Positions 1 through 64,000 of a DNA stretch of 64,000 nucleotides are shown here, one piece after another. The stretch spans positions 1 through 64,000 of the forward strand of contig NZ_FRAY01000010.1 of the NCBI RefSeq assembly GCF_900142475.1, read 5' to 3'. A program made the translations under genes and the position numbers. Position 1 is the first letter of the stretch. Each line of letters begins with the position of its first letter. Below the pieces are notes generated by a model, which searched no databases, was not told the origin of the DNA, and saw nothing but the letters and a program-made list of their open reading frames with translations. The stretch comes from Fibrobacter sp. UWH4. Its GTDB lineage: Bacteria; Fibrobacterota; Fibrobacteria; Fibrobacterales; Fibrobacteraceae.

Positions 1-359
1 GTATAAAGCCAAACCACCAAGGTATCTGCCCCGACGACTGGCGCCTGCTCACCTACGATGATTTCGTTGTCATTCTCAATTCCAACGGCAACAACCATGG
101 CATCGAGGGAGTCCGTTCCACCTTCGGCTTCGGCGGTTACAACACCACTGGGTATAGCCTTGTGGGCGCGGGGTATAACTGGAATTATGGATTTAAGAAT
201 ATAGGTGAAGCGGTGTATTGGTTCTATCCAGAAGAAGATGCAGATTCTCCAGCAACAAAGGCTTCGGACTCCTTTACGGGGCAGTCCTTAAATAGTTTTG
301 CGAAATATTCAACGAAAAAGATAAATGGTTTTTCCGTCCGTTGTGTTAAGTCAAAATAA
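1..359 (+). CDS. C-terminal part of a FISUMP-domain (Fibrobacter major paralogous domain) protein
   Basis: The reading frame is open from base 3 to a TAA at 357-359, so only the last 118 residues are inside the window and the true start lies to the left. The visible part begins near HQGICPDDWRLLTYDDF, continues through a Gly/Tyr-rich stretch and ends with GFSVRCVKSK. This pattern (GICP.GW near the start, GxSVRCVK at the end) is typical of the large paralogous family of secreted Fibrobacter proteins. Their function is not established. It ends only 22 nt before the giant surface-protein gene on the same strand, so the two may be cotranscribed. An internal ATG at 162 is not a credible start because the domain extends upstream of it. 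Confidence 0.85.
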   Translation, partial: IKPNHQGICPDDWRLLTYDDFVVILNSNGNNHGIEGVRSTFGFGGYNTTGYSLVGAGYNWNYGFKNIGEAVYWFYPEEDADSPATKASDSFTGQSLNSFAKYSTKKINGFSVRCVKSK

Positions 360-381
360 AATTTATAAGTAAGATTACAAA

Positions 382-3300
382 ATGAACATGAAAAAAATAA
401 AGAAATCCGCCAAGAAGTCCACCAAGAACAACTACCGTATTGAGGCTCTTGAACCTCGTCTGATGATGAGCGCCGACCCAGTCATTGATGTGGACGATCT
501 CAGTAACCTTTCTACGCAATTCGAGACAATTTCGGATAGAGTATTTGACGAAACGACTTCTTTGTTCAATACGTTTTGCGTGATTGACGCGGAACTGGAT
601 AACCTTAATATTGTAGACAGGGTAAATAACGGCGTCAATTCGATCAAGGACCTTGTCGAGGATTCGCTCGCTACCGCCAAAGGAACTCTTCAAAACCTTC
701 TTGGTGAGGCTTCAACCTATATAAAGGGCGAAGTAGATAATTTCAATGATAATATTGCTGCACAGGCAGAAAACACACAAAGTGCTATAACGCAAATAAG
801 CCTCAAAGATTTTGCCACGAAGTACTTAAAGGATTTCGTTAATGCTCACCCTGAATATAAAGATTTCACGTTTAACTATACAGACTCAAAACTTGTCGTG
901 GAATATGACCTTGAGACAGTTAAAGAAATTGGGAGCCTCGAGATTATCGCCGGAGGTGAGACCTTCAATTTGACTGGCGATGGAACAAACCTTGCCGTCA
1001 ATGCAAGTATAAGTGCCGAAATAGAGCTGGATGCGGATGTATCTGGTACAATGCTGGACAATGTTAGCGATATTGGCTCACCGACCGTTGCCGCAAAAAG
1101 CCTTGATGTTTCGATTGCCAACCTCGGCCTGAATGCAGAATTCCTCGGGTTTGGGATAACTGAAGTAGATAACGATTCCACGCCGGATCTAAAAATCAGC
1201 TATAATGCGGAGCAGGAAACCCCGTCGGCTTCCGTTGATGTTGATTTGGAGTTTAGCCTGTCTCCTGCAAATGCAGATAGTCTCCCCTTTATGTTCAAAG
1301 AAGGGGAAATGCTTAAAATATCCAAGGTTGGGACGGATTTCGAACTGAAAATTCCGGATATCGTAAAAAATGAAAGCTTTACTCTTGCGGATTTTGCCGG
1401 ATCGCTGAAAAATATAGAACTTGATAAGCTCCCCTTCCTGAAATCCCATGCAAGCGAATTGAAAAATGCCTTGGATAAGATAACGGAACTTGAAAATTAT
1501 TGGGCGAAAGTTTCCATGGCCTTCGGTGGTGCCGTTGAAAAAGTCGAAGGGGAAACGGATGCCTTCCAGCTAAAAATCAACCAGCTGGCCTCGTGGCTTG
1601 GAAAGTTTGTCGGTGACAAAGCCGACGAAATGAAGGAAAATGTAAAGCAAATAAGCCTAGCGACGCTCAATGGAGGAAATGTTGGCTCTTTGGTGAATGT
1701 GTTCGATGGCGTTACTGACTTTACAAGTGCGACCGATACCCTTGGGTTGAAGACAGGAGACAATACCTTGAGGCTTTTCCTGACTGCAAATTCGGGAACC
1801 CTTGAAAAGCTCAATCTGAACTTGATTGAACTCGAAGATTTGCTCATGGAAGCGACAATTGAGCTCGATGTGACCATAAATGTCAGTTCCGAAGGCAAGG
1901 TGAGTTTCGGGTCTGTTGCTGTCGGTGACTTTACAGCCTCAATTACTAAAAAAGAATCGGTGACCAAGGAGTTGGATTTAGGGCTTTTTACGGCGTCCAT
2001 TGAAAATCTCAAAGCCAAGTACCAAATCAAAGTTGACTCCGCTAATGGTTCAAAGGTGACAAGCACGCTTGAATTATCCTGTGGACAACTATCTCTCAAG
2101 TCTGGCTCGATCGATATTTTTGGACCGGTAGCAGACCAGAATATTTCGTACAACTTTAGCGAAGACATCTGGATTTTCCCAGAAGCAATCAAAAAATATA
2201 CCAGCCTTACGGGTGATACCTTGGTGAACCAGGTCGCTATTTACCTGGATACCGTGCAGACGGCGCTCCGTGGCTTGATCGAGAAGAATGTGAAACTGGA
2301 CTTCTTGGGCGGTTCGACAGATACGATTGTCAATATTGTAGATAAAGTCGAAAAAGTCGTGTTCGGTGAAAAGGGTCTTGACAGTCTAGGTAAAATAGAT
2401 GATTCTTTGGTGAAGGTTGGTTTGCTGAAGTATGTGGACGGAGCCTATACAAAGAACTTTGCCGATTTTGCGGATTTTCAGAAGGTATTCAATTACTCTT
2501 GGGCTCATTTTGTTCTGGGGAAGGACCTTAATCAAATAGAGACTGTCCTAAAATCGACCGATATGGAAATCCAAAAATCTCTAGACTTTCTTGATATAGA
2601 GTTCATGGATAAAAATGGTAAAGAGCTTGTCCAGAAAATTGAATCCGATGTCGAGGAGGAAGTTGCGGCTGAAGTTGCTGATGCTACTGAAGTTGCACTC
2701 CTCGATCATTGTAAACTGACATTTAATTTGGGCTTCAACTTAGCCAAGGTCTTTGACCTGAACTTTGAGAATACATTGAAAAGCGATGGCCTAGTGGGCG
2801 TGTCTACGAACGGTTTTGCGACGGCAAGCGGGAATGCCGGTATGAGCTTTACCCTAGACATTCACTTTAGCTCCGAGACCATCGGTGAAGATACCGAGCT
2901 GCCTGCAAGTATAGAAAGGGAGAATAGTTCCTATTCGATTTTCTCCCTGCCTGAGGAATATACACTGGACAGTGAATTGACATTCAATGTCATCAACAAG
3001 AACGGTAAATCGAAACTCGCTACCATCAAAGGCCAGGAGAAATACGGGATTTCTGGCACGTCGACATGGACTGTGATTCCTGAAGGGACATCCGGCAAAA
3101 ATGTCAAAATTTTCGCGACATCTTCAAAAGACCGCTTGCTTGTCACTAATGATGCCAAATTTGATTTGGAAAGAGGTAAAGATGTGAACGCCTTCTCGGA
3201 ACTTCGTCTTACTAGCTCGAATCTGCAGACGACCTTCCTTGCAGAAAATGTTTCGGAAGATGGAAAAATAAAAATCTACGTCAGCAAGCAAGATCCTAGT

Positions 3301-6300
3301 GCTTCGCCGACATCTGCAGGGAATCCTGTCGAGATTGAAATAGACTTGGCCGAGATTATGGGCGGGGATTTTTATAAGGAAATCTTGTGGGAGAGTGATT
3401 TGAAGGGCCGGCTCAATGAGTTCTTCTCGCTGCAAAAGTCGGACGGCATTCCCCTTTTGGAGGTTAAGGACTCTATTATTGGTAGCGGCCGTTCCGTCAT
3501 GAACACTTTTGGCCTCTATGTAGTGGATTCTACATATAATAGTGATACTAAAAAATACTCGATCCGGTTTGGCTGCGACCCGAAACGTTTGCAAGATTAT
3601 GTGCAGGGCGACAATGGCGACCCCAGCGGACTTTATTATGAACTTTGCGATGCCGAGGGTTCTAATGTCACCTATATGCGCATTTCCGGTGAAATCAAGC
3701 CGAATGCCACCTTGGGCGAGGCTGGTATTTTAATTGGAAAGGATACCTTTTTCCCAACCGAAATGGTGTATACCTTATACGAAACAGCAACGGAAAGAGA
3801 TAATGTCCTCAGTGATTTTAGAAAAAATCATCCTATCTTGGAATCAGTATTGACGTATACTTCATTTGATGTGGAGGATGCCAATGATGCTAGCAAAACA
3901 AAATATGGCGTTTCGGTTTCTGGAACAGATGTGACTATCAGTAATAGCGTTGCCCAGTTGGTCATTTCCAAAACGGAGGGCGCTTCAACGACTTCGGACA
4001 CGTATATTGTTAATACCGAGAACAGTCATAACCTTTCAAGCCTTGCAAATGCAATCAGGGATGCCTATGTATCTGGAATCAAGGATGTTCAGGTCATTGA
4101 CAGTAAACTTGTGTTTACAACTGATGTGGATGTGACCGTAACCCTGGAGGGGACTCCATTAGACGCCGAGAAGGGTGATTTTAAGATAAAGGGGCATGAT
4201 CCCATCGATTTCCAGGACCTCAAGAAGGGCACTGAAGAGCTAACCCTTGATGACTCTACGACTATATACGATATCGTAGCGGCTGTTAATCAGGAGTTGG
4301 ATGGCAGTGACGTTTCTCTGTATTATAACGATACTAAAGGCAATGCCCTGGACCACTTGGAGTTTCGCAGTGCCAATCCGTTTTCCTTAGAAAATATCGG
4401 TGCCAGTACGGTACTGCAGGGGCTCGGGTTCGTGGCTGGCGAAGCCCGTGCAGATAGTAATGGCGAGTATAGGATTGTGGGCGCCACGCTTACGGGACCT
4501 GACTGGTCGAAGCTTTTCTCGTTGGAATCTATAGAAGATGCTAAAATCAAGTTGAGCGCAGATGCGACGTTCCAAATCGGTGCGGATATCAGTTTCTTCA
4601 AGGATCCTGTAGCGTCTGGAGATAACTATAAGATTACCCTTTCTGAAGAATCTGCCCAGTATCCGATTGATGAAGGCGGCCTCTTGATGGTGGGCTCCGA
4701 CTATTATCGTGTACTGGGTGTGGAGTCGGAAGAAGTTTCCGGAAAAACGTACAAAGTTATTATCGTATCAAAAGGTGCCGTAAATGCTGAAGGGTCGGAC
4801 TTTGTGGCCACGAAGGATAGCGTTGCCACCTATGTGGCTAGCGCAAATGCGAGCGTCGGCTTCTTGGGTGTAGATGCCGCTGTTGACGGCAGTATTAGGG
4901 TCTCCGCAGAAATGAATCTCAAGAAGGATTCTGTGGCCACTGAGACTTCTTCGGATAAGGATGCTATTACAGGCAATATCCTCGGGTTTGACTATGAAAT
5001 GACATTCGATGTGACATCCGCCGATACAGAAGAGGAAACCGATGCGGATGTACCTAAGTTTGAGCTAATGGCATGGAGCTCAATTGGCGACAAAACATAT
5101 AAAGTAGCAAGCGGCGATGTATCGTTGCGAAAACCTGTAGATGGTGTTCCTATTTCCCCTTCTACCACTGTAGGTCCCTACGCTGTTACGTCAAGTTTTA
5201 ATTTAGATGATGGCTTTTCACAAATGGTGGGGGATCTGAAGAGTATTTCCGTTGAACAGATATTTACGGTTCTGGAAAATGTCATTAAGCGCGTTACGGA
5301 TATTCTCGATAAAACGAATGATGTGAAGATACCCGTCATAAACAAGTCGGTGGGTGACCTCGTGAATGTGGCCAATGACCTTCGCGATATCGTGAGAAAA
5401 TTGCGTCAGGAGAAGGTGACAAACTTCCAGCAGCTGGTGAAACTGCTCAAGGCGCAGCTTGAAGATTTCGGGCTTACTGCTTATGAGGGTGCAAGCGGCG
5501 CTGTGAAGGATTTGATAGGGCTTGATGTTGTCCCTGTTGAGGAAGGTGGGATTACCAAGTATCAGCTTGCCATTGACTTCAACATCGATAAGGGTTTCAA
5601 GGATTCTTACGAGTTCAACTTCGGTAATGGAACTGTTGGAGTAAATGGCAGTGCTGCCCTTGAAGTACAAGGAGACTTCTGGTTTACCTTGGGGGCAAAA
5701 ATTAACCTGAATTCTACGAGCATAGATCTTTCGCTTGAAAACGCTATTCAGTTCGGCGCCAATGTCGAAATTCTGGGCGATAAGCTCAGCTTCAACCTCG
5801 GGGTGGATGGCCTAAGCGATTCTGCTGCGGGCGCGTTCCTCAAGAACCTCATTACCGTAGGGGCCAAGGACAATACGGCGTACGTGTACGGCAAGGCCGA
5901 ACTGCTTGGGTCGTATGGTAATAGTGGTTTATCTGTCACTAGCTTTGATGCTTTGCATACTCCCTTTAATTTCGCCCTTCCGGCGGTAGTACTAGGCAAA
6001 CTCCCGGTGAGCGTATGCGGCGTGGACATGGGCGAGATAAAGCTCGGCGAATGGGATGGCTCTGTAAATTGCCCCGATTCTGCAGATGAAGCGAAAAATG
6101 ACCTGACTTCCATATTCGATGATTTCAAAAATGCCTGGTTGGCAACAGCCAATGGTTCGGGTGATGCTGCTAGCCTGACGACAGCGAGAAACGATTTGAA
6201 TGCGAAGGCCATTATCATTGAAAAGGGTACTTTTGCTGAATCCTCCAGCAAGTCAAACTTTGATTTCGACCTTTATACCGGTCCCAAAGATGAAACTCCC

Positions 6301-9300
6301 GATTCCGGCACCTTAGTAGCCGATGTTTCCGGTGTGTACGACAAGATTATCGAGTACTCCAACTTTGGTACCATGGACTGGTTTGAAAAAATCAAGCTGG
6401 TCGTGGGCGCTCTCAACAACATGCTCGATTCGCTCGAGGGGAACCTTAACGGCAACCTTGCCAGCACCATGAAATCGATGCCGGTTATTGGCGATGCCCT
6501 TTCGAACGGAGTTGACTTCTTGAGTGTGCTCAAGAAGAAGGTTCTGGAACCGCTTTCGAACTACCTGTATGAATCGACTGGCCTTACCGCCGAACTTCTC
6601 GCTCAAAAACTGGATTCTCTGTTCTCTGGCTATTTTGATGAGGAAACTTTCGCATTGTTGCCCCCGGTGGATAATAATGACCTTTGGAAACGTTCAAAGC
6701 AAGGCACCTGGTACCGTTCTGGGGATGGTTTTGCCGAGTGGTACTTGAACCTTGGGCAGGTCTATTCGCTGGGCCGTAATATCGATTTGAACCTTGGGCT
6801 ACCAGGCCTAGGCCTCGAGACCAATGGCGGTGTAAGCATTTCGCTTGATTGGAACCTGCAGTTCGGTTTTGGTGTCTCACAAGAGAAGGGGTTCTATTTT
6901 ATTTTTGATGATGGTAACGAACTCGATGTGACTGCGCAGGCGAGCCTTAATGGCAAGGTCATCGGCAAACTGGCTGGCCTCGGGCTTGAATTGGACGCCT
7001 CCGATGCTGATGCGGCGAAAATAAAACTTTCGCTCGGTGTTGACCTCGGTGGAAATGGGGGGAAGGCTGATGTAGGCAACGGGCTTTTGCTCGATGAAAC
7101 TGAGAAAGCTGCCTATGATGCCAAGTCTAATGAATCCGAGAAAAAAGAGTACTTGGAAAACCTTAGGGCTGATGCTGCCCGTGAATTGAAGAATCTCAGT
7201 ACCGTCAATGTTGCCCAAGCCATATCAATGCCTGTGTTCAGCTATGATGCGAGCGTGAACCTCAATCTCGGCCTTATGGTGGGTATTGCTAGTGACCTCA
7301 AGATTTCGGATGAAAGTACGCCCAAGTTCCCGAACATTACAGGAATGTTTGTGTTCAGTTGGGCATATGGTAGTGCATCAGAATCTACTGATAATGCTAT
7401 CCAACGACTTGGATTCCAGAATTTGGAATTTGATATGGGCTCGTTTATTGGCGGCGTATTGGGTCCCATTGTTTCTAAAATCCAGAAGGTGGTAGAACCT
7501 TTGGAACCGCTTATCGAGTTCCTCACCACGCCGTTCCCAGTTCTTGACGATTTGGGTATAGAAATTACACCACTTGACCTCGCGAAGAAATTCGGTAATG
7601 CAAAATCGTTTGATGACAGCATGGTCTATGCCATCAAGGATCTCATTGCCATGAGCAAGAAAATTTCTGCGGCAAAGGGAAAGAGCCTGAAACTGAGTTT
7701 GGGTAATTTTGATTTGATAGGTGGAGATGGCGACTATTTTGATGCTTTGGATGTCTTAAATGGCTATAAATCAAAAGATTCTTTAAATTCGTCTATAGCT
7801 GATTATGCGCCTTCGTTAAATACTGCACCAGACAGTAAAAATTCCATCAATAATCAAGCCAATTCTATGATGGCTGCAAATGGCTTCAATAAGTCGGAAA
7901 AAGATGGCAAAAGCGATTGGACGTTCATTTGGGATGAACCGTCAAAAATCTTCCAGTTGCTGCTGGGTAATGATGTGCCTCTTGTTGAATACGATATGCC
8001 GGCTTTGAGGTTTGACTTCAACTGGGATACCTTTGTCCGTATCTGGGGACCGTTGGGTGTGCGCCTGGGTGTTTCGTTCAATGCGTCTATCGACCTTGCC
8101 TTTGGCTACGATACTCTGGGTATTCGCCAATGGGTGGGTGGCGGCTACAAGGATTTCGGCTCACTTCTGAACGGCTTCTACGTGAACGACCTCGACAAGA
8201 ATGGTAATGACATCAATGAACTTTCGTTCTATGGCGGTGTAAAGGCTTCTGCAGAACTCAATGCAGGTGTAAGTGCTGGTGTTGGCGGTGGCGTCGGTAT
8301 CGATGTCGGGTTCAACCTGTACGACCCCAACAAGGATGGCGAAATTCGCTTGAACGAAATCGCGACCTTGTTCAAGGAAGAGGGCCTGTTCGGGTTCTTT
8401 GATGTGAATGGTAAGATTACGGCGAAGCTGTATGCGTATGTTGACCTGTGGCTCACCAAGAAGGAATGGAATATTACAGACGATATAACGCTGTTCAGCT
8501 TCGAATACACGCATAGTACACCCCCTGTCATGGCGTCTGAAGCCAATGGCGACGTGGTAGCGAACATTGGCCCGAATTCTACGAGCCGCGTGGCGACTGA
8601 TGATATAAATCCGTCTCTTGATGATGGTGATGAAACGCTGAATCTTTATCTTGATGACTCATCTGTATATAAAGAAAGTGATAAAGAAAAAAAGTACGGC
8701 TCAATTAAAGAAAATGACGGAAAATTATTGGTTGACGCTGGTGCCGGAAACGATAGAATTACTTTATTTGGAAATTTCAATCGCAATATTGAAATCAATG
8801 GCGGTGACGGAGACGATTTCATAGACCTTTCCAGGTTGACAATCAATGGAGACCATTCCGTTATTATTTGGGGTGGTGCGGGTAACGATACCATCATCGG
8901 TGCCGCAGGCCTCAACATCATCTTCGGCGATATGGGTGTGGCCCGTATCGAGGAAAAGGAAGAGGAAGAAGGTAACAAGAGTTATAAGTATGTTGCCGAA
9001 GCGAATGTGGACGCAAACGTTGCTGGCCAGGATACCATTTATGGCGGTTCCAACCGCGACATCATATTCGGTGGTGCCGGTATAGACCAAATCAACGGCG
9101 GTACAGGCAATGACCTCATCTTTGGCGATGGCGGGCGAGCCTTGTTTGATGGTGCGGATAATTGGGCCAGCGTGGATGGAAACGATAAGACGACATATGA
9201 TTATACGAAAATATTTGGGGATGTTAAGACTAACAGCGCGGCAATCGATCGTACGGACATCAGCCTCGATGGTGCCAATGATGTTCTGATTGGCGGCGCC

Positions 9301-12300
9301 GGTGACGACGCGATTTATGGTGGCGGCGGTCATGACTACATCGATGGTGCTGCCGGTGAAGACACCCTTGATGGTGGTAAGGGTAACGATCGCATTCTTG
9401 GCGGCTCTGACAGTGATAACATAAGCGGCGGCGAAGGCATGGACATGATTTTCGGCGATCGCTTTGCGGACAGCGGTGCTGAATTTTTATTTAATTTTGT
9501 GGCGCCCTTCACAGCAGAATCCTTTAGCGAAGACTTCAAGGCCGCATACGATGTGACTGACCAAAAAATCAATGCAAAGTACTTCGACATTAATTTGGAT
9601 GAAGACAAAGGTCGGGGAATAAACAAAAATAAGTATAAAGCAAATCTAACCAAAATATTGGGCTCTGATGCCGTGAAAAAGGTATACGTAGCGGATACCA
9701 CTACGACTCGCGCTACCGACTACATTTCTGGCAACGATGGCGACGACCTCATCTTCGGTGACGGTGGTGCACATGATGGCGAAACAGATTACATTGAAGG
9801 CGGAATCGGTAACGACCTTATCGATGGCGACGGCGGCAATGACACCATTAATGGTGGTATCGACAACGATGTGATTTACGGCGGCGCTGGCGATGATATC
9901 ATTGATGGCGGAGCTGGGAACGATAGTCTCTACGGTGATGAAGGCTTTACTGCGTATGGCGAAAAGGAAGGGTTTGAAACGCTGGCGGATGGTTCCGTTA
10001 CTCCGACAGATCCTGCCGACATCAAGGAATACATCGATAACAAGCTGGCGTTTGGTGATAACCTCGGGATTGGCAAAAAGCTTTATACCAATGCTAAGAG
10101 TACGACTACGGAATCTGGCAACGACAAGATTGTTACCGGTCCGGGCATGGACTTCGTGGATGGCCAGGACGGTAGCGACAAGATTATCGTGAACCTCATG
10201 GGCGAAAGCGTGACAAGCTACGCAAACGTTACTGATTCCGGTGTGAATGGTTCTGATTCTCTGACGGTCGAGGGGACCGAGGTCGACGACGATTTGCTTA
10301 TGCGCATGAACAAAACGCATAAACTTGGTTTCGTAGCTCTGCTACCCGATACTTTGAATCAACTGGAGGGCGAGCAGAAGACCGCCGATGATCTTTCGAA
10401 GAATACGAACATCGAACGCGTCAATTTTACAAATGCGATGGATGTCGTGAACCTGAACGGCAACGGCGGAAAGGACACGATTAGGATTGACGGTACGGCG
10501 AAGGTCACGAATGTGGATGGTGGTGCAGGTTCGGATACTATCCAGGTGGGCCAACTCTACAACTCGGAACGCAACGACCAATCTTCTGCGGTTGTTACCG
10601 TGAATGATGCCTTTGATACAGTGAAGACCTCCGAAGAGAAGTACCTGAGCGATGGCGTTACCGATAATACAACGCTCAATGTGGATGGAGGCCTTGATGA
10701 AGATTTCCTGCTTACGCTGGGCAACAAGGGCCGTCTGAATATGGCCGGTGGCAAGGGAGACGACGCTTTTGTCATTGCAAGCTATAGCGTGGAAGACCCG
10801 GATAATATGGTTGAGGGCCCTGACGGAGTTAAAACCCCGAAGCTTGTCGCCATCAAGAAGGGGCCCGTTTCCATTGACGGTGGCGACGGTAATGATTCGC
10901 TGCTGATTGGCGGCACGAATGGCGATGATAGTATTGTCGTTTCCAAGGAAGGCGTGTTGAGCAACGTGGTGGGTGTTAAGGCGGCCGGTGTCGAAAAGAC
11001 AACGTTCGACGCGGGCGCCGGGGATGACATCTTTGACGTGGTGAGCTCCAATGCGAATGACGCGACCATCATCAATGGCGGCAAGGGCAACGATACTGTT
11101 GTCGCGGGCGGCCTCCAGGAATCCATGACTCTGTATAGCGCGGAAACCGATGGACAGTCATGCTTTGTGAAGTACGAAGTCTTCGAACCCGCTGAAGAGG
11201 GCAAGGATGAGAAGGTCCTTGAATCCCATTCCGACAAGTTTGTTGTTATCGACACGTCCTTGAATACACCTGCGGTATTCATTTCGGGCGACGCCCAAAC
11301 GATTACCGACCCGCAAATTTCTATTTCGGAAGGTTCCGCGAAAACATTCTACCTTCGTGCATCGAATATCGCTGAAGGAGAGACTGTCAAGGTGCAACTT
11401 ATGGCGCCGATGGTTTCCTCAAATGACTTTATGCGTGGCGATCGCGGACTTTTGATTGCAGCTTGTGTTGGCTCGAAATTGTACAATGGTACGGTCAAGT
11501 TTGATTCTACGGGTGCCGTCATCGAAGGCTCTGACTCCAATTGCGTTTCTGGCTACGGAGAAACCATCGACCTCTACCTTGATGCCTCTCACACTAGTGT
11601 GGAAATTAGCGTATTCGCCTTGAATGATCTGTTTGTGGAAAGCGAGGCGAGCAAGTCCATCTCCATCTCCAGCGCGCAAGTTAATGCAGCTGGTGAGGTT
11701 GTCAAGGAACTCTCGAAGTCGATGACCGTTGCCCCTGTCAAGGTGGTTTCGGATTCTGGTGCGCGCGACACGATTAATTTGCTGACCTATGCCGAAGAGT
11801 TTTCGGGCTCTGCAAGTGTTTCGCTCCCGAAGGGCCTTGGGAGTAAGGTAGCGGCTGTTTATGCTGCAGGTGTAAATAATGCTTTGACCTTGGGTACCGA
11901 CTATTCGGTTGATATCGATACGCTTAACATAAAGACCGCCACGTATATCGGTAAAAAGATTATGGTCTTGTTCCGCGGTTCGAATATGCGAATTGATGGG
12001 GCAAAAGCGACGCTTGTTTACGATGACTTGAGTCAGCTTGATGTCCAGTTCACAGATGAAGCTGGTTCCCAAAAAACTGTCCTAGCTGAAGGTGCGGTGA
12101 GACCCGCTGGCGTGACTGCGCTTGAGGGCGTATACTATAGGCTTGAAGGGAACACCATAGTGTTCTTCAACAGCGGTAACAAGCGCCTTATGACGTTGCA
12201 CGGCACCCTTAGTGTAAGCCTCAAGACCAGTGCGCCAGCTGCACCCGCTGGCGTCGCAGCATCGGGTACGACTTCAACGCCTACGGGCTCAATCCCGAAT

Positions 12301-15300
12301 GAAGCAGTCACTGGCGAAACCCAGCAAGTGTCTGTCCCAGCTATTTCTATAGCCGAACACTCTTCTATGTTGGTGGAAACAGAAGGCGAAAATGAACCGA
12401 ATTCTGTGACGTATGCGGTAACCTGCAATAAGGATATCGCCGAAGGCGAAACCCTGACTGTCAGGATATCTGCGATAGACGCTGTCCGCGATATGGGTGA
12501 AGATCCTACCCAGCAGCTCACGATCGGTGCGGTTATCCCTGAAGAAGTCCTTGCCGCCCTTGTTGCCGAAAACAGCGATTTCAAGAGCGATGATTTCATT
12601 GCCAAAGACAGCGCTAACAGCAAATATGTCATATTGACATTTACGTCTAAGATTAAATCGTTCAACATTACTGTTACTGCTAAGGCCGACGATGTTTCTG
12701 AAACCTATGGCGTGACAACGGTTATGGAAGGGGACAACCTCATTGGCGACATTGATGGTGCTGTATATGCCTATGGCGAAGGTACCAGCATGGATATTTC
12801 GACGGATTCTCCGTCGCTCCTCAGGTACAACCATAGGATAGAACTCGACGATGAATCGGAACAGGTGGGTGTCACATCTGAACAGGCGGAACTTAAATAT
12901 ATTGTCGCGAGCAAGTACAACGAGAAGAACGAGTATCCTTCTGATGCCTTGAAGGCGATTGGGAACCTTGATGCCAAAACATTGACCGTTGCTCTCACCG
13001 CTATTGATCCCGAGGCCGATGCAGAAGGCTACAAATTCGAAGAAGGTAAGTATAAAGGAAAGACGGTGCGTTTTGTCGCCAATGACAGCGAGAATGGCAT
13101 CAAAGTTGGCGAAAATGAAAACGCGAAGGAATCGGAATGGTTCCGGATAAACGAATGCAAGCTCTCCGAAGGCAATATTGTGCTTACCTTGAACAAGGCT
13201 GTCGTTGGTTTCGATGCTGCCAATTCGATGGTGTTGTTCTCTACGCCCAAGGATTACCTCTTTGTGGATGAAAAGACCTGCGTCGATCGTATTTTCGTGA
13301 ATAACCAGGCTGCTTCGAGGGATGCAAATAGTACATTTGAAGCCTTTGCCACCAAGCTCGCTGAAATGAATTTCGACCCCACCAAGACTTATACCAGCGA
13401 AGAGGTTGCCCAAATCGCGGCGGAACTTGGCTTGGTTGGCATGGATGCCGAAAATGTCCTGAGTTTCTTTAAGAATGTAAGCGAAACGGAAGGCTCCATG
13501 AACAAGGATCCGAACGCGTTGCGCTTCACGCATACTGAAATCGGTAAACGTGGTATTTCTGTTTCGGATTTCGAGTTCGGCGAATACAACCTTGGCACGG
13601 GTTCCGATACAGTCGATATTTCCAAGACGCTGCACCGCGAAGACGGCTTCCAGACATTCACGGTCGTGAATACGGGTGATATCAATTCCGCAAAGAGTAA
13701 TACGGTTGGCGAGGTAATCGGGACTGCTACTTTCAGCGCCTCTAGTGTTTCTGCCGCAGGCCTTTTCCATTATGACATAGCTGTCGATACGGGAGTAACG
13801 TTCGAAAAGACCGCGGAAGATACCAGAATCTATTACGTGGATGCCGAAATCGTCAAGACAGAGAATGGTGAAACAGAAGTCGTGGGCACTCAGCGCCGCG
13901 AGATTGTCGGTGTGTTTGACTGCATCTCGGGTTTTGATGTCAAGGATGACTTTATCCTTCGCGACGGTGAAAGTATTGCTGGGTTCACGTTCATTCAGGC
14001 AAAGTTCGATGACATCATCAATGTCAACAGCTACAAGGAAGATGTGGCCTCTACCGTCATCGCGGAGAGCGTTGTGGTTGATTTGGATGAAGAAGAAACT
14101 GACGAATCGCCTGCTACTGAAACTGAAGAGTCCGATACCGAAGAAACCGTCGTAATGGATGGTTTCGCGTATAACTACACGATTAAGGACGAATACGCCG
14201 CGACAATCGAAGCAAGCGCTGCTGCCGCTACCGAAGCGGGTAAGTCAATCTATGTAGATGCAAAACTCAGCGATGGTACTATCCAGCGTAGGCTAGTCGT
14301 GGCTGGGTCGCTCACATCCTCGAGTTTCCGCACGGATCGCGCATTCACGCTCCCATCAGATGATTCCATCTACATTAAGAGTTTCTCGTTCGGTTATGGT
14401 TACGTGGGTGACGGCCAGCTCGTCGTGAACGCCGAAAGCGGCAACGACCAAATTTTTGGTGTCAATCCCGATGTTACGCGTAATGACATGGTGCTTTTCG
14501 GAGGCAAGGGTGCTGACTATATCAACGTGAGCCAGGGTGGTATTGCCTTCGGTGACATGGGTGTGGTTGAGTACGCTAGCCTTACGAAGGCTGATGAATT
14601 TACAACCAGGCTCGGTTACGAGCTTATTGATGATGAACCCGAAACCATTCACACGACTATTGCGAAGGATGCCAGTGGCAAGCTTGACAAGCAGACCGAT
14701 GGCATACGTCGTAACGCTACGAATGTCCGGTCGGTCGCCGATGATATTGGCGATATTGACATGATTACTCTCGGCGGTACGGACAGTAACGTGATTGGTG
14801 GTGCAAAGGGCGATGTGCTCTCGGTTTCGGGAAACATGAACGTGGTGCTTGGCGATAGTGGCTCTGTGCAGTACGACGCTGGCAACCTTGAAAATGCCGT
14901 GTACGGTGATTCCGTGGGTAAGGGCTTGCATATCGTTGAGACGACCTCCGATGACATCGGTGGTGTGGACAACATCTCCATCAGTGGCGGCAAGAATATT
15001 GTGATGGGCGGCTTCGCTGGCGATGATATCCGCATTACGGGCGCAGATAACATTGCTGCAGGTGATGGCGGTAAGCTCGAAGTATTCGAAAAGCGTCAGG
15101 TTCTCGAAACGACGAGCGATGAACTCGGTGGCGAGGATTTCATTACCACGGGTGACGGTGCGAACGTCGTGCTTGGCGGAACAACGCACGATGTCATTCA
15201 CACGGGGGACGGAAACGATACCATCGTGGGCGATGGCGGCAAGGTCGTCATGGATCTCAACCGCAACGCTCTCCTTGTGACGAACGAAGGGCACGACATT

Positions 15301-18300
15301 CCTGTGCTTGAAGGCGAGGGCGAAAATGCCGCTCTCAAGAGTAGTGCGGGCAAGGACCGGATAGACGCCGGTGACGGTGACAACGTGGTAATGGGCGGTC
15401 TCGATAATGATACGATTGACACCGGGACCGGTAAGGATGTCGTCTTTGGCGACAACGCCTATGCGACATTCCGCGGCAATGCTTCCGAGGCGCAGAACCA
15501 GTTGGACGAATTCCAAAACATCCCTACCATTTACGATGAATCGACCCTCAGTTTCAACTTCCAGGGGCCTGCCCAGACGGGTGTTGCCGCAAACGAGCAG
15601 GCCGGTGCCGTTGCTGACTACACCTTCAGCCAAATGGATGAAACCACGGGCGAGTTCGTGGATGTTACCGAGCATGCGGACTATCGCGTTGGCAACTGGA
15701 ACAATATCAAGAACCCCTCCGGCATCGAGGCGGGCACCTACGGTAATGAGGATGATGAAATTGTGCTGTTCGACAACGGCTCCCGTGCTAGTGCCGTGAG
15801 CGTAACGTACGGCGCAACCGAGGCCCACCGCATTGACACGACTACGGGGCAACAGATACGTTTGCACGGCTACGATCAGAGCAATATGGTTCACGGTTCC
15901 GACCCGGGCGACGTAAACCTGATGAAGAGCGGCCTGGATACGAGCCGCAACAACGACCAGACCAAGCTGCTTGTACAGGTTGACGGCCTCTCGCAATACT
16001 TTACGGATTATGACGTGGTAGTTTACCTTGATATGGTCCGTGAAAATTCCTGGTCACCCGACAGTGTCCGCATGGTTACTCTCTACCGCGACTATGTGGA
16101 CAAAAATGGAGTGTCCCACAGCGATGTAGCCGGGTGCTACTTTGTGAATGACCCTGAGTCGAATACGTTCAACGGCAACTGGATTGTCGCCACGGCTACG
16201 ACTGCCGAACAGGCCAGGAACGCAAGGGATATCGCGGGTAACCCGGTATATGCCAATTGCGTCATATTCAAGGGTATCAGTGGAGACCGGTTCCATGTTG
16301 AGATTACCGATGGCGACCCCAGCAACGGTCAGAACGGCAAGGACCGTGCTGGCATTGCGGGCATACAGGTGCGCGGTCGCCACCACAAGCAGGACGTGGC
16401 TGCATCGACAGATATTGCCTATGGCGGAAACGATACCGTCAGGACATCCGGTGGCGACGATATCGTCGTGGGCGGGACAGGCAATGACCAAATCAACACT
16501 TACGGTGACGAACATTACGGTATCAATGACAATGACGTGGTTTTTGGCGACAATGCCAAGATGCTGTTCACCGACCGCGATGACGCCGCCACTACGGCAT
16601 CCACGATAACGACCGCGGAATCCGTCATTTCGACTGACATGTCTGCCTCCTATGACGACACCATTTTGACTGGCGACGGTGATGATACGGTGGTGGGCGG
16701 CCTCGGTGTCGACAAGATTGATGCTTCTGCGACTCCCACCGCTGATGGGACCCTTGATGGGGTTGATGTCGTGTCGCTCAACTTCGTGGATATCTCCACG
16801 CCGGAAAGCCTGCTTATGCGACAGGGCGAGTCTGCCGGTGTCGTTGTCGATTCGAACTGGCACAATGTTTACCAGGCCGGCTCGCAGCAGAGGGAATTCG
16901 GACAGGACCCGACGGACGTGCATTTCCGTTACCATATCAACGGCAATAACGACGCCCCGACAGAAAAGGTTAACGCGTCCATGGATGCTGACACCGGCAA
17001 CAATAAAATGTTCAAGACCTATGTCTGCGGTCAGGCCCATGACACGCTTACGCTTGAACTCTCCAACATACCCGCAAGCGAGAGCGATCCACGCGATGTC
17101 TATGTTTACATAAGCGGAATCGACAACGAGCGCGACGGTTACGACTATATTTTCAAGATTACGGGTAGCAACGGCCAGACCTACTTCCTTAACGACTGGA
17201 TGGGCGACTGTTTCGATGGGGAATACAAGCAGGTCACCTGTACCAGCTATCAGAAGGGGGCTCTTGCATCTGGCATAACACCGAATGTTACGATGATTGG
17301 CAACTATGTTGTGTTCCGCAATGTGAAGGCTAGTTCGCTTACGGTAAGCATTAGTCGTTATGATTCCACCATGGGAGATGCGAAGTGGAACAATATTCCC
17401 GTATTTAGCGGTGTGCAGATTGTGAAGAGCTCTCTGCCGACCGAGGCTATCGAAGTTGGTGGCGACCACGACAAGGACCTTGTTTTTGGTGACGAGGCCA
17501 GATTGCACTTTGATTTGGACATCCCGTTCGCGGGTGACGAGAACATCGTCGACTACAGGAACAGGGTGATTACATCGGAATCGGTTGCAATGACTGATGA
17601 CAATGTAGCGAAGGGTGCTGGCGATACGATTGTGACTGGCAAGGACCGCGATGTCGTCGTAGGTGGTGAAGGAATTGACGAAGTCTATTCCGGTGCTGGT
17701 GACGACGTGGTTATTGGTGACAGGGCATCGCTTAAGGTGGAGCACAACAATCCTGTCGGCGTGTTCAGCCAGAATGTCGAGATTGTCCTTGAGGACAACG
17801 ACTATACCAAGGCACAGAGGCGGCGTTTCGTCGATGGCGACACCGGTATGAGCGTAAACGAGATGCAAGACCAGGTAAGGCAGGGGCGTATCGAGGGCAT
17901 AGCCCTTGAGACTGCTGGCGACACGGGCGACCACGTGTATGACGAATCGTCCAAGAACCTCGTGTTCAACGGAAATCTGACTGCAACTGGATTCGAAGTC
18001 CCGGACATCGAATTTGCCGGTTCTGAAACGGCTCCGGACGATGGCAATAACCAGACGGAGCCCGACGACAACAATAATCAGCCCCTGGATGGCGAAACCG
18101 GGAACGGTGAAACCGGCAACGGGCAAGGCAGTGAAACCGGGGACGGCGAAACCGGCAACGGGCAAGGCGGTGAAACCGGGGACGGCGAAACCGGCAACGG
18201 GCAAGGCGGTGAAACCGGGAATGGCGAAACCGGCAACGGACAGGGCGATGAACCTAGCATAACGACCATAGAGTCGTACGACATGCAAACTCCGCTGTTC

Positions 18301-18579
18301 CTTACTGCCGGTGAAACTGTGAAGGTCGTTTTCCACGAGTTCTACCGTGACACAAACTATGTCCCCAACCTGAAACTTATCTTTATCGGAAGTCAGGGCC
18401 GGTTCCCGGCTATCGATGTTGACCTTGAAACTGCTACCGGACCGCTGCACCTGGATATTCCGAGCACGTGGTGGTACTCGGTGGATGTGCCGGACCAGCC
18501 GAATGGCGAAAACGGTTGTTTCGAGATCTATTTCAGAGCGGAAGAAGACACCGTAGTGGTAGTATCCATCGCGCAGTAG
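382..18579 (+). CDS. Giant LEPR-motif surface protein with RTX-like calcium-binding repeats
   Basis: This is a 6065-residue protein, probably exported and calcium-stabilised. The N-terminus is Lys-rich and then reads LEPRLMMSADP at residues 23-33; no hydrophobic signal-peptide core is present. Residues about 50-2640 are mostly amphipathic beta-type sequence. An EF-hand-like loop (DPNKDGEIRLNE) lies near 2648. RTX-like GGxGxDxI blocks occur at about 2784-3188, 3353-3576, 4681-5029 and 5346-5786. Calx-beta-like segments start near 3643 and 3986. Two related beta-sandwich domains (about 5086-5339 and 5459-5686) sit between RTX blocks. A Gly/Glu/Thr linker (5904-5956) precedes a compact C-terminal domain. 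No Shine-Dalgarno is obvious; an ATG two codons later is an alternative start. An adhesin or surface-layer role is inference. Confidence 0.93.
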   Translation: MNMKKIKKSAKKSTKNNYRIEALEPRLMMSADPVIDVDDLSNLSTQFETISDRVFDETTSLFNTFCVIDAELDNLNIVDRVNNGVNSIKDLVEDSLATAKGTLQNLLGEASTYIKGEVDNFNDNIAAQAENTQSAITQISLKDFATKYLKDFVNAHPEYKDFTFNYTDSKLVVEYDLETVKEIGSLEIIAGGETFNLTGDGTNLAVNASISAEIELDADVSGTMLDNVSDIGSPTVAAKSLDVSIANLGLNAEFLGFGITEVDNDSTPDLKISYNAEQETPSASVDVDLEFSLSPANADSLPFMFKEGEMLKISKVGTDFELKIPDIVKNESFTLADFAGSLKNIELDKLPFLKSHASELKNALDKITELENYWAKVSMAFGGAVEKVEGETDAFQLKINQLASWLGKFVGDKADEMKENVKQISLATLNGGNVGSLVNVFDGVTDFTSATDTLGLKTGDNTLRLFLTANSGTLEKLNLNLIELEDLLMEATIELDVTINVSSEGKVSFGSVAVGDFTASITKKESVTKELDLGLFTASIENLKAKYQIKVDSANGSKVTSTLELSCGQLSLKSGSIDIFGPVADQNISYNFSEDIWIFPEAIKKYTSLTGDTLVNQVAIYLDTVQTALRGLIEKNVKLDFLGGSTDTIVNIVDKVEKVVFGEKGLDSLGKIDDSLVKVGLLKYVDGAYTKNFADFADFQKVFNYSWAHFVLGKDLNQIETVLKSTDMEIQKSLDFLDIEFMDKNGKELVQKIESDVEEEVAAEVADATEVALLDHCKLTFNLGFNLAKVFDLNFENTLKSDGLVGVSTNGFATASGNAGMSFTLDIHFSSETIGEDTELPASIERENSSYSIFSLPEEYTLDSELTFNVINKNGKSKLATIKGQEKYGISGTSTWTVIPEGTSGKNVKIFATSSKDRLLVTNDAKFDLERGKDVNAFSELRLTSSNLQTTFLAENVSEDGKIKIYVSKQDPSASPTSAGNPVEIEIDLAEIMGGDFYKEILWESDLKGRLNEFFSLQKSDGIPLLEVKDSIIGSGRSVMNTFGLYVVDSTYNSDTKKYSIRFGCDPKRLQDYVQGDNGDPSGLYYELCDAEGSNVTYMRISGEIKPNATLGEAGILIGKDTFFPTEMVYTLYETATERDNVLSDFRKNHPILESVLTYTSFDVEDANDASKTKYGVSVSGTDVTISNSVAQLVISKTEGASTTSDTYIVNTENSHNLSSLANAIRDAYVSGIKDVQVIDSKLVFTTDVDVTVTLEGTPLDAEKGDFKIKGHDPIDFQDLKKGTEELTLDDSTTIYDIVAAVNQELDGSDVSLYYNDTKGNALDHLEFRSANPFSLENIGASTVLQGLGFVAGEARADSNGEYRIVGATLTGPDWSKLFSLESIEDAKIKLSADATFQIGADISFFKDPVASGDNYKITLSEESAQYPIDEGGLLMVGSDYYRVLGVESEEVSGKTYKVIIVSKGAVNAEGSDFVATKDSVATYVASANASVGFLGVDAAVDGSIRVSAEMNLKKDSVATETSSDKDAITGNILGFDYEMTFDVTSADTEEETDADVPKFELMAWSSIGDKTYKVASGDVSLRKPVDGVPISPSTTVGPYAVTSSFNLDDGFSQMVGDLKSISVEQIFTVLENVIKRVTDILDKTNDVKIPVINKSVGDLVNVANDLRDIVRKLRQEKVTNFQQLVKLLKAQLEDFGLTAYEGASGAVKDLIGLDVVPVEEGGITKYQLAIDFNIDKGFKDSYEFNFGNGTVGVNGSAALEVQGDFWFTLGAKINLNSTSIDLSLENAIQFGANVEILGDKLSFNLGVDGLSDSAAGAFLKNLITVGAKDNTAYVYGKAELLGSYGNSGLSVTSFDALHTPFNFALPAVVLGKLPVSVCGVDMGEIKLGEWDGSVNCPDSADEAKNDLTSIFDDFKNAWLATANGSGDAASLTTARNDLNAKAIIIEKGTFAESSSKSNFDFDLYTGPKDETPDSGTLVADVSGVYDKIIEYSNFGTMDWFEKIKLVVGALNNMLDSLEGNLNGNLASTMKSMPVIGDALSNGVDFLSVLKKKVLEPLSNYLYESTGLTAELLAQKLDSLFSGYFDEETFALLPPVDNNDLWKRSKQGTWYRSGDGFAEWYLNLGQVYSLGRNIDLNLGLPGLGLETNGGVSISLDWNLQFGFGVSQEKGFYFIFDDGNELDVTAQASLNGKVIGKLAGLGLELDASDADAAKIKLSLGVDLGGNGGKADVGNGLLLDETEKAAYDAKSNESEKKEYLENLRADAARELKNLSTVNVAQAISMPVFSYDASVNLNLGLMVGIASDLKISDESTPKFPNITGMFVFSWAYGSASESTDNAIQRLGFQNLEFDMGSFIGGVLGPIVSKIQKVVEPLEPLIEFLTTPFPVLDDLGIEITPLDLAKKFGNAKSFDDSMVYAIKDLIAMSKKISAAKGKSLKLSLGNFDLIGGDGDYFDALDVLNGYKSKDSLNSSIADYAPSLNTAPDSKNSINNQANSMMAANGFNKSEKDGKSDWTFIWDEPSKIFQLLLGNDVPLVEYDMPALRFDFNWDTFVRIWGPLGVRLGVSFNASIDLAFGYDTLGIRQWVGGGYKDFGSLLNGFYVNDLDKNGNDINELSFYGGVKASAELNAGVSAGVGGGVGIDVGFNLYDPNKDGEIRLNEIATLFKEEGLFGFFDVNGKITAKLYAYVDLWLTKKEWNITDDITLFSFEYTHSTPPVMASEANGDVVANIGPNSTSRVATDDINPSLDDGDETLNLYLDDSSVYKESDKEKKYGSIKENDGKLLVDAGAGNDRITLFGNFNRNIEINGGDGDDFIDLSRLTINGDHSVIIWGGAGNDTIIGAAGLNIIFGDMGVARIEEKEEEEGNKSYKYVAEANVDANVAGQDTIYGGSNRDIIFGGAGIDQINGGTGNDLIFGDGGRALFDGADNWASVDGNDKTTYDYTKIFGDVKTNSAAIDRTDISLDGANDVLIGGAGDDAIYGGGGHDYIDGAAGEDTLDGGKGNDRILGGSDSDNISGGEGMDMIFGDRFADSGAEFLFNFVAPFTAESFSEDFKAAYDVTDQKINAKYFDINLDEDKGRGINKNKYKANLTKILGSDAVKKVYVADTTTTRATDYISGNDGDDLIFGDGGAHDGETDYIEGGIGNDLIDGDGGNDTINGGIDNDVIYGGAGDDIIDGGAGNDSLYGDEGFTAYGEKEGFETLADGSVTPTDPADIKEYIDNKLAFGDNLGIGKKLYTNAKSTTTESGNDKIVTGPGMDFVDGQDGSDKIIVNLMGESVTSYANVTDSGVNGSDSLTVEGTEVDDDLLMRMNKTHKLGFVALLPDTLNQLEGEQKTADDLSKNTNIERVNFTNAMDVVNLNGNGGKDTIRIDGTAKVTNVDGGAGSDTIQVGQLYNSERNDQSSAVVTVNDAFDTVKTSEEKYLSDGVTDNTTLNVDGGLDEDFLLTLGNKGRLNMAGGKGDDAFVIASYSVEDPDNMVEGPDGVKTPKLVAIKKGPVSIDGGDGNDSLLIGGTNGDDSIVVSKEGVLSNVVGVKAAGVEKTTFDAGAGDDIFDVVSSNANDATIINGGKGNDTVVAGGLQESMTLYSAETDGQSCFVKYEVFEPAEEGKDEKVLESHSDKFVVIDTSLNTPAVFISGDAQTITDPQISISEGSAKTFYLRASNIAEGETVKVQLMAPMVSSNDFMRGDRGLLIAACVGSKLYNGTVKFDSTGAVIEGSDSNCVSGYGETIDLYLDASHTSVEISVFALNDLFVESEASKSISISSAQVNAAGEVVKELSKSMTVAPVKVVSDSGARDTINLLTYAEEFSGSASVSLPKGLGSKVAAVYAAGVNNALTLGTDYSVDIDTLNIKTATYIGKKIMVLFRGSNMRIDGAKATLVYDDLSQLDVQFTDEAGSQKTVLAEGAVRPAGVTALEGVYYRLEGNTIVFFNSGNKRLMTLHGTLSVSLKTSAPAAPAGVAASGTTSTPTGSIPNEAVTGETQQVSVPAISIAEHSSMLVETEGENEPNSVTYAVTCNKDIAEGETLTVRISAIDAVRDMGEDPTQQLTIGAVIPEEVLAALVAENSDFKSDDFIAKDSANSKYVILTFTSKIKSFNITVTAKADDVSETYGVTTVMEGDNLIGDIDGAVYAYGEGTSMDISTDSPSLLRYNHRIELDDESEQVGVTSEQAELKYIVASKYNEKNEYPSDALKAIGNLDAKTLTVALTAIDPEADAEGYKFEEGKYKGKTVRFVANDSENGIKVGENENAKESEWFRINECKLSEGNIVLTLNKAVVGFDAANSMVLFSTPKDYLFVDEKTCVDRIFVNNQAASRDANSTFEAFATKLAEMNFDPTKTYTSEEVAQIAAELGLVGMDAENVLSFFKNVSETEGSMNKDPNALRFTHTEIGKRGISVSDFEFGEYNLGTGSDTVDISKTLHREDGFQTFTVVNTGDINSAKSNTVGEVIGTATFSASSVSAAGLFHYDIAVDTGVTFEKTAEDTRIYYVDAEIVKTENGETEVVGTQRREIVGVFDCISGFDVKDDFILRDGESIAGFTFIQAKFDDIINVNSYKEDVASTVIAESVVVDLDEEETDESPATETEESDTEETVVMDGFAYNYTIKDEYAATIEASAAAATEAGKSIYVDAKLSDGTIQRRLVVAGSLTSSSFRTDRAFTLPSDDSIYIKSFSFGYGYVGDGQLVVNAESGNDQIFGVNPDVTRNDMVLFGGKGADYINVSQGGIAFGDMGVVEYASLTKADEFTTRLGYELIDDEPETIHTTIAKDASGKLDKQTDGIRRNATNVRSVADDIGDIDMITLGGTDSNVIGGAKGDVLSVSGNMNVVLGDSGSVQYDAGNLENAVYGDSVGKGLHIVETTSDDIGGVDNISISGGKNIVMGGFAGDDIRITGADNIAAGDGGKLEVFEKRQVLETTSDELGGEDFITTGDGANVVLGGTTHDVIHTGDGNDTIVGDGGKVVMDLNRNALLVTNEGHDIPVLEGEGENAALKSSAGKDRIDAGDGDNVVMGGLDNDTIDTGTGKDVVFGDNAYATFRGNASEAQNQLDEFQNIPTIYDESTLSFNFQGPAQTGVAANEQAGAVADYTFSQMDETTGEFVDVTEHADYRVGNWNNIKNPSGIEAGTYGNEDDEIVLFDNGSRASAVSVTYGATEAHRIDTTTGQQIRLHGYDQSNMVHGSDPGDVNLMKSGLDTSRNNDQTKLLVQVDGLSQYFTDYDVVVYLDMVRENSWSPDSVRMVTLYRDYVDKNGVSHSDVAGCYFVNDPESNTFNGNWIVATATTAEQARNARDIAGNPVYANCVIFKGISGDRFHVEITDGDPSNGQNGKDRAGIAGIQVRGRHHKQDVAASTDIAYGGNDTVRTSGGDDIVVGGTGNDQINTYGDEHYGINDNDVVFGDNAKMLFTDRDDAATTASTITTAESVISTDMSASYDDTILTGDGDDTVVGGLGVDKIDASATPTADGTLDGVDVVSLNFVDISTPESLLMRQGESAGVVVDSNWHNVYQAGSQQREFGQDPTDVHFRYHINGNNDAPTEKVNASMDADTGNNKMFKTYVCGQAHDTLTLELSNIPASESDPRDVYVYISGIDNERDGYDYIFKITGSNGQTYFLNDWMGDCFDGEYKQVTCTSYQKGALASGITPNVTMIGNYVVFRNVKASSLTVSISRYDSTMGDAKWNNIPVFSGVQIVKSSLPTEAIEVGGDHDKDLVFGDEARLHFDLDIPFAGDENIVDYRNRVITSESVAMTDDNVAKGAGDTIVTGKDRDVVVGGEGIDEVYSGAGDDVVIGDRASLKVEHNNPVGVFSQNVEIVLEDNDYTKAQRRRFVDGDTGMSVNEMQDQVRQGRIEGIALETAGDTGDHVYDESSKNLVFNGNLTATGFEVPDIEFAGSETAPDDGNNQTEPDDNNNQPLDGETGNGETGNGQGSETGDGETGNGQGGETGDGETGNGQGGETGNGETGNGQGDEPSITTIESYDMQTPLFLTAGETVKVVFHEFYRDTNYVPNLKLIFIGSQGRFPAIDVDLETATGPLHLDIPSTWWYSVDVPDQPNGENGCFEIYFRAEEDTVVVVSIAQ
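448..480 (+). other. LEPR-XLL type sorting/processing motif of the giant protein
   Basis: These bases encode LEPRLMMSADP, residues 23-33 of the giant protein, directly after a basic stretch. The motif matches the LEPR-x-L/M-L/M-S-A pattern seen at the N-terminus of many very large bacterial surface proteins. It stands where a signal peptide would be expected. A role as targeting or cleavage signal for the downstream protease and SecA-like ATPase is inference. Confidence 0.75.
18094..18249 (+). repeat. Four tandem 39-bp repeats inside the giant gene
   Basis: Four consecutive 39-nt units encode 13-residue repeats of the form ETGxGETGNGQGx, with x being N or D and the last position S, G, G or D. 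Units differ by only a few bases. The repeat forms an acidic, glycine-rich, presumably flexible linker between the last RTX-containing part and the C-terminal domain. Unit number is likely to vary between strains by slippage or recombination, because the units are in frame and nearly identical. Confidence 0.95.
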
Positions 18580-18598
18580 CGTCTGGCACGGGAAAACT

Positions 18599-20758
18599 AT
18601 GCCTCTCGATAAACAGCGCAAGATTTTCCACGAGTCGTGGTACCGCCTTGCGGGGAGCCGTATAGCTCTCCGTTCGAGCGTCCGCATTCACCGCCAGATA
18701 TATCGGGGCGTCTTGTGGTATGTGCTCTACGAGCCGTTCACCAACCAGTATTTCCGCCTGCCGCAGGGGGCCTATTCCTTTGTTTCTCGACTTTCCGTGA
18801 GTAGGACCGTGGGCGAGATTTGGAACAGCATGCTGGAAAGCGGCGAGGGCGACATCCCCGGCCAGGGCGAAGTCATCGAGATGCTTGCGCAACTGTACCA
18901 GGCGAACATGCTGCTTTATGACGGCGTGGAAGATGGCACGAAACTTTTCGACCGCGACAAGAAAAAGACCCGCAAGAAGGTCAAGTCCACCTTGCTCAAT
19001 ATCTTTTTCCTGCGAATACCGGTATTCGACCCCGACCCGCTCCTGAACCGTTTACGGTGGCTAATCCGCATCCTGCTCAGTACGCCGATGATGCTGGTGT
19101 GGCTTGCGACGGTCATTGTCGCCGTCAAGTACGGTGTCGAGAACTTCGACGCACTCAAGGACCAGGGCGCGGGGTTCCTGGCTCCGTCGAACATTGGCTG
19201 GGTGTACGTGTGTACCGTGTTCGTGAAGCTGTTCCACGAGTTCGGGCATGCGAGCGTCGTCAAGAAATATGGCGGCGAGGTCCATACGCTGGGCGTGATG
19301 TTCATGCTCCTTGCGCCGCTGCCGTATGTGGATGCCACGGCGAGCTGGTCTTTCCGTAAGAAGCGGCACCGCGCCTTTGTGGGGGCCGCGGGAATGCTCT
19401 TTGAGTTCTTTATAGCCTCGGTGGCGCTCATACTCTGGGCGAACCTGGGCGGCGGCACGGCCCGCGCGCTCTGCTACAACGTGTTCATCATCTGTTCGGT
19501 CTCTACGGTGCTGTTCAACGTGAACCCGCTCATGCGCTTTGACGGCTACTACATATTGACCGACCTGCTGGACATGCCGAACCTGCAACAGCATTCCGTA
19601 CGGCACCTGCAGTACCTTCTGGAACGATATGCCTTCCGTAAGCGTGACGCGGAACCGGTCGCCTTCAGGGCGAGCGAGAAGCTGATATACACGGTTTACG
19701 GGATATCCAGCGCTGTCTACAGGTTTTTCCTCTTTGCGGGGTTTATCGTCGCCATATCGGCGCATTACCTGATACTTTCGTTTGTCATGGGCGTGCTGCT
19801 TTGCCTTACCATGGTGGTTATTCCGGTAGGCAAATTTTTCAGGTATGTTTTCTGGGGGCCGGGGCTTTCGCAAGTCCGCAACCGGGCCTCTGTCCTTACG
19901 GTAGCCTTTTTTGCCCTGCTGTTTGCGGCGCTGTTCTACTTGCCCGTTCCCGATACGTTTACGGCCCCGGGCGTACTGGAAGCCCGCCATTACGAGAACA
20001 CCATAGCGAACGAGGGCGGCTTTGCCACCAGGCTATACCGCGAAAGCTACAGTGCGGTAAGGAAGGGCGACACGCTAGTGCTCCTGGAGAATCTGGAAAT
20101 CAAGTATGCCGCCGAGGCCAAGCGCTCCGAAATACAGGAAGCGCGGCAGATGTATTACCGTGCACTGAACGAGGCCCCCGAGGACATGCACCCGCTCGAA
20201 AAGCGACTTTCGGTATTGAAGCAGGAGCTTGAAGAACTCGAAAGGAGCGAGAAGGAACTTGCCCTGGTTGCTGGGATGGACGGTATCTGGAGTGCGCCCG
20301 GCATCGAGGACTATCAGGGGCGCTGGGTAGGCAAGGGTGATTCGCTGGGCATCTTGCTGGATACGACCGCGTTCGATTTTTTGGCAGTGGTAAACCAGGA
20401 AGATGGCGCAAGGTTGTTTACGGACAAGCCCGTTCGCGCGTCGGTGCGCTTGCACGGCGATGTATTTAAGGAATTGAAGGTTGTCTCTGCCATGGCTATC
20501 CCCAGTGCGCAAGACCGCTTGCCCTCGAATGCGCTGGGTTGGCTCGGGGGTGGGGAAGTCGAGACGAAGAGCGACGGGTATTCGGAACAGACGGCGGAAC
20601 CCGTTTACCTTGTAAGGGCCGAGATGCCCGATTCGATGGATGTTCGCCGTCTGCACGGAAGGACGGGAAAGATTCGTATTCAGCTTGGCTATGCTCCCTT
20701 GGCCGTCCAGGGGATACGCAAGGTACGGCAGGCGTTGCAAAAATACTACAAGATGTGA
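18599..20758 (+). CDS. PqqD-like / M50 site-2 protease / HlyD-like membrane protein
   Basis: This 719-residue multi-pass membrane protein is probably a processing or export partner of the giant protein. The N-terminal ~110 residues resemble the PqqD fold that binds peptide substrates. Transmembrane segments follow, with the metalloprotease motif HEFGH at about 213-217 and the second metal-ligand motif NPLMRFDGYY at about 309-318, both intact. After further membrane segments (to about 460) the rest looks like a HlyD-type periplasmic adaptor: a barrel-sandwich half (TAPGVLEARHYENTIANEG), a coiled-coil stretch of about 60 residues and a second half. Such M50-HlyD fusions occur next to exported peptides and very large proteins. 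It starts 19 nt after the giant gene and its TGA overlaps the next ATG. Start ATG chosen because the PqqD-like part needs it. Confidence 0.9.
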   Translation: MPLDKQRKIFHESWYRLAGSRIALRSSVRIHRQIYRGVLWYVLYEPFTNQYFRLPQGAYSFVSRLSVSRTVGEIWNSMLESGEGDIPGQGEVIEMLAQLYQANMLLYDGVEDGTKLFDRDKKKTRKKVKSTLLNIFFLRIPVFDPDPLLNRLRWLIRILLSTPMMLVWLATVIVAVKYGVENFDALKDQGAGFLAPSNIGWVYVCTVFVKLFHEFGHASVVKKYGGEVHTLGVMFMLLAPLPYVDATASWSFRKKRHRAFVGAAGMLFEFFIASVALILWANLGGGTARALCYNVFIICSVSTVLFNVNPLMRFDGYYILTDLLDMPNLQQHSVRHLQYLLERYAFRKRDAEPVAFRASEKLIYTVYGISSAVYRFFLFAGFIVAISAHYLILSFVMGVLLCLTMVVIPVGKFFRYVFWGPGLSQVRNRASVLTVAFFALLFAALFYLPVPDTFTAPGVLEARHYENTIANEGGFATRLYRESYSAVRKGDTLVLLENLEIKYAAEAKRSEIQEARQMYYRALNEAPEDMHPLEKRLSVLKQELEELERSEKELALVAGMDGIWSAPGIEDYQGRWVGKGDSLGILLDTTAFDFLAVVNQEDGARLFTDKPVRASVRLHGDVFKELKVVSAMAIPSAQDRLPSNALGWLGGGEVETKSDGYSEQTAEPVYLVRAEMPDSMDVRRLHGRTGKIRIQLGYAPLAVQGIRKVRQALQKYYKM

Positions 20759-22701
20759 TGGACTTGACTGGCGACTACAGGCTTACTTCGTTGAAACGCG
20801 TGGAGAAGATTCCCGTGGGTATTGACGCGTTTGTGTTCCGGCTTGTCGGACGCTTCAGGAGCCGCCGTTCCGTTATCAGGCGTATTCTGCGGACCGCACG
20901 GAAAATAGACAGCCTTGGCCGTAGCCTTTCGGACCAGTCTGACGCCGAGCTGAAAGGGCGGATAGAAGGGCTTGCCGCCCTGCTCAAGCGTCCTGTCAAT
21001 GACTCGACCCTTTGCGAGGCATTCGCGTTGATGCAGGAGGCCGCTTTCCGGACGATGGGGTATAGGCCTTATGTGGAGCAGATTGCGGGAGCCCTTTGCC
21101 TTTATCATGGCTATATCGCCGAGATGTCCACCGGCGAGGGCAAGACGATTACCGCCGCCATGTGTGCAGCGGTGCGCGGCTTGTCGGGTATGCCGTGCCA
21201 TGTGATAACCGCCAATGATTACCTGGCAAGCCGCGACGCACAGATAATGAAGCCGCTGTTTGACTATTGTGGCCTTACCGTGGGAGCCGTGACCGGTGCG
21301 ATGAAGCCGGAAGAACGAAGGGCGGGCTATGCCGCCGCGATTACCTACTCTACGGCGAAGGAAGTGCTGGCCGACTTCTTGCGGGACCGTATCGCCATGG
21401 GAAAAATGCAGAACTTTTCGAAGCGGCTTCTGGACCGTTTTAGCTTGCAGGGCGGGGAGTTCGGCAGGGGAGTGGTACAGCGGGGGCTATGCACCGCCAT
21501 TGTCGATGAGGCTGATAACGTGTTGATTGACGAGGCCGTGACGCCGCTGATTATTTCTAGAGAAAACAAGAACGAGGGCTTTAACGAAAGCTGTAGACAG
21601 GCCTACGAACTTTCGGGAAAGTTGCAGGAAGGAATCGACTTCCTTGTCGATGGCAAGCTGCGCACAATCCATTTCTTGACGGACATGGACGAATGGCTCG
21701 AAGGCCCCGCGTCGAGCGGTTTTTCCAAGGCTGCATTCCTGAAGGACCTGATTCGGCAGGCGCTGACGGCGCGATACCTTTTTGTAGCCGGTCGCCAGTA
21801 TGTCGTGGAAGAGGGGAAGGTCGTAATCGTGGACGAGTCCACGGGCCGCAAGATGCCCATGCGTTCCTGGAACGGCGGGCTTCACCAGATGATAGAACTG
21901 AAGGAAGGGCTGGAACTTTCGGGGCTCAAGGAAACTGAGGCCCGAATGAGTTTCCAGCGATTCTTTAGGCTCTACAAGAATTTCTCGGGTATGACGGGGA
22001 CCGGTAAGGAGGCCCTCGGTGAATTCTGGACTATTTACGGGTCCCCGGTCCTCTGCGTCCCGAACCATCGCCGCTGTCTTCGCAAGATTTCCATGCTCAG
22101 GATTTTCTCTACAAAGGAAAGCAAGCGTGTCGCCATAGTCCGTGAAGTGATGAATGTACATGCGACGGGCCGCCCCGTGCTTATTGGGACGAAGGATATA
22201 GACGAAAGCGAAACGCTGGCCGAAATGATTACGGCTCTCGGGCTTGAATGCCGCGTGATAAATGCCGTGCGTAGCGATGACGAGGCCGCGATTATCGAGC
22301 GTGCCGGACGCCTGGGCGCGATAACTGTCGCGACAAACATGGCCGGGCGTGGCACGGATATCAAGATACCGGACAAGGTAAAGAAACTTGGCGGACTGCA
22401 CGTGATTGCCACGGAATGTAACCCGTCGTCCAGAATCGACCGGCAGTTGTTCGGGCGCGCCGCAAGGCAGGGCGACCCCGGCAGCGCAAGCCACTACGCA
22501 AGTTTCGAGGATGATGTGCTGCGCCGGAACCTGCCGGGACCGCTGTGGACCCTTATGCGGCATCTCGGACGGCTCTCTGCGCTCGCCGTGAGGTGGGCGC
22601 AGTATTCGGCGGGCAGAAAAGCGATGAAAAGTCGCCTTTCGGTGCAGCGGACAGACACCTGGCTGGAAGATTCTCTCGGCTTCAGTGGGAACGGCGTGTA
22701 G
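20758..22701 (+). CDS. Short SecA-like translocase ATPase
   Basis: The 647-residue product has the SecA motor: MSTGEGKT (Walker A, 123-130), HVITANDYLASRD, VDEAD (249-253) followed by TPLIIS, the VDESTGRKMPMRSWNGGLHQ segment, GMTGTGKE, ATNMAGRGTD (to 534) and GRAARQGDPG (566-575, canonical SecA has GRSGRQGDPG). It ends about 60 residues after the motor, so most of the helical wing and scaffold and the zinc-binding tail of housekeeping SecA (about 900 residues) are missing. The chosen ATG at 20758 overlaps the M50 stop (TGATG), indicating translational coupling; an upstream frame extension to 20539 only shadows the M50 gene. It is probably an accessory SecA specialised for the giant protein (inference). 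Confidence 0.9.
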   Translation: MDLTGDYRLTSLKRVEKIPVGIDAFVFRLVGRFRSRRSVIRRILRTARKIDSLGRSLSDQSDAELKGRIEGLAALLKRPVNDSTLCEAFALMQEAAFRTMGYRPYVEQIAGALCLYHGYIAEMSTGEGKTITAAMCAAVRGLSGMPCHVITANDYLASRDAQIMKPLFDYCGLTVGAVTGAMKPEERRAGYAAAITYSTAKEVLADFLRDRIAMGKMQNFSKRLLDRFSLQGGEFGRGVVQRGLCTAIVDEADNVLIDEAVTPLIISRENKNEGFNESCRQAYELSGKLQEGIDFLVDGKLRTIHFLTDMDEWLEGPASSGFSKAAFLKDLIRQALTARYLFVAGRQYVVEEGKVVIVDESTGRKMPMRSWNGGLHQMIELKEGLELSGLKETEARMSFQRFFRLYKNFSGMTGTGKEALGEFWTIYGSPVLCVPNHRRCLRKISMLRIFSTKESKRVAIVREVMNVHATGRPVLIGTKDIDESETLAEMITALGLECRVINAVRSDDEAAIIERAGRLGAITVATNMAGRGTDIKIPDKVKKLGGLHVIATECNPSSRIDRQLFGRAARQGDPGSASHYASFEDDVLRRNLPGPLWTLMRHLGRLSALAVRWAQYSAGRKAMKSRLSVQRTDTWLEDSLGFSGNGV

Positions 22702-22938
22702 GACTGTGTAGAATCTACACATCGCCGTGACACAACTTTTACAAAAAATAATGCAACCCAGACAAAGTTTTTAGTTAGTTTGTACTCAATTACACTTTGT
22801 CCTTAATTTTTGTTTTTTCGTCGGAAACGGGCATTTGGGGTGATACGCTTTTGAAATTTTGGCGGTATCTTTGAAGACAAGGGAACGCAAGAGTTCCTGA
22901 GACAAAAACCGACAACCTTCAAGAACGAGGATAGAATC

Positions 22939-23712
22939 ATGATGAAGATTCACGCTCTCAACTACAGAACACTCCGCAACGAAGAATTCCTGGGACTCCA
23001 CAAGTACTTCGTTGAGCAGACTGCAAGCATCACCAGCGAAGAGATTCGCAAGTCCATCGAAGCCTACCGCACCTCTGTAACCGAATACGCTAACCTCATT
23101 GAAGTGTCTGTCGACGAATCTGCCGCAAGGGCCGTCAGCCGCCTTGATTCCGAACGCAATGCCGCCTACTCCTCTTGCAGGAACTTTGCGAAGAGCCTCA
23201 AGTCGCTTGCCGACGGCGGCGTGGTTGCCACGGGAGAACGTCTCCGCAAGATCTTTGCCGAGAACGCCGACCCCACGAGGCTGAATCAGGACCAGTCCAC
23301 GGGTACTTTCACGAACCTCATCAATACCCTCAAGGAAATTGGTGATGACAAGTTGAGCGCCTGCGGATTCAAGCCCTGGCTCGAAAACCTCGAAAGCAAG
23401 CACAACGAATACCTGACGGCGGTGCAGAACCGCAACAAGGAAATCGCTTCGAAGGTGGCCGACGCCAACAAGGTGTATCGCGAACGCTGCCTCGAAGGAT
23501 TCGGAATCGTGACGACGCTTGCTATCGGCAAGGCCACCCTTGACAAGGACGAAGGCTGCATCCAGTTCATCAACGCTGTGAACAGCCACATCGACCAGAA
23601 GAAGGTGCACCTGAAACTTCGCAAGGGAAAAGGGAAGAATACGACCGTGTCTCCCGAGACGACCGTGGTAGATTTCCCCACCGAAACGAAGGAAGAGGAA
23701 AATGCCGCATAG
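22939..23712 (+). CDS. DUF6261-like helical protein of unknown function
   Basis: This is a 257-residue soluble, mostly helical protein without signal peptide. The opening MKIHALNYRTLRNEEFLGLHKYFVEQ, a mid-protein segment of the form ARGR/ATGERLRKIFAENADPTRLNQDQSTG and the late helical repeat fit the DUF6261 family known mainly from Bacteroidetes, as I recall it. The C-terminal ~30 residues are charged and low in complexity. A 237-bp gap separates it from the secA-like gene, so it probably has its own promoter, although no clear -35/-10 pair was seen. A weak hairpin (GGAAC/GTTCC, 22882-22897) lies in its leader. It ends at a strong terminator. Function unknown. Confidence 0.75.
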   Translation: MMKIHALNYRTLRNEEFLGLHKYFVEQTASITSEEIRKSIEAYRTSVTEYANLIEVSVDESAARAVSRLDSERNAAYSSCRNFAKSLKSLADGGVVATGERLRKIFAENADPTRLNQDQSTGTFTNLINTLKEIGDDKLSACGFKPWLENLESKHNEYLTAVQNRNKEIASKVADANKVYRERCLEGFGIVTTLAIGKATLDKDEGCIQFINAVNSHIDQKKVHLKLRKGKGKNTTVSPETTVVDFPTETKEEENAA

Positions 23713-23741
23713 CTGTAAACGACATAACTTGAATAACATTG

Positions 23742-23780
23742 CTCCTGCCTGATAAAAAATCAGGCAGGAGTTTTTTGTTT
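23742..23780 (+). terminator. Rho-independent terminator after the DUF6261-like gene
   Basis: A perfect 11-bp stem (CTCCTGCCTGA at 23742-23752 with TCAGGCAGGAG at 23760-23770) closes a 7-nt A-rich loop and is followed by a run of T (23771-23780). It lies 29 nt after the stop codon of the preceding gene. Confidence 0.95.
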
Positions 23781-23816
23781 TACAGGGCGTGGCAGATTAG
23801 GCCGTGCCCTGTGTTG

Positions 23817-23970
23817 CGAGGGGGAGCGGGGGGCCCCCCGCAGCGTTAGGGATAGTGACCCCTTGGGGACAAGACCCGCGCAGCGGGGCTTGGTTCTGGG
23901 AGGTGAGCGGCAAGCGTAAGCGAAGCCGATTGCCCCCAGAATATAGCCCGACCCACACGACAGTGTGGGG
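23817..23970. other. GC-rich structured intergenic element, no gene
   Basis: This stretch holds a series of inverted repeats: a 14-nt palindrome CGGGGGGCCCCCCG (23827-23840); CCCGC/GCGGG (23875-23887); a two-step stem TTCTGGG + GGCAA (23894-23900, 23909-23913) pairing with TTGCC + CCCAGAA (23930-23941); and a 7-bp hairpin with a GACA loop (23952-23969). An 86-codon frame across it has no protein-like composition. The compact folding and different base composition suggest a dispersed intergenic repeat or an uncharacterised structured RNA. No known RNA family was recognised. Confidence 0.6.
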
Positions 23971-24060
23971 AACGCCTATGCATCGACAGCGATATCGGCG
24001 AGATTGTTGCGGCTCTCTTCTAGTGCTCTATAACGCCATGACTATTTATGCAAAAAAGGC

Positions 24061-24091
24061 TTGACTTAGAGTGAACTCTAATGTTTATATT
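24061..24091 (+). promoter_or_regulatory. MerR-type promoter and operator of the aldo/keto reductase gene
   Basis: The -35 box TTGACT (24061-24066) and -10 box TATATT (24086-24091) are separated by 19 bp, the long spacer typical of MerR-family activated promoters. Inside the spacer lies a perfect 7-bp dyad, TTAGAGT (24066-24072) and ACTCTAA (24075-24081). This is the classical arrangement for AdhR/NmlR-like MerR regulators that respond to reactive aldehydes. An AAGGAG ribosome site at 24102-24106 follows. No merR gene is present in the window. Confidence 0.85.
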
Positions 24092-24114
24092 ATTCATAAA
24101 AAAGGAGACGTGTT

Positions 24115-24966
24115 ATGGAAAGAATCAGGTTGAACGACGGTGTCGAAATTCCGGCAGTGGGATTTGGCGTATTCATGATTCCGAACGGTGGCGAAACTTA
24201 CTGTGCCGTGCTGGACGCACTCAAGGCGGGGTACCGACATATCGATACGGCAGCCGCCTATATGAATGAAAGCGATGTAGGCAAGGCCGTCCGCGATTCG
24301 GGTATCAAGCGCGACGAAGTCTTTATTACAAGCAAGCTCTGGCTGCAGGATTACGGCTACGATGCGGCCAAGAAAGGTGTCGATACATCCCTCAAGAACC
24401 TTGGCATGGATTACATGGACCTTTACTTGCTGCACCAGCCCTACGGCGATGTCGAAGGGGCCTGGAAGGCCCTAGAAGATGCCAAGAAGGCGGGGAAAAT
24501 CCGTTCTATTGGCGTAAGCAACATGACGCCGAAAATTTGGAACAGTTTCGTGCCCCGTTTTTCGACAATTCCAAGCGTGAACCAGGTGGAATGCAACCCC
24601 TATTTCCAGCAGAAGGAACTGCGCAAGATTCTTGACCCGCAAGGTGTCAGGCTGGAAGCATGGTATCCTCTGGGACACGGTGATAAGGGTTTGCTTGCCA
24701 ACGAGACTGTCGTTGCGCTGGCAAAAAAATACGGCAAGAACGCAGGGCAGGTGATTCTCCGGTTTGAAATCCAGAGCGGAATCATTGTATTGCCCAAGTC
24801 TACCAACCCGGAGCGCATCAAGGGGAATCTTGATATCTTCGACTTTGAACTCTCCGAAGACGAAATGGAGCAAATGAGGGTTTTGGACAAGGGGAAAGGG
24901 ACCCACGATCCGGAAGCTCCCGGCGTAGGCGAAATGCTCCTGAATAATTACAAAATTCACGAGTAA
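24115..24966 (+). CDS. Aldo/keto reductase
   Basis: The 283-residue cytoplasmic protein has the full catalytic tetrad of the NADPH-dependent aldo/keto reductase family: Asp44 and Tyr49 in HIDTAAAY, Lys74 in ITSKLW, His107 in LLHQP. The late LPKSTNPERIKGNLDIFDFELSEDEM segment binds the cofactor phosphate. Length and motifs fit the AKR5-like (2,5-diketo-gluconate reductase type) group; the substrate is not known. The start is supported by AAGGAG nine bases upstream. It is followed by an acetyltransferase gene after 21 nt, forming a likely two-gene operon under a MerR-type promoter, which suggests a role in aldehyde or electrophile detoxification (inference). Confidence 0.95.
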   Translation: MERIRLNDGVEIPAVGFGVFMIPNGGETYCAVLDALKAGYRHIDTAAAYMNESDVGKAVRDSGIKRDEVFITSKLWLQDYGYDAAKKGVDTSLKNLGMDYMDLYLLHQPYGDVEGAWKALEDAKKAGKIRSIGVSNMTPKIWNSFVPRFSTIPSVNQVECNPYFQQKELRKILDPQGVRLEAWYPLGHGDKGLLANETVVALAKKYGKNAGQVILRFEIQSGIIVLPKSTNPERIKGNLDIFDFELSEDEMEQMRVLDKGKGTHDPEAPGVGEMLLNNYKIHE

Positions 24967-24987
24967 AATGTAATTAAAGGAGTGAAA

Positions 24988-25575
24988 ATGGATTACAAAC
25001 AAGGTTATGTTTACGAATTGATGGATAACGGCGGGCCTACCAACGTTCGGGAAAGTTATTTCAAGGAGGCCGTTGACGAGATGATGCGGTCGCGTGTTCT
25101 TTGCGCCAAGGCCAACGCCAAGTTGCCCGACGATCCCGGCTATGTCAAGGACCTAGAAGAACTATTCGGCCGGAGCCTCGACGGAATCCGAATTTTGACC
25201 CCGTTCATTTGCGATTTCGGGAACCGCGTCAAGTTCGGCAAGGGCGTATTCATCAACCATTCCGCCATACTGAGCGCTTCTGGCGGAATCGAGTTTGAAG
25301 ACGGGGTTTCCATTGCTCCGGGAGTACGTATTGCGACAATCAACCACGATTTCAACGAACGTCATACCAAGTACACCTACGGCAAGGTCACCATCAAGAG
25401 AAATGCATGGATTGGCATGAACGTGACGATTTGCCCGGGCGTAACTGTCGGCGAATATGCAGTGGTTGCTGCGGGAGCAGTACTCACGAAGGATGTGCCC
25501 GCCTATGCTGTGGTGGGTGGCGTCCCTGCGAAAGTCATCAAGATGCAGGACCCAGCTGAACAGAAAGAAAGGTAA
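24988..25575 (+). CDS. Sugar O-acetyltransferase-like hexapeptide-repeat protein
   Basis: The 195-residue protein belongs to the left-handed beta-helix acyltransferases (maltose/galactoside acetyltransferase type). It has an N-terminal helical cap (about 1-60), then hexapeptide repeats with the catalytic-type His in INHDF and the closing motif GEYAVVAAGAVLTKDVPAYAVVGGVPAKVIK. The ATG at 24988 is preferred to the GTG at 24982 because AGGAG (24978-24982) is at the right distance. It lies 21 nt after the aldo/keto reductase and is probably cotranscribed. A close relative is encoded at 36115. The acceptor is unknown. Confidence 0.92.
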   Translation: MDYKQGYVYELMDNGGPTNVRESYFKEAVDEMMRSRVLCAKANAKLPDDPGYVKDLEELFGRSLDGIRILTPFICDFGNRVKFGKGVFINHSAILSASGGIEFEDGVSIAPGVRIATINHDFNERHTKYTYGKVTIKRNAWIGMNVTICPGVTVGEYAVVAAGAVLTKDVPAYAVVGGVPAKVIKMQDPAEQKER

Positions 25576-25696
25576 AAAACGTGCGGTCAGCCGAATAATT
25601 TCATTTCAAAGGAGATGTCGCCGCGGTCGTAGGGGAATTTTCCCTTGTCGACGGAGATTTTTATATTTAAGAAAGATAGCCCAAAAGGAACATTCC

Positions 25697-26314
25697 ATGA
25701 AAAAACTCGCTAGAATTTACACTCTTGTCTTAACGCTTGCGCTTGCCCTGCTTTCCTTGGTGGGCTGCGCCGAACGCAACAGGGCCGACCAGAATGCCGA
25801 TGCGGATTTCTCGAAAAAAGGCGATGTGCTGGTGGTGTATTTCACCTGGTCTGGGCACCTGCGGAGCATGGCGCACTGGATTGCCGACGAAGTCGGAGCC
25901 GATTACGCCCGCATCTTGCGCAAGGAAGAATACCCTGTTAGCTACAACGAAACAGTCGATGTCGCCAAAAAGGAAAAGGACGGAAACATTTATCCCGAGA
26001 TAAACCTCTTCCTGAGCGACGAAGAAATGAAACGTTACAAGACTGTGTTTGTCGGCTTTCCGGTCTGGTGGTACGACGTGCCGATGCCCGTGATGACATT
26101 CCTAAAGCAGGTAAACCTGCAAGGCAAAAACGTCTATGCGTTCTTCTCTCACGAGGGGTCCTCTGACGGTGCCGGGAGCCTCCCTACCCTCGAAAAGCTG
26201 ATGCAGGCGAAGGGTGCTGCATTCGACAAGAAAACCGCCCTTTCTGTGCGTGGAAGCAAGGTCAAGGATTCCGAAAACGTTGTCCGCGATTGGGTGAAGG
26301 CGCTCTCGAAATAA
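25697..26314 (+). CDS. Flavodoxin-like lipoprotein
   Basis: The 205-residue protein starts with a lipoprotein signal peptide ending in LSLVGC (Cys24). After a short polar linker a flavodoxin-like domain follows: VLVVYFTWSGHLRSMA replaces the usual phosphate-binding loop, then VGFPVWWYDVPMPVMTFL and FFSHEGSSDGAGSL, as in the Flavodoxin_4-type family. The start is the ATG 8 nt after AAAAGGA; longer frames upstream overlap the acetyltransferase gene. A -10-like TATATT occurs at 25662-25667. A flavin protein anchored outside the cytoplasm is unusual; similar exported copies occur at 29298 and 38303. Partner and electron donor unknown. Confidence 0.9.
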   Translation: MKKLARIYTLVLTLALALLSLVGCAERNRADQNADADFSKKGDVLVVYFTWSGHLRSMAHWIADEVGADYARILRKEEYPVSYNETVDVAKKEKDGNIYPEINLFLSDEEMKRYKTVFVGFPVWWYDVPMPVMTFLKQVNLQGKNVYAFFSHEGSSDGAGSLPTLEKLMQAKGAAFDKKTALSVRGSKVKDSENVVRDWVKALSK

Positions 26315-26330
26315 TAAACGAGGTCAAATC

Positions 26331-27200
26331 TTGATTTTTCGTCTAGACAAAATAGCGCTTCGTTGGATAGTGGTTTTGGCTTTTGCCTGTGCCACGGGTT
26401 CCGCTGCTGTCGAAGCAGATTCCGTAACAACCTCGGTGACTGTCGATACCGCGCAAAAGCTTTCCCCGTTCGATCACCTGGGCCATAATATGTTGCTGAG
26501 TGCGTTCGGCTGGCCGCTCGGGTTCCACATGCTCGGCGGTGCGCTTACGTACAAGTTTTCGATGGAAAATAACGACTTGATGGTGGCGCGTTTTGCGGCC
26601 CGTCAGGACCAACTTGTTTACGGCATCGCGTTCACTCCCGGCATGATGATGGGGACATTCTTCCCGATTCTAGTTCCGGGCTACATGTACTTTATCAGCG
26701 ACAACCGCGCACTGAACAACACCGGCGCCGTCGCCGTGCAGGCTACCGCCGTGGCGTTCCTCTACAACAATATTCTCAAGGCGATTTCGGCTCGCGAGCA
26801 CCCTGATGCGGAACTCAACAGTGGCGAGCGTTCCCGCGATTTCAAGTGGGGGTTCTTCAGGCGCGGAGTCTTTTACGGCTGGCCCTCGGGGCATTCCATG
26901 ACCAACGCGGCCATGGCCATGAGCATCGCAAGCTACAACCGCGACAAGCCCCTCGTCGTGGCGGGCTGCGCCCTGTATGCAGGCTACATCGCCACAAGCA
27001 TGGTTCTCGGCGCAAAAGGGGAGGCCCACTGGTTCTCCGACGCCGTCGCGGGAACCTTGATGGGAGCCTCCATCGGCTGGTATATCGGCAGCGTGTTCTA
27101 CAAGGAAAAGGTCGGTGAAAGGCAGACCCCACCCAAATTCACCATCGCCCCGCTATTCTACGACGACACCAAAGGCGCCGTGCTCAGCATGAGGATATAA
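26331..27200 (+). CDS. PAP2-family membrane phosphatase
   Basis: This 289-residue protein starts with TTG (GAGG eight bases upstream); no ATG precedes the N-terminal signal-like segment. Several membrane segments follow. The PAP2 phosphatase signature is present: Lys150...Arg155-Glu-His-Pro as motif 1, PSGH at 185-188 as motif 2, and His233/Asp237 in AHWFSDAVAG as motif 3. The family removes phosphate from lipid phosphates such as undecaprenyl pyrophosphate, phosphatidic acid or lipid A in the envelope. It begins 16 nt after the flavodoxin lipoprotein gene. Substrate not predictable. Confidence 0.85.
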   Translation: MIFRLDKIALRWIVVLAFACATGSAAVEADSVTTSVTVDTAQKLSPFDHLGHNMLLSAFGWPLGFHMLGGALTYKFSMENNDLMVARFAARQDQLVYGIAFTPGMMMGTFFPILVPGYMYFISDNRALNNTGAVAVQATAVAFLYNNILKAISAREHPDAELNSGERSRDFKWGFFRRGVFYGWPSGHSMTNAAMAMSIASYNRDKPLVVAGCALYAGYIATSMVLGAKGEAHWFSDAVAGTLMGASIGWYIGSVFYKEKVGERQTPPKFTIAPLFYDDTKGAVLSMRI

Positions 27201-27248
27201 GCCAAACGCTTGGTACACAACCTTGCGTATCGATGAAATTTACTTGTC

Positions 27249-27351
27249 TTTCGCCAAAACTCATCGTTTTAGCGAGTTTTGGCGAAAATAAAGATAATAT
27301 CTCGCCAAAACTTAAATTTTTATTGACTTTTGGCGAAAAATGTTGTAAATT
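27249..27351 (+). promoter_or_regulatory. Two tandem operator-like inverted repeats plus promoter upstream of the AAA ATPase
   Basis: The first inverted repeat pairs TTTCGCCAAAACT (27249-27261) with AGTTTTGGCGAAA (27275-27287), perfect over 13 bp. The second pairs TCGCCAAAACT (27302-27312) with ACTTTTGGCGA (27326-27336), one mismatch. Both have 13-nt centres and their centres are 51 bp apart. A promoter TTGACT (27323-27328), 17-bp spacer, TAAATT (27346-27351) overlaps the second repeat. The -10 lies only 7 nt before the ATG, so the mRNA may be leaderless. Regulation by a protein binding the TTTTGGCGA arms is inferred. Confidence 0.75.
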
Positions 27352-27358
27352 TAAGATC

Positions 27359-28780
27359 ATGAGTATAATTGGAAGAAATTCTGAAATCGAACTGCTAGAG
27401 CGATATATCGCCTCTAAAAAGGCGGAATTCATCGCTTTATACGGTAGGCGTCGCGTAGGGAAAACCTACCTCATCAACCAAACCTTCAAAGGCCAATTCG
27501 CTTTTTCAATGACCGGAGTCTTGGAAGGTAGAAAGGACGACCAAATAGACGCGTTCCTTGACGCCATGGACATCTTCGGTTACAAGAGCAATGAACGTCC
27601 TAAAAATTGGATGGAAGCGTTTTCTCAACTGCGCAAAGCCCTTTCGGACAGAATTTCTAACGGCAACCCCTGTATCGTTTTCATTGACGAAATTCCAAGC
27701 CTCGATACACAAGGTTCTGGTTTTACAAAAGCCCTTGGGCATTTTTGGAATAGTTGGGCTTCGACCCAAGACAACTTTAAACTCATCGTATGTGGTTCCG
27801 CAACATCCTGGATGATAAAGAACCTCATAGACAGCAAGGCCGGGCTGCACAACAGGATTACACACGAGATAAAGCTTTTGCCTTTTACGCTCAAGGAAAC
27901 CGAGGAATATCTACTCTCAAAAAACTTCACTTGGTCCAGGCAAATGGTCTTGCAGTCGTACATGTTCACAGGCGGTGTTGCCTACTACCTCAGCCTCTTC
28001 GACGAAAGCGAAAGCCTTGCCCAAAACATAGACCGACTTTACTTCTCCGAAAACGGGGAAATGCGGCGCGAATACAAGCGACTTTTCAAGACTCTTTTCA
28101 ATGCGGCAGAACCATACATGCGTATTGTGGAAACACTCGCTCAAAAAAAACAGGGCATGACCCGCAAGGAAATCATCGCGTCAATGAAGGCTGAAAAAGG
28201 CGGAACCCTCTCCGAGCAGATTCAAAATCTCATCGAATGTGGATTTATCCGAAAATACATGGTGCGCGAAAAGAAGGTCGTCAAGGAAAACAGCGGCATT
28301 TATCAGCTGGTCGATCCGTTTACCTTATTCCACCTATACTTCAACGGCAAAGCCAAGGGCGACACCCGCTTTTGGGAGAACCACATCAATACCCCTGTCG
28401 TGAATACTTGGCTTGGGCTTGCTTTCGAAAAAGTCTGCCTGCTCCATACTCAACAAATTAAAGAAGCTCTCAGGATTGATGCGATTTCGACACAGCAGTA
28501 TTCTTGGCGCAGCAAAGACAAGAAAACACCTGCCCAGATTGACCTGATTATTGACCGGGCCGACGGAATGATAAACCTTTGCGAATTGAAATACTCCGAA
28601 ATAGATTACACCCTTACCGAATCGGAATTCAACAAGATGGAACGCCGTTTTGCAGCGTTCGTGAGCGAAACCGGAACCCGCAAGGGAATATTCAAAACGC
28701 TCATTACGGCAAGTCCTTTGAAAAAGAACCAATATTCAGAATCAATTCCCGTTAAGCTTACTGCGGATTGTTTATATTGA
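27359..28780 (+). CDS. AAA ATPase (archaeal-type, DUF234 class) with nuclease-like C-terminus
   Basis: This is a 473-residue ATPase of the ATP-binding proteins abundant as paralogs in Bacteroidetes, Fibrobacter and archaea. Walker A is GRRRVGKT (29-36), Walker B CIVFIDEIP (105-112). A winged-helix-like middle follows (TRKEIIASMKAEKGGTLSEQIQNLIECGFI). The C-terminus contains PAQIDLIIDR...NLCELKYS, a D...ExK arrangement as in PD-(D/E)XK nucleases of the DUF234 domain. The ATG at 27359 is chosen; the upstream in-frame extension to 27233 would read through the operator repeats. Family members are of unclear function and often behave as accessory or mobile genes. Confidence 0.88.
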   Translation: MSIIGRNSEIELLERYIASKKAEFIALYGRRRVGKTYLINQTFKGQFAFSMTGVLEGRKDDQIDAFLDAMDIFGYKSNERPKNWMEAFSQLRKALSDRISNGNPCIVFIDEIPSLDTQGSGFTKALGHFWNSWASTQDNFKLIVCGSATSWMIKNLIDSKAGLHNRITHEIKLLPFTLKETEEYLLSKNFTWSRQMVLQSYMFTGGVAYYLSLFDESESLAQNIDRLYFSENGEMRREYKRLFKTLFNAAEPYMRIVETLAQKKQGMTRKEIIASMKAEKGGTLSEQIQNLIECGFIRKYMVREKKVVKENSGIYQLVDPFTLFHLYFNGKAKGDTRFWENHINTPVVNTWLGLAFEKVCLLHTQQIKEALRIDAISTQQYSWRSKDKKTPAQIDLIIDRADGMINLCELKYSEIDYTLTESEFNKMERRFAAFVSETGTRKGIFKTLITASPLKKNQYSESIPVKLTADCLY

Positions 28781-28795
28781 AAAGCTTTTGTTTTC

Positions 28796-28864
28796 ACTAT
28801 GCGTCCCGCGCATACTGAGCATGAAAAATAAGCATTTTGTGCATGCTTCGAAAATATTTATATT
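28796..28864 (+). promoter_or_regulatory. LysR-box promoter A (monooxygenase-flavodoxin-amidohydrolase operon)
   Basis: ACTATGC (28796-28802), 7 nt, GCATACTG (28810-28817) forms an inverted repeat with T-N11-A geometry. The -10 box TATATT is at 28859-28864, beginning 49 nt after the GCATA half-site begins. The box centre would be near -65 from the expected transcription start. The next element, AGCATGAAAAA, is shared with site C at 61762. A GGAG ribosome site follows at 28881. Confidence 0.8.
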
Positions 28865-28891
28865 ATATGCAAAGCATTTCGGAGTGGTCCA

Positions 28892-29293
28892 ATGAAACTC
28901 AAGTTTTTAACAATTTTTTCAATCCTTGCGCTCGCTGCGAGCGTGTTTGCGGAGAGTGCCATGAGCAACATTACGGTAAACCTGCGCTATACGGGTAAGA
29001 ACGGGGCGGCAAAGAAGTTCGCCGAAGAGATGGTTTCTAGCGGGACGGTGGCGAAAATCCGTGCCGAGAAGGGCAACATCCGCTACGAATATTTCCAGTC
29101 GCTGGACGATCCCGAGACCATCTTGCTGATTGACGCGTGGGAAAGCCAGGCTGCCATCGATGTGCACCACGCCTCGCCCATGATGAAGACGATTGCGAAG
29201 CTCCGCGACAAGTACGACTTGAAAATGACTGTTGAACGCTACACGCCCGACAACACCATGCCCAAGACCGACGAAAAGTTCATCAGGAAGTAG
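28892..29293 (+). CDS. Exported ABM-domain (putative quinol monooxygenase-like) protein
   Basis: The 133-residue protein has an N-terminal signal peptide (about 1-20, ending SVFA) and one antibiotic-biosynthesis-monooxygenase (ABM) domain. The latter shows the family pattern NITVNLRYTGKNGAAKKFAEEMV, then IRYEYFQSLDDPETILLIDAWESQAAIDVHHASPMMK. Relatives such as YgiN oxidise quinols without cofactor; the substrate here is unknown. It is the first gene after LysR-box promoter A, with GGAG seven bases before the ATG, and is followed 4 nt later by a flavodoxin lipoprotein gene. Confidence 0.88.
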   Translation: MKLKFLTIFSILALAASVFAESAMSNITVNLRYTGKNGAAKKFAEEMVSSGTVAKIRAEKGNIRYEYFQSLDDPETILLIDAWESQAAIDVHHASPMMKTIAKLRDKYDLKMTVERYTPDNTMPKTDEKFIRK

Positions 29294-29297
29294 TCCG

Positions 29298-30029
29298 ATG
29301 AAATCGCCCGCGTTGTTTTCGACATTGCTGCTGGCTCTGTTTTTGGGCTTCTTTGCCGCGTGTTCCGACGACGGCTCGTCTTCTCCGACAGGCGCCGGGG
29401 AAGCTGTCGAATCCAGCGTCTCGCAAGACGGCAAAAGCTCCGCGACTTCAAAGGACGAAACTTCTTCAAGTTCGGAATCAACCGTTTTGAGCAACTCGGC
29501 TAATTCAAGTTCGGCGACATCCAGTTCCGCGACATCGGCGAATAAATCCCGCGGCAAGACGCTCGTGGCTTACTTCTCGAGAACGGGCAACACCAAACCG
29601 CTGGCCGAATACGCCGCGGAATACCTGGACGCAACATTATTCGAAATCACCGCAAAAACCCCTTACACCGACGAAGACATCGCCTACTATACGGACTGCC
29701 GTGCCGACCGCGAACAGAAAGACGAATCCGCCCGCCCCGAAATCGCGACCGCTGTCGAGAACATGGACGAATACGATACCGTCATCATCGCGCACCCGAT
29801 ATGGCACGGGATCGCACCCCGCATCATAAGCACGTTCCTCGAAAGCTACGACTTTTCGGGCAAGACCTTGCTCACCTTCTGCACGTCGGCTTCAAGCCCG
29901 CTAGGCCAAAGCGCCAAGCTGCTGCAGGAACTCACGCCCAATTCCACATGGCTCGAAAGCAAGCGCTTCGCCATCGGCACCAGCCGCGAAGAAATCGAAG
30001 AATGGCTGGAAGAAGTTTTGCGCCCGTAA
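29298..30029 (+). CDS. Flavodoxin lipoprotein with Ser-rich linker
   Basis: The 243-residue protein has a lipoprotein signal ending GFFAAC (Cys22), then a Ser/Thr-rich spacer of about 65 residues typical of surface lipoproteins. The flavodoxin domain follows: LVAYFSRTGNTKPLAEYAAE is the FMN phosphate loop, and YDTVIIAHPIWHGIAPRIISTFLESYDFSGKT and FCTSASSPLGQSAK match the family. The ATG at 29298 is chosen because the preceding gene stops 4 nt earlier and AGGAAG lies upstream. It belongs to the LysR-box operon A. Confidence 0.92.
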   Translation: MKSPALFSTLLLALFLGFFAACSDDGSSSPTGAGEAVESSVSQDGKSSATSKDETSSSSESTVLSNSANSSSATSSSATSANKSRGKTLVAYFSRTGNTKPLAEYAAEYLDATLFEITAKTPYTDEDIAYYTDCRADREQKDESARPEIATAVENMDEYDTVIIAHPIWHGIAPRIISTFLESYDFSGKTLLTFCTSASSPLGQSAKLLQELTPNSTWLESKRFAIGTSREEIEEWLEEVLRP

Positions 30030-30057
30030 CCCATAGTCGACCATCATCGGGATTGCC

Positions 30058-31095
30058 ATGAATTTTAAGAATTACTTAACTGCAAGCGTTGTTTTGACCG
30101 CATTCCTGGCCGCGGCCGCCTTTGCCGGCGGTGCCATCGACGTTCATTCCCACGTGATTCCTGCGGATTATTTGGCCAATTTGCAAAAGCATAACGCTCT
30201 GCTGGACGAAGGTTTTCCGCTCCCCAAGTGGGACGTGAGCGCCCACCTGAAATGGATGGACGAAGCCCAGGTGCAGACGTCCGTTTTGACGCTCGCTGCC
30301 CCGCAGCCCTATTTTGGCGACGCGAACGAAAGTGCCGCCATCATCCGCAAGGTGAACGAGGCCGGTACATCCCTGAAAAAGCAACACCCCGGTCGATTCA
30401 TGTACTGCGCGGCACTCCCGCTGCCCGACGTGAAAAAGTCCATCGCCGAAGCGGCTTACGCCATCGATACGCTCAAGGTCGACTGTATCAAGCTTGCGAC
30501 CAACGTAAAGGGTCAGTACCTGGGCGCGCCCGAACTGGACCCCCTGTTTGATTACCTGAATAAAAAGCACGCCGTCGTGATTCTGCACCCTCACAGGCCG
30601 GAGCCCGTCAACAAGGACGTGATGAAGCAGACGCCGCTTGCCATGCAGGAATACCTTTCCGAAACGACCCGTGCCGTCACCAACATGATTTCCAGGAACG
30701 TGCTGGCCCGCTACTCGAACGTGAAGGTGGTGGTGCCCCATTGCGGTGCATACCTCCCGCTCGCCTTGCCCCGCATGAAGTCGCTGATTCCCGTGATGCA
30801 GCAGAACAAGCTCATCGGGAAAATCGACTGGGAAAAGAACCTGGCATCGCTCTATTACGACCTTGCCGGAGCGCACTCCGCAGAGACCATCCGCATGATG
30901 CTCACCGTCACCACGCCCGATCACCTGCTTTACGGCTCCGATTACCCCTACGTGGCACCCAAGGTGCTTACCGCGAGCATCGAACGGCTCAAGGCCTACC
31001 TGAAAAAAGAGGCCGACCTTGCGCCCTATTACGACATGATTCTTGAAGGCAACGCCCGCGCGCTGTTTGGCGATAGGGCGACCAGCGGGAAATAG
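30058..31095 (+). CDS. Exported amidohydrolase-2 family enzyme
   Basis: The 345-residue protein begins with a signal peptide (about 1-23). The mature part is a metal-dependent amidohydrolase-2 (ACMSD/decarboxylase-like) TIM barrel: HxH at His30/His32 (AIDVHSHVIP), His177 in ILHPHRP, His228 in VVPHCGAYLP, Asp295 in LYGSDYPY. Relatives decarboxylate or hydrolyse aromatic acids in the cytoplasm; export is unusual. It is the last gene of the LysR-box A operon and converges on the lysR gene with only 3 nt between the stop codons. Confidence 0.9.
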   Translation: MNFKNYLTASVVLTAFLAAAAFAGGAIDVHSHVIPADYLANLQKHNALLDEGFPLPKWDVSAHLKWMDEAQVQTSVLTLAAPQPYFGDANESAAIIRKVNEAGTSLKKQHPGRFMYCAALPLPDVKKSIAEAAYAIDTLKVDCIKLATNVKGQYLGAPELDPLFDYLNKKHAVVILHPHRPEPVNKDVMKQTPLAMQEYLSETTRAVTNMISRNVLARYSNVKVVVPHCGAYLPLALPRMKSLIPVMQQNKLIGKIDWEKNLASLYYDLAGAHSAETIRMMLTVTTPDHLLYGSDYPYVAPKVLTASIERLKAYLKKEADLAPYYDMILEGNARALFGDRATSGK

Positions 31096-31098
31096 ATT

Positions 31099-31902
31099 CT
31101 ACGCTAGCGTCACTTTGAAAAATTCCACGTTCATTTCGCGGTCGGCGAGCGGTACAATCTTGCGGTCCTTGGGAATTTCGTAATCGAACTGGTGGTCCGA
31201 AACGAATGTCAACAGCGAAGACTGCTCAATGAGCTTTGAAATGCCCTTCGTGCTGTCGTGCTTGATGAATATGGCGTCGGGAATCTTCTTGCGCTTGACC
31301 TGCTCCCAGAAGCCCACGTTGCTGCGCTGGATGATGGTTTCGCCCTTGAGTTCCCGGAGCCGGATGGATTTGCGCTTGGCCAGCGGGTGCTTTTTCGGGA
31401 GCGCAATCGAGAGCCGCTCCTGCATGTATTTTTCGGCGCGGTATTTCTTTGCGCGGGGGGCCTTGAGCGTGATGCCGATATCCGCCGTGCCCTCGTTCAG
31501 CGCCTTCAGCACCCCCGCCTCGTTGTCGATAATCTTGTAGGTGACCTGTGCCCCCGGGTGCTTTTCTTGCAGTTCCTGCATCATCCGTACTGCGGGGAGG
31601 ATCGCCATCGATGCGATGGAGTATGTGCGCGTGCCCGCTCCCTGCGGGCTGACCTTTTCCATCATCTCGCTTTGCAAGTCCATGATGCGCTTCGCGTATT
31701 CGGCGACCGTGCGTCCCTTCTCGTTCAGCTCGATGCGGTTCTTTTTGCGCTCGAAGAGCGGAGCGCCGATTTCGTCTTCCAGCTTTTTGAACGCGCGGCT
31801 CACCGCCGGCTGCGAAGTGTAGAGCTTGTCCGCTACGGTAGAAAGGGTCCCGTATTCTAGGAACCCGGCCAGCAAACGCAAAATGTAAGTCTCGACAAAC
31901 AT
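31099..31902 (-). CDS. LysR-family transcriptional regulator
   Basis: The 267-residue protein has an N-terminal winged helix-turn-helix (about 1-60: GTLSTVADKLYTSQPAVSRAFKKLEDEIGAPLFERKKNRIELNEKG) and a periplasmic-binding-like effector domain (about 88-267: DIGITLKAP, LSIALPKKHPLAKRK). It is somewhat shorter than typical LysR proteins (about 300). The ribosome site AGGGG lies in a CCCC-AAAA-GGGG mini-hairpin just before the start. Its own promoter carries a LysR-type box. Four similar boxes precede redox genes in the window, making it the likely regulator of that set (inference). Confidence 0.95.
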   Translation of the reverse strand: MFVETYILRLLAGFLEYGTLSTVADKLYTSQPAVSRAFKKLEDEIGAPLFERKKNRIELNEKGRTVAEYAKRIMDLQSEMMEKVSPQGAGTRTYSIASMAILPAVRMMQELQEKHPGAQVTYKIIDNEAGVLKALNEGTADIGITLKAPRAKKYRAEKYMQERLSIALPKKHPLAKRKSIRLRELKGETIIQRSNVGFWEQVKRKKIPDAIFIKHDSTKGISKLIEQSSLLTFVSDHQFDYEIPKDRKIVPLADREMNVEFFKVTLA

Positions 31903-31923
31903 AAAAAGCCCCTTTTGGGGATG

Positions 31924-31959
31924 AATATAATAAATCCGCTATGCGTCAAGCGAATAGTG
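31924..31959 (-). promoter_or_regulatory. LysR-box D over the lysR promoter
   Basis: On the minus strand CACTATTC, 7 nt, GCATAGC occupies 31959 down to 31938, a degenerate copy of the ACTATGC-N7-GCATA box. The -10 box TATATT is at 31929-31924, so the box covers the -35 region, the position expected for autorepression rather than activation. Confidence 0.65.
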
Positions 31960-31984
31960 GGGGAGTTTTTTGAATTAAAATGCA

Positions 31985-32974
31985 CTATTTTCCTTTTGTA
32001 TTTTGCTCCACTTTCGCAATGACTTCGGCGGGTGTCACGAAATCTAGCACGCTAAAAGCAGTCATTTCGTTACCCATATCTTTAAACGAAGCTCCAAAGT
32101 GATATACAGTGTCGTCGACCAGAAGAAAACGGTCGTGAATCGTGCGCATGGTCTTCAATTCTAGTTCAGGATATTGCTTCTTGTGCAAGTCTGCCGCAGT
32201 CTTGAATTCAGGTGTAATTCGTGAGGAGTAGATTTTTGCCGAAACGCCTTTTGCTCGCATGGCAGCAAATTTCAGCACCTCGATGGTGGCATATGGGTCA
32301 ATAAATACCACGGACTTTTTTGCCCTCTTCACAAGATCAGAAATCAGCACAAAACCGTCAAACCGCGTTCCGGTCGCAAGAATCCCACCCGTTGGAGTTT
32401 GTGCCGCATTCACGAAAAAATCTATACGTTGTTCGACTGCTGAAAGTCGGGAGTCCTGTTCGCCGAGACGTTTTTCTGTGGTGTTCCTAAATTCCGCAAT
32501 TTCTGCGCCCTGGTCTTCGATGAGTTGCCGCTGTTCGTGCAGACGGTCCACAATCTGCAAATCGGTCGATATTTTTCGCTGGTTTATGGCGTAACCCTTG
32601 AGCATGTATTCCTTGAGAACTTGGTTTGCCCAGCGGCGAAACTTGACTCCGCTTGCGGACTTTACGCGATATCCGACCGAAATGATTACATCAAGGCTAT
32701 AAAAAGCAACCGGTTGCTTTACGCCATCAACACGCAAAAAATGCGTGTTGTTGTCTTTCTCGACTTCCTCCGAAAACACGTTGTTGATGTGCTTTCGTAA
32801 CGTTTTCTCGTCTCGATTGAAAAGACGCGCCATTTGGTTTGCCGTGAGCCACACGGTCTCGTTTTCTACACGCACCTCCAGCCGGACTTCGCCTTCCGGC
32901 TGGTAAAGCACGATTTCGCCCCTGTTTTCGTTCCCGACCTGGTCGCGAATCTCAATTTTATCCTTTTTGCTCAT
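31985..32974 (-). CDS. RhuM-family protein with degenerate PLD-like C-terminus
   Basis: The 329-residue protein has the RhuM-type N-terminus: IVLYQPEGEVRLEVRVENETVWLTANQMARLFNRDEKTLRKHINNVFSEEVEK, then VDGVKQPVAFYSLDVIISVGYRVKSASGVKFRRWANQVLKEYMLKGYAIN. A coiled coil (about 145-190) follows. The C-terminal part has IHDRFLLVDDTVYHFGASFKDMG, resembling one HxK/HxR half-site of phospholipase-D-like proteins. The ATG at 32974 has GGAG six bases upstream and is preferred to the longer frame to 33028. Members are scattered accessory genes near mobile and defence loci; function unknown. Confidence 0.88.
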   Translation of the reverse strand: MSKKDKIEIRDQVGNENRGEIVLYQPEGEVRLEVRVENETVWLTANQMARLFNRDEKTLRKHINNVFSEEVEKDNNTHFLRVDGVKQPVAFYSLDVIISVGYRVKSASGVKFRRWANQVLKEYMLKGYAINQRKISTDLQIVDRLHEQRQLIEDQGAEIAEFRNTTEKRLGEQDSRLSAVEQRIDFFVNAAQTPTGGILATGTRFDGFVLISDLVKRAKKSVVFIDPYATIEVLKFAAMRAKGVSAKIYSSRITPEFKTAADLHKKQYPELELKTMRTIHDRFLLVDDTVYHFGASFKDMGNEMTAFSVLDFVTPAEVIAKVEQNTKGK

Positions 32975-33141
32975 TTTTACTCCATAAAAAAAGCCGGCCT
33001 TTGGATACATTAAAAGCCCAATTTCCATTGGGGATATACCAAATAGCCGACTTTTCTAGTCGAACGTGGCTTGCAGGCGGAAATCCGCTGCCAGTGCCTT
33101 TTAGGGGATAATATACAAAAATTTAGCCCCAAAACGTTTTT

Positions 33142-33190
33142 TTATTCAATAAATGCATTGTATTGGATAAAAAACACACTTTTTTATCCA
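33142..33190. other. Overlapping inverted repeats between the aldo/keto reductase and RhuM genes
   Basis: TTATTCAATA (33142-33151) pairs with TATTGGATAA (33161-33170) with one mismatch. It overlaps a second, perfect 11-bp inverted repeat: TGGATAAAAAA (33164-33174), CACAC, TTTTTTATCCA (33180-33190). The second could end transcription of the aldo/keto reductase gene; the first lies upstream of an apparent RhuM -10 (TATATT-like near 33105-33118, minus strand) and could be an operator. The rest of the RhuM leader (32975-33104) holds small hairpins (CCCAA/TTGGG at 33017-33032) but no gene. Confidence 0.55.
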
Positions 33191-33214
33191 GTTTGACTAA
33201 AATTTTGACGATTT

Positions 33215-34153
33215 TCACCAGTTCTCGTAGCGGTGGCCCGTATCGAGGGCGGCGATTTGCTTCATTTCGTCGTCTGTCAACTCGAAATCGAAAATCGATA
33301 TGTTTTCTGCGATGTGGTCGGGGTTCTTGGAACCTGGAATGGCAATGTAGCCCGATTGCACATGCCAGCGCAACACCACCTGTGCGGCCGATTTCCCGTG
33401 AGTCTTCGCTATCTTTGCGACAACCTTGTTCCCCAAGACATCTTCGGTGTGGCCGCGCCCGCCCAGCGGGTAATAAGATTCTACTACAGCGCCGTATCGT
33501 TTTGCGTATTCCTTGAATTCCGTGTTCTGGTAAAACACGTGGTTTTCGTTTTGCACCACGGCAGGCTTGATTTCGAAATCGGCAAAAAAGCGCTTCGCCG
33601 TCTTTTCGGTGTAGTAATTCGATATGCCGATGGAACGGATTTTCTTCGCCTTCACCGCACGTTCCATAGCCTTGTAAACCGCCTTGTCCTCGGCGTCGCT
33701 CCCGTGCTGGTGCAACAGCATCAAATCAATATATTCGAGCCCCAGCTTTTCAAGAGAGTCGTCGATGTCTTCGTCCAGGGAACTGCTCCACGGCACCAGT
33801 TTCGACGTCACGAATAAATCTTCGCGCTTCACGAGCCCCTCGTCAATCGCCCGGCGGATTCCCCTACCCACTGCTTCTTCGTTGTCGTAATATTTTGCCG
33901 TATCAATCAGTCGATACCCGTTCTTGATGGCGACATAGACTGCGTCTTCAGCCACCTTGCCGCGCAAAGTCCAAGTGCCAAGCCCGAGAACCGGCATATC
34001 GAAACCCGAATTCAACTTGACCGTTGGGGCCGCCCCTTTGCTATTCTGCACGATTGAATCTCCTTTGTCCGAAACCTTCGGCACCGCCTGCGACGCCGCA
34101 TCGCTCGAACACGCCATGAACAGGAAAACGAACAAGAAACTGAACCACCTCAT
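33215..34153 (-). CDS. Aldo/keto reductase with lipoprotein signal
   Basis: The 312-residue protein starts with a short hydrophobic signal ending FMAC (Cys15) and a polar linker to about residue 43, so it is predicted to be a lipoprotein. The reductase domain keeps the catalytic tetrad: Asp84/Tyr89 (RLIDTAKYY), Lys118 (FVTSKL), His148 (LMLLHQH), and the cofactor-binding IAIPGSKNPDHIAENISIFDFELTDDEM. NADPH is not expected outside the cytoplasm, which makes the signal odd. A LysR-type box lies 55-75 nt upstream; a -10-like TATTTT lies 6 nt before the ATG, suggesting a leaderless mRNA. Confidence 0.92.
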   Translation of the reverse strand: MRWFSFLFVFLFMACSSDAASQAVPKVSDKGDSIVQNSKGAAPTVKLNSGFDMPVLGLGTWTLRGKVAEDAVYVAIKNGYRLIDTAKYYDNEEAVGRGIRRAIDEGLVKREDLFVTSKLVPWSSSLDEDIDDSLEKLGLEYIDLMLLHQHGSDAEDKAVYKAMERAVKAKKIRSIGISNYYTEKTAKRFFADFEIKPAVVQNENHVFYQNTEFKEYAKRYGAVVESYYPLGGRGHTEDVLGNKVVAKIAKTHGKSAAQVVLRWHVQSGYIAIPGSKNPDHIAENISIFDFELTDDEMKQIAALDTGHRYENW

Positions 34154-34207
34154 GCCCTAAAAATAACCAAATTCCGCCATAAATCAAAATACTTATTTCG
34201 CATAAAA

Positions 34208-34228
34208 GATATGCTTTGAAAGCATAGT
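34208..34228 (-). promoter_or_regulatory. LysR-box E upstream of the aldo/keto reductase
   Basis: On the minus strand ACTATGC, TTTCAAA, GCATATC runs from 34228 to 34208, containing a 17-nt dyad with 7-bp arms (TATGCTT/AAGCATA). It matches sites A, B and C, and a TATTTT -10-like box begins at the same distance (49 nt) from the GCATA half-site. The right outer half is weaker than in A-C. Confidence 0.6.
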
Positions 34229-34246
34229 TTTACATTTTTCATCAAA

Positions 34247-34279
34247 ATGTCATAATATGACATTGCAAGAATGTATATT
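34247..34279 (+). promoter_or_regulatory. Palindromic operator and -10 box of the DUF1016 gene
   Basis: ATGTCATA-A-TATGACAT (34247-34263) is a perfect dyad with 8-bp arms. TATATT at 34274-34279 is a plausible -10, and the dyad covers the -35 region, the usual position of a repressor site. The binding protein is unknown. Confidence 0.6.
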
Positions 34280-34292
34280 TGCAGTGAGCAAA

Positions 34293-34311
34293 AAAGACCC
34301 GCAATTTCAAG
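34293..34311 (+). repeat. 19-bp direct repeat, left copy flanking the DUF1016 gene
   Basis: AAAGACCCGCAATTTCAAG here matches AAAGACTCGCAATTTCAAG at 35376-35394 in 18 of 19 positions. The two copies bracket the DUF1016 gene, 1083 bp apart. In this copy CCCGCAA also pairs with TTGCGGG (34317-34323) to form a hairpin just before the ribosome site. Confidence 0.8.
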
Positions 34312-34334
34312 CTTGTTTGCGGGCAGGAGCGAAA

Positions 34335-35372
34335 ATGAAGAAAAAGACCGGAAAAGGAATAGAGATAGCCCAAGCCCAAAGCAATGGGTACAAGAATCTT
34401 GTAACGCAAATAGGCTCATTGCTGGTTGAAAGCCGTAAACAGGTGTTTCAAGCAGTGAACACCACTCTCGTAAATACCTATTGGCAAATCGGTCGTCATA
34501 TTGTAGAATATGAACAAGATGGCAATGCGAAAGCCCAATATGGGGCAGAACTGTTGGATAACCTTGCTAAGGACTTGACTGCGCAATTTGGAAAAGGGTT
34601 CAGCCGATCAAACCTATTCCAAGTGAGGCTATTTTACCTAAAATTCCCAAAAATCCAGACACTGTCTGGAAAATTGACCTGGAGTCATTATACAGAAATC
34701 ATCAAGGCAAACTCTGACTTGGAAATTGGTTTTTACACAAAGCAATGCGAAAACGAGAACTGGAGCGTCAGGGAACTCAAGCGTCAGATGAAAAGTCTGC
34801 TGTTCCATAGGATTGCCTTGAGCAAGGACAAGAAGAGCGTGCTGGAAATAAGCAAGCAAGGAATCCAAACGCAAAAGCCCGAAGACATCGTAAAGGACCC
34901 TTATGTTCTGGAATTTCTTGGGGTAAACGAAGACCAGAAATACCTTGAAGGAGATATCGAGGAGAAGGTTGTCGCCAACTTGCAAACGTTCTTGTTGGAG
35001 TTCGGCAAAGGCTTCGCTTTTATCGGACGGCAGTACAAGATGCAGATTGGTGCCAGACAGTTCAAAGTAGATTTAGTGTTCTACAATTACAATCTCAAAT
35101 GCTTTGTTCTTATTGATTTAAAACGTGGCGAAATCGAGCATTACGATGTGGGGCAAATGAACATGTACCTGAATTTCTTCAAAAAAGAGGTCTGCGCCCA
35201 AGACGATAATCCGCCTATCGGAATAGTACTTGGTGCCTACAAGGACCAGTTGTTGATGGAATACGCGATGCAGGGAATAGAAAACAATTTATTCGTAAGC
35301 AAGTACCAACTTTATCTCCCCAAGCGCGAGGAATTGCAGGGCGAACTTGAAAAACTGCTTTCGGGAAAGTGA
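34335..35372 (+). CDS. DUF1016 (YhcG-type) PD-(D/E)XK nuclease family protein
   Basis: This is a 345-residue soluble protein. The N-terminal half (LVTQIGSLLVESRKQVFQAVNTTLVNTYWQIGRHIVEYEQ, then GKGFSRSNLFQVRLFYLKFP) is the helical DUF1016_N domain. The C-terminal half has the nuclease-like core FKVDLVFYNYNLKCFVLIDLKRGEIEHYDVGQMNMYLNFF with an Asp...(D)xK active-site pattern. ATG 34335 with AGGAG five bases upstream is preferred to an ATG at 34257 that lies within the operator. Family members are widespread accessory genes, often in defence or restriction neighbourhoods. Flanking 19-bp direct repeats suggest it arrived as a single-gene cassette. Confidence 0.9.
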   Translation: MKKKTGKGIEIAQAQSNGYKNLVTQIGSLLVESRKQVFQAVNTTLVNTYWQIGRHIVEYEQDGNAKAQYGAELLDNLAKDLTAQFGKGFSRSNLFQVRLFYLKFPKIQTLSGKLTWSHYTEIIKANSDLEIGFYTKQCENENWSVRELKRQMKSLLFHRIALSKDKKSVLEISKQGIQTQKPEDIVKDPYVLEFLGVNEDQKYLEGDIEEKVVANLQTFLLEFGKGFAFIGRQYKMQIGARQFKVDLVFYNYNLKCFVLIDLKRGEIEHYDVGQMNMYLNFFKKEVCAQDDNPPIGIVLGAYKDQLLMEYAMQGIENNLFVSKYQLYLPKREELQGELEKLLSGK

Positions 35373-35375
35373 CAT

Positions 35376-35394
35376 AAAGACTCGCAATTTCAAG
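35376..35394 (+). repeat. 19-bp direct repeat, right copy flanking the DUF1016 gene
   Basis: This is the second copy of the repeat at 34293-34311 (one mismatch). It begins 3 nt after the DUF1016 stop and ends exactly at the stop codon of the convergent tetR gene, a typical insertion position. Confidence 0.8.
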
Positions 35395-35970
35395 TTACTC
35401 CCTGTTCGCAAATGCCTTGATGCCGCCTTCCATGAGGGTTGCGGCGAGGTCAATCATTTGCTTAAGCGGGATTTTGCGGCCGTCTTGCACCCACTGGCGG
35501 TATAGCGCGAGCGTGGTGTTGTTGAACGCTCGCACGATATTCTGGACGCAGACTTGCTTGGTGTGGAGTCGCGTCGTTTTGGAATGGGTGTGGGCCAAGA
35601 CCTTGCGTTGCATGGGTTCGCGCACGTAGTCCAGACGGCTGTCGCAGGTGATTTTCTTGAAGAACTCGTCTTGCGATTCCATGAACTCGAAAAAAGAGCG
35701 TACGATTTCCTTCTGGTTGTCGAGGTAGTTGTAGTCCTTCACGAGCTCAATATAGCGTTCCATGTAGCCCGCCTGGATTTCGCGGAGCACGTCGTCGGTG
35801 CTTTCGTAATGCAGGTAGAACGTGTTGCGGTTGATCATGGCGCGGTCGGCGAGCGCCTTGACGGTAATCTTTTCGTAGGGCATTTCGCAGACCATCTGCT
35901 TGAACGCCGTGTAGATGGATTCTTTGGTGCGCCTGATGCGCAAATCTTCTTTGTGGGAGGCTGGATTCAT
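35395..35970 (-). CDS. TetR/AcrR-family transcriptional regulator
   Basis: The 191-residue protein has the TetR N-terminal helix-turn-helix (about 10-56: RTKESIYTAFKQMVCEMPYEKITVKALADRAMINRNTFYLHYESTDDVL) and a helical C-terminal effector domain. It is divergent from the acetyltransferase/SnoaL/aldo-keto-reductase operon at 36115 and likely controls it. A minus-strand TATATT at 35983-35978 lies 7 nt before the ATG, so the transcript may be nearly leaderless. The inducer is unknown. Confidence 0.95.
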   Translation of the reverse strand: MNPASHKEDLRIRRTKESIYTAFKQMVCEMPYEKITVKALADRAMINRNTFYLHYESTDDVLREIQAGYMERYIELVKDYNYLDNQKEIVRSFFEFMESQDEFFKKITCDSRLDYVREPMQRKVLAHTHSKTTRLHTKQVCVQNIVRAFNNTTLALYRQWVQDGRKIPLKQMIDLAATLMEGGIKAFANRE

Positions 35971-36045
35971 GCCGTAAAATATACAAAAATAATTTGCACT
36001 TTTTGAACATTTGTCGCTTATTTTGCACTAGCCCATAACTTGCCA

Positions 36046-36074
36046 TTTGAATTCGGGCCAAAACAACCTATAAT
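36046..36074 (+). promoter_or_regulatory. Promoter of the acetyltransferase operon in the tetR divergent region
   Basis: TTTGAA (36046-36051), 17-bp spacer and TATAAT (36069-36074) form a good promoter. Upstream, TTTGCACT occurs twice in direct orientation (35993-36000, 36022-36029), lying between this promoter and the tetR start, and may be part of the operator. AAGGAG at 36104-36109 is the ribosome site of the first gene. Confidence 0.7.
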
Positions 36075-36114
36075 TCAAGTGTAAACAACAAAAATGCGCA
36101 AGCAAGGAGCACTT

Positions 36115-36663
36115 ATGGACTGCAAAGAAGAAATCGTCGATTCCCGAATCCCGGACCCCGAGGCCTTTGAAATCGGCTCGAAGAACGCCCAGATTCTGTT
36201 CAAGTTGAACCACACCATGCCCATGACCGAGGAATACGGCAAGGTGGTCAAGGAACTGTTCGGCGACAATATCGGCGAAGGCACGATGCTCACGGCTCCG
36301 CTTCAGGGCGTGTGCTTTGAGCGTGTGAAAATCGGGAAGAACGTGTATATCGGCAGCAACTTGCTCCTGATGGCCCGCGGCGGCATCACCATCGAGGACG
36401 GCGCATGGATTGCGGCCAATGTGCAGTTGCTTTCGAACAACCACGACCTTTACGACCGTGCGGTTTTGCAGTGCAAGCCCGTGCTTATCAAGGAAGACGC
36501 TTGGCTTGGCGCTGGAGTTTCCGTGTTGCCTGGCGTGTGCATCGGTAAGCATGCCGTGGTGGGCGCAGGTTCCGTGGTCACGAAGGACATTCCCGATTAC
36601 GCCGTTGCTGTGGGCAGCCCCGCCAAGGTGGTGCGCATGCTTGATCCGGAGAAATTCGCATAA
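36115..36663 (+). CDS. Hexapeptide-repeat acyltransferase
   Basis: The 182-residue protein is a left-handed beta-helix O-acetyltransferase of the maltose/galactoside type: helical start, then VKIGKNVYIGSNLLLMARGGITIEDGAWIAANVQLLSNNHDLYDRAV with the catalytic-type His, and GKHAVVGAGSVVTKDIPDYAVAVGSPAKVV. The ATG at 36115 is preferred to one at 36094 because AAGGAG sits five bases before it. It heads an operon with a SnoaL-like lipoprotein (29 nt gap) and an exported aldo/keto reductase, divergent from tetR. It pairs with an aldo/keto reductase as at 24115-25575. Confidence 0.92.
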   Translation: MDCKEEIVDSRIPDPEAFEIGSKNAQILFKLNHTMPMTEEYGKVVKELFGDNIGEGTMLTAPLQGVCFERVKIGKNVYIGSNLLLMARGGITIEDGAWIAANVQLLSNNHDLYDRAVLQCKPVLIKEDAWLGAGVSVLPGVCIGKHAVVGAGSVVTKDIPDYAVAVGSPAKVVRMLDPEKFA

Positions 36664-36692
36664 CCGCGGCACTTGCCGCAAGGAGAACCAAA

Positions 36693-37211
36693 ATGAAAAA
36701 ACTCGTTACACTTTTAACTGTCGCAGCGGCCCTTTTGTTTTCTGCTTGCGACTGCAACAAGGAGACACAAATGAAAATGGAAGAACTTATGGAAAAGCAG
36801 GCATTGAAGGAACTGGTGGACACCTTCTCGAATCTGGCCGACATGCGTGACACCAAGACCCAGAGCACGCTTTTTACCGAAGATGCCACCATGACTTCCA
36901 TTGTGGGCGGAAACGCTTCTACGCTCAAGGGGCGTGACGAAATCGAGAAAGCCTGCGCCAAGTTCCTCTCGTTGTTCGATATGGTTTACCATTCCAACGG
37001 CCAGCAGGTAGTGACTGTCGATGGCGACCGTGCCAAGGGCGTGTCTTATTGCACCGTGATGCTCATCGGGAAAAACGCGGAAGGCGTGCGCACGCAGAAT
37101 TTACAGGGAGTCCGTTATGAGGACGAATACCAAAAGATTGACGGCAAGTGGTATATCGCAAAACGCACTTCCCATTTTGAATGGTCCGATGTGCGCCCGG
37201 CGGGAAATTAA
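36693..37211 (+). CDS. SnoaL/NTF2-like lipoprotein
   Basis: The 172-residue protein carries a lipoprotein signal ending LLFSAC (Cys19). The mature part looks like a SnoaL-like NTF2-fold domain: ALKELVDTFSNLADMRDTKTQSTLFTEDATMTSIVGG, LKGRDEIEKACAKFL, GVSYCTVMLIG and the closing YEDEYQKIDGKWYIAKRTSHFEW. The family includes small-molecule binding proteins and isomerases; the ligand is unknown. It is the middle gene of the tetR-divergent operon. Confidence 0.88.
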   Translation: MKKLVTLLTVAAALLFSACDCNKETQMKMEELMEKQALKELVDTFSNLADMRDTKTQSTLFTEDATMTSIVGGNASTLKGRDEIEKACAKFLSLFDMVYHSNGQQVVTVDGDRAKGVSYCTVMLIGKNAEGVRTQNLQGVRYEDEYQKIDGKWYIAKRTSHFEWSDVRPAGN

Positions 37212-37225
37212 TAAGGAGAACCAAA

Positions 37226-38158
37226 ATGAACAAGACTGTTGCTATGATGCTTTCGACGGCGGCGCTGGCTGCTGCTGCGGGGACAGCCACCCCGAAGGTG
37301 AAACCTGTCACCATCCCGTTGAACGACGGGCGTGCCATTCCGCAGTTCGGGCTCGGCACTTACAATTCTTCGGTGGCCGAGGCGAAGGACGCATTGGCGG
37401 TGGCGCTCAAGCTTGGCTACAGGCACGTGGATACGGCTCACGCCTACCGTAACGAGCGTGGCGTCGGCGCTGCCGTGAAGGAGTCGGGAATCCCCCGCGA
37501 AGAAATCTGGATTACCTCCAAGCTCTGGCCCACGGATTACGACCACGGCAATGCGGCTGAATCTATCGACAAGATGCTGGAACGCCTGGGCGTGGATTAC
37601 ATCGACCTGGTTTACCTGCACCAGCCTGTGGGCGACTACATGGCGGGTTGGCGCGGCCTCGAAGAGGCGGTGAAGCAAGGCAAGATCAAGTCCATCGGGA
37701 TTTCGAACTTTGACATGGACGAGCGTGCTTTCGACGAAATCATCGCGAAGGCGAAAATCAGGCCCGCCATCGTGCAGATTGAACTGCACCCGTATGCGCA
37801 GCGCAAGGCCTTCCGCGAAAAGTGCAAGAAGCTCGGCATCGCGGTAGAAGGCTGGTTCCCGCTGGGCGGCACCGGCGGCAACGCAACCCTCTTTGGCGAC
37901 AAGACCATCAAGGAACTGGCGGCAAAGTACAAGAAGTCGCCCGCGCAGATTATCCTCCGCTGGCACGTGCAGGAAGGCTTCTCCACGATTCCCGGCGCCC
38001 GCAACCCGGATTACATCAAGGAAAACATCGAGGTCTATAACTTCAAGCTTTCCGAAGACGACATGAAAAAGATTCGCGGCCTCGACAAGGAAAAGCGCTT
38101 CTTTACTTCGACTCTCGCCGAAATCCAGCATTTCAAGGACTGGAATCCCGGCGACTAA
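37226..38158 (+). CDS. Exported aldo/keto reductase
   Basis: The 310-residue protein begins with a signal peptide (about 1-20, MNKTVAMMLSTAALAAAAG) followed by a complete aldo/keto reductase: Asp69/Tyr74 (YRHVDTAHAY), Lys99 (WITSKLWP), His132 (VYLHQPVG), and IPGARNPDYIKENIEVYNFKLSEDDM. The ATG at 37226 has AAGGAG eight bases upstream; a longer frame to 37181 would overlap the SnoaL gene. As with the lipoprotein reductase at 33215, export of an NADPH enzyme is unexpected. It ends the tetR-divergent operon. Confidence 0.92.
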   Translation: MNKTVAMMLSTAALAAAAGTATPKVKPVTIPLNDGRAIPQFGLGTYNSSVAEAKDALAVALKLGYRHVDTAHAYRNERGVGAAVKESGIPREEIWITSKLWPTDYDHGNAAESIDKMLERLGVDYIDLVYLHQPVGDYMAGWRGLEEAVKQGKIKSIGISNFDMDERAFDEIIAKAKIRPAIVQIELHPYAQRKAFREKCKKLGIAVEGWFPLGGTGGNATLFGDKTIKELAAKYKKSPAQIILRWHVQEGFSTIPGARNPDYIKENIEVYNFKLSEDDMKKIRGLDKEKRFFTSTLAEIQHFKDWNPGD

Positions 38159-38187
38159 GGGCCGTCATTGTCGCCGACCGTTTGCTC

Positions 38188-38256
38188 ACTATGCACTACA
38201 CGCATAGTGGGCATAAAAATTACGCATTACGCGGACGTCCTGAATTTATCTATATT
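38188..38256 (+). promoter_or_regulatory. LysR-box promoter B (exported flavodoxin)
   Basis: ACTATGC (38188-38194), ACTACAC, GCATAGTG (38202-38209) is a strong T-N11-A dyad. GGGCATAAAAA follows as in sites A and C. TATATT at 38251-38256 begins 49 nt after the GCATA half-site begins, the same distance as at sites A and C. The leader to the ATG at 38303 is about 40 nt. Confidence 0.8.
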
Positions 38257-38302
38257 ATAATCAACCGGTTCAAGGAAATTTTTAACGAAAAAGGCGGATT
38301 CT

Positions 38303-38863
38303 ATGAAAAAAATCACCTTGATTCTTTTATCACTTCTTCTAGGAGTCTCTATGGCAGCAGAAAAGAAAATCCTCGTTGTTTACTATTCCCGCGCCGATGA
38401 AAACTACACCGTCGGGAACATTTCCAAGGGCAATACCGAAATCATTGCCGAGATGATTGCGAAAAAGACGGGCGGCACGCTTTTGCATGTGGAACCCGCG
38501 AAGGAATACCCCAAGGGCTACGACGACTGCATCAACGTAGCCAAGAAGGAACTTGCGCAGGACGCGCGCCCGGCCATCAAGCCGGTGAACGTGAACCCCG
38601 AAGAATTCGACGAGATTTACGTCGGTTACCCGGTGTGGTGGGGTGAAATGCCCATGCCCATGTTCACCTTCTTCGAGAAGTATAACCTGAAGGGCAAGAC
38701 AATTCACCCGTTCGTGACTCACGAAGGCAGCGGCCTCTCGGGTGTTGCGCGCCTCAAGAAGGTGACCGGCGCGAACGTGACTCCCGGCCTTGCCATCTAC
38801 GGACACGTGGCCCAGAACGAACGCGACAAAGCCCAAAAGGAAGTCGATAAGTGGGTGAAGTAG
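38303..38863 (+). CDS. Exported flavodoxin-like protein
   Basis: The 186-residue protein starts with a signal peptide (about 1-18, LLSLLLGVSMA). The flavodoxin domain shows ILVVYYSRADENYTVGNISKGNTEIIAEMIAKKTG, VGYPVWWGEMPMPMFTFFEKY and FVTHEGSGLSGVARLKK, as in Flavodoxin_4-type proteins. It is preceded by LysR-box B. Its last 36 nt recur in diverged form at 58222-58257 and its last five codons in part at 53759-53776, which marks its 3' end as the left edge of the phosphate island. Confidence 0.92.
   Translation: MKKITLILLSLLLGVSMAAEKKILVVYYSRADENYTVGNISKGNTEIIAEMIAKKTGGTLLHVEPAKEYPKGYDDCINVAKKELAQDARPAIKPVNVNPEEFDEIYVGYPVWWGEMPMPMFTFFEKYNLKGKTIHPFVTHEGSGLSGVARLKKVTGANVTPGLAIYGHVAQNERDKAQKEVDKWVK
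38828..38863 (+). repeat. Left boundary repeat of the phosphate/phosphonate island (flavodoxin 3' end)
   Basis: These 36 nt encode the end of the flavodoxin (KAQKEVDKWVK, stop). The copy at 58222-58257 differs at five positions, four synonymous third bases plus TAG to CAG. The pst/phn/ppk/pho genes all lie between the two copies. Confidence 0.75.
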
Positions 38864-38979
38864 GCGGCTTGCGCCTCACTTAGGATTGCTAGTCCTCTTC
38901 TTCAATTCAGTCCAAGAGCTAGCTTTCTCTAAAATCGGCCTTGGAGAGAATGTCTCTGGCCTGTCCAATTTGCTTGAAT

Positions 38980-39008
38980 AAAAAAAAGAGATGAATCCTG
39001 TTCACCTC
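38980..39008 (-). terminator. Terminator of pstS
   Basis: Read on the minus strand, GAGGTGAA (39008-39001), loop CAGGA, TTCATCTC (38995-38988) forms an 8-bp stem with one G-U pair, followed by eight T (38987-38980). It lies 24 nt past the pstS stop. The remaining gap to the flavodoxin stop (38864-38979) shows no gene. Confidence 0.85.
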
Positions 39009-39031
39009 GTTTTCTTTTATGTAGCCTTTTT

Positions 39032-39913
39032 TTACTTTACATCATTCCACTTGCGGGTGAGGCCGGTGTAGATATCCCGCAGTTTTGCAAGGGAAATGTT
39101 GGAAATCTGGTTCTGCTTGTTGACAATCACGGCGATACCGTCCCGGGCGATGGTCTGAGGAGTCAGGGCTTCCAGTTCGCTGGGTTTCAGGTTGCGGCTA
39201 GCCATACCGATATCGCAGGTCCCTTCCTTGGCAGCCAGCATTCCCGAAGAGGAATCGTTGGTCTGGATTTCGATTTCCATTTCCGGGTTCAGGGCCATGT
39301 AGGCCTCCTTGAGCTTTTCCATGACCGGAGACACGCTGGAAGAGCCGGCAATGACGATCTTGCCCTTCAGCTTTTGGGCCTGGAACTTTTTGCCGTCGGA
39401 AACTCCGATGTAGCCGTTGCCTTCGATAATGGCCTGGCCGTCGGCGCTGAGAATAAAGTCCACGAAGTCCTTTACGGCGTCGTTCATCTTGCCCTTGGTG
39501 GCGATGTTGAAGGGACGGGCGATGGGGTACTTGGCGGCCTTGATGTTTTCCTTGGTGGGGGCGAATCCGTCAATGCTCAGGGCCTTCACGGAACCGTTCA
39601 GGGAACCTAGGGAAATGTAGCCGATGGCGTATTCGTTACCGGCTACGGAGCTCATGACACCCTGGGTGCCGTCGATGGTGATGGCTTCCTTGGTGGTATT
39701 GTCCTTTTTCTTTCCATCTTGCTTGATAAGGGTTCCCACCAGTTCGTTAAAGGCGTCCCGAGTGCCGGAACCAGCTTCTCGGGCGATGACGGAAATTTCA
39801 GGCTGCTTGGTGGTGGCGACTTCGACGTTCTTTTCGTTTTCTCCGTTGCAGGCTGCCGTAATACCCATTACAGCTAAACTAATTACACAAGCGGTTAAAG
39901 CCAGTTTTTTCAT
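39032..39913 (-). CDS. pstS: Phosphate-binding lipoprotein PstS, circularly permuted order
   Basis: The 293-residue lipoprotein (ITAAC, Cys22) binds phosphate for the PstCAB transporter. All PstS hallmarks are present but in altered order: the phosphate-contacting REAGSGTRDAFNELVG comes first (about 42-57), then AIGYISLGSLNGSVKALSIDGFAPT and ARPFNIATKG. The segment that normally opens PstS, GKIVIAGSSSVSPVMEKLKEAY, comes later, followed by DGIAVIVNKQN, and the protein ends at DIYTGLTRKWNDVK. The start at 39913 has AAGGAG upstream and is preferred to the longer frame to 39961. It is divergent from the porin-pstCAB-phoU operon, with Pho-box-like repeats between. Confidence 0.93.
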   Translation of the reverse strand: MKKLALTACVISLAVMGITAACNGENEKNVEVATTKQPEISVIAREAGSGTRDAFNELVGTLIKQDGKKKDNTTKEAITIDGTQGVMSSVAGNEYAIGYISLGSLNGSVKALSIDGFAPTKENIKAAKYPIARPFNIATKGKMNDAVKDFVDFILSADGQAIIEGNGYIGVSDGKKFQAQKLKGKIVIAGSSSVSPVMEKLKEAYMALNPEMEIEIQTNDSSSGMLAAKEGTCDIGMASRNLKPSELEALTPQTIARDGIAVIVNKQNQISNISLAKLRDIYTGLTRKWNDVK

Positions 39914-39966
39914 TCTTGATACTCCTTGGTTGGTTTTGAATGATGACCACAAGTTAGACAAGCTAT

Positions 39967-40013
39967 GTAAAGACCCAATAGCATGTAGGGTAAAATCTTT
40001 GTAAAGCCTTTAC
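39967..40013. promoter_or_regulatory. Pho-box-like repeats between pstS and the porin/pst operon
   Basis: GTAAAG (39967-39972), GTAAAA (39990-39995) and GTAAAG (40001-40006) occur, the last two starting 11 bp apart, followed by CTTTAC (40008-40013) in the opposite orientation. Read on the minus strand this gives CTTTAC-N5-TTTTAC. Similar 11-bp-phased half-sites precede the PiT gene. PhoB-family regulators bind 11-bp direct repeats, so this is the probable PhoB control region of pstS and perhaps of the porin operon. Confidence 0.6.
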
Positions 40014-40134
40014 TCCTCTTTTATTCGTTACAAGAACTTCTCAAATATTTTACTTCGACCCCTCTCCAGTTTTTACAATGACAATCTAAGTTGATGCCGT
40101 CATTCAAACAGGGCTTGGCCCAAAGGAGTTCAAA

Positions 40135-41151
40135 ATGACGATTAAGAAATCTTGCATCATCGCAGCTGTTGTTACCACTATCGGCATGGCTAGCGCCGCC
40201 GAAGAATCCAAGGCCAGCGGCTTTGACTTGACCGGAAATATTCAAACTCAGGCCTACAAGGCATTTTACGACAATGAAAAGGAAAACACTCTGGATAACT
40301 TCTGGTTTCGAGCCAATATCGGCGGAACGTACAGCTCCGAAGATTTCGATGCCAAGGTGACTATCCGCATGTACGCCCCCCACTTTAATGGAGGTGCAGA
40401 CAAGTTTCAGGCCGATACCTATTACGGAAATTACAAGTGGGCAACTTCCGGACTGAACTTGAAACTGGGTCACTGGAAGACGGATACGGAAGGTGCCGGC
40501 AACTTCGGTGCTTACCTGGACAAGAACCTTTCTAAGCGGGGCTTCCTCGCTCGTGACTATTCTCACGATGCCGTGGAGCTGGGCTGGAAAAAGGCCGGTA
40601 ACCAGCTGAACATAATGGTGGGTACCGATGACGAAAACTTCAACAAGGGTTACCTCCGCGTGAACGACGACTTGAAACTGGGAGATGCCCTGAAGCTCGG
40701 TCTGGGTTACCGTGCCAACGTGCTTGATCCGGTGCAGTATAGCGCTGTCCTTACCCATGTGGTGGATTTCCGGGCCCGGTACCAGGCCTCCAAGCAGCTG
40801 GCGGTATACGCCGAAGCAGCGGCCATCATGACCGGCGAAGACGACGAGGTAAATGCAGCCTCCATTGAAGCGGGCACTGCCGTAAAGCCCCTCTACGGTC
40901 AGGATACCCAGTACTTCCCGGTGTACGGTGGCGTGGAATTTCCTACCGGCGGCATTTTCGACAAGGCCTTTGCCGAAGTGGAATACGTCGCTAACCGTGA
41001 CGAACTGAACACCGATGCCGATGAATTGGGTTGGGCCGTAGGTTTTGTGAAAAAGATCGGTTCCCACGGAAAAATCCAGGCGACGGTCTATAGCGAAAAC
41101 GAAATGTCCGATGTAGGCTTCAGCGCCCGCCTCACGACTACCATCAAGTAA
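40135..41151 (+). CDS. Putative outer-membrane porin of the phosphate operon
   Basis: The 338-residue protein has a signal peptide (about 1-21) and a mature part rich in alternating beta-strands with aromatic girdles (FDLTGNIQTQAYKAFYDN, FWFRANIGGTYSSEDFDAKVTIRMYAPHF, LKLGLGYRANV, GKIQATVYSENEMSDVGFSARLTTTIK), as in porins of about 16 strands. AAAGGAG precedes the ATG. It heads the pstCAB-phoU operon (4 nt gap to pstC), so uptake of phosphate or phosphonate across the outer membrane is likely (inference). No clear homology to OprP/OprO was recognised. Confidence 0.8.
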   Translation: MTIKKSCIIAAVVTTIGMASAAEESKASGFDLTGNIQTQAYKAFYDNEKENTLDNFWFRANIGGTYSSEDFDAKVTIRMYAPHFNGGADKFQADTYYGNYKWATSGLNLKLGHWKTDTEGAGNFGAYLDKNLSKRGFLARDYSHDAVELGWKKAGNQLNIMVGTDDENFNKGYLRVNDDLKLGDALKLGLGYRANVLDPVQYSAVLTHVVDFRARYQASKQLAVYAEAAAIMTGEDDEVNAASIEAGTAVKPLYGQDTQYFPVYGGVEFPTGGIFDKAFAEVEYVANRDELNTDADELGWAVGFVKKIGSHGKIQATVYSENEMSDVGFSARLTTTIK

Positions 41152-41155
41152 TCCT

Positions 41156-42028
41156 ATGAAACTCAGTTTATCCAATCCATTTAAGGAACGGGCCGCATCC
41201 ACCATCTTCCTGGTCTCTGCGCTGGCAAGCATCCTGTTTGTGGCCCTGATCTGCGTGTTCCTTTTTGCAAATGGTGTCCCTGCCATTCTAAAGATAGGCG
41301 TTCCGGACTTTTTGTTCGGAAAGGAATGGGCCCCCACGGACGAGCCTGCGATCTACGGGATTTTCCCCATGATTCTTGGCAGCCTCTACGTGACCCTGGG
41401 TGCCCTTACCATCGGTGTCTCGGTGGGGCTCCTGTCGGCCATATTCCTGGCCCGGTTTTGCTCCGAAAGGCTTCACAGGACCCTGAAACCCGCCGTGGAA
41501 CTCCTGGCCGGCATTCCCTCGGTAATCTACGGCTTCTTTGGCCTGGTGGTTATCGTGCCCTTTGTGCGGCAGCACTTTGGCGGGAGCGGTTTCAGCATCT
41601 TGACGGCCTCGATCCTGCTCGGAATCATGATTTTACCGACCATCATTTCCGTTTCCGAAGCCGCCCTACGGGCGGTCCCCAACAGCTACTACGAAGGTTC
41701 CCTGGCTCTCGGGGCCACCCACGAAAGGAGCGTGTTCTTCACGGTACTTCCGGCGGCCACGTCGGGAATCGTGGCGGGCATTATCCTGGGCTTTGGCAGG
41801 GCTATTGGCGAAACCATGGCGGTGATTCTCGTGGCCGGTAACCAGGCCCGAATGCCCGACGGTATTCTCGGGGGTATCAGAACCTTGACCGCCAACATCG
41901 TGCTGGAAATGGGTTATGCCACGGACCTGCACCGTGAATCCCTCATTGCCACCGGCGTGGTGCTGTTCACCTTTATCCTCATTATCAACCTGCTGTTTTC
42001 CATTCTCAAGAAGAGGGTTATTAAATGA
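41156..42028 (+). CDS. pstC: Phosphate ABC transporter permease PstC
   Basis: This 290-residue inner-membrane permease has about six transmembrane segments. It shows the PstC-type features PAILKIGVPDFLFGKEWAPTDEPAIYGIFPMILGSLYVTLGAL, GIPSVIYGFFGLVVIVPF and the EAA loop EAALRAVPNSYYEGSLALGATHERSVFFTVLPAATSGIVAGIILGFGRAIGETMAV. The stop overlaps the pstA start (ATGA). It works with PstA, PstB and PstS in high-affinity phosphate import. Confidence 0.96.
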   Translation: MKLSLSNPFKERAASTIFLVSALASILFVALICVFLFANGVPAILKIGVPDFLFGKEWAPTDEPAIYGIFPMILGSLYVTLGALTIGVSVGLLSAIFLARFCSERLHRTLKPAVELLAGIPSVIYGFFGLVVIVPFVRQHFGGSGFSILTASILLGIMILPTIISVSEAALRAVPNSYYEGSLALGATHERSVFFTVLPAATSGIVAGIILGFGRAIGETMAVILVAGNQARMPDGILGGIRTLTANIVLEMGYATDLHRESLIATGVVLFTFILIINLLFSILKKRVIK

Positions 42029-42858
42029 TCGGATACTATAAGCGTTCGCCCCTTTCGCTGTTCCTGAGGATCCTCGTGACCCTGGCCATAGCTATTACGG
42101 TATGTTCCCTGGGGTTCCTGGTCCTCTATATATTGGTGAAGGGCATTCCTTTCCTGAAACCCTCCCTGTTTTCCCTGACCTATACTTCGGAGAACGTATC
42201 TTTCCTGCCCTCTATCCTGAATACGGTCATTATTGTGGCGGGTTCCCTCCTGGTGGCAGGCCCCCTGGGAATCTGTGCCGCCATCTATACGGTGGAATAC
42301 GCCCGTCGTGGAAACAAGATCGTGGGACTGGTGCGGCTCACTACCGAAACCCTTTCCGGAATCCCCTCCATTATCTACGGCCTTTTCGGAATGCTGTTCT
42401 TCGTGACCGCCCTGCATCTGGGATATTCCCTGGTCTCCGGTATCTTGACTATTTCCATCATGATTTTGCCCCTGGTCATGCGCACCACCGAAGAGGCCCT
42501 GCGGGCAGTTCCGGATAGCTATCGCGAAGGTTCCTACGGCCTTGGGGCAGGTAAGCTCCGTACGGTGTTGTCGGTAATATTGCCGGCGGCTGTTCCGGGA
42601 ATCCTTGCCGGCGTAATCCTTGCGGTGGGCCGCGTGGTAGGCGAAACTGCCGCCCTTATCTATACGGCAGGTACGGTGGCGGATTTCCCCAAGGGAATAT
42701 TCTCTTCGGGTAGGACCCTGTCTGTTCACATGTACGAACTTTCTCGAGAAGGTTTCCATACCGGCGAGGCCTACGCCACCTCGGTCATCCTCATTCTGGT
42801 GGTCCTTCTCATCAACTGGATTTCTAACAAATTTGCAAAGAAAATCGGGAAAACCTAA
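42025..42858 (+). CDS. pstA: Phosphate ABC transporter permease PstA
   Basis: The 277-residue permease has about six transmembrane segments. The family motif [19 protein letters not shown] and the EAA loop [55 protein letters not shown] are intact. The start overlaps the end of pstC by 4 nt and the stop overlaps the pstB start by one base (TAATG), indicating translational coupling in the operon. Confidence 0.96.
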
Positions 42859-43616
42859 TGACCCCTAACGAAAAAATTTCTATTCGCGGCATGGACCTGT
42901 ACTACGGTAATTTCCATGCGCTGAAAGACGTGAACCTTAACATTATGCCCAACGAGATCATGGCCTTTATCGGGCCCTCCGGCTGCGGCAAGAGCACCCT
43001 GCTCAAGTCATTGAACCGTATGAACGATCTGGTGGAAGGTTGCAAGATTACGGGCCACATCCTCCTGGATGGTCAGGATATTTACGGGAAAATGGACCCC
43101 AACATTCTCCGGAAAAGGGTGGGCATGGTGTTCCAGAAACCCAATCCCTTCCCCATGAGCATCTACGACAACATCGCCTACGGCCCCAGGACCCACGGTA
43201 TCCGCAACAAGGCGGAACTGGACGAAATCGTGGAAAAGTCCCTGCGGAATTCCGGTGTGTGGGACGAACTGAAGGACCGCCTGAAAAAGAACGCTCTCGG
43301 TCTTTCCGGCGGTCAGCAGCAGAGGCTCTGCATAGCCCGTGCCCTGGCGGTTTCGCCGGAAGTGCTCCTGATGGATGAACCCACCAGCGCCCTGGACCCT
43401 ATTTCCACCTCCATTATCGAGGACCTGGTTCTGGAACTCAAGAAGGACTATACCATCGTCATGGTGACCCATAACATGCAGCAGGCCACCCGTGTTTCCG
43501 ACAGGACCGCCTTCTTCCTCTTGGGGGAAGTCATCGAAGTCAACAAGACAGAAACCCTGTTCTCGCTGCCCAAGGACAAGCGCACCGAGGACTACATTAC
43601 CGGGAGATTTGGATAA
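42858..43616 (+). CDS. pstB: Phosphate ABC transporter ATPase PstB
   Basis: The 252-residue ATPase has Walker [11 protein letters not shown]-loop region [19 protein letters not shown] (typical of PstB), signature LSGGQQQR, Walker [14 protein letters not shown] and the switch His in [13 protein letters not shown]. It energises PstCA. A diverged 72-nt fragment corresponding to 43443-43514 recurs at 53674-53745. The stop overlaps the phoU start by one base. Confidence 0.97.
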
Positions 43617-44302
43617 TGAGAAACCGTTTTGATTCGCAACTGGAAGCCCTGAACAGGGGCATTATAGAAATGGGCGCCCTGGTGGAAGATTCCCTGAAGG
43701 CCTCCATCGACGCCTTGCTGGCCTTTGACCGCGAAACCGCCAAGAAAATTGTGGTGGGCGACAAGGAAATCGACCAGAAGATGAAGGAAATCGAGACCCT
43801 TTGCCTGCGGCTTTTGCTGAGCCAGCAGCCCGTAGCCCGGGACTTGCGCCTGATTTCTGCTTCCCTGAAAATGGTGGGGGACCTGGAACGCATTGGCGAT
43901 CAGGCTGCAGATATTGCCGAAATCGTGGCGGAGTGTACAGACCTGGATGGGGCTCCCCTGAAACTGGCCGCCATTCCGCCCATGGGCATTGACGTGCTTA
44001 AGATGCTGGCACAGAGTATCGATGCTTTTGTCCGTAAGGACTTGAAGCTGGCCAAGATTGTAATTGAAAGTGACGATGACGTTGATTTCCTTTTCCGCTC
44101 TGCCAAGCGGGAACTGGTGGAAACTATCAGGAAGACGGAAAGTGACGCCGAGAGCATTATCCATTCCATTATGATCGCCAAGTACCTGGAACGCATCGGC
44201 GACCACGCCATGAACGTAGCCCAGTGGGCCATCTTTGCAGAAACCGGTACTCATCACGGTGTCAGCCTCTTGAACGGGGTCGACGATTTCGATGATAAGT
44301 AA
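43616..44302 (+). CDS. phoU: Phosphate signalling regulator PhoU
   Basis: The 228-residue all-helical protein has two PhoU repeats: LNRGIIEMGALVEDSLKASIDALLAFDRETAKKIVVGDKEID and SIDAFVRKDLKLAKIVIESDDDVDFLF, with QPVARDLRLISASLKMVGDLERIGDQAADIAE and MIAKYLERIGDHAMNVAQW as the metal-binding E/D-rich helices. PhoU links PstSCAB activity to PhoR kinase inhibition when phosphate is plentiful. Last gene of the operon; PhoB and PhoR are encoded about 10 kb away on the other strand. Confidence 0.97.
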   Translation: MRNRFDSQLEALNRGIIEMGALVEDSLKASIDALLAFDRETAKKIVVGDKEIDQKMKEIETLCLRLLLSQQPVARDLRLISASLKMVGDLERIGDQAADIAEIVAECTDLDGAPLKLAAIPPMGIDVLKMLAQSIDAFVRKDLKLAKIVIESDDDVDFLFRSAKRELVETIRKTESDAESIIHSIMIAKYLERIGDHAMNVAQWAIFAETGTHHGVSLLNGVDDFDDK

Positions 44303-44309
44303 AAAAACT

Positions 44310-44375
44310 CCCGCGTAAGGTTTTACAAAGACCTTATAGTAAGATCATTGGAACTTTACGCGGGCAGTTTATATT
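44310..44375 (+). promoter_or_regulatory. Promoter and inverted repeat upstream of the phnX operon
   Basis: CCCGCGTAA (44310-44318) pairs with TTACGCGGG (44356-44364) around a 37-nt centre that contains TTTTACAAAGACC (44321-44333), similar to the Pho half-sites elsewhere in the window. The promoter is TTGGAA (44348-44353), 16-bp spacer, TATATT (44370-44375). The arrangement suggests phosphate-starvation control of the phosphonate and polyphosphate genes; the repeat might also act as a terminator of phoU. Confidence 0.6.
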
Positions 44376-44415
44376 TCGCTATGAAATCAGAATTGGTTTA
44401 GAGGTTACCATATAT

Positions 44416-45210
44416 ATGAAAAATCAGTCGGTACAAATGGTTGTCTTTGACTGGGCCGGAACGACGGTTGACTTTGGTTCACAAGCGCCCCTCCAGATAT
44501 TTGATAAGACGTTTAGGCATTTTGGACTCAAGTTTACTTTAGAAGAAATTGCGGGCCCTATGGGAATGGAAAAGAAGGACCATATCCGAGCCTTGCTTTC
44601 TTCTGCAGAAGGTCAGATGTTCTGGAAAATGGCACAGAGAAAAGAGTGGACTGAATCGGATATAGACCTTATTTACGAATGTTTTGGCGCCAATTTGAAA
44701 GCGGTGGTGAAGGATTACAGTCATGTGATAGACGGTGTTCCCGAAACAGTTCAGGCACTTCGTGAAAAGGGGCTAAAAATCGGAAGTACAACGGGCTACT
44801 CTTCTGAAATCATGGTGCCGATTCTTGCCCAGGCGAAAAAAGAAGGCTATAGTCCGGATTGCTATGTGACACCGGATATGTGCGGTTTTAGCCGCCCGAC
44901 TCCTTTTATGCTTTTCGAATGCATGAAACGCCTCCAGGTGTATCCGCCAAAATGCGTAGTCAAGGTGGGGGATACCCTGGTGGATATCGCCGAAGGGAAA
45001 AATGCCGGGGCCTGGTCGGTGGGGGTCTTGACTGGCTCCAGCGTGTTGGGTTTTTCCAAGGAACACTACGATGAACTTTCTAACGGAGAAATCTGGAATG
45101 CGAAGCGGGTGGCAGAACAAAAATTTTTCGATGCCGGTGCGGATTTCGTAATTGATTCTATATCGGACTTGCCGGAGCTTATAAAGCAAATCGATGAAAA
45201 ATTGAGGTAA
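44416..45210 (+). CDS. phnX: Phosphonoacetaldehyde hydrolase PhnX
   Basis: The 264-residue HAD-fold enzyme splits phosphonoacetaldehyde into acetaldehyde and phosphate. The nucleophile motif VVFDWAGTTVDFG (Asp12) and the Schiff-base Lys of the cap (MGMEKKDHIRALL, Lys53) are present, as are STTGYSSEIM, SRPTPFMLFECM and VGDTLVDIAEGKNAG. It heads an operon with an iron alcohol dehydrogenase and phosphonate transporter genes. The usual partner phnW (2-aminoethylphosphonate transaminase) is not in the window. Confidence 0.95.
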   Translation: MKNQSVQMVVFDWAGTTVDFGSQAPLQIFDKTFRHFGLKFTLEEIAGPMGMEKKDHIRALLSSAEGQMFWKMAQRKEWTESDIDLIYECFGANLKAVVKDYSHVIDGVPETVQALREKGLKIGSTTGYSSEIMVPILAQAKKEGYSPDCYVTPDMCGFSRPTPFMLFECMKRLQVYPPKCVVKVGDTLVDIAEGKNAGAWSVGVLTGSSVLGFSKEHYDELSNGEIWNAKRVAEQKFFDAGADFVIDSISDLPELIKQIDEKLR

Positions 45211-45214
45211 CTTT

Positions 45215-46351
45215 ATGGATAGCTTTTATAATTCGGTGCGGGTTTTTCAAGGACGGGGCTGCTTGCGGGAACTCCCCAGTGTCTGCAAGAAAGCCCTGAA
45301 GGATGACCTGTCCGCTATCATTCTCATTCTCGTCTGGGACAAGTCTGTCCTGGAACAAAAGGGAATCCAAAAACTCCAGGAAGAGTTCCCCAACACCCTG
45401 GTAGAAGAATGTTCCGTTTCAAACCCGGAAATCGAGGACCTTTTCGGCCTTTATCAAAAGTTCTACCGTAAAAAGGTGGATTTGATCATTGCCGTCGGTG
45501 GCGGTAGCGTTATGGACCTGGGCAAGTCCCTTTGCATGATCCACGACGAGGAAATTGAATCTGCGGAGGAACTCAGGAACATTATCGCAGAAAAGCGGTA
45601 CAGGAAAAGTTCCCTGCAGTGGATAGGCGTTCCGACTACCTCGGGAACGGGTAGCGAAGTGACCTGCTGGGCAACGGTCTGGGATATGGAAAACCTGAAA
45701 AAATCTTCCATCGAGACCACAGAAAATTATGCCTATGCGGCCTTTGCCGATTCCCGCTTGACGGAAAACTTGCCTATCAAGTTGGCGGTATCTTCCGCCC
45801 TGGATGCGGCCTGCCACGCGGCAGAAAGCTACTGGGCGAAATCCACGAATTCCATTTCCCAGATGTACGCTTTAAAGGCGATTCATCTTATTTTCTCTGC
45901 GCTTCCCGCTCTAGTAGAAAGGCGAGACCCTATCCTTACATCGGAAATTCTGAGTCGGGCAAGCCTTGTTGCAGGGCTTGCCTTTAGTAACACCCATACG
46001 ACGGCTTGCCATTCTATTTCTTACCCCTTGACAATGCTTTTCCGCATTCCCCACGGCGTTGCAGTTGCACTGCTTCTTGGGGGAGTCTTTAAGCTGAATC
46101 AGTCAAAAATCGAGGATTTACCCGAGTTGCTGGAAAGTTTCGGGGTAAAGTCCGTAGACGATATCCAGCCCCTGGTGGAAGGGTTCTTGACGGCGGCAGG
46201 CTTTGAAATAAGGCTTTCGAAGTGGGGGGCGACTGACGCCACCTTAGAAGAGGCTGCAGAAAAGAGCATGACCAAGGGCCGTGCCGACAACAACCCGGTG
46301 CCCCTTGATAAAGAAACGGTTTTAAAAATTCTCAACAACATAAAGGGATGA
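45215..46351 (+). CDS. Iron-containing alcohol dehydrogenase of the phosphonate operon
   Basis: The 378-residue group III (iron) alcohol dehydrogenase has the NAD-binding VGGGSVMDLGKSL, the PTTSGTGSEVT motif, and the metal ligands around DAACHAAESY and the HTTACHSISYPLTMLFRIPHG region. In phosphonate operons such enzymes reduce phosphonoacetaldehyde to 2-hydroxyethylphosphonate, or here might reduce the acetaldehyde made by PhnX. The choice cannot be made from sequence alone. It starts 4 nt after phnX and its end overlaps phnD. Confidence 0.85.
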   Translation: MDSFYNSVRVFQGRGCLRELPSVCKKALKDDLSAIILILVWDKSVLEQKGIQKLQEEFPNTLVEECSVSNPEIEDLFGLYQKFYRKKVDLIIAVGGGSVMDLGKSLCMIHDEEIESAEELRNIIAEKRYRKSSLQWIGVPTTSGTGSEVTCWATVWDMENLKKSSIETTENYAYAAFADSRLTENLPIKLAVSSALDAACHAAESYWAKSTNSISQMYALKAIHLIFSALPALVERRDPILTSEILSRASLVAGLAFSNTHTTACHSISYPLTMLFRIPHGVAVALLLGGVFKLNQSKIEDLPELLESFGVKSVDDIQPLVEGFLTAAGFEIRLSKWGATDATLEEAAEKSMTKGRADNNPVPLDKETVLKILNNIKG

Positions 46352-47286
46352 CCATCATGAATACTAAAAGGATTTCTAACAAAAAAGACTACGCGGTTTT
46401 CGGAATCATAGCGACTATGGTTCTTGCGATCTGCGCCATTTACATTTGCGGATGTAGCGGAGAATCGGTAAAAAACTTCACCATCGCCTACGCGCCAAAC
46501 GAGTCTACGGAACAGAGTACTGATGCCCGTAACGGTCTTGCAAAGGATCTTGGAGCGTTTCTCGGAGTGGAGGTAAAGGAAATTCAGGCCACGGACTACA
46601 ATGCGATTATTGAGGCCCTTCGTACGGGAAAGGCCGACATGGCTTACCTGGGGGCCCTTTCTGTTGCCCTCGCCATGGAACGCGCCGGGGCTGAACCCAT
46701 TGTCATGAAGGCCCCGAAGGGCGACAAGACCCTGGCCACTTACCGCTCCGTGTTTATCGCCAAGAGCGATAACGAAAGGATTAACACCCCCCGTGATGCC
46801 AAGGGCAAGAAAATCGCCTTTGTGGACCCGAATTCCACCTCGGGAAACCTGGTGCCTACTTCTGAGATCATGAATGTGTTTGACGACGAAAAACTGAACT
46901 CCGACCTGATTCACACCAACGGGAAGTTTTTCGAGGCGGTGAGCTTTTCCGGTAAGCACCAGGCCGGCCTCCAGGCGGTCATCAAGGGCGATGTGGATAT
47001 TGTCCCCATTTCCGACCAGATCCTTGCTTCGGAAATTGCCAACGGCAATGCGGCTGAGGGTTCTGTAAAGGTTATTCACTCCTCGGCTCCGATTCCTGCC
47101 GAAGTCATGACCGTTGGCAAAACGGTTTCTCCGGAACTGAAGGCAAAACTCGTCAAGTTCCTGACGGCCTACGACAATGCAGAATATTTCGCAAAGGTCA
47201 TCAAGGTGCCTAGCGCCCGGTTTGTACCTTCTTCCAAGGATGATTACGCCGCAATCGTGACCCTTAACCGCAACATCAACCAGTAA
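46348..47286 (+). CDS. phnD: Phosphonate-binding lipoprotein PhnD
   Basis: The 312-residue protein has an N-terminal membrane/lipoprotein signal (ICAIYICGC) and a PhnD-type periplasmic binding domain: FTIAYAPNESTEQSTDARNGLAKDLGAFLGVEVKEIQATDYNAIIEALRTGKADMAYLGALS, KKIAFVDPNSTSGNLVPTSEI and SGKHQAGLQAVIKGDVDIVPISDQI. It delivers phosphonates or related anions to PhnCE. Start ATG overlaps the preceding stop (ATGA); a second ATG three codons later is possible. Confidence 0.93.
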   Translation: MTIMNTKRISNKKDYAVFGIIATMVLAICAIYICGCSGESVKNFTIAYAPNESTEQSTDARNGLAKDLGAFLGVEVKEIQATDYNAIIEALRTGKADMAYLGALSVALAMERAGAEPIVMKAPKGDKTLATYRSVFIAKSDNERINTPRDAKGKKIAFVDPNSTSGNLVPTSEIMNVFDDEKLNSDLIHTNGKFFEAVSFSGKHQAGLQAVIKGDVDIVPISDQILASEIANGNAAEGSVKVIHSSAPIPAEVMTVGKTVSPELKAKLVKFLTAYDNAEYFAKVIKVPSARFVPSSKDDYAAIVTLNRNINQ

Positions 47287-47316
47287 TCGGAAAATTTGGC
47301 AAGGTTATAGTATTTT

Positions 47317-48123
47317 ATGGAACCGATTTTAAGATTCGACCATGTGACGAAACGTTACGGGAACGGGGTCCGTGCCCTGAAGGACGTGTCCCTTTCCATA
47401 AGGCCCGGTGAATTTGTATCCATCATCGGCCCTTCGGGCTCGGGAAAGTCTACCCTTCTGCGGTCTATCAACAAGCTGATTTCTACGACAGAAGGGAACG
47501 TTTTTTTCGACGGTGAAAACGTGGCGTCCCTTCGCGGAAGCAGACTCCGCAGGAGTCGATCTAAAATCGGTATGATTTTCCAGAATTACAACCTGGTCAA
47601 TAACCTTTCGGTTCTTCAGAACGTACTCCACGGCCGCCTGGGGCACATGAAGGGTATCCGGGGAATCCTCGGGCTCTATTCCGAAGAGGACAAGGAAAAC
47701 GCCTGGAACCTTCTGGAAGAAATGGGCCTTGAAAATTTCAGCTATAACAAGGCGGGAACCCTTTCCGGTGGGCAAAAGCAGCGGGTGGGAATTGCCCGTG
47801 CCATTATCCAGGATCCTAAAATCCTCCTGTGTGACGAGCCTATTGCCTCCCTGGACCCTTCCAGCGCCAAGGTCATAATGGACCTTTTAAGAAAAATGGC
47901 CCAGAAGCGGGGCATTCCCTGCCTGGTGAATCTGCATCAGGTCGATGTGGCTCTACGGTATTCCACGCGAATCATCGGACTCCATGCCGGTGAGGTTGTC
48001 TTTGACGGAAGCCCCGAAGAATTGAACGGGACCGCCATGGAGCGGATTTATGGAACTTCGGTTTACAACTTAGTGGCAGGGACCTCCGATGAAACGGAAA
48101 TGCGGCAAGCCTATGCAGTCTGA
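47317..48123 (+). CDS. phnC: Phosphonate ABC transporter ATPase PhnC
   Basis: The 268-residue ATPase shows Walker A GPSGSGKST, the PhnC-type IGMIFQNYNLVNNLSVLQNVLHGRLGH, signature LSGGQKQR and Walker B ILLCDEPIASLDP with NLHQVDVALRY as the switch region. It powers PhnE permeases. The end overlaps the phnE1 start region by 35 nt. Confidence 0.95.
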   Translation: MEPILRFDHVTKRYGNGVRALKDVSLSIRPGEFVSIIGPSGSGKSTLLRSINKLISTTEGNVFFDGENVASLRGSRLRRSRSKIGMIFQNYNLVNNLSVLQNVLHGRLGHMKGIRGILGLYSEEDKENAWNLLEEMGLENFSYNKAGTLSGGQKQRVGIARAIIQDPKILLCDEPIASLDPSSAKVIMDLLRKMAQKRGIPCLVNLHQVDVALRYSTRIIGLHAGEVVFDGSPEELNGTAMERIYGTSVYNLVAGTSDETEMRQAYAV

Positions 48124-48892
48124 AAAGCGGCTCTATAACATCCTGTTCTTCTGCATTGTAGCGTTGTTTGTGGCCAGCACCGCCTTTACCCGCTACAATC
48201 CATTTGAGGTATTCTTTAACCTGGAAAATTTCCGTTCCTTTATCGTGGACGATTTCTTTCCGCCAGCCCTTCCTACGGGCCTGAAACTAGAAGCGATTTT
48301 TCAGGGAATCCTGACGACTATCTGCATGGCCCTCTCGGCGACAACGGTGGCGGCGCTCCTAGCCTTCTTGACATCCCTCTTTGCCAGTAAGCGGGTGTCT
48401 CCTGCTGCCTGGTCCCCGAAGTTTGTCCGCGGCTTTGCCACCTTTCTTAGAAACATTCCCGCTCTGGTTTGGGCCTTTATCCTGTTCTCTTCTTTGGGGA
48501 TTGGTACGGGAGTTGGTTTTGTCGCCCTCTGCATTAGCAGTTACGCCTTCATGGTTCGCGCCTTTTCCGAAACCATCGACGACATTTCCCAGGACAATCT
48601 GGAAAGCTTGCAGGCGGCAGGGGCTTCCTTTATCCAGGTGGTGTTCCACGGCATTTTGCCCTCTTGCTTGCGGGGCTTTATTTCCTGGTTCCTGTACTGC
48701 ATCGAGGTGAACCTCCGGTCTTCTACGGTGGTAGGCATGGTCGGGGGAGGTGGCATCGGCCTTGTGCTGCTTTCGTACCTGAAAGGCTTCAAGTATAACA
48801 TGTCCTTTACCATTATTCTCGCTATCGCCGTAATGGTCCTGTTTGTAGATGCTCTTACCAACTATTTACGCAAGGAGCTGGATTTAGAATGA
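48089..48892 (+). CDS. phnE: Phosphonate ABC transporter permease PhnE (first copy)
   Basis: The 267-residue inner-membrane permease has about six transmembrane segments. FVRGFATFLRNIPALVWAFILFSSLGIGTGVGFVAL and the EAA loop DNLESLQAAGASFIQVVFHGILPS followed by RSSTVVGMVGGGGIGLVL are typical of PhnE. The ATG at 48089 lies inside phnC; an in-frame ATG at 48113 would shorten it by eight residues. The next permease gene starts 4 nt before its stop. Confidence 0.93.
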   Translation: MKRKCGKPMQSEKRLYNILFFCIVALFVASTAFTRYNPFEVFFNLENFRSFIVDDFFPPALPTGLKLEAIFQGILTTICMALSATTVAALLAFLTSLFASKRVSPAAWSPKFVRGFATFLRNIPALVWAFILFSSLGIGTGVGFVALCISSYAFMVRAFSETIDDISQDNLESLQAAGASFIQVVFHGILPSCLRGFISWFLYCIEVNLRSSTVVGMVGGGGIGLVLLSYLKGFKYNMSFTIILAIAVMVLFVDALTNYLRKELDLE

Positions 48893-49707
48893 CGGCAACA
48901 GCAATCCGCAGGACGGCCTCGGGAAAAATGAGGATCGACTGCATCGAAAAGAATCGGTCGGCCTCTGTATTTCTGGTTGTCATGGCGGTTCTCTCCATTT
49001 TGGGAATGCTTTACCTGGATATTCCCTGGTCCAAGATGCTTGCCCGTGTCCCTCAGGTGGCGGGAGTGTTCTGGAAACTGGGGCATCTTGATTTTTCGAA
49101 CTTCGACCTCATCGGTACGGCCCTTTGGGAAACCATTTCCATTACGGTGCTTTCCACTATTTACAGTCTGCTCCTTTCCATCTTTTTTGGCATGCTGGCT
49201 GCAGAAAACATTTTTCGGTGTCCCCTCCTTTCCACTTCGGTCAAGGCTGTCTTTTCCTTCCTCCGTGCCGTGCCCACCCCGGTATGGGTCCTCTTGATGA
49301 TGATCTGTATCGGGATGGGACCTGCGGCTGGAATTGCGGGGCTCTGTGTACACACCACGGCTTTCTTTACACGGGCTTTTGCCCAGAGTTTTGAGGCGGT
49401 CCCTACCCAGACCATAGAAGCTTTACAGTCGGCGGGAGCGAGCCGGATTTCCGTATTCTTCAATGCGGTTCTTCCCTCGGCTATCCCGGAACTGGTGGCC
49501 TGGACGGGAATGCGCTTCGAAATCAACTTCTCGGAATGTGCCATCCTTGGCATGGTGGGGGCTGGCGGTATTGGCTATGTCATCTCCACTAACATCGAAG
49601 GATATGAATACGGTACGGCGGGACTTGCCGTCCTCTGCGTATTCGTCATTGCCTTTTGCATTGAACGGGCCTTTATCTGCATCAAGGCCAGGCAACGGGC
49701 CTGCTAA
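48889..49707 (+). CDS. phnE: Phosphonate ABC transporter permease PhnE (second copy)
   Basis: The 272-residue permease is related to the preceding one. Features are AVFSFLRAVPTPVWVLLMMICIGMGPAAGIAGLCVHTTAFFTRAFAQSFEAV, the EAA loop QTIEALQSAGASRISVFFNAVLPSAIPELVAWTGMRFEINFSECAILGMVGAGGIGYVI and six membrane segments. With the first PhnE it likely forms a heterodimeric channel, as in many two-permease phosphonate transporters. Start overlaps the previous stop. Confidence 0.93.
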   Translation: MTATAIRRTASGKMRIDCIEKNRSASVFLVVMAVLSILGMLYLDIPWSKMLARVPQVAGVFWKLGHLDFSNFDLIGTALWETISITVLSTIYSLLLSIFFGMLAAENIFRCPLLSTSVKAVFSFLRAVPTPVWVLLMMICIGMGPAAGIAGLCVHTTAFFTRAFAQSFEAVPTQTIEALQSAGASRISVFFNAVLPSAIPELVAWTGMRFEINFSECAILGMVGAGGIGYVISTNIEGYEYGTAGLAVLCVFVIAFCIERAFICIKARQRAC

Positions 49708-49732
49708 CTCACACGGTAACGAAGGAACCATT

Positions 49733-51796
49733 ATGAAACTGACGGAAGAAAACTACATCGAGCGGGATGTGTCGTGGATGCTTTTTAACCGCCGCATTCT
49801 GGCGGAAGCCCAGCGACAGGAAATTCCGCTGATGGAGCGGCTTAACTTTTTGGGAATTTACAGCAATAACTTGGATGAATTTTTCCGGGTCCGCGTAGCG
49901 ACTCTCAACCGCATCGTGGATTTTGCGGACAAGAATTCCAAGGACCTTCGAGAACGTAGCAAGCAGGCCTTAAAGACTATTGGAAGGCTTAACGCCAAGT
50001 ACGCCCAGACCTTCAAGGAAACCGTTACGGATGTGTTCAACCAGTTGCAGAAAAAACATATCCACCTTCTTTCGGAGCAGGAACTGGACGATTCCCAGAA
50101 AGAGGCCGTAAAGGAATACTGCCTCTCGAAACTGGCGGGAAACCTTTCTCCCGTCTGGCTTTCTTCGGTCCAGGGAGTCAATTCCCTGTCCGATGACTCC
50201 ATCCACTTTGTCGTCCGCCTCAAAAAGCAGGACGAGCAGAAGAAGGGGCGCCGCAAGGGCTATGCCATTATCGAGATTCCCGTCAAGAAGTTCGGCCGTT
50301 TCGTGCAACTGCCCGATGTCAGTTCCGGTAATGTTACGGACCATTACGTCATGTACCTGGACGATGTAATCCGCTGCGCCTTGCCCTACCTTTTCCCGGG
50401 TTCCGGCTTCAACCGTTTCGAGGCCTGGTCCTTCAAGTTTACGAAGGATGCGGAAATGGAACTGGATACCAACATCCAGGGCGGTACGCTGCAGAAAATC
50501 GCCAAGGGGGTCAGGAGCCGCAAGAACGGCTTGCCAATCCGTTTTATCTACGACGAGAAAATGCCCCGGGAAGTGCTGAAGAAATTGCTGGAACAGCTGA
50601 AGCTTTCTTCGGTGGACGCGAGCCTTCCTTCGGGCCGCCATCAGAACCATAAGGACCTGATGAAGTTTCCGCGGTTTGAAGCTCCTAGGGGAACGAAGTT
50701 CGAATACCCCAAGTGGCCTTCGGTCATGCCCGCCTGGGCCATGGCCCCCACCCTTCTGGATGTCATCCGCGAAAAGGACCGCTTCATCCATGTGCCTTAC
50801 CATTCCTTCGATGCCTACATCAACCTGTTGCGGGAAGCCGCCATCAATCCGGAAGTCAAGGGAATCAAGACCACCCTCTACAGGCTCGCCCGTGATTCGA
50901 AGGTTATCGGTTCCCTGATCGCCGCGGCCCGTAACGGCAAGAAGGTGACGGTGGTCATCGAGCTCTTGGCCCGCTTTGACGAGGAATCCAATATCGACTG
51001 GTGCAAGAAAATGGCCGATGCGGGTATCCATGTGATTATGGGGGTGGAAGGCCTCAAGATTCACTCCAAGGTGACGCTGATTACGGCGAAGAAGGGAAAC
51101 CTGGCCTGTATTTCTACGGGCAACTTCCACGAAGGAAACGCCTGCGCCTATACGGACTTTCTGCAGTTCACGGCGCGGCAGCCTATTGTAAAGGATGTGG
51201 AGCGGCTCTTCGACTTTATCGAGAAACCCTATATGTCCGTCAAGTTCAAGGAGCTGGTGGTTTCACCCAACGACATGCGCCGTCAGTTGACGCGGCTCAT
51301 TAACCAGGAAATCCGCAACCATAACCTGGGCTACCCGGCCTATATCCTGTGCAAGCTCAACCATGTCACTGACGAAAGCATGGTGAAAAAAATTTACGAA
51401 GCCGCTTCGGCGGGTGTCAAGGTGGATTTGCTGGTGCGTGGCAACTGTTCTTTGGTGCCTTCCTTGCCGGAACTGGGCGGAAACCTGCGGGTAAACGCCA
51501 TTATCGACCGCTACCTGGAACATTCCCGTATCCTCATCTTTGCTAACGGTGTAGATCTGGAACACCTGGGAGTGGGCGAAGAAGACGGAAGCTACCACGA
51601 CTACAAGGTTTTTATCGGTTCGGCCGACTGGATGCCCCGAAATCTGGACCACCGCATCGAAGTCTATTCTCCGGTTTTCGACATCGACATTAAGCGGGAA
51701 GCCCGGCTCGTCGTGGAGCAGGGCATGCGCAACAATTACAATAGTTTCAGGTCCCAGGCGGAACTGTACAAACATTACAAGGCAGTAGAAAAGTAA
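49733..51796 (+). CDS. ppk1: Polyphosphate kinase 1
   Basis: The 687-residue enzyme makes polyphosphate from ATP. N-terminal ERDVSWMLFNRRILAEAQRQEIPLMERLNFLGIYSNNLDEFFRVRV is the classic Ppk1 start; FIHVPYHSFDAYINLLREAA and GIKTTLYRLARDSKVI follow. Catalytic His444 lies in GLKIHSKVTLIT; the second active-site His640 lies in MPRNLDHRIEVYSPV. The start ATG at 49733 has GAAGGA upstream; the longer frame runs into phnE. Only 1 nt separates it from ppx, and it follows the phosphonate genes, so phosphate import and storage appear coordinated. Confidence 0.96.
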   Translation: MKLTEENYIERDVSWMLFNRRILAEAQRQEIPLMERLNFLGIYSNNLDEFFRVRVATLNRIVDFADKNSKDLRERSKQALKTIGRLNAKYAQTFKETVTDVFNQLQKKHIHLLSEQELDDSQKEAVKEYCLSKLAGNLSPVWLSSVQGVNSLSDDSIHFVVRLKKQDEQKKGRRKGYAIIEIPVKKFGRFVQLPDVSSGNVTDHYVMYLDDVIRCALPYLFPGSGFNRFEAWSFKFTKDAEMELDTNIQGGTLQKIAKGVRSRKNGLPIRFIYDEKMPREVLKKLLEQLKLSSVDASLPSGRHQNHKDLMKFPRFEAPRGTKFEYPKWPSVMPAWAMAPTLLDVIREKDRFIHVPYHSFDAYINLLREAAINPEVKGIKTTLYRLARDSKVIGSLIAAARNGKKVTVVIELLARFDEESNIDWCKKMADAGIHVIMGVEGLKIHSKVTLITAKKGNLACISTGNFHEGNACAYTDFLQFTARQPIVKDVERLFDFIEKPYMSVKFKELVVSPNDMRRQLTRLINQEIRNHNLGYPAYILCKLNHVTDESMVKKIYEAASAGVKVDLLVRGNCSLVPSLPELGGNLRVNAIIDRYLEHSRILIFANGVDLEHLGVGEEDGSYHDYKVFIGSADWMPRNLDHRIEVYSPVFDIDIKREARLVVEQGMRNNYNSFRSQAELYKHYKAVEK

Positions 51797-51797
51797 A

Positions 51798-52772
51798 ATG
51801 AAACGTGCAAGAAAGAATCCTATCAACCTGGCCGCCATCGATATCGGCTCCAATGCGGCCCGCCTTCTCATCAAGACCGCCACTTTCCAGGAAGACGGCT
51901 CTGTTAACCTGGAAAAGCAGCAGTTTATCCGCTTTCCCCTGCGCCTGGGCGTTGACGTTTTCCAGGACGGGAAAATCAGCGAGGAACGGGAAGAACAGTT
52001 CTTGTGCATGATTAAGGCCTTCAAGCAGTTTATGAACATATACAATGTGGCGGATTACCGTGCCTGTGCTACTTCGGCCTTGCGGGACGCGACCAACGGC
52101 CAGAAAGTGCTGCGCCGAATCCGCCGCCGTACCGGAATCGATATCGAACTGATTTCAGGCGAAGAAGAAGCTCGGGTCATTTACGACAACCACACGGAAC
52201 AGCTCCTGGAAACCGCTCCTCGAAAAAACGGCCTCGAAAGGACCTACCTTAACGTAGATGTGGGCGGCGGTTCTACCGAAATTAGCCTCATTTACCAGGG
52301 CCAGCTCATGGGAAGCCGAAGTTTCAATATCGGTACCCTGCGGTTGCTCATCGGCCTGGTGGACATGGATTCCATAGACGACATGTGCGACGAAATCCGC
52401 ATGATGATGGTGAATCGGGGGCCCGTTTCTATTATCGGTTCCGGCGGAAACATCAACAAGCTTTATCGTCTGGTACCCAAGAAGGTGCGGCGGGATAATC
52501 GCCTTTCCCTGACGCAACTAGAACAGCTTTACGACAAACTTTCTTCCCTCAGTTTCGAGGAACGGATGAAACAGTTCGACCTCCGCTCCAGCCGTGCCGA
52601 CGTCATTGTACCGGCGGCCCAGATCTTTATCTCTATCGCGAGGGCAGTCAAGGCCACCGAAATCATCGTCCCCACCATCGGCCTTGCCGACGGCATCATC
52701 AAGGAACTCTGCACAAAGATACAGACGGGGGGGAAGCGTCGGGAAATTGGTAAAGACGCAGAACGCAATTAG
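51798..52772 (+). CDS. ppx: Exopolyphosphatase (Ppx/GppA family), 3' end altered
   Basis: The 324-residue protein has the ASKHA phosphatase features NLAAIDIGSNAARLLIKTA, ACATSALRDATNG, ISGEEEARVIY, LNVDVGGGSTEISLI and SIIGSGGNINKLYRLV. It degrades polyphosphate or pppGpp. Its last 10-12 codons (after CTKIQTGG) run out of frame through DNA that belongs to a foreign AlbA-type gene, so the natural C-terminus has been replaced; the catalytic domain is complete. A diverged copy of codons corresponding to 52308-52532 recurs at 53431-53655. Confidence 0.9.
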   Translation: MKRARKNPINLAAIDIGSNAARLLIKTATFQEDGSVNLEKQQFIRFPLRLGVDVFQDGKISEEREEQFLCMIKAFKQFMNIYNVADYRACATSALRDATNGQKVLRRIRRRTGIDIELISGEEEARVIYDNHTEQLLETAPRKNGLERTYLNVDVGGGSTEISLIYQGQLMGSRSFNIGTLRLLIGLVDMDSIDDMCDEIRMMMVNRGPVSIIGSGGNINKLYRLVPKKVRRDNRLSLTQLEQLYDKLSSLSFEERMKQFDLRSSRADVIVPAAQIFISIARAVKATEIIVPTIGLADGIIKELCTKIQTGGKRREIGKDAERN

Positions 52773-53430
52773 TGCAATGTATTTGCGCAAAAGCAACAGC
52801 TATACGGAAAATACCGTTTATCCGGGGCTTCGCGAAATTGATATTAAACGCGGAATGCTTAAGAAGGCCAAGGATTTGATTCGTTCCATCAGGTCCAATC
52901 ACCCGTGGCTCAAATTGAACAAGGAAGAATTTTTCAGAGCGGCTGGTTTGATTCGCTATGATTCTACCATTGGAAAGTCGGGCTATACGCTTGCTGCGCT
53001 TATGCTGGTCGGTACGGACGAAGCGATTTCAAGTTATTTGCCATATTATAAAATTGAAGCAATAGTTCGCAAACAAGACCTGATGCGCTACGATGATCGC
53101 TTGACCGTCACATGCAATCTGATTGATGGTTACGAATTGCTGAACGGGTTTATCGAAAAGCATCTCCCTGACAAATTCTATTTGGATGGGAAAACTAGAC
53201 TCTCTTTGCGTGACAAGATTTTTAGAGAAGTGATTGCGAATATGCTGATACATCGTGAATACATGAATCCGATTCCAACAACGCTCGTTATTTATAAAGA
53301 TAAGCTTGTGACGAATAATGCGAACAAGCCCTTTGCGTACGAGAAATTAGCATCTCAACTTTGTTCTTATCCTAAGAATCCGCATATCGCCACAATGTTT
53401 GCACAGATGGGGTTTGCGGAATACCTTGGT
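52741..53430 (+). pseudogene. Fragment of an AlbA-type ATP-binding/RNA-binding-domain protein
   Basis: The frame reads KTQNAISAMYLRKSNSYTEN, then IRSNHPWLKLNKEEFFRAAGLIRYD, GKSGYTLAALMLVGTDEAISSYLPYYKIEAIVRKQDLMRYDDRL and SLRDKIFREVIANMLIHREYMNPIPTTLVIYKDKLVTNNANKP, up to MGFAEYLG. This is the middle of the large AlbA_2 (Schlafen-like) accessory ATP-binding family. The N-terminal AlbA_2 domain (about 190 residues) and the C-terminus are missing. At the right end it fuses in frame to a piece of ppx. No ribosome site precedes a credible start. It is debris of recombination. Confidence 0.8.
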
Positions 53431-53655
53431 ATGGGTAGCCGTAGTTTCAATATCGGAACCCTACGGCTGCTCTGCGGCCTGGTGGACATGGATTCCGTAG
53501 ACGACATGTGCGACGAAATCCGCATGATGAAGGTGAACAGGGGGCCCGTTTCTATTATCGGTTCTGGTGGAAACATCAACAAGCTTTACCGGCTGGTGTC
53601 CAAGAAGGTGCGGCTGGACAATCGCCTTTCCCTGGTCCAGCTGGAACGGCTTTAA
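53431..53655 (+). pseudogene. Diverged duplicate fragment of ppx
   Basis: These 75 codons encode MGSRSFNIGTLRLLCGLVDM and onwards to LSLVQLERL, then stop. They match ppx codons at 52308-52532 with several amino-acid changes (I to C, I to V, M to K, P to S, R to L) and many synonymous ones. The divergence is too high for a fresh tandem copy, suggesting origin from another allele or paralog. It is in frame with the AlbA-type fragment before it. Confidence 0.88.
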
Positions 53656-53673
53656 GAAAATATAAATCACCCG

Positions 53674-53745
53674 AAGGACTATACCGTCGTCATGGTGACC
53701 CATAATATGCAACAGGCCACCTGCGTTTTCGATAGGACCGCCTTT
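53674..53745 (+). pseudogene. Diverged duplicate fragment of pstB
   Basis: 24 codons encode [20 protein letters not shown] and end RTAF, matching PstB around its switch His (43443-43514). No other part of pstB is present. It lies between the ppx fragment and a flavodoxin tail. Confidence 0.85.
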
Positions 53746-53758
53746 GACCCGACAGAGC

Positions 53759-53776
53759 CATAAGTGGGTGGAATAG
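53759..53776 (+). pseudogene. Remnant of a flavodoxin 3' end
   Basis: Six codons encode HKWVE and a TAG stop, followed by GGCTTGC, resembling the end of the exported flavodoxin at 38843-38863 (DKWVK, stop, then GGCGGCTTGC). Short, but it stands beside other debris and has a longer counterpart at 58222. Confidence 0.5.
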
Positions 53777-53784
53777 GCTTGCTT

Positions 53785-55152
53785 CTAGCAGAAAGTCACG
53801 GTTATTTCCGTGCCTACGCCTATGGCGGATTGTAACGAAATCTCTGCATGGTGCACTTCGGCGATATGCTTCACGATTGCGAGGCCTAGCCCCGTGCCGC
53901 CAGTGGCCTTGGAACGGCTCTTGTCTACCCGGTAAAAGCGTTCGAAGATGCGAGGCTGATTTTCTTCGGGAATGCCAATCCCAGTATCCTTCACAGCAAT
54001 GGATTTTTGTTGCACTAGAATACTCACGGAACCACCCGTTTCTGTATAGCGAATGGAATTGTCGACCAGGTTGTAAAGCATTTCAAAAAGGAGTTTGTAA
54101 TTGCCCTGTACCTGAGCGGCAGCATCCCCTTCCAGGGACACTTGGATGTTTTTCTTGCTGGCGTTAAGGGACAACTCCTCGATGCAACCGGAAGCTAGGG
54201 GCCACAGGTCTACAGTCTCGTTCAAGTCTATCGCAGATTCTCCCGGGGCATCCAGCTTGGAAAGAGTCATGATGTCATTCGCAATGGAAAGCAGACGGTT
54301 CGCTTCCTTGTGGATTTTTCCGGCAAAGAGTTTCACATCTTCGGGTTTCGCCATGTCATTTTCGATGAGTTCCGCGTAGCCCGAAATGGAGGTAAGAGGT
54401 GTTTTCAACTCGTGAGAAGCATTAGCGGTAAACTCGTCACGCATCTGGGCGGTCTTCTTCTTTTCTTCGGAAAGTTGCTCTATGGTGAGTTGCAGTTCCC
54501 GGTTCTGCTTGCGGATGGTTTTGACAAGCGGTGCGATTTCCTTGTAAATTCCCTCGTCGTCCATGAGCTCGGGCTGCCCCAGGTTTTCAGCCAGTTTCTG
54601 CACCGGCCGCACAAAAAACCGGCTCAAGCCAAAGGCAATCAGTATAGACACTACCACGATGGCAGCCAAAAGGGCAATCAGGTAAGGCGTGGTCTTGGAT
54701 ACCGATTCATGGAGGCTCGCCAGCCTGCGGCTGAGGCGCAACACATTTCCATCGGAAAGGCGCTCCGCAACGTAAAACACCTTGGCATTCAAGGTCACGG
54801 AGTAACGGAGGTTTTCACCGGAGCCCTTGTTGATGGCCTCCTGTATTTCCGGGCGGTTCCGGTGGTTTTCCATTTTGGCCGCCTCGGCATCGCTTTCGTA
54901 AATCACCTTGCCGTCCCTATCTACCAAGGTAATGCGCAGGTTCTCGCTGGCAAAATCAGGCAGGCACGCTACGGGTCCATCAGAAGAATCCATCTTGCCG
55001 TAGGCGACTTCAACGAGATGGGCTGTTTCCCGCAAGTCCCGTTTCAACTGCTCCGACATTTCGTTCTCGAAAACCTGCGCCGTGAAATACACCGCAAAGA
55101 GAGCGGCGAGTACTCCGACATAAATCAAGCTGAAGCGGATGCTGTTTTTCAT
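53785..55152 (-). CDS. phoR: Phosphate-regulon sensor histidine kinase PhoR
   Basis: The 455-residue membrane kinase has transmembrane segments at about 8-28 and 156-178, enclosing a periplasmic region of about 125 residues, then HAMP-like (FFVRPVQKLAENL), the phosphoacceptor box ASHELKTPLTSISGYAELI (His247), NYKLLFEMLYNLVDNSIRYTE and GIGIPEENQPRIFERFYRVDKSRSKATGGTGLGLAI. It overlaps phoB by 4 nt. In this window it presumably responds to PstSCAB-PhoU signalling. The periplasmic loop resembles that of Firmicutes PhoR/PnpS proteins. Confidence 0.93.
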   Translation of the reverse strand: MKNSIRFSLIYVGVLAALFAVYFTAQVFENEMSEQLKRDLRETAHLVEVAYGKMDSSDGPVACLPDFASENLRITLVDRDGKVIYESDAEAAKMENHRNRPEIQEAINKGSGENLRYSVTLNAKVFYVAERLSDGNVLRLSRRLASLHESVSKTTPYLIALLAAIVVVSILIAFGLSRFFVRPVQKLAENLGQPELMDDEGIYKEIAPLVKTIRKQNRELQLTIEQLSEEKKKTAQMRDEFTANASHELKTPLTSISGYAELIENDMAKPEDVKLFAGKIHKEANRLLSIANDIMTLSKLDAPGESAIDLNETVDLWPLASGCIEELSLNASKKNIQVSLEGDAAAQVQGNYKLLFEMLYNLVDNSIRYTETGGSVSILVQQKSIAVKDTGIGIPEENQPRIFERFYRVDKSRSKATGGTGLGLAIVKHIAEVHHAEISLQSAIGVGTEITVTFC

Positions 55153-55826
55153 AGAGCCTTGTATCCTACGTTTCGCACGGTCTGTACGATAGAACCATGC
55201 GACCCCAGTTTTTGACGAAGGGTTTTCACATGCATATCTACGGTGCGGGTGTCCATATCAAAATCAATGCCCCAGATCTTTTCCAGAATCTGCTGCCTAG
55301 AGAAAACAGTTCCCGGTCGGGACATCAGAAGTTTTAAAAGTTCATATTCCTTAAAAGTAAGTTCTACAGCGACTCCGTCGACAGTTACCGAACGACGCTG
55401 GTCATCAAGAATCACGCCTCCGAGAGCCAAGTTCGACGCCTCCGTTCTTTCGGCAGGTCCTTGTCCAGAACGGCGAAGTACAGCCCGCACGCGAGAAATG
55501 AGTTCCAGAATGCCAAACGGCTTTGCGATATAGTCGTCGGCCCCTAGGTCAAGACCTTTTACTTTGTCCAGCTCCGTACCCTTGGCCGTGAGCATGATTA
55601 CCGGGACATTTCGCGTATTTTCTTGGTTACGGAGGCGTTTCAGAATACTCAAGCCGTCTTCACCGGGGAGCATGATGTCCAATATGAACAAATCCGGAAC
55701 GACCGATTTCACCTGTTCATCCAGTGCCTTGCCGCAATCGAAAGACATCACCTCGAAACCGCTACTCTTCAAGGCGTAGGTTTCCATTTCACGGACATCG
55801 GCGTCATCTTCCACAATATAGATCAT
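55149..55826 (-). CDS. phoB: Response regulator PhoB
   Basis: The 225-residue OmpR/PhoB-type regulator has receiver residues Asp7-Asp8 (VEDDAD), phosphoacceptor Asp50 (LFILDIMLPGEDG), Thr/Lys in MLTAKG and YIAKPFG, and a C-terminal winged helix (FKEYELLKLLMSRPGTVFSRQQILEKIWG, RTVDMHVKTLRQKLG, VRNVGYKAL). It lies between the PiT gene (16 nt) and phoR (overlap) and is expected to bind the 11-bp-phased CTTTAC/GTAAAG sites found in this window. Confidence 0.93.
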   Translation of the reverse strand: MIYIVEDDADVREMETYALKSSGFEVMSFDCGKALDEQVKSVVPDLFILDIMLPGEDGLSILKRLRNQENTRNVPVIMLTAKGTELDKVKGLDLGADDYIAKPFGILELISRVRAVLRRSGQGPAERTEASNLALGGVILDDQRRSVTVDGVAVELTFKEYELLKLLMSRPGTVFSRQQILEKIWGIDFDMDTRTVDMHVKTLRQKLGSHGSIVQTVRNVGYKAL

Positions 55827-55842
55827 AGGTCCATCCTCGGGA

Positions 55843-58077
55843 TTAAGGTTTAGCGGTCAGGAACTTCCTGCTGGCCTTGGCGACAGACCCTACCGAATCC
55901 AGCAAAGCCCAGGACTCGTAAAGGATAGTTAAATAAAGGATTTCTGCGCGGATGTTTTCGGAACCGGCCTTCATCATCTCGGCCTTTCGCTCAGCAAATA
56001 TCCTGGAACCTTCTTCCCGCAGCTGCCCCCGGACTTGGTCGTAACGGCCAAAGTCCATGGTTTCCACCATCCCAGCGACACTCTCGATACGCTCCTTCAC
56101 GTGGGCCGCTGTTCGCAGGAGCATCTTCCGCTTCTCGTTGTCCATCGGGTTAAAACCATTGTCCACATGGTTCTTGCAGGGCGAAGAAATCTGCTCTAGG
56201 CTAAACAGGGCGTCCCCCATAAAGTCATTGGCCTGGTACAGGAAAAAGTTTTTGACCACCAAATCTTCTTGGGCGAGCCTTTCTGTACACAGGGTTCCGT
56301 GGCGACGGTTCCGCTGCACATGTTTCTTTAGGATTTTAATTTGTTTGTTCTCCGAGCGGAGCTTTCCTAAATCTTCCCGCAACAAGCCTATCAGCAGCTT
56401 TTCATAGCAATCGGCACACCAGCGGAGAATTTCGCTCCATTCGCCCCGACTGTATTCCTGTATAAGGGGGTATATCTTTGTCTCGGGGGGAGCCGTCAGG
56501 ATGTTATCAAACAATTCCTCCGCCTTACCCTTCTTGTTTTCTCGGTATTTCAGGTTCGAACGAATCAATACGAAAATGACCACGGCAAAAAGACCGAATA
56601 TGGCTGGGAAACCGCCAAAGTAAAGCACTGTCGCCACAGCAGAAGCACTGGCAAATGCGGCGAAGGCCGTAAGGAACCATCCGCCAATTACCGAGAGTAC
56701 CCCTGTAATGCGGTATACGGCCGTTTCACGGTTCCATGCCTTGTCGGCAAGACTAGTGCCCATAGCCACCATGAATGTCACGTAGGTCGTAGAAAGGGGG
56801 AGTTTCAGGGACGTGCCCAATGCAATGAGGGAGCTTGCAAGCATTAGGTTTACGCAAGCCCGCAATAAATCAAAGGCGGCGCCATCCTCTTCCAGAATCA
56901 TTTCCTTGGTATTAAAGCGGGTGTTAATTTTATCCGAAATTTTCCTTGGAATAAATTCTGTTACAAATTTTACGACACCATTAGAACTGCGAACTAAGGC
57001 GCGAGCGACCGGATTTGTACCAAAGATTTCTTCAGAAGAATTTTGGGCCGCGAGGGATACGGAAGTCTTCACCACATTCCGGGCCTTCTTGGAAAACACA
57101 AGGGAAAATACCATGGTAAGCCCAGCAACCATCAGCAAGTACCACTGTCCTGGTTCCGACTCCAGCAAGAAGGACATGTTGAAATCCTGAGGGTTGCCCC
57201 CAGCAGCCATCAAGTGCTGCACCGAAGAAAGACTGGTGAGGGGCACACCCACAAAATTTACAAGGTCGTTTCCGGCAAAGGCTAGGGCCAGAGAAAAAGT
57301 CCCAAAAGCAATGATTACCTTGAGCACGTTTACTTTTACTGCATGGAGCAGGTGACAAAGGATGAAAAACGCGACGAACATGCCTGCTACAAGAACGGTC
57401 TCATTTTCTGCGAGAAACGCCTTGTAGCCCGGCCCCACGAAACTCATATTTTTGAGGCCCTTGATAAGGATAAAATAAAATATGGACGTCAGGGAAACGC
57501 TTCCAAAAACGCCAATAAAGTATCGAATATACTTCTTGTAGCCAAAGGAGAAAACCAGGCGCGTCACATACTGCACCGCAAGGCCAACTACAAAAGCGAT
57601 GGCCACCGAGAGGAAAATGCCCAAAATCACCGTCAGAGCCTTAGAGGTGTTGATGAGGTTTCCCAGTTCCAGGGTATCGTCAGAAAGAATTTTGATACTG
57701 GCGATAGCCACAGAGGCGCCCAAAAGTTCAAAGACCATTGATACCGTAGTTGATGTCGGCATACCGTAGGAATTGAATATGTCAAGGAGGATCACATCGG
57801 TAAACATCACCGCCGCATATACGCACATAAGTTCTGCAAAGGTGTAATACTGGGGCATATAAATGCCATGCCGTGCGATATCCATCATGCCACTACTGAA
57901 TGTGGCGCCACAAAAGACTCCTACCGCAGCAAAGATCATCAGGGTTTTATACTTAAATGCCTTGCTTCCTACGGCGGAACTCAAGAAATTCACGGCATCG
58001 TTACTGACACCCACGAACAAGTCCATCAAGGCGAGCAGAAGCAGCATTGCCACAAGGATGATATAAAACGTAGTCAT
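55843..58077 (-). CDS. PiT-family inorganic phosphate transporter with C-terminal PhoU-like domain
   Basis: The 744-residue protein has a PiT permease part with about 10-12 membrane segments and both PiT signatures: VGVSNDAVNFLSSAVGSKA near the start and ALAFAGNDLVNFVGVPLTSL in the middle. From about residue 510 a cytoplasmic helical region follows (PLIQEYSRGEWSEILRWCADCYEKLLIGLLRED...FMGDALFSLEQISSPCKNHV) that looks PhoU-like. The start MTTFYIIL at 58077 has AGGAG six bases upstream; a frame to 58146 runs through the leader terminator. It heads the operon with phoB and phoR. Confidence 0.92.
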   Translation of the reverse strand: MTTFYIILVAMLLLLALMDLFVGVSNDAVNFLSSAVGSKAFKYKTLMIFAAVGVFCGATFSSGMMDIARHGIYMPQYYTFAELMCVYAAVMFTDVILLDIFNSYGMPTSTTVSMVFELLGASVAIASIKILSDDTLELGNLINTSKALTVILGIFLSVAIAFVVGLAVQYVTRLVFSFGYKKYIRYFIGVFGSVSLTSIFYFILIKGLKNMSFVGPGYKAFLAENETVLVAGMFVAFFILCHLLHAVKVNVLKVIIAFGTFSLALAFAGNDLVNFVGVPLTSLSSVQHLMAAGGNPQDFNMSFLLESEPGQWYLLMVAGLTMVFSLVFSKKARNVVKTSVSLAAQNSSEEIFGTNPVARALVRSSNGVVKFVTEFIPRKISDKINTRFNTKEMILEEDGAAFDLLRACVNLMLASSLIALGTSLKLPLSTTYVTFMVAMGTSLADKAWNRETAVYRITGVLSVIGGWFLTAFAAFASASAVATVLYFGGFPAIFGLFAVVIFVLIRSNLKYRENKKGKAEELFDNILTAPPETKIYPLIQEYSRGEWSEILRWCADCYEKLLIGLLREDLGKLRSENKQIKILKKHVQRNRRHGTLCTERLAQEDLVVKNFFLYQANDFMGDALFSLEQISSPCKNHVDNGFNPMDNEKRKMLLRTAAHVKERIESVAGMVETMDFGRYDQVRGQLREEGSRIFAERKAEMMKAGSENIRAEILYLTILYESWALLDSVGSVAKASRKFLTAKP

Positions 58078-58099
58078 AAAATCTCCTAGGCGACAAACT

Positions 58100-58126
58100 A
58101 AAAAGCCTTGCGACAATACGCAAGGC
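58100..58126 (-). terminator. Terminator-like hairpin in the leader of the PiT-phoB-phoR operon
   Basis: On the minus strand GCCTTGCG (58126-58119), TATTGT, CGCAAGGC (58112-58105) and TTTTT (58104-58100) form a perfect 8-bp terminator hairpin. It lies between the Pho-box region and the PiT ribosome site, so it either attenuates the operon or ends incoming transcription. Confidence 0.75.
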
Positions 58127-58160
58127 GATGGAATGAGGTTTTCCAAAGGTTTTATTAGGA

Positions 58161-58198
58161 CTTTACAAAGGCTTTACGCCGCTTTACACAGATTTTAC
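58161..58198. promoter_or_regulatory. Pho-box-like array upstream of the PiT-phoB-phoR operon
   Basis: CTTTAC starts at 58161, 58172 and 58182, and TTTTAC at 58193, giving 11-, 10- and 11-bp steps. Direct repeats at one helical turn are the binding pattern of PhoB/PhoP-type regulators. On the transcribed (minus) strand they read GTAAAG/GTAAAA. A similar pair lies before pstS. Autoregulation of phoB through the PiT promoter is likely. Confidence 0.7.
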
Positions 58199-58221
58199 TT
58201 TTTGCGGTGTAGTAAGTTATA

Positions 58222-58257
58222 AAGGCCCAAAAAGAAGTCGACAAGTGGGTGAAACAG
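58222..58257 (+). pseudogene. Right boundary repeat: flavodoxin 3' end without a gene body
   Basis: The 36 nt encode KAQKEVDKWVKQ, identical in protein to the end of the exported flavodoxin at 38303 except that TAG has become CAG. The four other differences are synonymous third bases. Nothing else of a flavodoxin precedes it. It abuts the abiEii stop codon and marks the right edge of the phosphate island. Confidence 0.8.
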
Positions 58258-58259
58258 GC

Positions 58260-59123
58260 TTATTGTTTCCATTCTTCGGTGATGGTGCAGAAAAAGTCCT
58301 CGCTCCAAAGATTTAGTTTGTCGCTATCGGCAATGAACGGGCGGACATCCCTTTTCGCCTCCTCGAAATCGACGGAGTGGAAACGTTCCTTTAGTAGATC
58401 CTTGAGTCCATCAAAAGTCAAGGAGTCCGAACTTTTCCAGTGCCCGGTCTGTTCCATTCTCTTTTGCAGGTGCGGCAGGTTTACGCCTGTGTTCTGCGAG
58501 ATATACCATACAAAGTCGTAGAAATCGCGACCCTTGACCCTGTTTTTCCATCCGCGACAAAGTAACGCGTGGAGTTTGCCCGCAAAAAGCGAGGGCTTGT
58601 CGTAGAGGCGAACCATGAAAGGCGATGGCAGCAGCCGATACTTGCTTTCGTAGGTGGCTGACTCTGGCGGATTCGTATCCACCTCGAATTTGATTTTCAG
58701 GATTTCGTTCCCGGGAACGGGCAAGGGAGAGTGCTTTGCGGGAACAATTTTAAGCAAGTGCTTAAGCGTGTTGCCCTTGAGAAAGGCCGACTGCACCGGA
58801 GATCCGTGCGGCTTGCTTTTCGCTTCGACTGACATCTCCAGGCCGACAGAGTAGAGTTCTTCTTCAAGCACGCCAAAATAACGTGAAAGTTCGAAACCTT
58901 CGTCTGGCTTAATCAACGAAAAGTCCAGGTCCTCCGAAAAACGGTCCAGCCCATAGAATATGCGGAGCGCCGTGCCGCCATAGAAGGCTGCCTTGTCGAA
59001 GAACCCTCCACGTGAAAGTCCGCACAGGGCGACTTCCTGCGAAATTTCCTTGAGGGCGTTCCTGTAGTCCGAAACATTTTTGCAATTATATTTCGCAAGC
59101 ATTGAATCAAGTACGTGAGCCAT
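58260..59123 (-). CDS. abiEii: AbiEii-type nucleotidyltransferase toxin
   Basis: The 287-residue protein has the AbiEii nucleotidyltransferase core: AAFYGGTALRIFYGLDRFSEDLDFSLI, with GGTALR at 49-54 and the catalytic Asp65/Asp67, then the LSRYFGVLEEELYSVG helix and a C-terminal segment KPSLFAGKLHALLCRGWKNRVKGRDFYDFVWYI typical of the family. AbiEii toxins transfer nucleotides to targets such as tRNA. It starts 2 nt after the abiEi stop; together they form a type IV toxin-antitoxin system used against phages. Confidence 0.92.
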   Translation of the reverse strand: MAHVLDSMLAKYNCKNVSDYRNALKEISQEVALCGLSRGGFFDKAAFYGGTALRIFYGLDRFSEDLDFSLIKPDEGFELSRYFGVLEEELYSVGLEMSVEAKSKPHGSPVQSAFLKGNTLKHLLKIVPAKHSPLPVPGNEILKIKFEVDTNPPESATYESKYRLLPSPFMVRLYDKPSLFAGKLHALLCRGWKNRVKGRDFYDFVWYISQNTGVNLPHLQKRMEQTGHWKSSDSLTFDGLKDLLKERFHSVDFEEAKRDVRPFIADSDKLNLWSEDFFCTITEEWKQ

Positions 59124-59125
59124 GC

Positions 59126-59701
59126 CTACCTCATCTTGGACAGTATTTGTAGATTCTTCTTTCTGTACAGGGGGGCAACCTTTTCGATGAAGTCAAAATC
59201 CAGGTTCCGAAAATCACCGACTTCGATGCGCAAGTTTTCGAACAGGAACGTTTCCATGGCGCGCTTACCTGCAATCGGGTGCTCTTTGTAGAGCTTGTCG
59301 CAAAGGGCCTTTTCGCAGGTGGCCATTGCGTAGGGCCTGTCTTCTGCGTTTTCGATGTTGACTCCGTGCGGAAAGACATCGGGCGGGACATCGGAATACG
59401 AAAACTCGCCGAAGGGCGTCTTGTACAGTTTAGTCTTGTTCTTCTTGAACGATGCGGAAGTAAAAAGATGCACGGCCTCGGGAATGAGCCCGTGCCTCGA
59501 AAGAGCGTAATCGAAGGAAAGATACGATGGGCCGTAAATCGCCCCTGCAAGGGCTTCGCCCGGGGTGTTCTTGTCGGTCTCGTACAGCCCGCGGATAACT
59601 TGCGTTATTTCGCCGCGCAGGGTCATTTGACGCAACTTCATTTGGGGCTGCCTGTATTTTTGACCAAGGTCTGAAAGAATTTCTGATACGGTTCTTATCA
59701 C
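59126..59701 (-). CDS. abiEi: AbiEi-type antitoxin / transcriptional regulator
   Basis: The 191-residue protein starts at GTG 59701, because GGAGGA stands five bases upstream; the TTG four codons earlier lies inside that ribosome site. An N-terminal winged helix (LSDLGQKYRQPQMKLRQMTLRGEITQVIRGLYET) is followed by the AbiEi C-terminal domain (GPSYLSFDYALSRHGLIPEAVHLFTSASFKKNKTKLYKTPFGEFSYSDVP, then CEKALCDKLYK). AbiEi antitoxins repress their own operon by binding inverted repeats; such a repeat lies at 59742-59759. Confidence 0.9.
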   Translation of the reverse strand: MIRTVSEILSDLGQKYRQPQMKLRQMTLRGEITQVIRGLYETDKNTPGEALAGAIYGPSYLSFDYALSRHGLIPEAVHLFTSASFKKNKTKLYKTPFGEFSYSDVPPDVFPHGVNIENAEDRPYAMATCEKALCDKLYKEHPIAGKRAMETFLFENLRIEVGDFRNLDFDFIEKVAPLYRKKNLQILSKMR

Positions 59702-59721
59702 GATTTCCTCCAATAACTATA

Positions 59722-59759
59722 AAAATAATATATTAACTGGAGAAAATCAAGTGATTTTC
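59722..59759 (-). promoter_or_regulatory. abiE promoter with palindromic operator
   Basis: GAAAATCA-AG-TGATTTTC (59742-59759) is a perfect dyad with 8-bp arms. A minus-strand promoter TTGATT (59750-59745), 17 bp, TATTTT (59727-59722) overlaps it, with the dyad on the -35 box; a TATATT at 59732-59727 is an alternative -10. The position fits autorepression by the AbiEi antitoxin. Confidence 0.65.
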
Positions 59760-59778
59760 GTTTTTTTTGCTTAATAGG

Positions 59779-60432
59779 CTACCCTTCGCCACATAGTCTC
59801 TTGCCGAGTTCGTAGGCTTTTTCCAGATCCTTGGGGAATTGCGTTTCCCGTATTTGCGCCTTGTGGGTTTCGTCAATTTGCGCCGCATCGTATTTGGCGT
59901 AGTCGTGGAACTGGTAGGTGTCGAAGGAGTAAAGGATTTCGGTCGGGCCGAATATTCCAAGGTTCTTTGCGCCTGCATCCATCAAGATATCGTAGGCGTT
60001 GGCCTTGTACATCTGCAAATCGGGGCAGTTCATGGTGAAAATGGATGCCGAGCGTTTGGGCTTGTTCACCACAGGCTGCATAAAGTTCGAATAGTTTACG
60101 GCCGGGAAGATGAGCCTTTCCGTAAAGGCGCGAAGTCCGGCGGTGGGGTACCCGCAATAGACCGGCGAACCGCAAATCAATACGTCGGCTTCTACGGCCC
60201 TTTCGAGAATGGGCTGCAAGCCGTCCTTGAAAGAACACACGCCCTTGCGGCCACCCTTGACCTTGCAGGCAAAGCAGCTCATGCAGCCTTTGTAAACCAG
60301 GTCGCGGTCGTAAAGGTTTACCATTTCCACCTCGGCACCAGCGTCTTTCGCTCCTTCCATGGCGCGGTTCAGGAGTTTGGCCGTGTTGCCGTTCTTTCGG
60401 GGGCTCCCGTTGATAAACATTGCCTTGATCAT
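59779..60432 (-). CDS. NAD(P)H-dependent flavodoxin-fold reductase (iron-sulfur flavoprotein type)
   Basis: The 217-residue cytoplasmic protein has the FMN-binding loop FINGSPRKNGNTAKLLNRAMEGAKDAG and a Cys-rich CMSCFACKVKGGRKGVCSF segment, as in WrbA-like and iron-sulfur flavoproteins, followed by DVLICGSPVYCGYPTAGLRAFTERL. It has no signal peptide, unlike the other flavodoxins in the window. The start is 1 nt after the radical SAM stop, so the two form an operon. Substrate unknown. Confidence 0.9.
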   Translation of the reverse strand: MIKAMFINGSPRKNGNTAKLLNRAMEGAKDAGAEVEMVNLYDRDLVYKGCMSCFACKVKGGRKGVCSFKDGLQPILERAVEADVLICGSPVYCGYPTAGLRAFTERLIFPAVNYSNFMQPVVNKPKRSASIFTMNCPDLQMYKANAYDILMDAGAKNLGIFGPTEILYSFDTYQFHDYAKYDAAQIDETHKAQIRETQFPKDLEKAYELGKRLCGEG

Positions 60433-60433
60433 A

Positions 60434-61309
60434 TTACAGAGTCCTCTTCTTGTTGCGGATTTTGGTCAGCTTGTCCATGTCGAAATGGTCGATGCCGTAT
60501 TGCAGAGAATCTAGAATTTCTTTTTTGCGGGCAAGGAACGGTCCGCTCAAATTCATGGACGACGTGTGGTGCGCATTGAGTTCGCAGTCGCAGGTCAGGC
60601 GCTCCAGGAAAAGTTTCAGTTCCTGCATCAGCTCGCGTTCCGTAAGCGGCGTGAATTCCCCGCGGCGGGCTTCTTCCAGGAGCGGCGTCCCGGGGAACAG
60701 CGTGAGTCCGCCGGTGCCTACCAGCATGGGCTTCAACTGGTTGAAAATCTCCGCCGTGTGGATAGCGTGGTTTTCGCTGTACTCGCGGCCCGCCACGCCG
60801 TTCAGGAAGGTGACCCAATACTGGATTCCTGCTTCTTCCAGCTTGTGGCATTGCTCCAGAATATCTTCGGGGGCGTAGCCCTTGTTGATTCGCTTCAGCG
60901 TCCAGGCGTCGCCGCTTTCTACGCCAAGGGAAATCTCGTTCACGCCGATATCGCGCAGGTTGCGCAACTGCTCCACGGTCTTGTTTTTCAGGTCAGAGAC
61001 CCGTGTTGCCGTGTACATGTGCTCCAGTTCGGGCAGATACTTTTTGATAAGTTCCAGCCGGGGCATGAGCCTGTCGTAGGCGGGGGCCAGCGGGTTTGCG
61101 CTCAGCAGCTGGATGGTCTTTGCGTGAGGGTCGTCGGCACGGAGCTCGCGCAGGTCTTCTTCCAGCAGGTCCATGGGCTGCATGCGGAAGGACACGTCCT
61201 TGTACATGGTGCAGAACTTGCAACTATTGTGGGTGCAGCCCTGCGTAATCTGGATGAGGGGCCACGTGGGCCAGTAGGGGTTCCTGTAAACGGGTTCGGT
61301 AAAATGCAT
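60434..61309 (-). CDS. Radical SAM protein
   Basis: The 291-residue protein carries the iron-sulfur motif QITQGCTHNSCKFCTMYKDVSFR with Cys25, Cys30 and Cys33 (CX4CX2C, one residue longer than the usual CX3CX2C, as typical of this subfamily). GVNEISLGVESGDAWTLKRINKGY and WVTFLNGVAGREYSENHA follow. The subfamily is annotated as Elp3/MiaB-like radical SAM of unknown reaction. It is cotranscribed with the flavoprotein reductase; an HxlR-type palindrome lies about 60 nt upstream. Confidence 0.9.
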   Translation of the reverse strand: MHFTEPVYRNPYWPTWPLIQITQGCTHNSCKFCTMYKDVSFRMQPMDLLEEDLRELRADDPHAKTIQLLSANPLAPAYDRLMPRLELIKKYLPELEHMYTATRVSDLKNKTVEQLRNLRDIGVNEISLGVESGDAWTLKRINKGYAPEDILEQCHKLEEAGIQYWVTFLNGVAGREYSENHAIHTAEIFNQLKPMLVGTGGLTLFPGTPLLEEARRGEFTPLTERELMQELKLFLERLTCDCELNAHHTSSMNLSGPFLARKKEILDSLQYGIDHFDMDKLTKIRNKKRTL

Positions 61310-61366
61310 ATCTTTTTCCTTTTCTTGTCGGTTATAAGATATGCTCTATTCTGAAAATCCGTATCG

Positions 61367-61683
61367 TTACTTACCGTTTGGTAAGTGGCCGCCCAGTATG
61401 ACTCGCCGGTGTTCCGCGCCCCATTCTGTCATGCGGTAAACGATGATGTAAAGCTTTTTGCCGTGCTCGGTCACGCGGTATTCGACGCGGGGCGGGTAGC
61501 CGTAGCATTCGAACTTTTCGAGCAGCTTCCGCAGAGGATTGCCGTGAGAATCTCGACGGTCCATTTGCTACGCAGGACGTCCATGGTGTCGCCGATGGAC
61601 ATCACCTCGCGGCAGAGCGTCTTGGAATCCTTGACCGTGATTTCGCTTATGATTTTTTCGATGTTGTCTGAATTTTCGGGCAT
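61367..61683 (-). pseudogene. HxlR-family regulator disrupted by deletion and frameshift
   Basis: The first frame from 61683 encodes an HxlR start (LCREVMSIGDTMDVLRSKWTVEILTAILCGS) and then drifts into an early stop at 61471. The second frame, open to 61367, encodes the end of the domain (LLEKFECYGYPPRVEYRVTEHGKKLYIIVYRMTEWGAEHRR). About 25-35 residues of the recognition helix region normally between them are absent. Both halves are recognisable, so the gene was recently lost, or the assembly has an error here. It is directly upstream of the radical SAM operon, which it probably controlled. Confidence 0.75.
61369..61386. promoter_or_regulatory. Palindrome at the end of the hxlR pseudogene, upstream of the radical SAM operon
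   Basis: ACTTACC-GTTT-GGTAAGT is a perfect dyad with 7-bp arms. It overlaps the last codons and stop of the hxlR remnant and lies 60 nt before the radical SAM start. It resembles the GTAAGT-containing palindromes often seen at HxlR-regulated promoters. A TATAAC -10-like box follows on the minus strand. Confidence 0.5.
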
Positions 61684-61761
61684 TTCAGTAGAAATATAAC
61701 ACTTTTGTAAATTCCAGGAACGGGCGGGGGAACGCCCATAAAGCCTTGACGTGATGTTTTC

Positions 61762-61830
61762 ACTATGCGTTTCACGCATACTGAGCATGAAAAAATGGTA
61801 TTTTGCAGCGTTTGCGCATTTATTTATATT
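61762..61830 (+). promoter_or_regulatory. LysR-box promoter C (CMD-cupin lipoprotein)
   Basis: ACTATGC (61762-61768), GTTTCAC, GCATACTG (61776-61783), then AGCATGAAAAA, nearly identical to site A at 28796. TATATT at 61825-61830 begins 49 nt after the GCATA half-site begins, as at A and B. The ATG at 61859 is about 22 nt after the expected transcription start. Confidence 0.8.
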
Positions 61831-61858
61831 AAGGGCGTAGATAGAAAAGGAACAAACC

Positions 61859-63061
61859 ATGAAACTAGGGACGATTATGACGATGCTTGGTATGGGTGCG
61901 GTGCTTGCCGCGTGTGATTGCTGCCCGCAGGGCGAGGCAAAGGCGCTTTCGCAGGACAAGGAACTGCGTGCCGTGATGGACAACTTCACGCAGAACGAGG
62001 TTCCGGCGGCGACTCCGCTTGTGGAAAAGCGCGAGGTGGAGTTGATTCGCCTTGTGTCGCTTGTGACGCAGCAGTCGGGCGCTCTTTTGCAAGAGGAAGT
62101 GGCGACGGCGCTTGCGCAGGGGCTTACTCCCGAAGAGATTCTCGAGGCGATTTACCAGTGCGCCCCTTACACCGGGTTCCCGCGGACGGTGGATGCGGTT
62201 GAAATTGCCCGCGGCGTGTTCAAGGCGAAGAATGTGAAGGTGGACGAGAACCGTGGGACGGTGACGGCGCAGTCCCGCCTGGAGGCGGGTGCCGACGCGC
62301 AGGGAACGCTGTTCGGCCAGAGTTTCCGCGACATGGCGAAGAACGGCAAGAGCGGTATGCCGACTATCAATTACTTCTTGGCGAGCAACTGCTTTGGCGA
62401 TTACTACACCCGCAAGGGGCTCGACCTGAATACCCGCGAACTCTTGACGATGGCGATTCTCGTGAACTTGGGAACGGAACCGCAGCTCAAGGCGCATATC
62501 GGCGCGAACCTCAAGATTCGCCCGGCCGACTACGTGGAACAGGCGATTTACAACTGCTTGCCGTATTGCGGTTACCCGCGCACGCTGAACGCGTTGCGAC
62601 TGCTTAAGGAAGCGGTGGCTGAGACGAAGGTCGCGGCGGTCGCAAAATCCATGCCGGGAAAGGACTGGAGCGTGTTCCCGGTGGGCAAGCCGAACGACGC
62701 CTACGCCAAGTATTTCGTGGGCAAGAGCTATCTCGACATGATCAGCAAGGAACAGGTGGGTGTCGGGAACGTGACTTTTGAACCGGCATGCCGCAACAAC
62801 TGGCATATCCATCATGCAAAGAAGGGCGGTGGCCAGATTCTCATCGCGACGGCGGGCCGCGGCTACTATCAGGAATGGGGCAAGCCGGCGGTGGAACTGA
62901 AGCCCGGCGACGTGGTGAACATTCCGGCTGGCGTCAAGCATTGGCACGGGGCGGCTCCGGATTCCTGGTTCCAGCATTTGGCGATTGAAGTTCCCGGCGA
63001 AGGAACAAGCAACGAATGGCTCGAGCCCGTGAGCGACGAAGACTACGGGAAGTTGAAATAA
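61859..63061 (+). CDS. Lipoprotein with two carboxymuconolactone-decarboxylase domains and a cupin
   Basis: The 400-residue protein has a lipoprotein signal ending VLAAC (Cys19). Two CMD-type helical domains follow: residues about 55-125 (ELIRLVSLVTQQSGALLQEEVATALAQGLTPEEILEAIYQCAPYTGFPRTVDAVEIAR) and about 175-260 (NTRELLTMAILVNLGTEPQLKAHIGANL, then QAIYNCLPYCGYPRTLNAL). A C-terminal cupin (about 300-385) has NNWHIHHAKKGGGQILIATAGRGYYQEWG and PGDVVNIPAGVKHWHGA, with metal-binding histidines. Separate cytoplasmic versions of these domains often sit side by side; here they are fused and exported. It follows LysR-box C and overlaps the next gene by one base. Confidence 0.9.
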   Translation: MKLGTIMTMLGMGAVLAACDCCPQGEAKALSQDKELRAVMDNFTQNEVPAATPLVEKREVELIRLVSLVTQQSGALLQEEVATALAQGLTPEEILEAIYQCAPYTGFPRTVDAVEIARGVFKAKNVKVDENRGTVTAQSRLEAGADAQGTLFGQSFRDMAKNGKSGMPTINYFLASNCFGDYYTRKGLDLNTRELLTMAILVNLGTEPQLKAHIGANLKIRPADYVEQAIYNCLPYCGYPRTLNALRLLKEAVAETKVAAVAKSMPGKDWSVFPVGKPNDAYAKYFVGKSYLDMISKEQVGVGNVTFEPACRNNWHIHHAKKGGGQILIATAGRGYYQEWGKPAVELKPGDVVNIPAGVKHWHGAAPDSWFQHLAIEVPGEGTSNEWLEPVSDEDYGKLK

Positions 63062-64000
63062 TGTTTGACAGAATTCTCGCTTGCGCATTTATTGGCCTTA
63101 TGACGGTAGGAACTTTTGCGGCGGCACCTGCGCCCGAGGGCTTCGTGCTTATCAAGGGCGGGACTTTCAACATGGGAAGCCCCGCAAACGAGGACTGGCG
63201 CGTCAACGACGAGACGCTCCACAAGGTGAAGGTCTCCGATTTTTACCTGGGCAAATACGAGGTGACGCAAAAGCTTTATCGCGAAGTGATGGGCGAAAAC
63301 CCATCCAGTTTCAAGGGTGACGATTTGCCCGTCGAAAACATCACGTGGCTTGATGCGGCTCATTTTTGCAACAAGTTAAGCGAACGCGACGGACGCACTC
63401 CCGTTTACGCTATCGAAGGCGATGCGGTCAGCTGGAATCGCGAGGCGAACGGCTACAGGCTCCCCACCGAAGCGGAATGGGAATACGCGGCCCGAGGCGG
63501 CACGACTACGCCGTTCTACACAAAGAAGGCTCCCGGTGCCGACGACGTGAATTTTTATGGGAAATATCCGTATCAAATTGAGCAGAACTATTTCAACGAC
63601 GAGGTTCTGGAAACACGCCCCGGCGTTTACCGCGGGAACACGCTCCCCGTGGGCAAATTCAAGCCCAATCCCTTCGGGCTTTACGACATTTACGGGAACG
63701 TGGGCGAATGGTGCTTTGACTTTTACGGCGATTACGGTGTTTCCGCGGGCTCGGCAAGCGTGACGGTCGACCCGGCGGGCAAACCTTCGGGCACAAGGCG
63801 CGTGCATCGCGGTGGCGGCTGGAACGATTTCGGCAAGAACCTCCGCAGCGCCTATCGCGGGGCCATGCAGCAATCCAGCAAGAGTTACAATGTGGGGCTC
63901 AGGCTCGCTATGAATGCGGGTGCAGGCGTCAAGGGAACTTTTGTGACCCAGGAAGCGGCGGGCTTTAAGGGTGAAAAAGCGCAAGCGGCGTCGAATACGA
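63061..64000 (+). CDS. Formylglycine-generating-enzyme (SUMF1) family protein, 3' end outside window
   Basis: The frame is open to the window end (313 codons seen). A signal peptide (about 1-21) is followed by an FGE-sulfatase-type domain: EGFVLIKGGTFNMGSPANEDWRVNDETLHKVKVSDFYLGKYEVTQKLYREVMG, NGYRLPTEAEWEYAARGG, NPFGLYDIYGNVGEWCFDFYGDY and RRVHRGGGWNDFGKNLRSAYRG. True FGEs modify sulfatases through paired cysteines; these are not evident here, so it may be a binding or protein-modifying relative. Start ATG shares a base with the upstream stop (TAATG), so it is in the LysR-box C operon. Confidence 0.9.
   Translation, partial: MFDRILACAFIGLMTVGTFAAAPAPEGFVLIKGGTFNMGSPANEDWRVNDETLHKVKVSDFYLGKYEVTQKLYREVMGENPSSFKGDDLPVENITWLDAAHFCNKLSERDGRTPVYAIEGDAVSWNREANGYRLPTEAEWEYAARGGTTTPFYTKKAPGADDVNFYGKYPYQIEQNYFNDEVLETRPGVYRGNTLPVGKFKPNPFGLYDIYGNVGEWCFDFYGDYGVSAGSASVTVDPAGKPSGTRRVHRGGGWNDFGKNLRSAYRGAMQQSSKSYNVGLRLAMNAGAGVKGTFVTQEAAGFKGEKAQAASNT

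Follow-up and report, generated by a model that had tools for sequence, protein, structure and literature searches.

What assembled the string of gene fragments that lies between ppx (51798-52772) and phoR (which ends at 53785) in a Fibrobacter genome? We analysed a stretch of 64,000 nucleotides within a 68.6-kb contig of this genome, referred to here as the window. The fragment mosaic occupies window positions 52748-53783. An initial annotation had reported four fragments at this place, derived from an AlbA-type gene, ppx, pstB and a flavodoxin gene, and each was found again by alignment, all four well beyond chance level. Reading from ppx to phoR, the order is an internal piece of an AlbA_2-type gene, a ppx piece, a 17-bp filler, a pstB piece and a degenerate 3' tail of the flavodoxin gene. 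The features of the locus are the following.

38303-38863, plus strand: flavodoxin gene fld (Pfam Flavodoxin_4), whose last ~40 bp (38828-38866) form a repeat that recurs at block boundaries
38866-38915, no strand: start of the pst block on its left side, where alignment with the block start of G033 shows what is left of a GNAT-like gene at its 3' end; this gene is a separate block elsewhere
42858-44302, plus strand: pstB and phoU; the end of phoU is the left limit of the segment without counterpart in the empty-site relatives, whose matches stop at 44302 and resume at 53430
44303-49722, plus strand: phosphonate genes (phosphonoacetaldehyde hydrolase, Fe-alcohol dehydrogenase, phnD/C/E/E, named by family), inserted between phoU and ppk; missing in G064, where phoU abuts ppk
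51798-52772, plus strand: resident ppx (Ppx-GppA); a 1-nt insertion alters its last codons, it reads into the AlbA piece, and its native terminator is lost
52748-53431, plus strand: internal piece of an AlbA_2-type gene (Schlafen AlbA_2 / HATPase_c_4, the Pfam domains of the intact gene); intact genes of G030 and G014 match it at 96-97%
53430-53443, no strand: AlbA/ppx junction, with TA identical and both parents alike at 12 of 14 bases
53430-53655, plus strand: ppx remnant, 74 codons and then a stop; member of the common deletion scar
53656-53672, no strand: 17-bp filler between the ppx and pstB remnants
53673-53744, plus strand: pstB remnant of 24 codons, 90% identical to local pstB
53747-53783, plus strand: degenerate fld 3' tail, at the boundary of the pst and phoR blocks
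53785-58146, minus strand: phoR-phoB-PHO4 transporter block, which in G020 lies directly behind fld
58222-58260, plus strand: well-preserved copy of the fld 3' tail, located between the phoR block and an AbiEii gene

A search of relatives divided the interval at the AlbA/ppx junction into two parts with different matches. To the right of the junction, the ppx piece (53430-53660) aligned with local ppx (52309-52537) at 88% identity (E 1.6e-79), and the pstB piece with local pstB (43442-43513) at an E value of 1.4e-21. Degenerate tails were scored by an ungapped scan; the one at 53747-53783 gave a local alignment score of 40, against a maximum of 30 in 2000 shuffles. The ppx remnant differs from local ppx at 26 of 222 sites, 15 of them at third codon positions. 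The proposal that the ppx and pstB pieces are too divergent to be recent local copies was borne out by these counts, and since more than half of the differences fall at the third position, the ppx allele of the scar had accumulated its divergence while still a working gene, before it was broken.

We then looked at how these pieces are arranged in other genomes. The ppx remnant, the pstB remnant and the tail are contiguous in G033, G022, G082 and G061 (G022 and G061 being metagenome assemblies), where they run into phoR. The scar is 99.5-99.7% identical among these four and 96-97% identical to that of the window; differences among its copies are mostly replacements, as in decaying sequence, and the missense changes include W/Y for R/N. 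The empty-site relatives G033, G022 and G082 have the order phoU-scar-phoR, in which the sequence corresponding to window 44303-53430 is missing and the scar starts a few bases after phoU. Because the three pieces are contiguous in relatives, following phoU and without 44303-53430, they form one older inherited unit that was not assembled in the window genome.

The start of the scar in the relatives (GTAACTAGAAATATTATAAAACTGAC) matches the phoU-ppk junction of G064 (GTAACTAGGAACCATTATGAAACTGAC), a genome that has the gene order phoU-ppk-ppx without phosphonate genes and without the scar. The match extends up to ...AAACTGAC and then jumps to about codon 165 of ppx. Both ends of the deletion follow the order of the intact operon, namely phoU stop, ppk start and ppx middle, when G033, G022, G082 and G061 are compared with G064. 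The scar therefore arose by a deletion that took out ppk and the 5' half of ppx. The ppk start is a fifth piece, kept by the relatives, removed from the window by the AlbA join and invisible to the initial annotation. The scar resembles a deletion pseudogene of an operon (phoU-ppk-ppx), in which loss of internal sequence brings the beginning of one gene up against the middle of its neighbour and the remainder decays. It differs in that it also carries a pstB scrap and a flavodoxin-tail boundary, and in having spread between species.

Derivation from a second, now lost, phosphate locus or from another strain had been suggested for the ppx and pstB pieces. The divergent allele agrees with this, whereas a separate second locus is unnecessary, because the scar begins with the phoU end and the first bases of ppk, and a deletion at the phoU-ppk-ppx operon of another lineage suffices. 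The same proposal led to a search for intact versions that match the fragments best and are contiguous. Contiguity of ppx, pstB and tail was found in the four genomes named above, but among the 80 genomes of the genus no intact version closer to the fragments than the local genes was detected, the best intact ppx matching the remnant at 88%. The parent allele of the scar is presumably lost or unsampled.

The four scar-bearing relatives have 89%-99% identity in pstB+phoU, phoR and the PHO4 transporter gene, compared with the 99.5-99.7% of the scar. Windowed differences revealed abrupt changes of divergence along the locus; in G082 and G061, for example, 13-22 differences per 150 bp in phoU drop to none in the scar. 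These patterns show that short tracts have often been exchanged from one species to another, with the locus as a patchwork of such tracts, and the scar itself has spread horizontally between species. In L021 (9251-13000) compared with L022 and L083, divergence likewise shifts abruptly within pstB, phoU, phoR and phoB. The claim that the island was built by repeated recombination therefore survives in part: repeated recombination did shape the locus, but a piecewise gathering does not fit, since ppx, pstB and tail are already joined in the four relatives.

The part to the left of the junction has another source. The AlbA part matched G030, G014 and G031 at 95-97%, with the piece at 52748-53431 reaching 96-97% over 696 bp in G030 and G014 (reported E 0). 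It corresponds to about codons 141-370 of an intact 498-codon open reading frame in L023 of G030, whose product carries the domains Schlafen AlbA_2 and HATPase_c_4 (Pfam). The window retains a central piece of 684 bp, lacking the AlbA_2 domain, the HATPase_c_4 end and the C-terminus. Five replacement changes separate it from both intact genes and none separates those two, which is consistent with decay since a presumed capture. The piece differs from every known copy and has no other copy in the window genome; it alone is special to the window lineage, the rest of the mosaic being inherited. In G030 (L023, 6383-9911), the intact gene by eye adjoins a DNA methyltransferase-like gene, suggesting an accessory restriction or defence setting.

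The AlbA and ppx pieces share one reading frame (52594-53655), as the initial annotation had read, with 74 codons contributed by ppx. The ATGGG-AGCCG microhomology proposed for their fusion was not confirmed; the two parents share 2 exact bases (TA) inside the 14-bp stretch with 12 matches. At the left ppx/AlbA junction (52747/52748), there is essentially no overlap. Within 52720-52772, the native end of ppx (TEDGVGK) has been lost through the 1-nt insertion and the AlbA join, and the stop codon now lies inside the AlbA piece. The native end is kept in G061 and G064, and is followed in G061 by a strong terminator-like hairpin. No terminator was found on the plus strand at the ppx end in the window, and transcription may run on toward the convergent phoR. 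The resident ppx keeps its domain, and the mosaic pieces are non-functional by-products.

On the basis of these comparisons, we consider it probable that the mosaic has two layers, an inherited deletion scar and a window-specific, AlbA-carrying replacement with a one-sided illegitimate join. The genome comparison shows the first layer: a deletion in an ancestral phoU-ppk-ppx operon, whose ppx allele differed by ~12% from the resident one, removed ppk along with the 5' half of ppx; the remaining 3' end was joined through the short filler to the pstB scrap and the flavodoxin-tail boundary, and the resulting scar spread between species. In the second layer, an incoming phoU-phn-ppk-ppx segment that carried the middle of an AlbA_2-type gene at its right end would have displaced, in the window lineage, the sequence from phoU to the scar. 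Its left side would have entered by homologous recombination within pst/phoU and its right side by an illegitimate join at a short near-match, a combination known as homology-facilitated illegitimate recombination (HFIR). The identity of pst/phoU with the empty-site relatives, 91-97%, makes one end of the incoming segment homologous to the recipient. The comparison with empty sites thus shows where the fragment mosaic came from: mostly one inherited and horizontally spread scar, with a single new join.

HFIR is known from S. pneumoniae, A. baylyi, P. stutzeri and conjugation in E. coli; it is RecA-dependent, and its published joins mostly share 3-10 bp (PMC3240628). As in HFIR, one end of the window event lies in common sequence (pst/phoU), the other is joined to unrelated sequence at a short near-match, and recipient DNA was lost. 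Some 40-45 bp that the relatives hold between the phoU stop and the join are missing from the window scar, which is below the published HFIR average. On the other hand, the insert is ~9 kb rather than ~1 kb, the exact overlap is 2 bp, and HFIR has been seen experimentally in other bacteria, whereas the window event is read from sequence. The mechanism required two illegitimate joins, the second being ppx/AlbA. The two-layer account is weakened because these joins share 2 and 0 bases, compared with the published 3-10 bp. No donor in which ppx was already fused to AlbA turned up in the genus genomes searched, and the junction pattern had no match in viral contigs. A comEC-family gene is present, and competence is putative. 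G061 has another fill at the same boundary (L081, 1-1790), consisting of a 3' part of PFOR (identified by eye; 97% to a copy in G000) joined at 6 shared bases to a 105-bp phoU tail, which is followed by the scar. We take this fill as no more than supporting evidence, since it comes from a metagenome assembly in which a chimera is possible.

Other histories were weighed against this one. An entire AlbA_2-type gene might once have been inserted in the space between ppx and the scar, and deletions might then have trimmed it on both sides, with no anchored illegitimate recombination. We regard this as unlikely, though it deserves to be kept in mind: the piece is internal, both its ends are gone, and the replacement changes fall on the window branch as decay predicts, yet both deletions would have to end exactly in the last codons of ppx and in the scar, the reading frame of the piece is still open, and no intermediate occurs among the 80 genomes. 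The proposal of the initial annotation, that the fragments were gathered separately in the history of this genome, draws on their divergence from the local genes; it is contradicted for three of the four fragments by the identical joining of ppx, pstB and tail in four other species, and we hold it to be very improbable. The junctions are known from assembly, so a false joining of unrelated sequence had to be considered as well. The scar recurs in four independent assemblies, however, and the AlbA piece has no second copy in the genome that could be mis-joined, which argues against mis-assembly, as does its difference from every known copy; an artefact is hardly credible. Equally hard to credit is that the fused AlbA-ppx frame (292 codons from the ATG at 52777) or the scar is a functional gene or RNA. 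The frame is still open and the scar is more alike between species than the flanking genes, but the fusion contains no complete domain and has no NCBIfam match, the W/Y for R/N changes are typical of decay, and the high identity of the scar is explained by recent spread, with neighbouring tracts similarly patchy.

A further alternative is that a site-specific system acting at the fld 3' tail moves blocks as cassettes, with the mosaic as debris of cassette boundaries. The tail is present in 31 of the 80 genus genomes, about a dozen of which have two or more copies on one contig, always in one orientation. The tails separate differing blocks in varying order, among them the pst operon, phoR-phoB-PHO4, two DUF4143 ATPases, a GNAT-like gene (by eye only, with no Pfam or NCBIfam match) and AbiE genes. 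In G020 the fld tail is directly joined to phoR, and in G016 a DUF4143 gene is inserted at this place between ~40-bp direct repeats, so that the two form a filled/empty pair. These observations favour cassette movement. Against it, neither a tyrosine nor a serine recombinase was found beside the tail in 14 genomes, serine recombinase matches being present in only 2 of the 14 and on other contigs; the tail has no attC-like fold, and the AlbA joins are not at the tail. The spread requires no more than homologous recombination between tails and shared flanks. We therefore judge a cassette origin of the mosaic improbable and retain the two-layer account, in which the mixture of pieces is mostly one common scar and the join that remains belongs to a known type. 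Integron gene cassettes were also considered and rejected, with fold z-scores of -0.13, 0.58 and -1.37 and no adjacent tyrosine recombinase. Copies of the fld tail between exchanged blocks were seen in L026, L027, L122, L123, L125, L127, L131, L142 and L144, in addition to the three window copies.

SCC elements at rlmH represent an integration hotspot with a duplicated gene 3' end. The fld hotspot is similar in that several blocks stand in a row after one gene's 3' end, with direct copies of that end between them and a single orientation, but it differs in that no recombinase was found in or beside the blocks. No description of a flavodoxin hotspot in Fibrobacter was found in the part of the literature searched. 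It is conceivable, though we would give it little credence, that Fibrobacter has an undescribed cassette-like array, in which the last ~40 bp of fld are the recombination site, the mosaic is boundary debris, and blocks for phosphate uptake and sensing, toxin-antitoxin and ATPases are stacked, reordered and swapped between species by a recombinase that acts on the array from another part of the genome. The mosaic itself is a matter of ordinary genome decay and transfer, and it is the hotspot beside it that is interesting. The results point to a common site behind one flavodoxin gene at which Fibrobacter species swap whole blocks for phosphate uptake and defence; this is directly testable, and the array of flavodoxin tails merits a separate study.

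The cluster for phosphonate uptake and breakdown (44303-49722) separates phoU from ppk in the window and in G061, and is not found in G064. In G064 (L080), pst-phoU-ppk-ppx and the flavodoxin gene share a contig at a distance of ~16 kb, and the pst block does not stand behind the flavodoxin gene; therefore, the block has moved.
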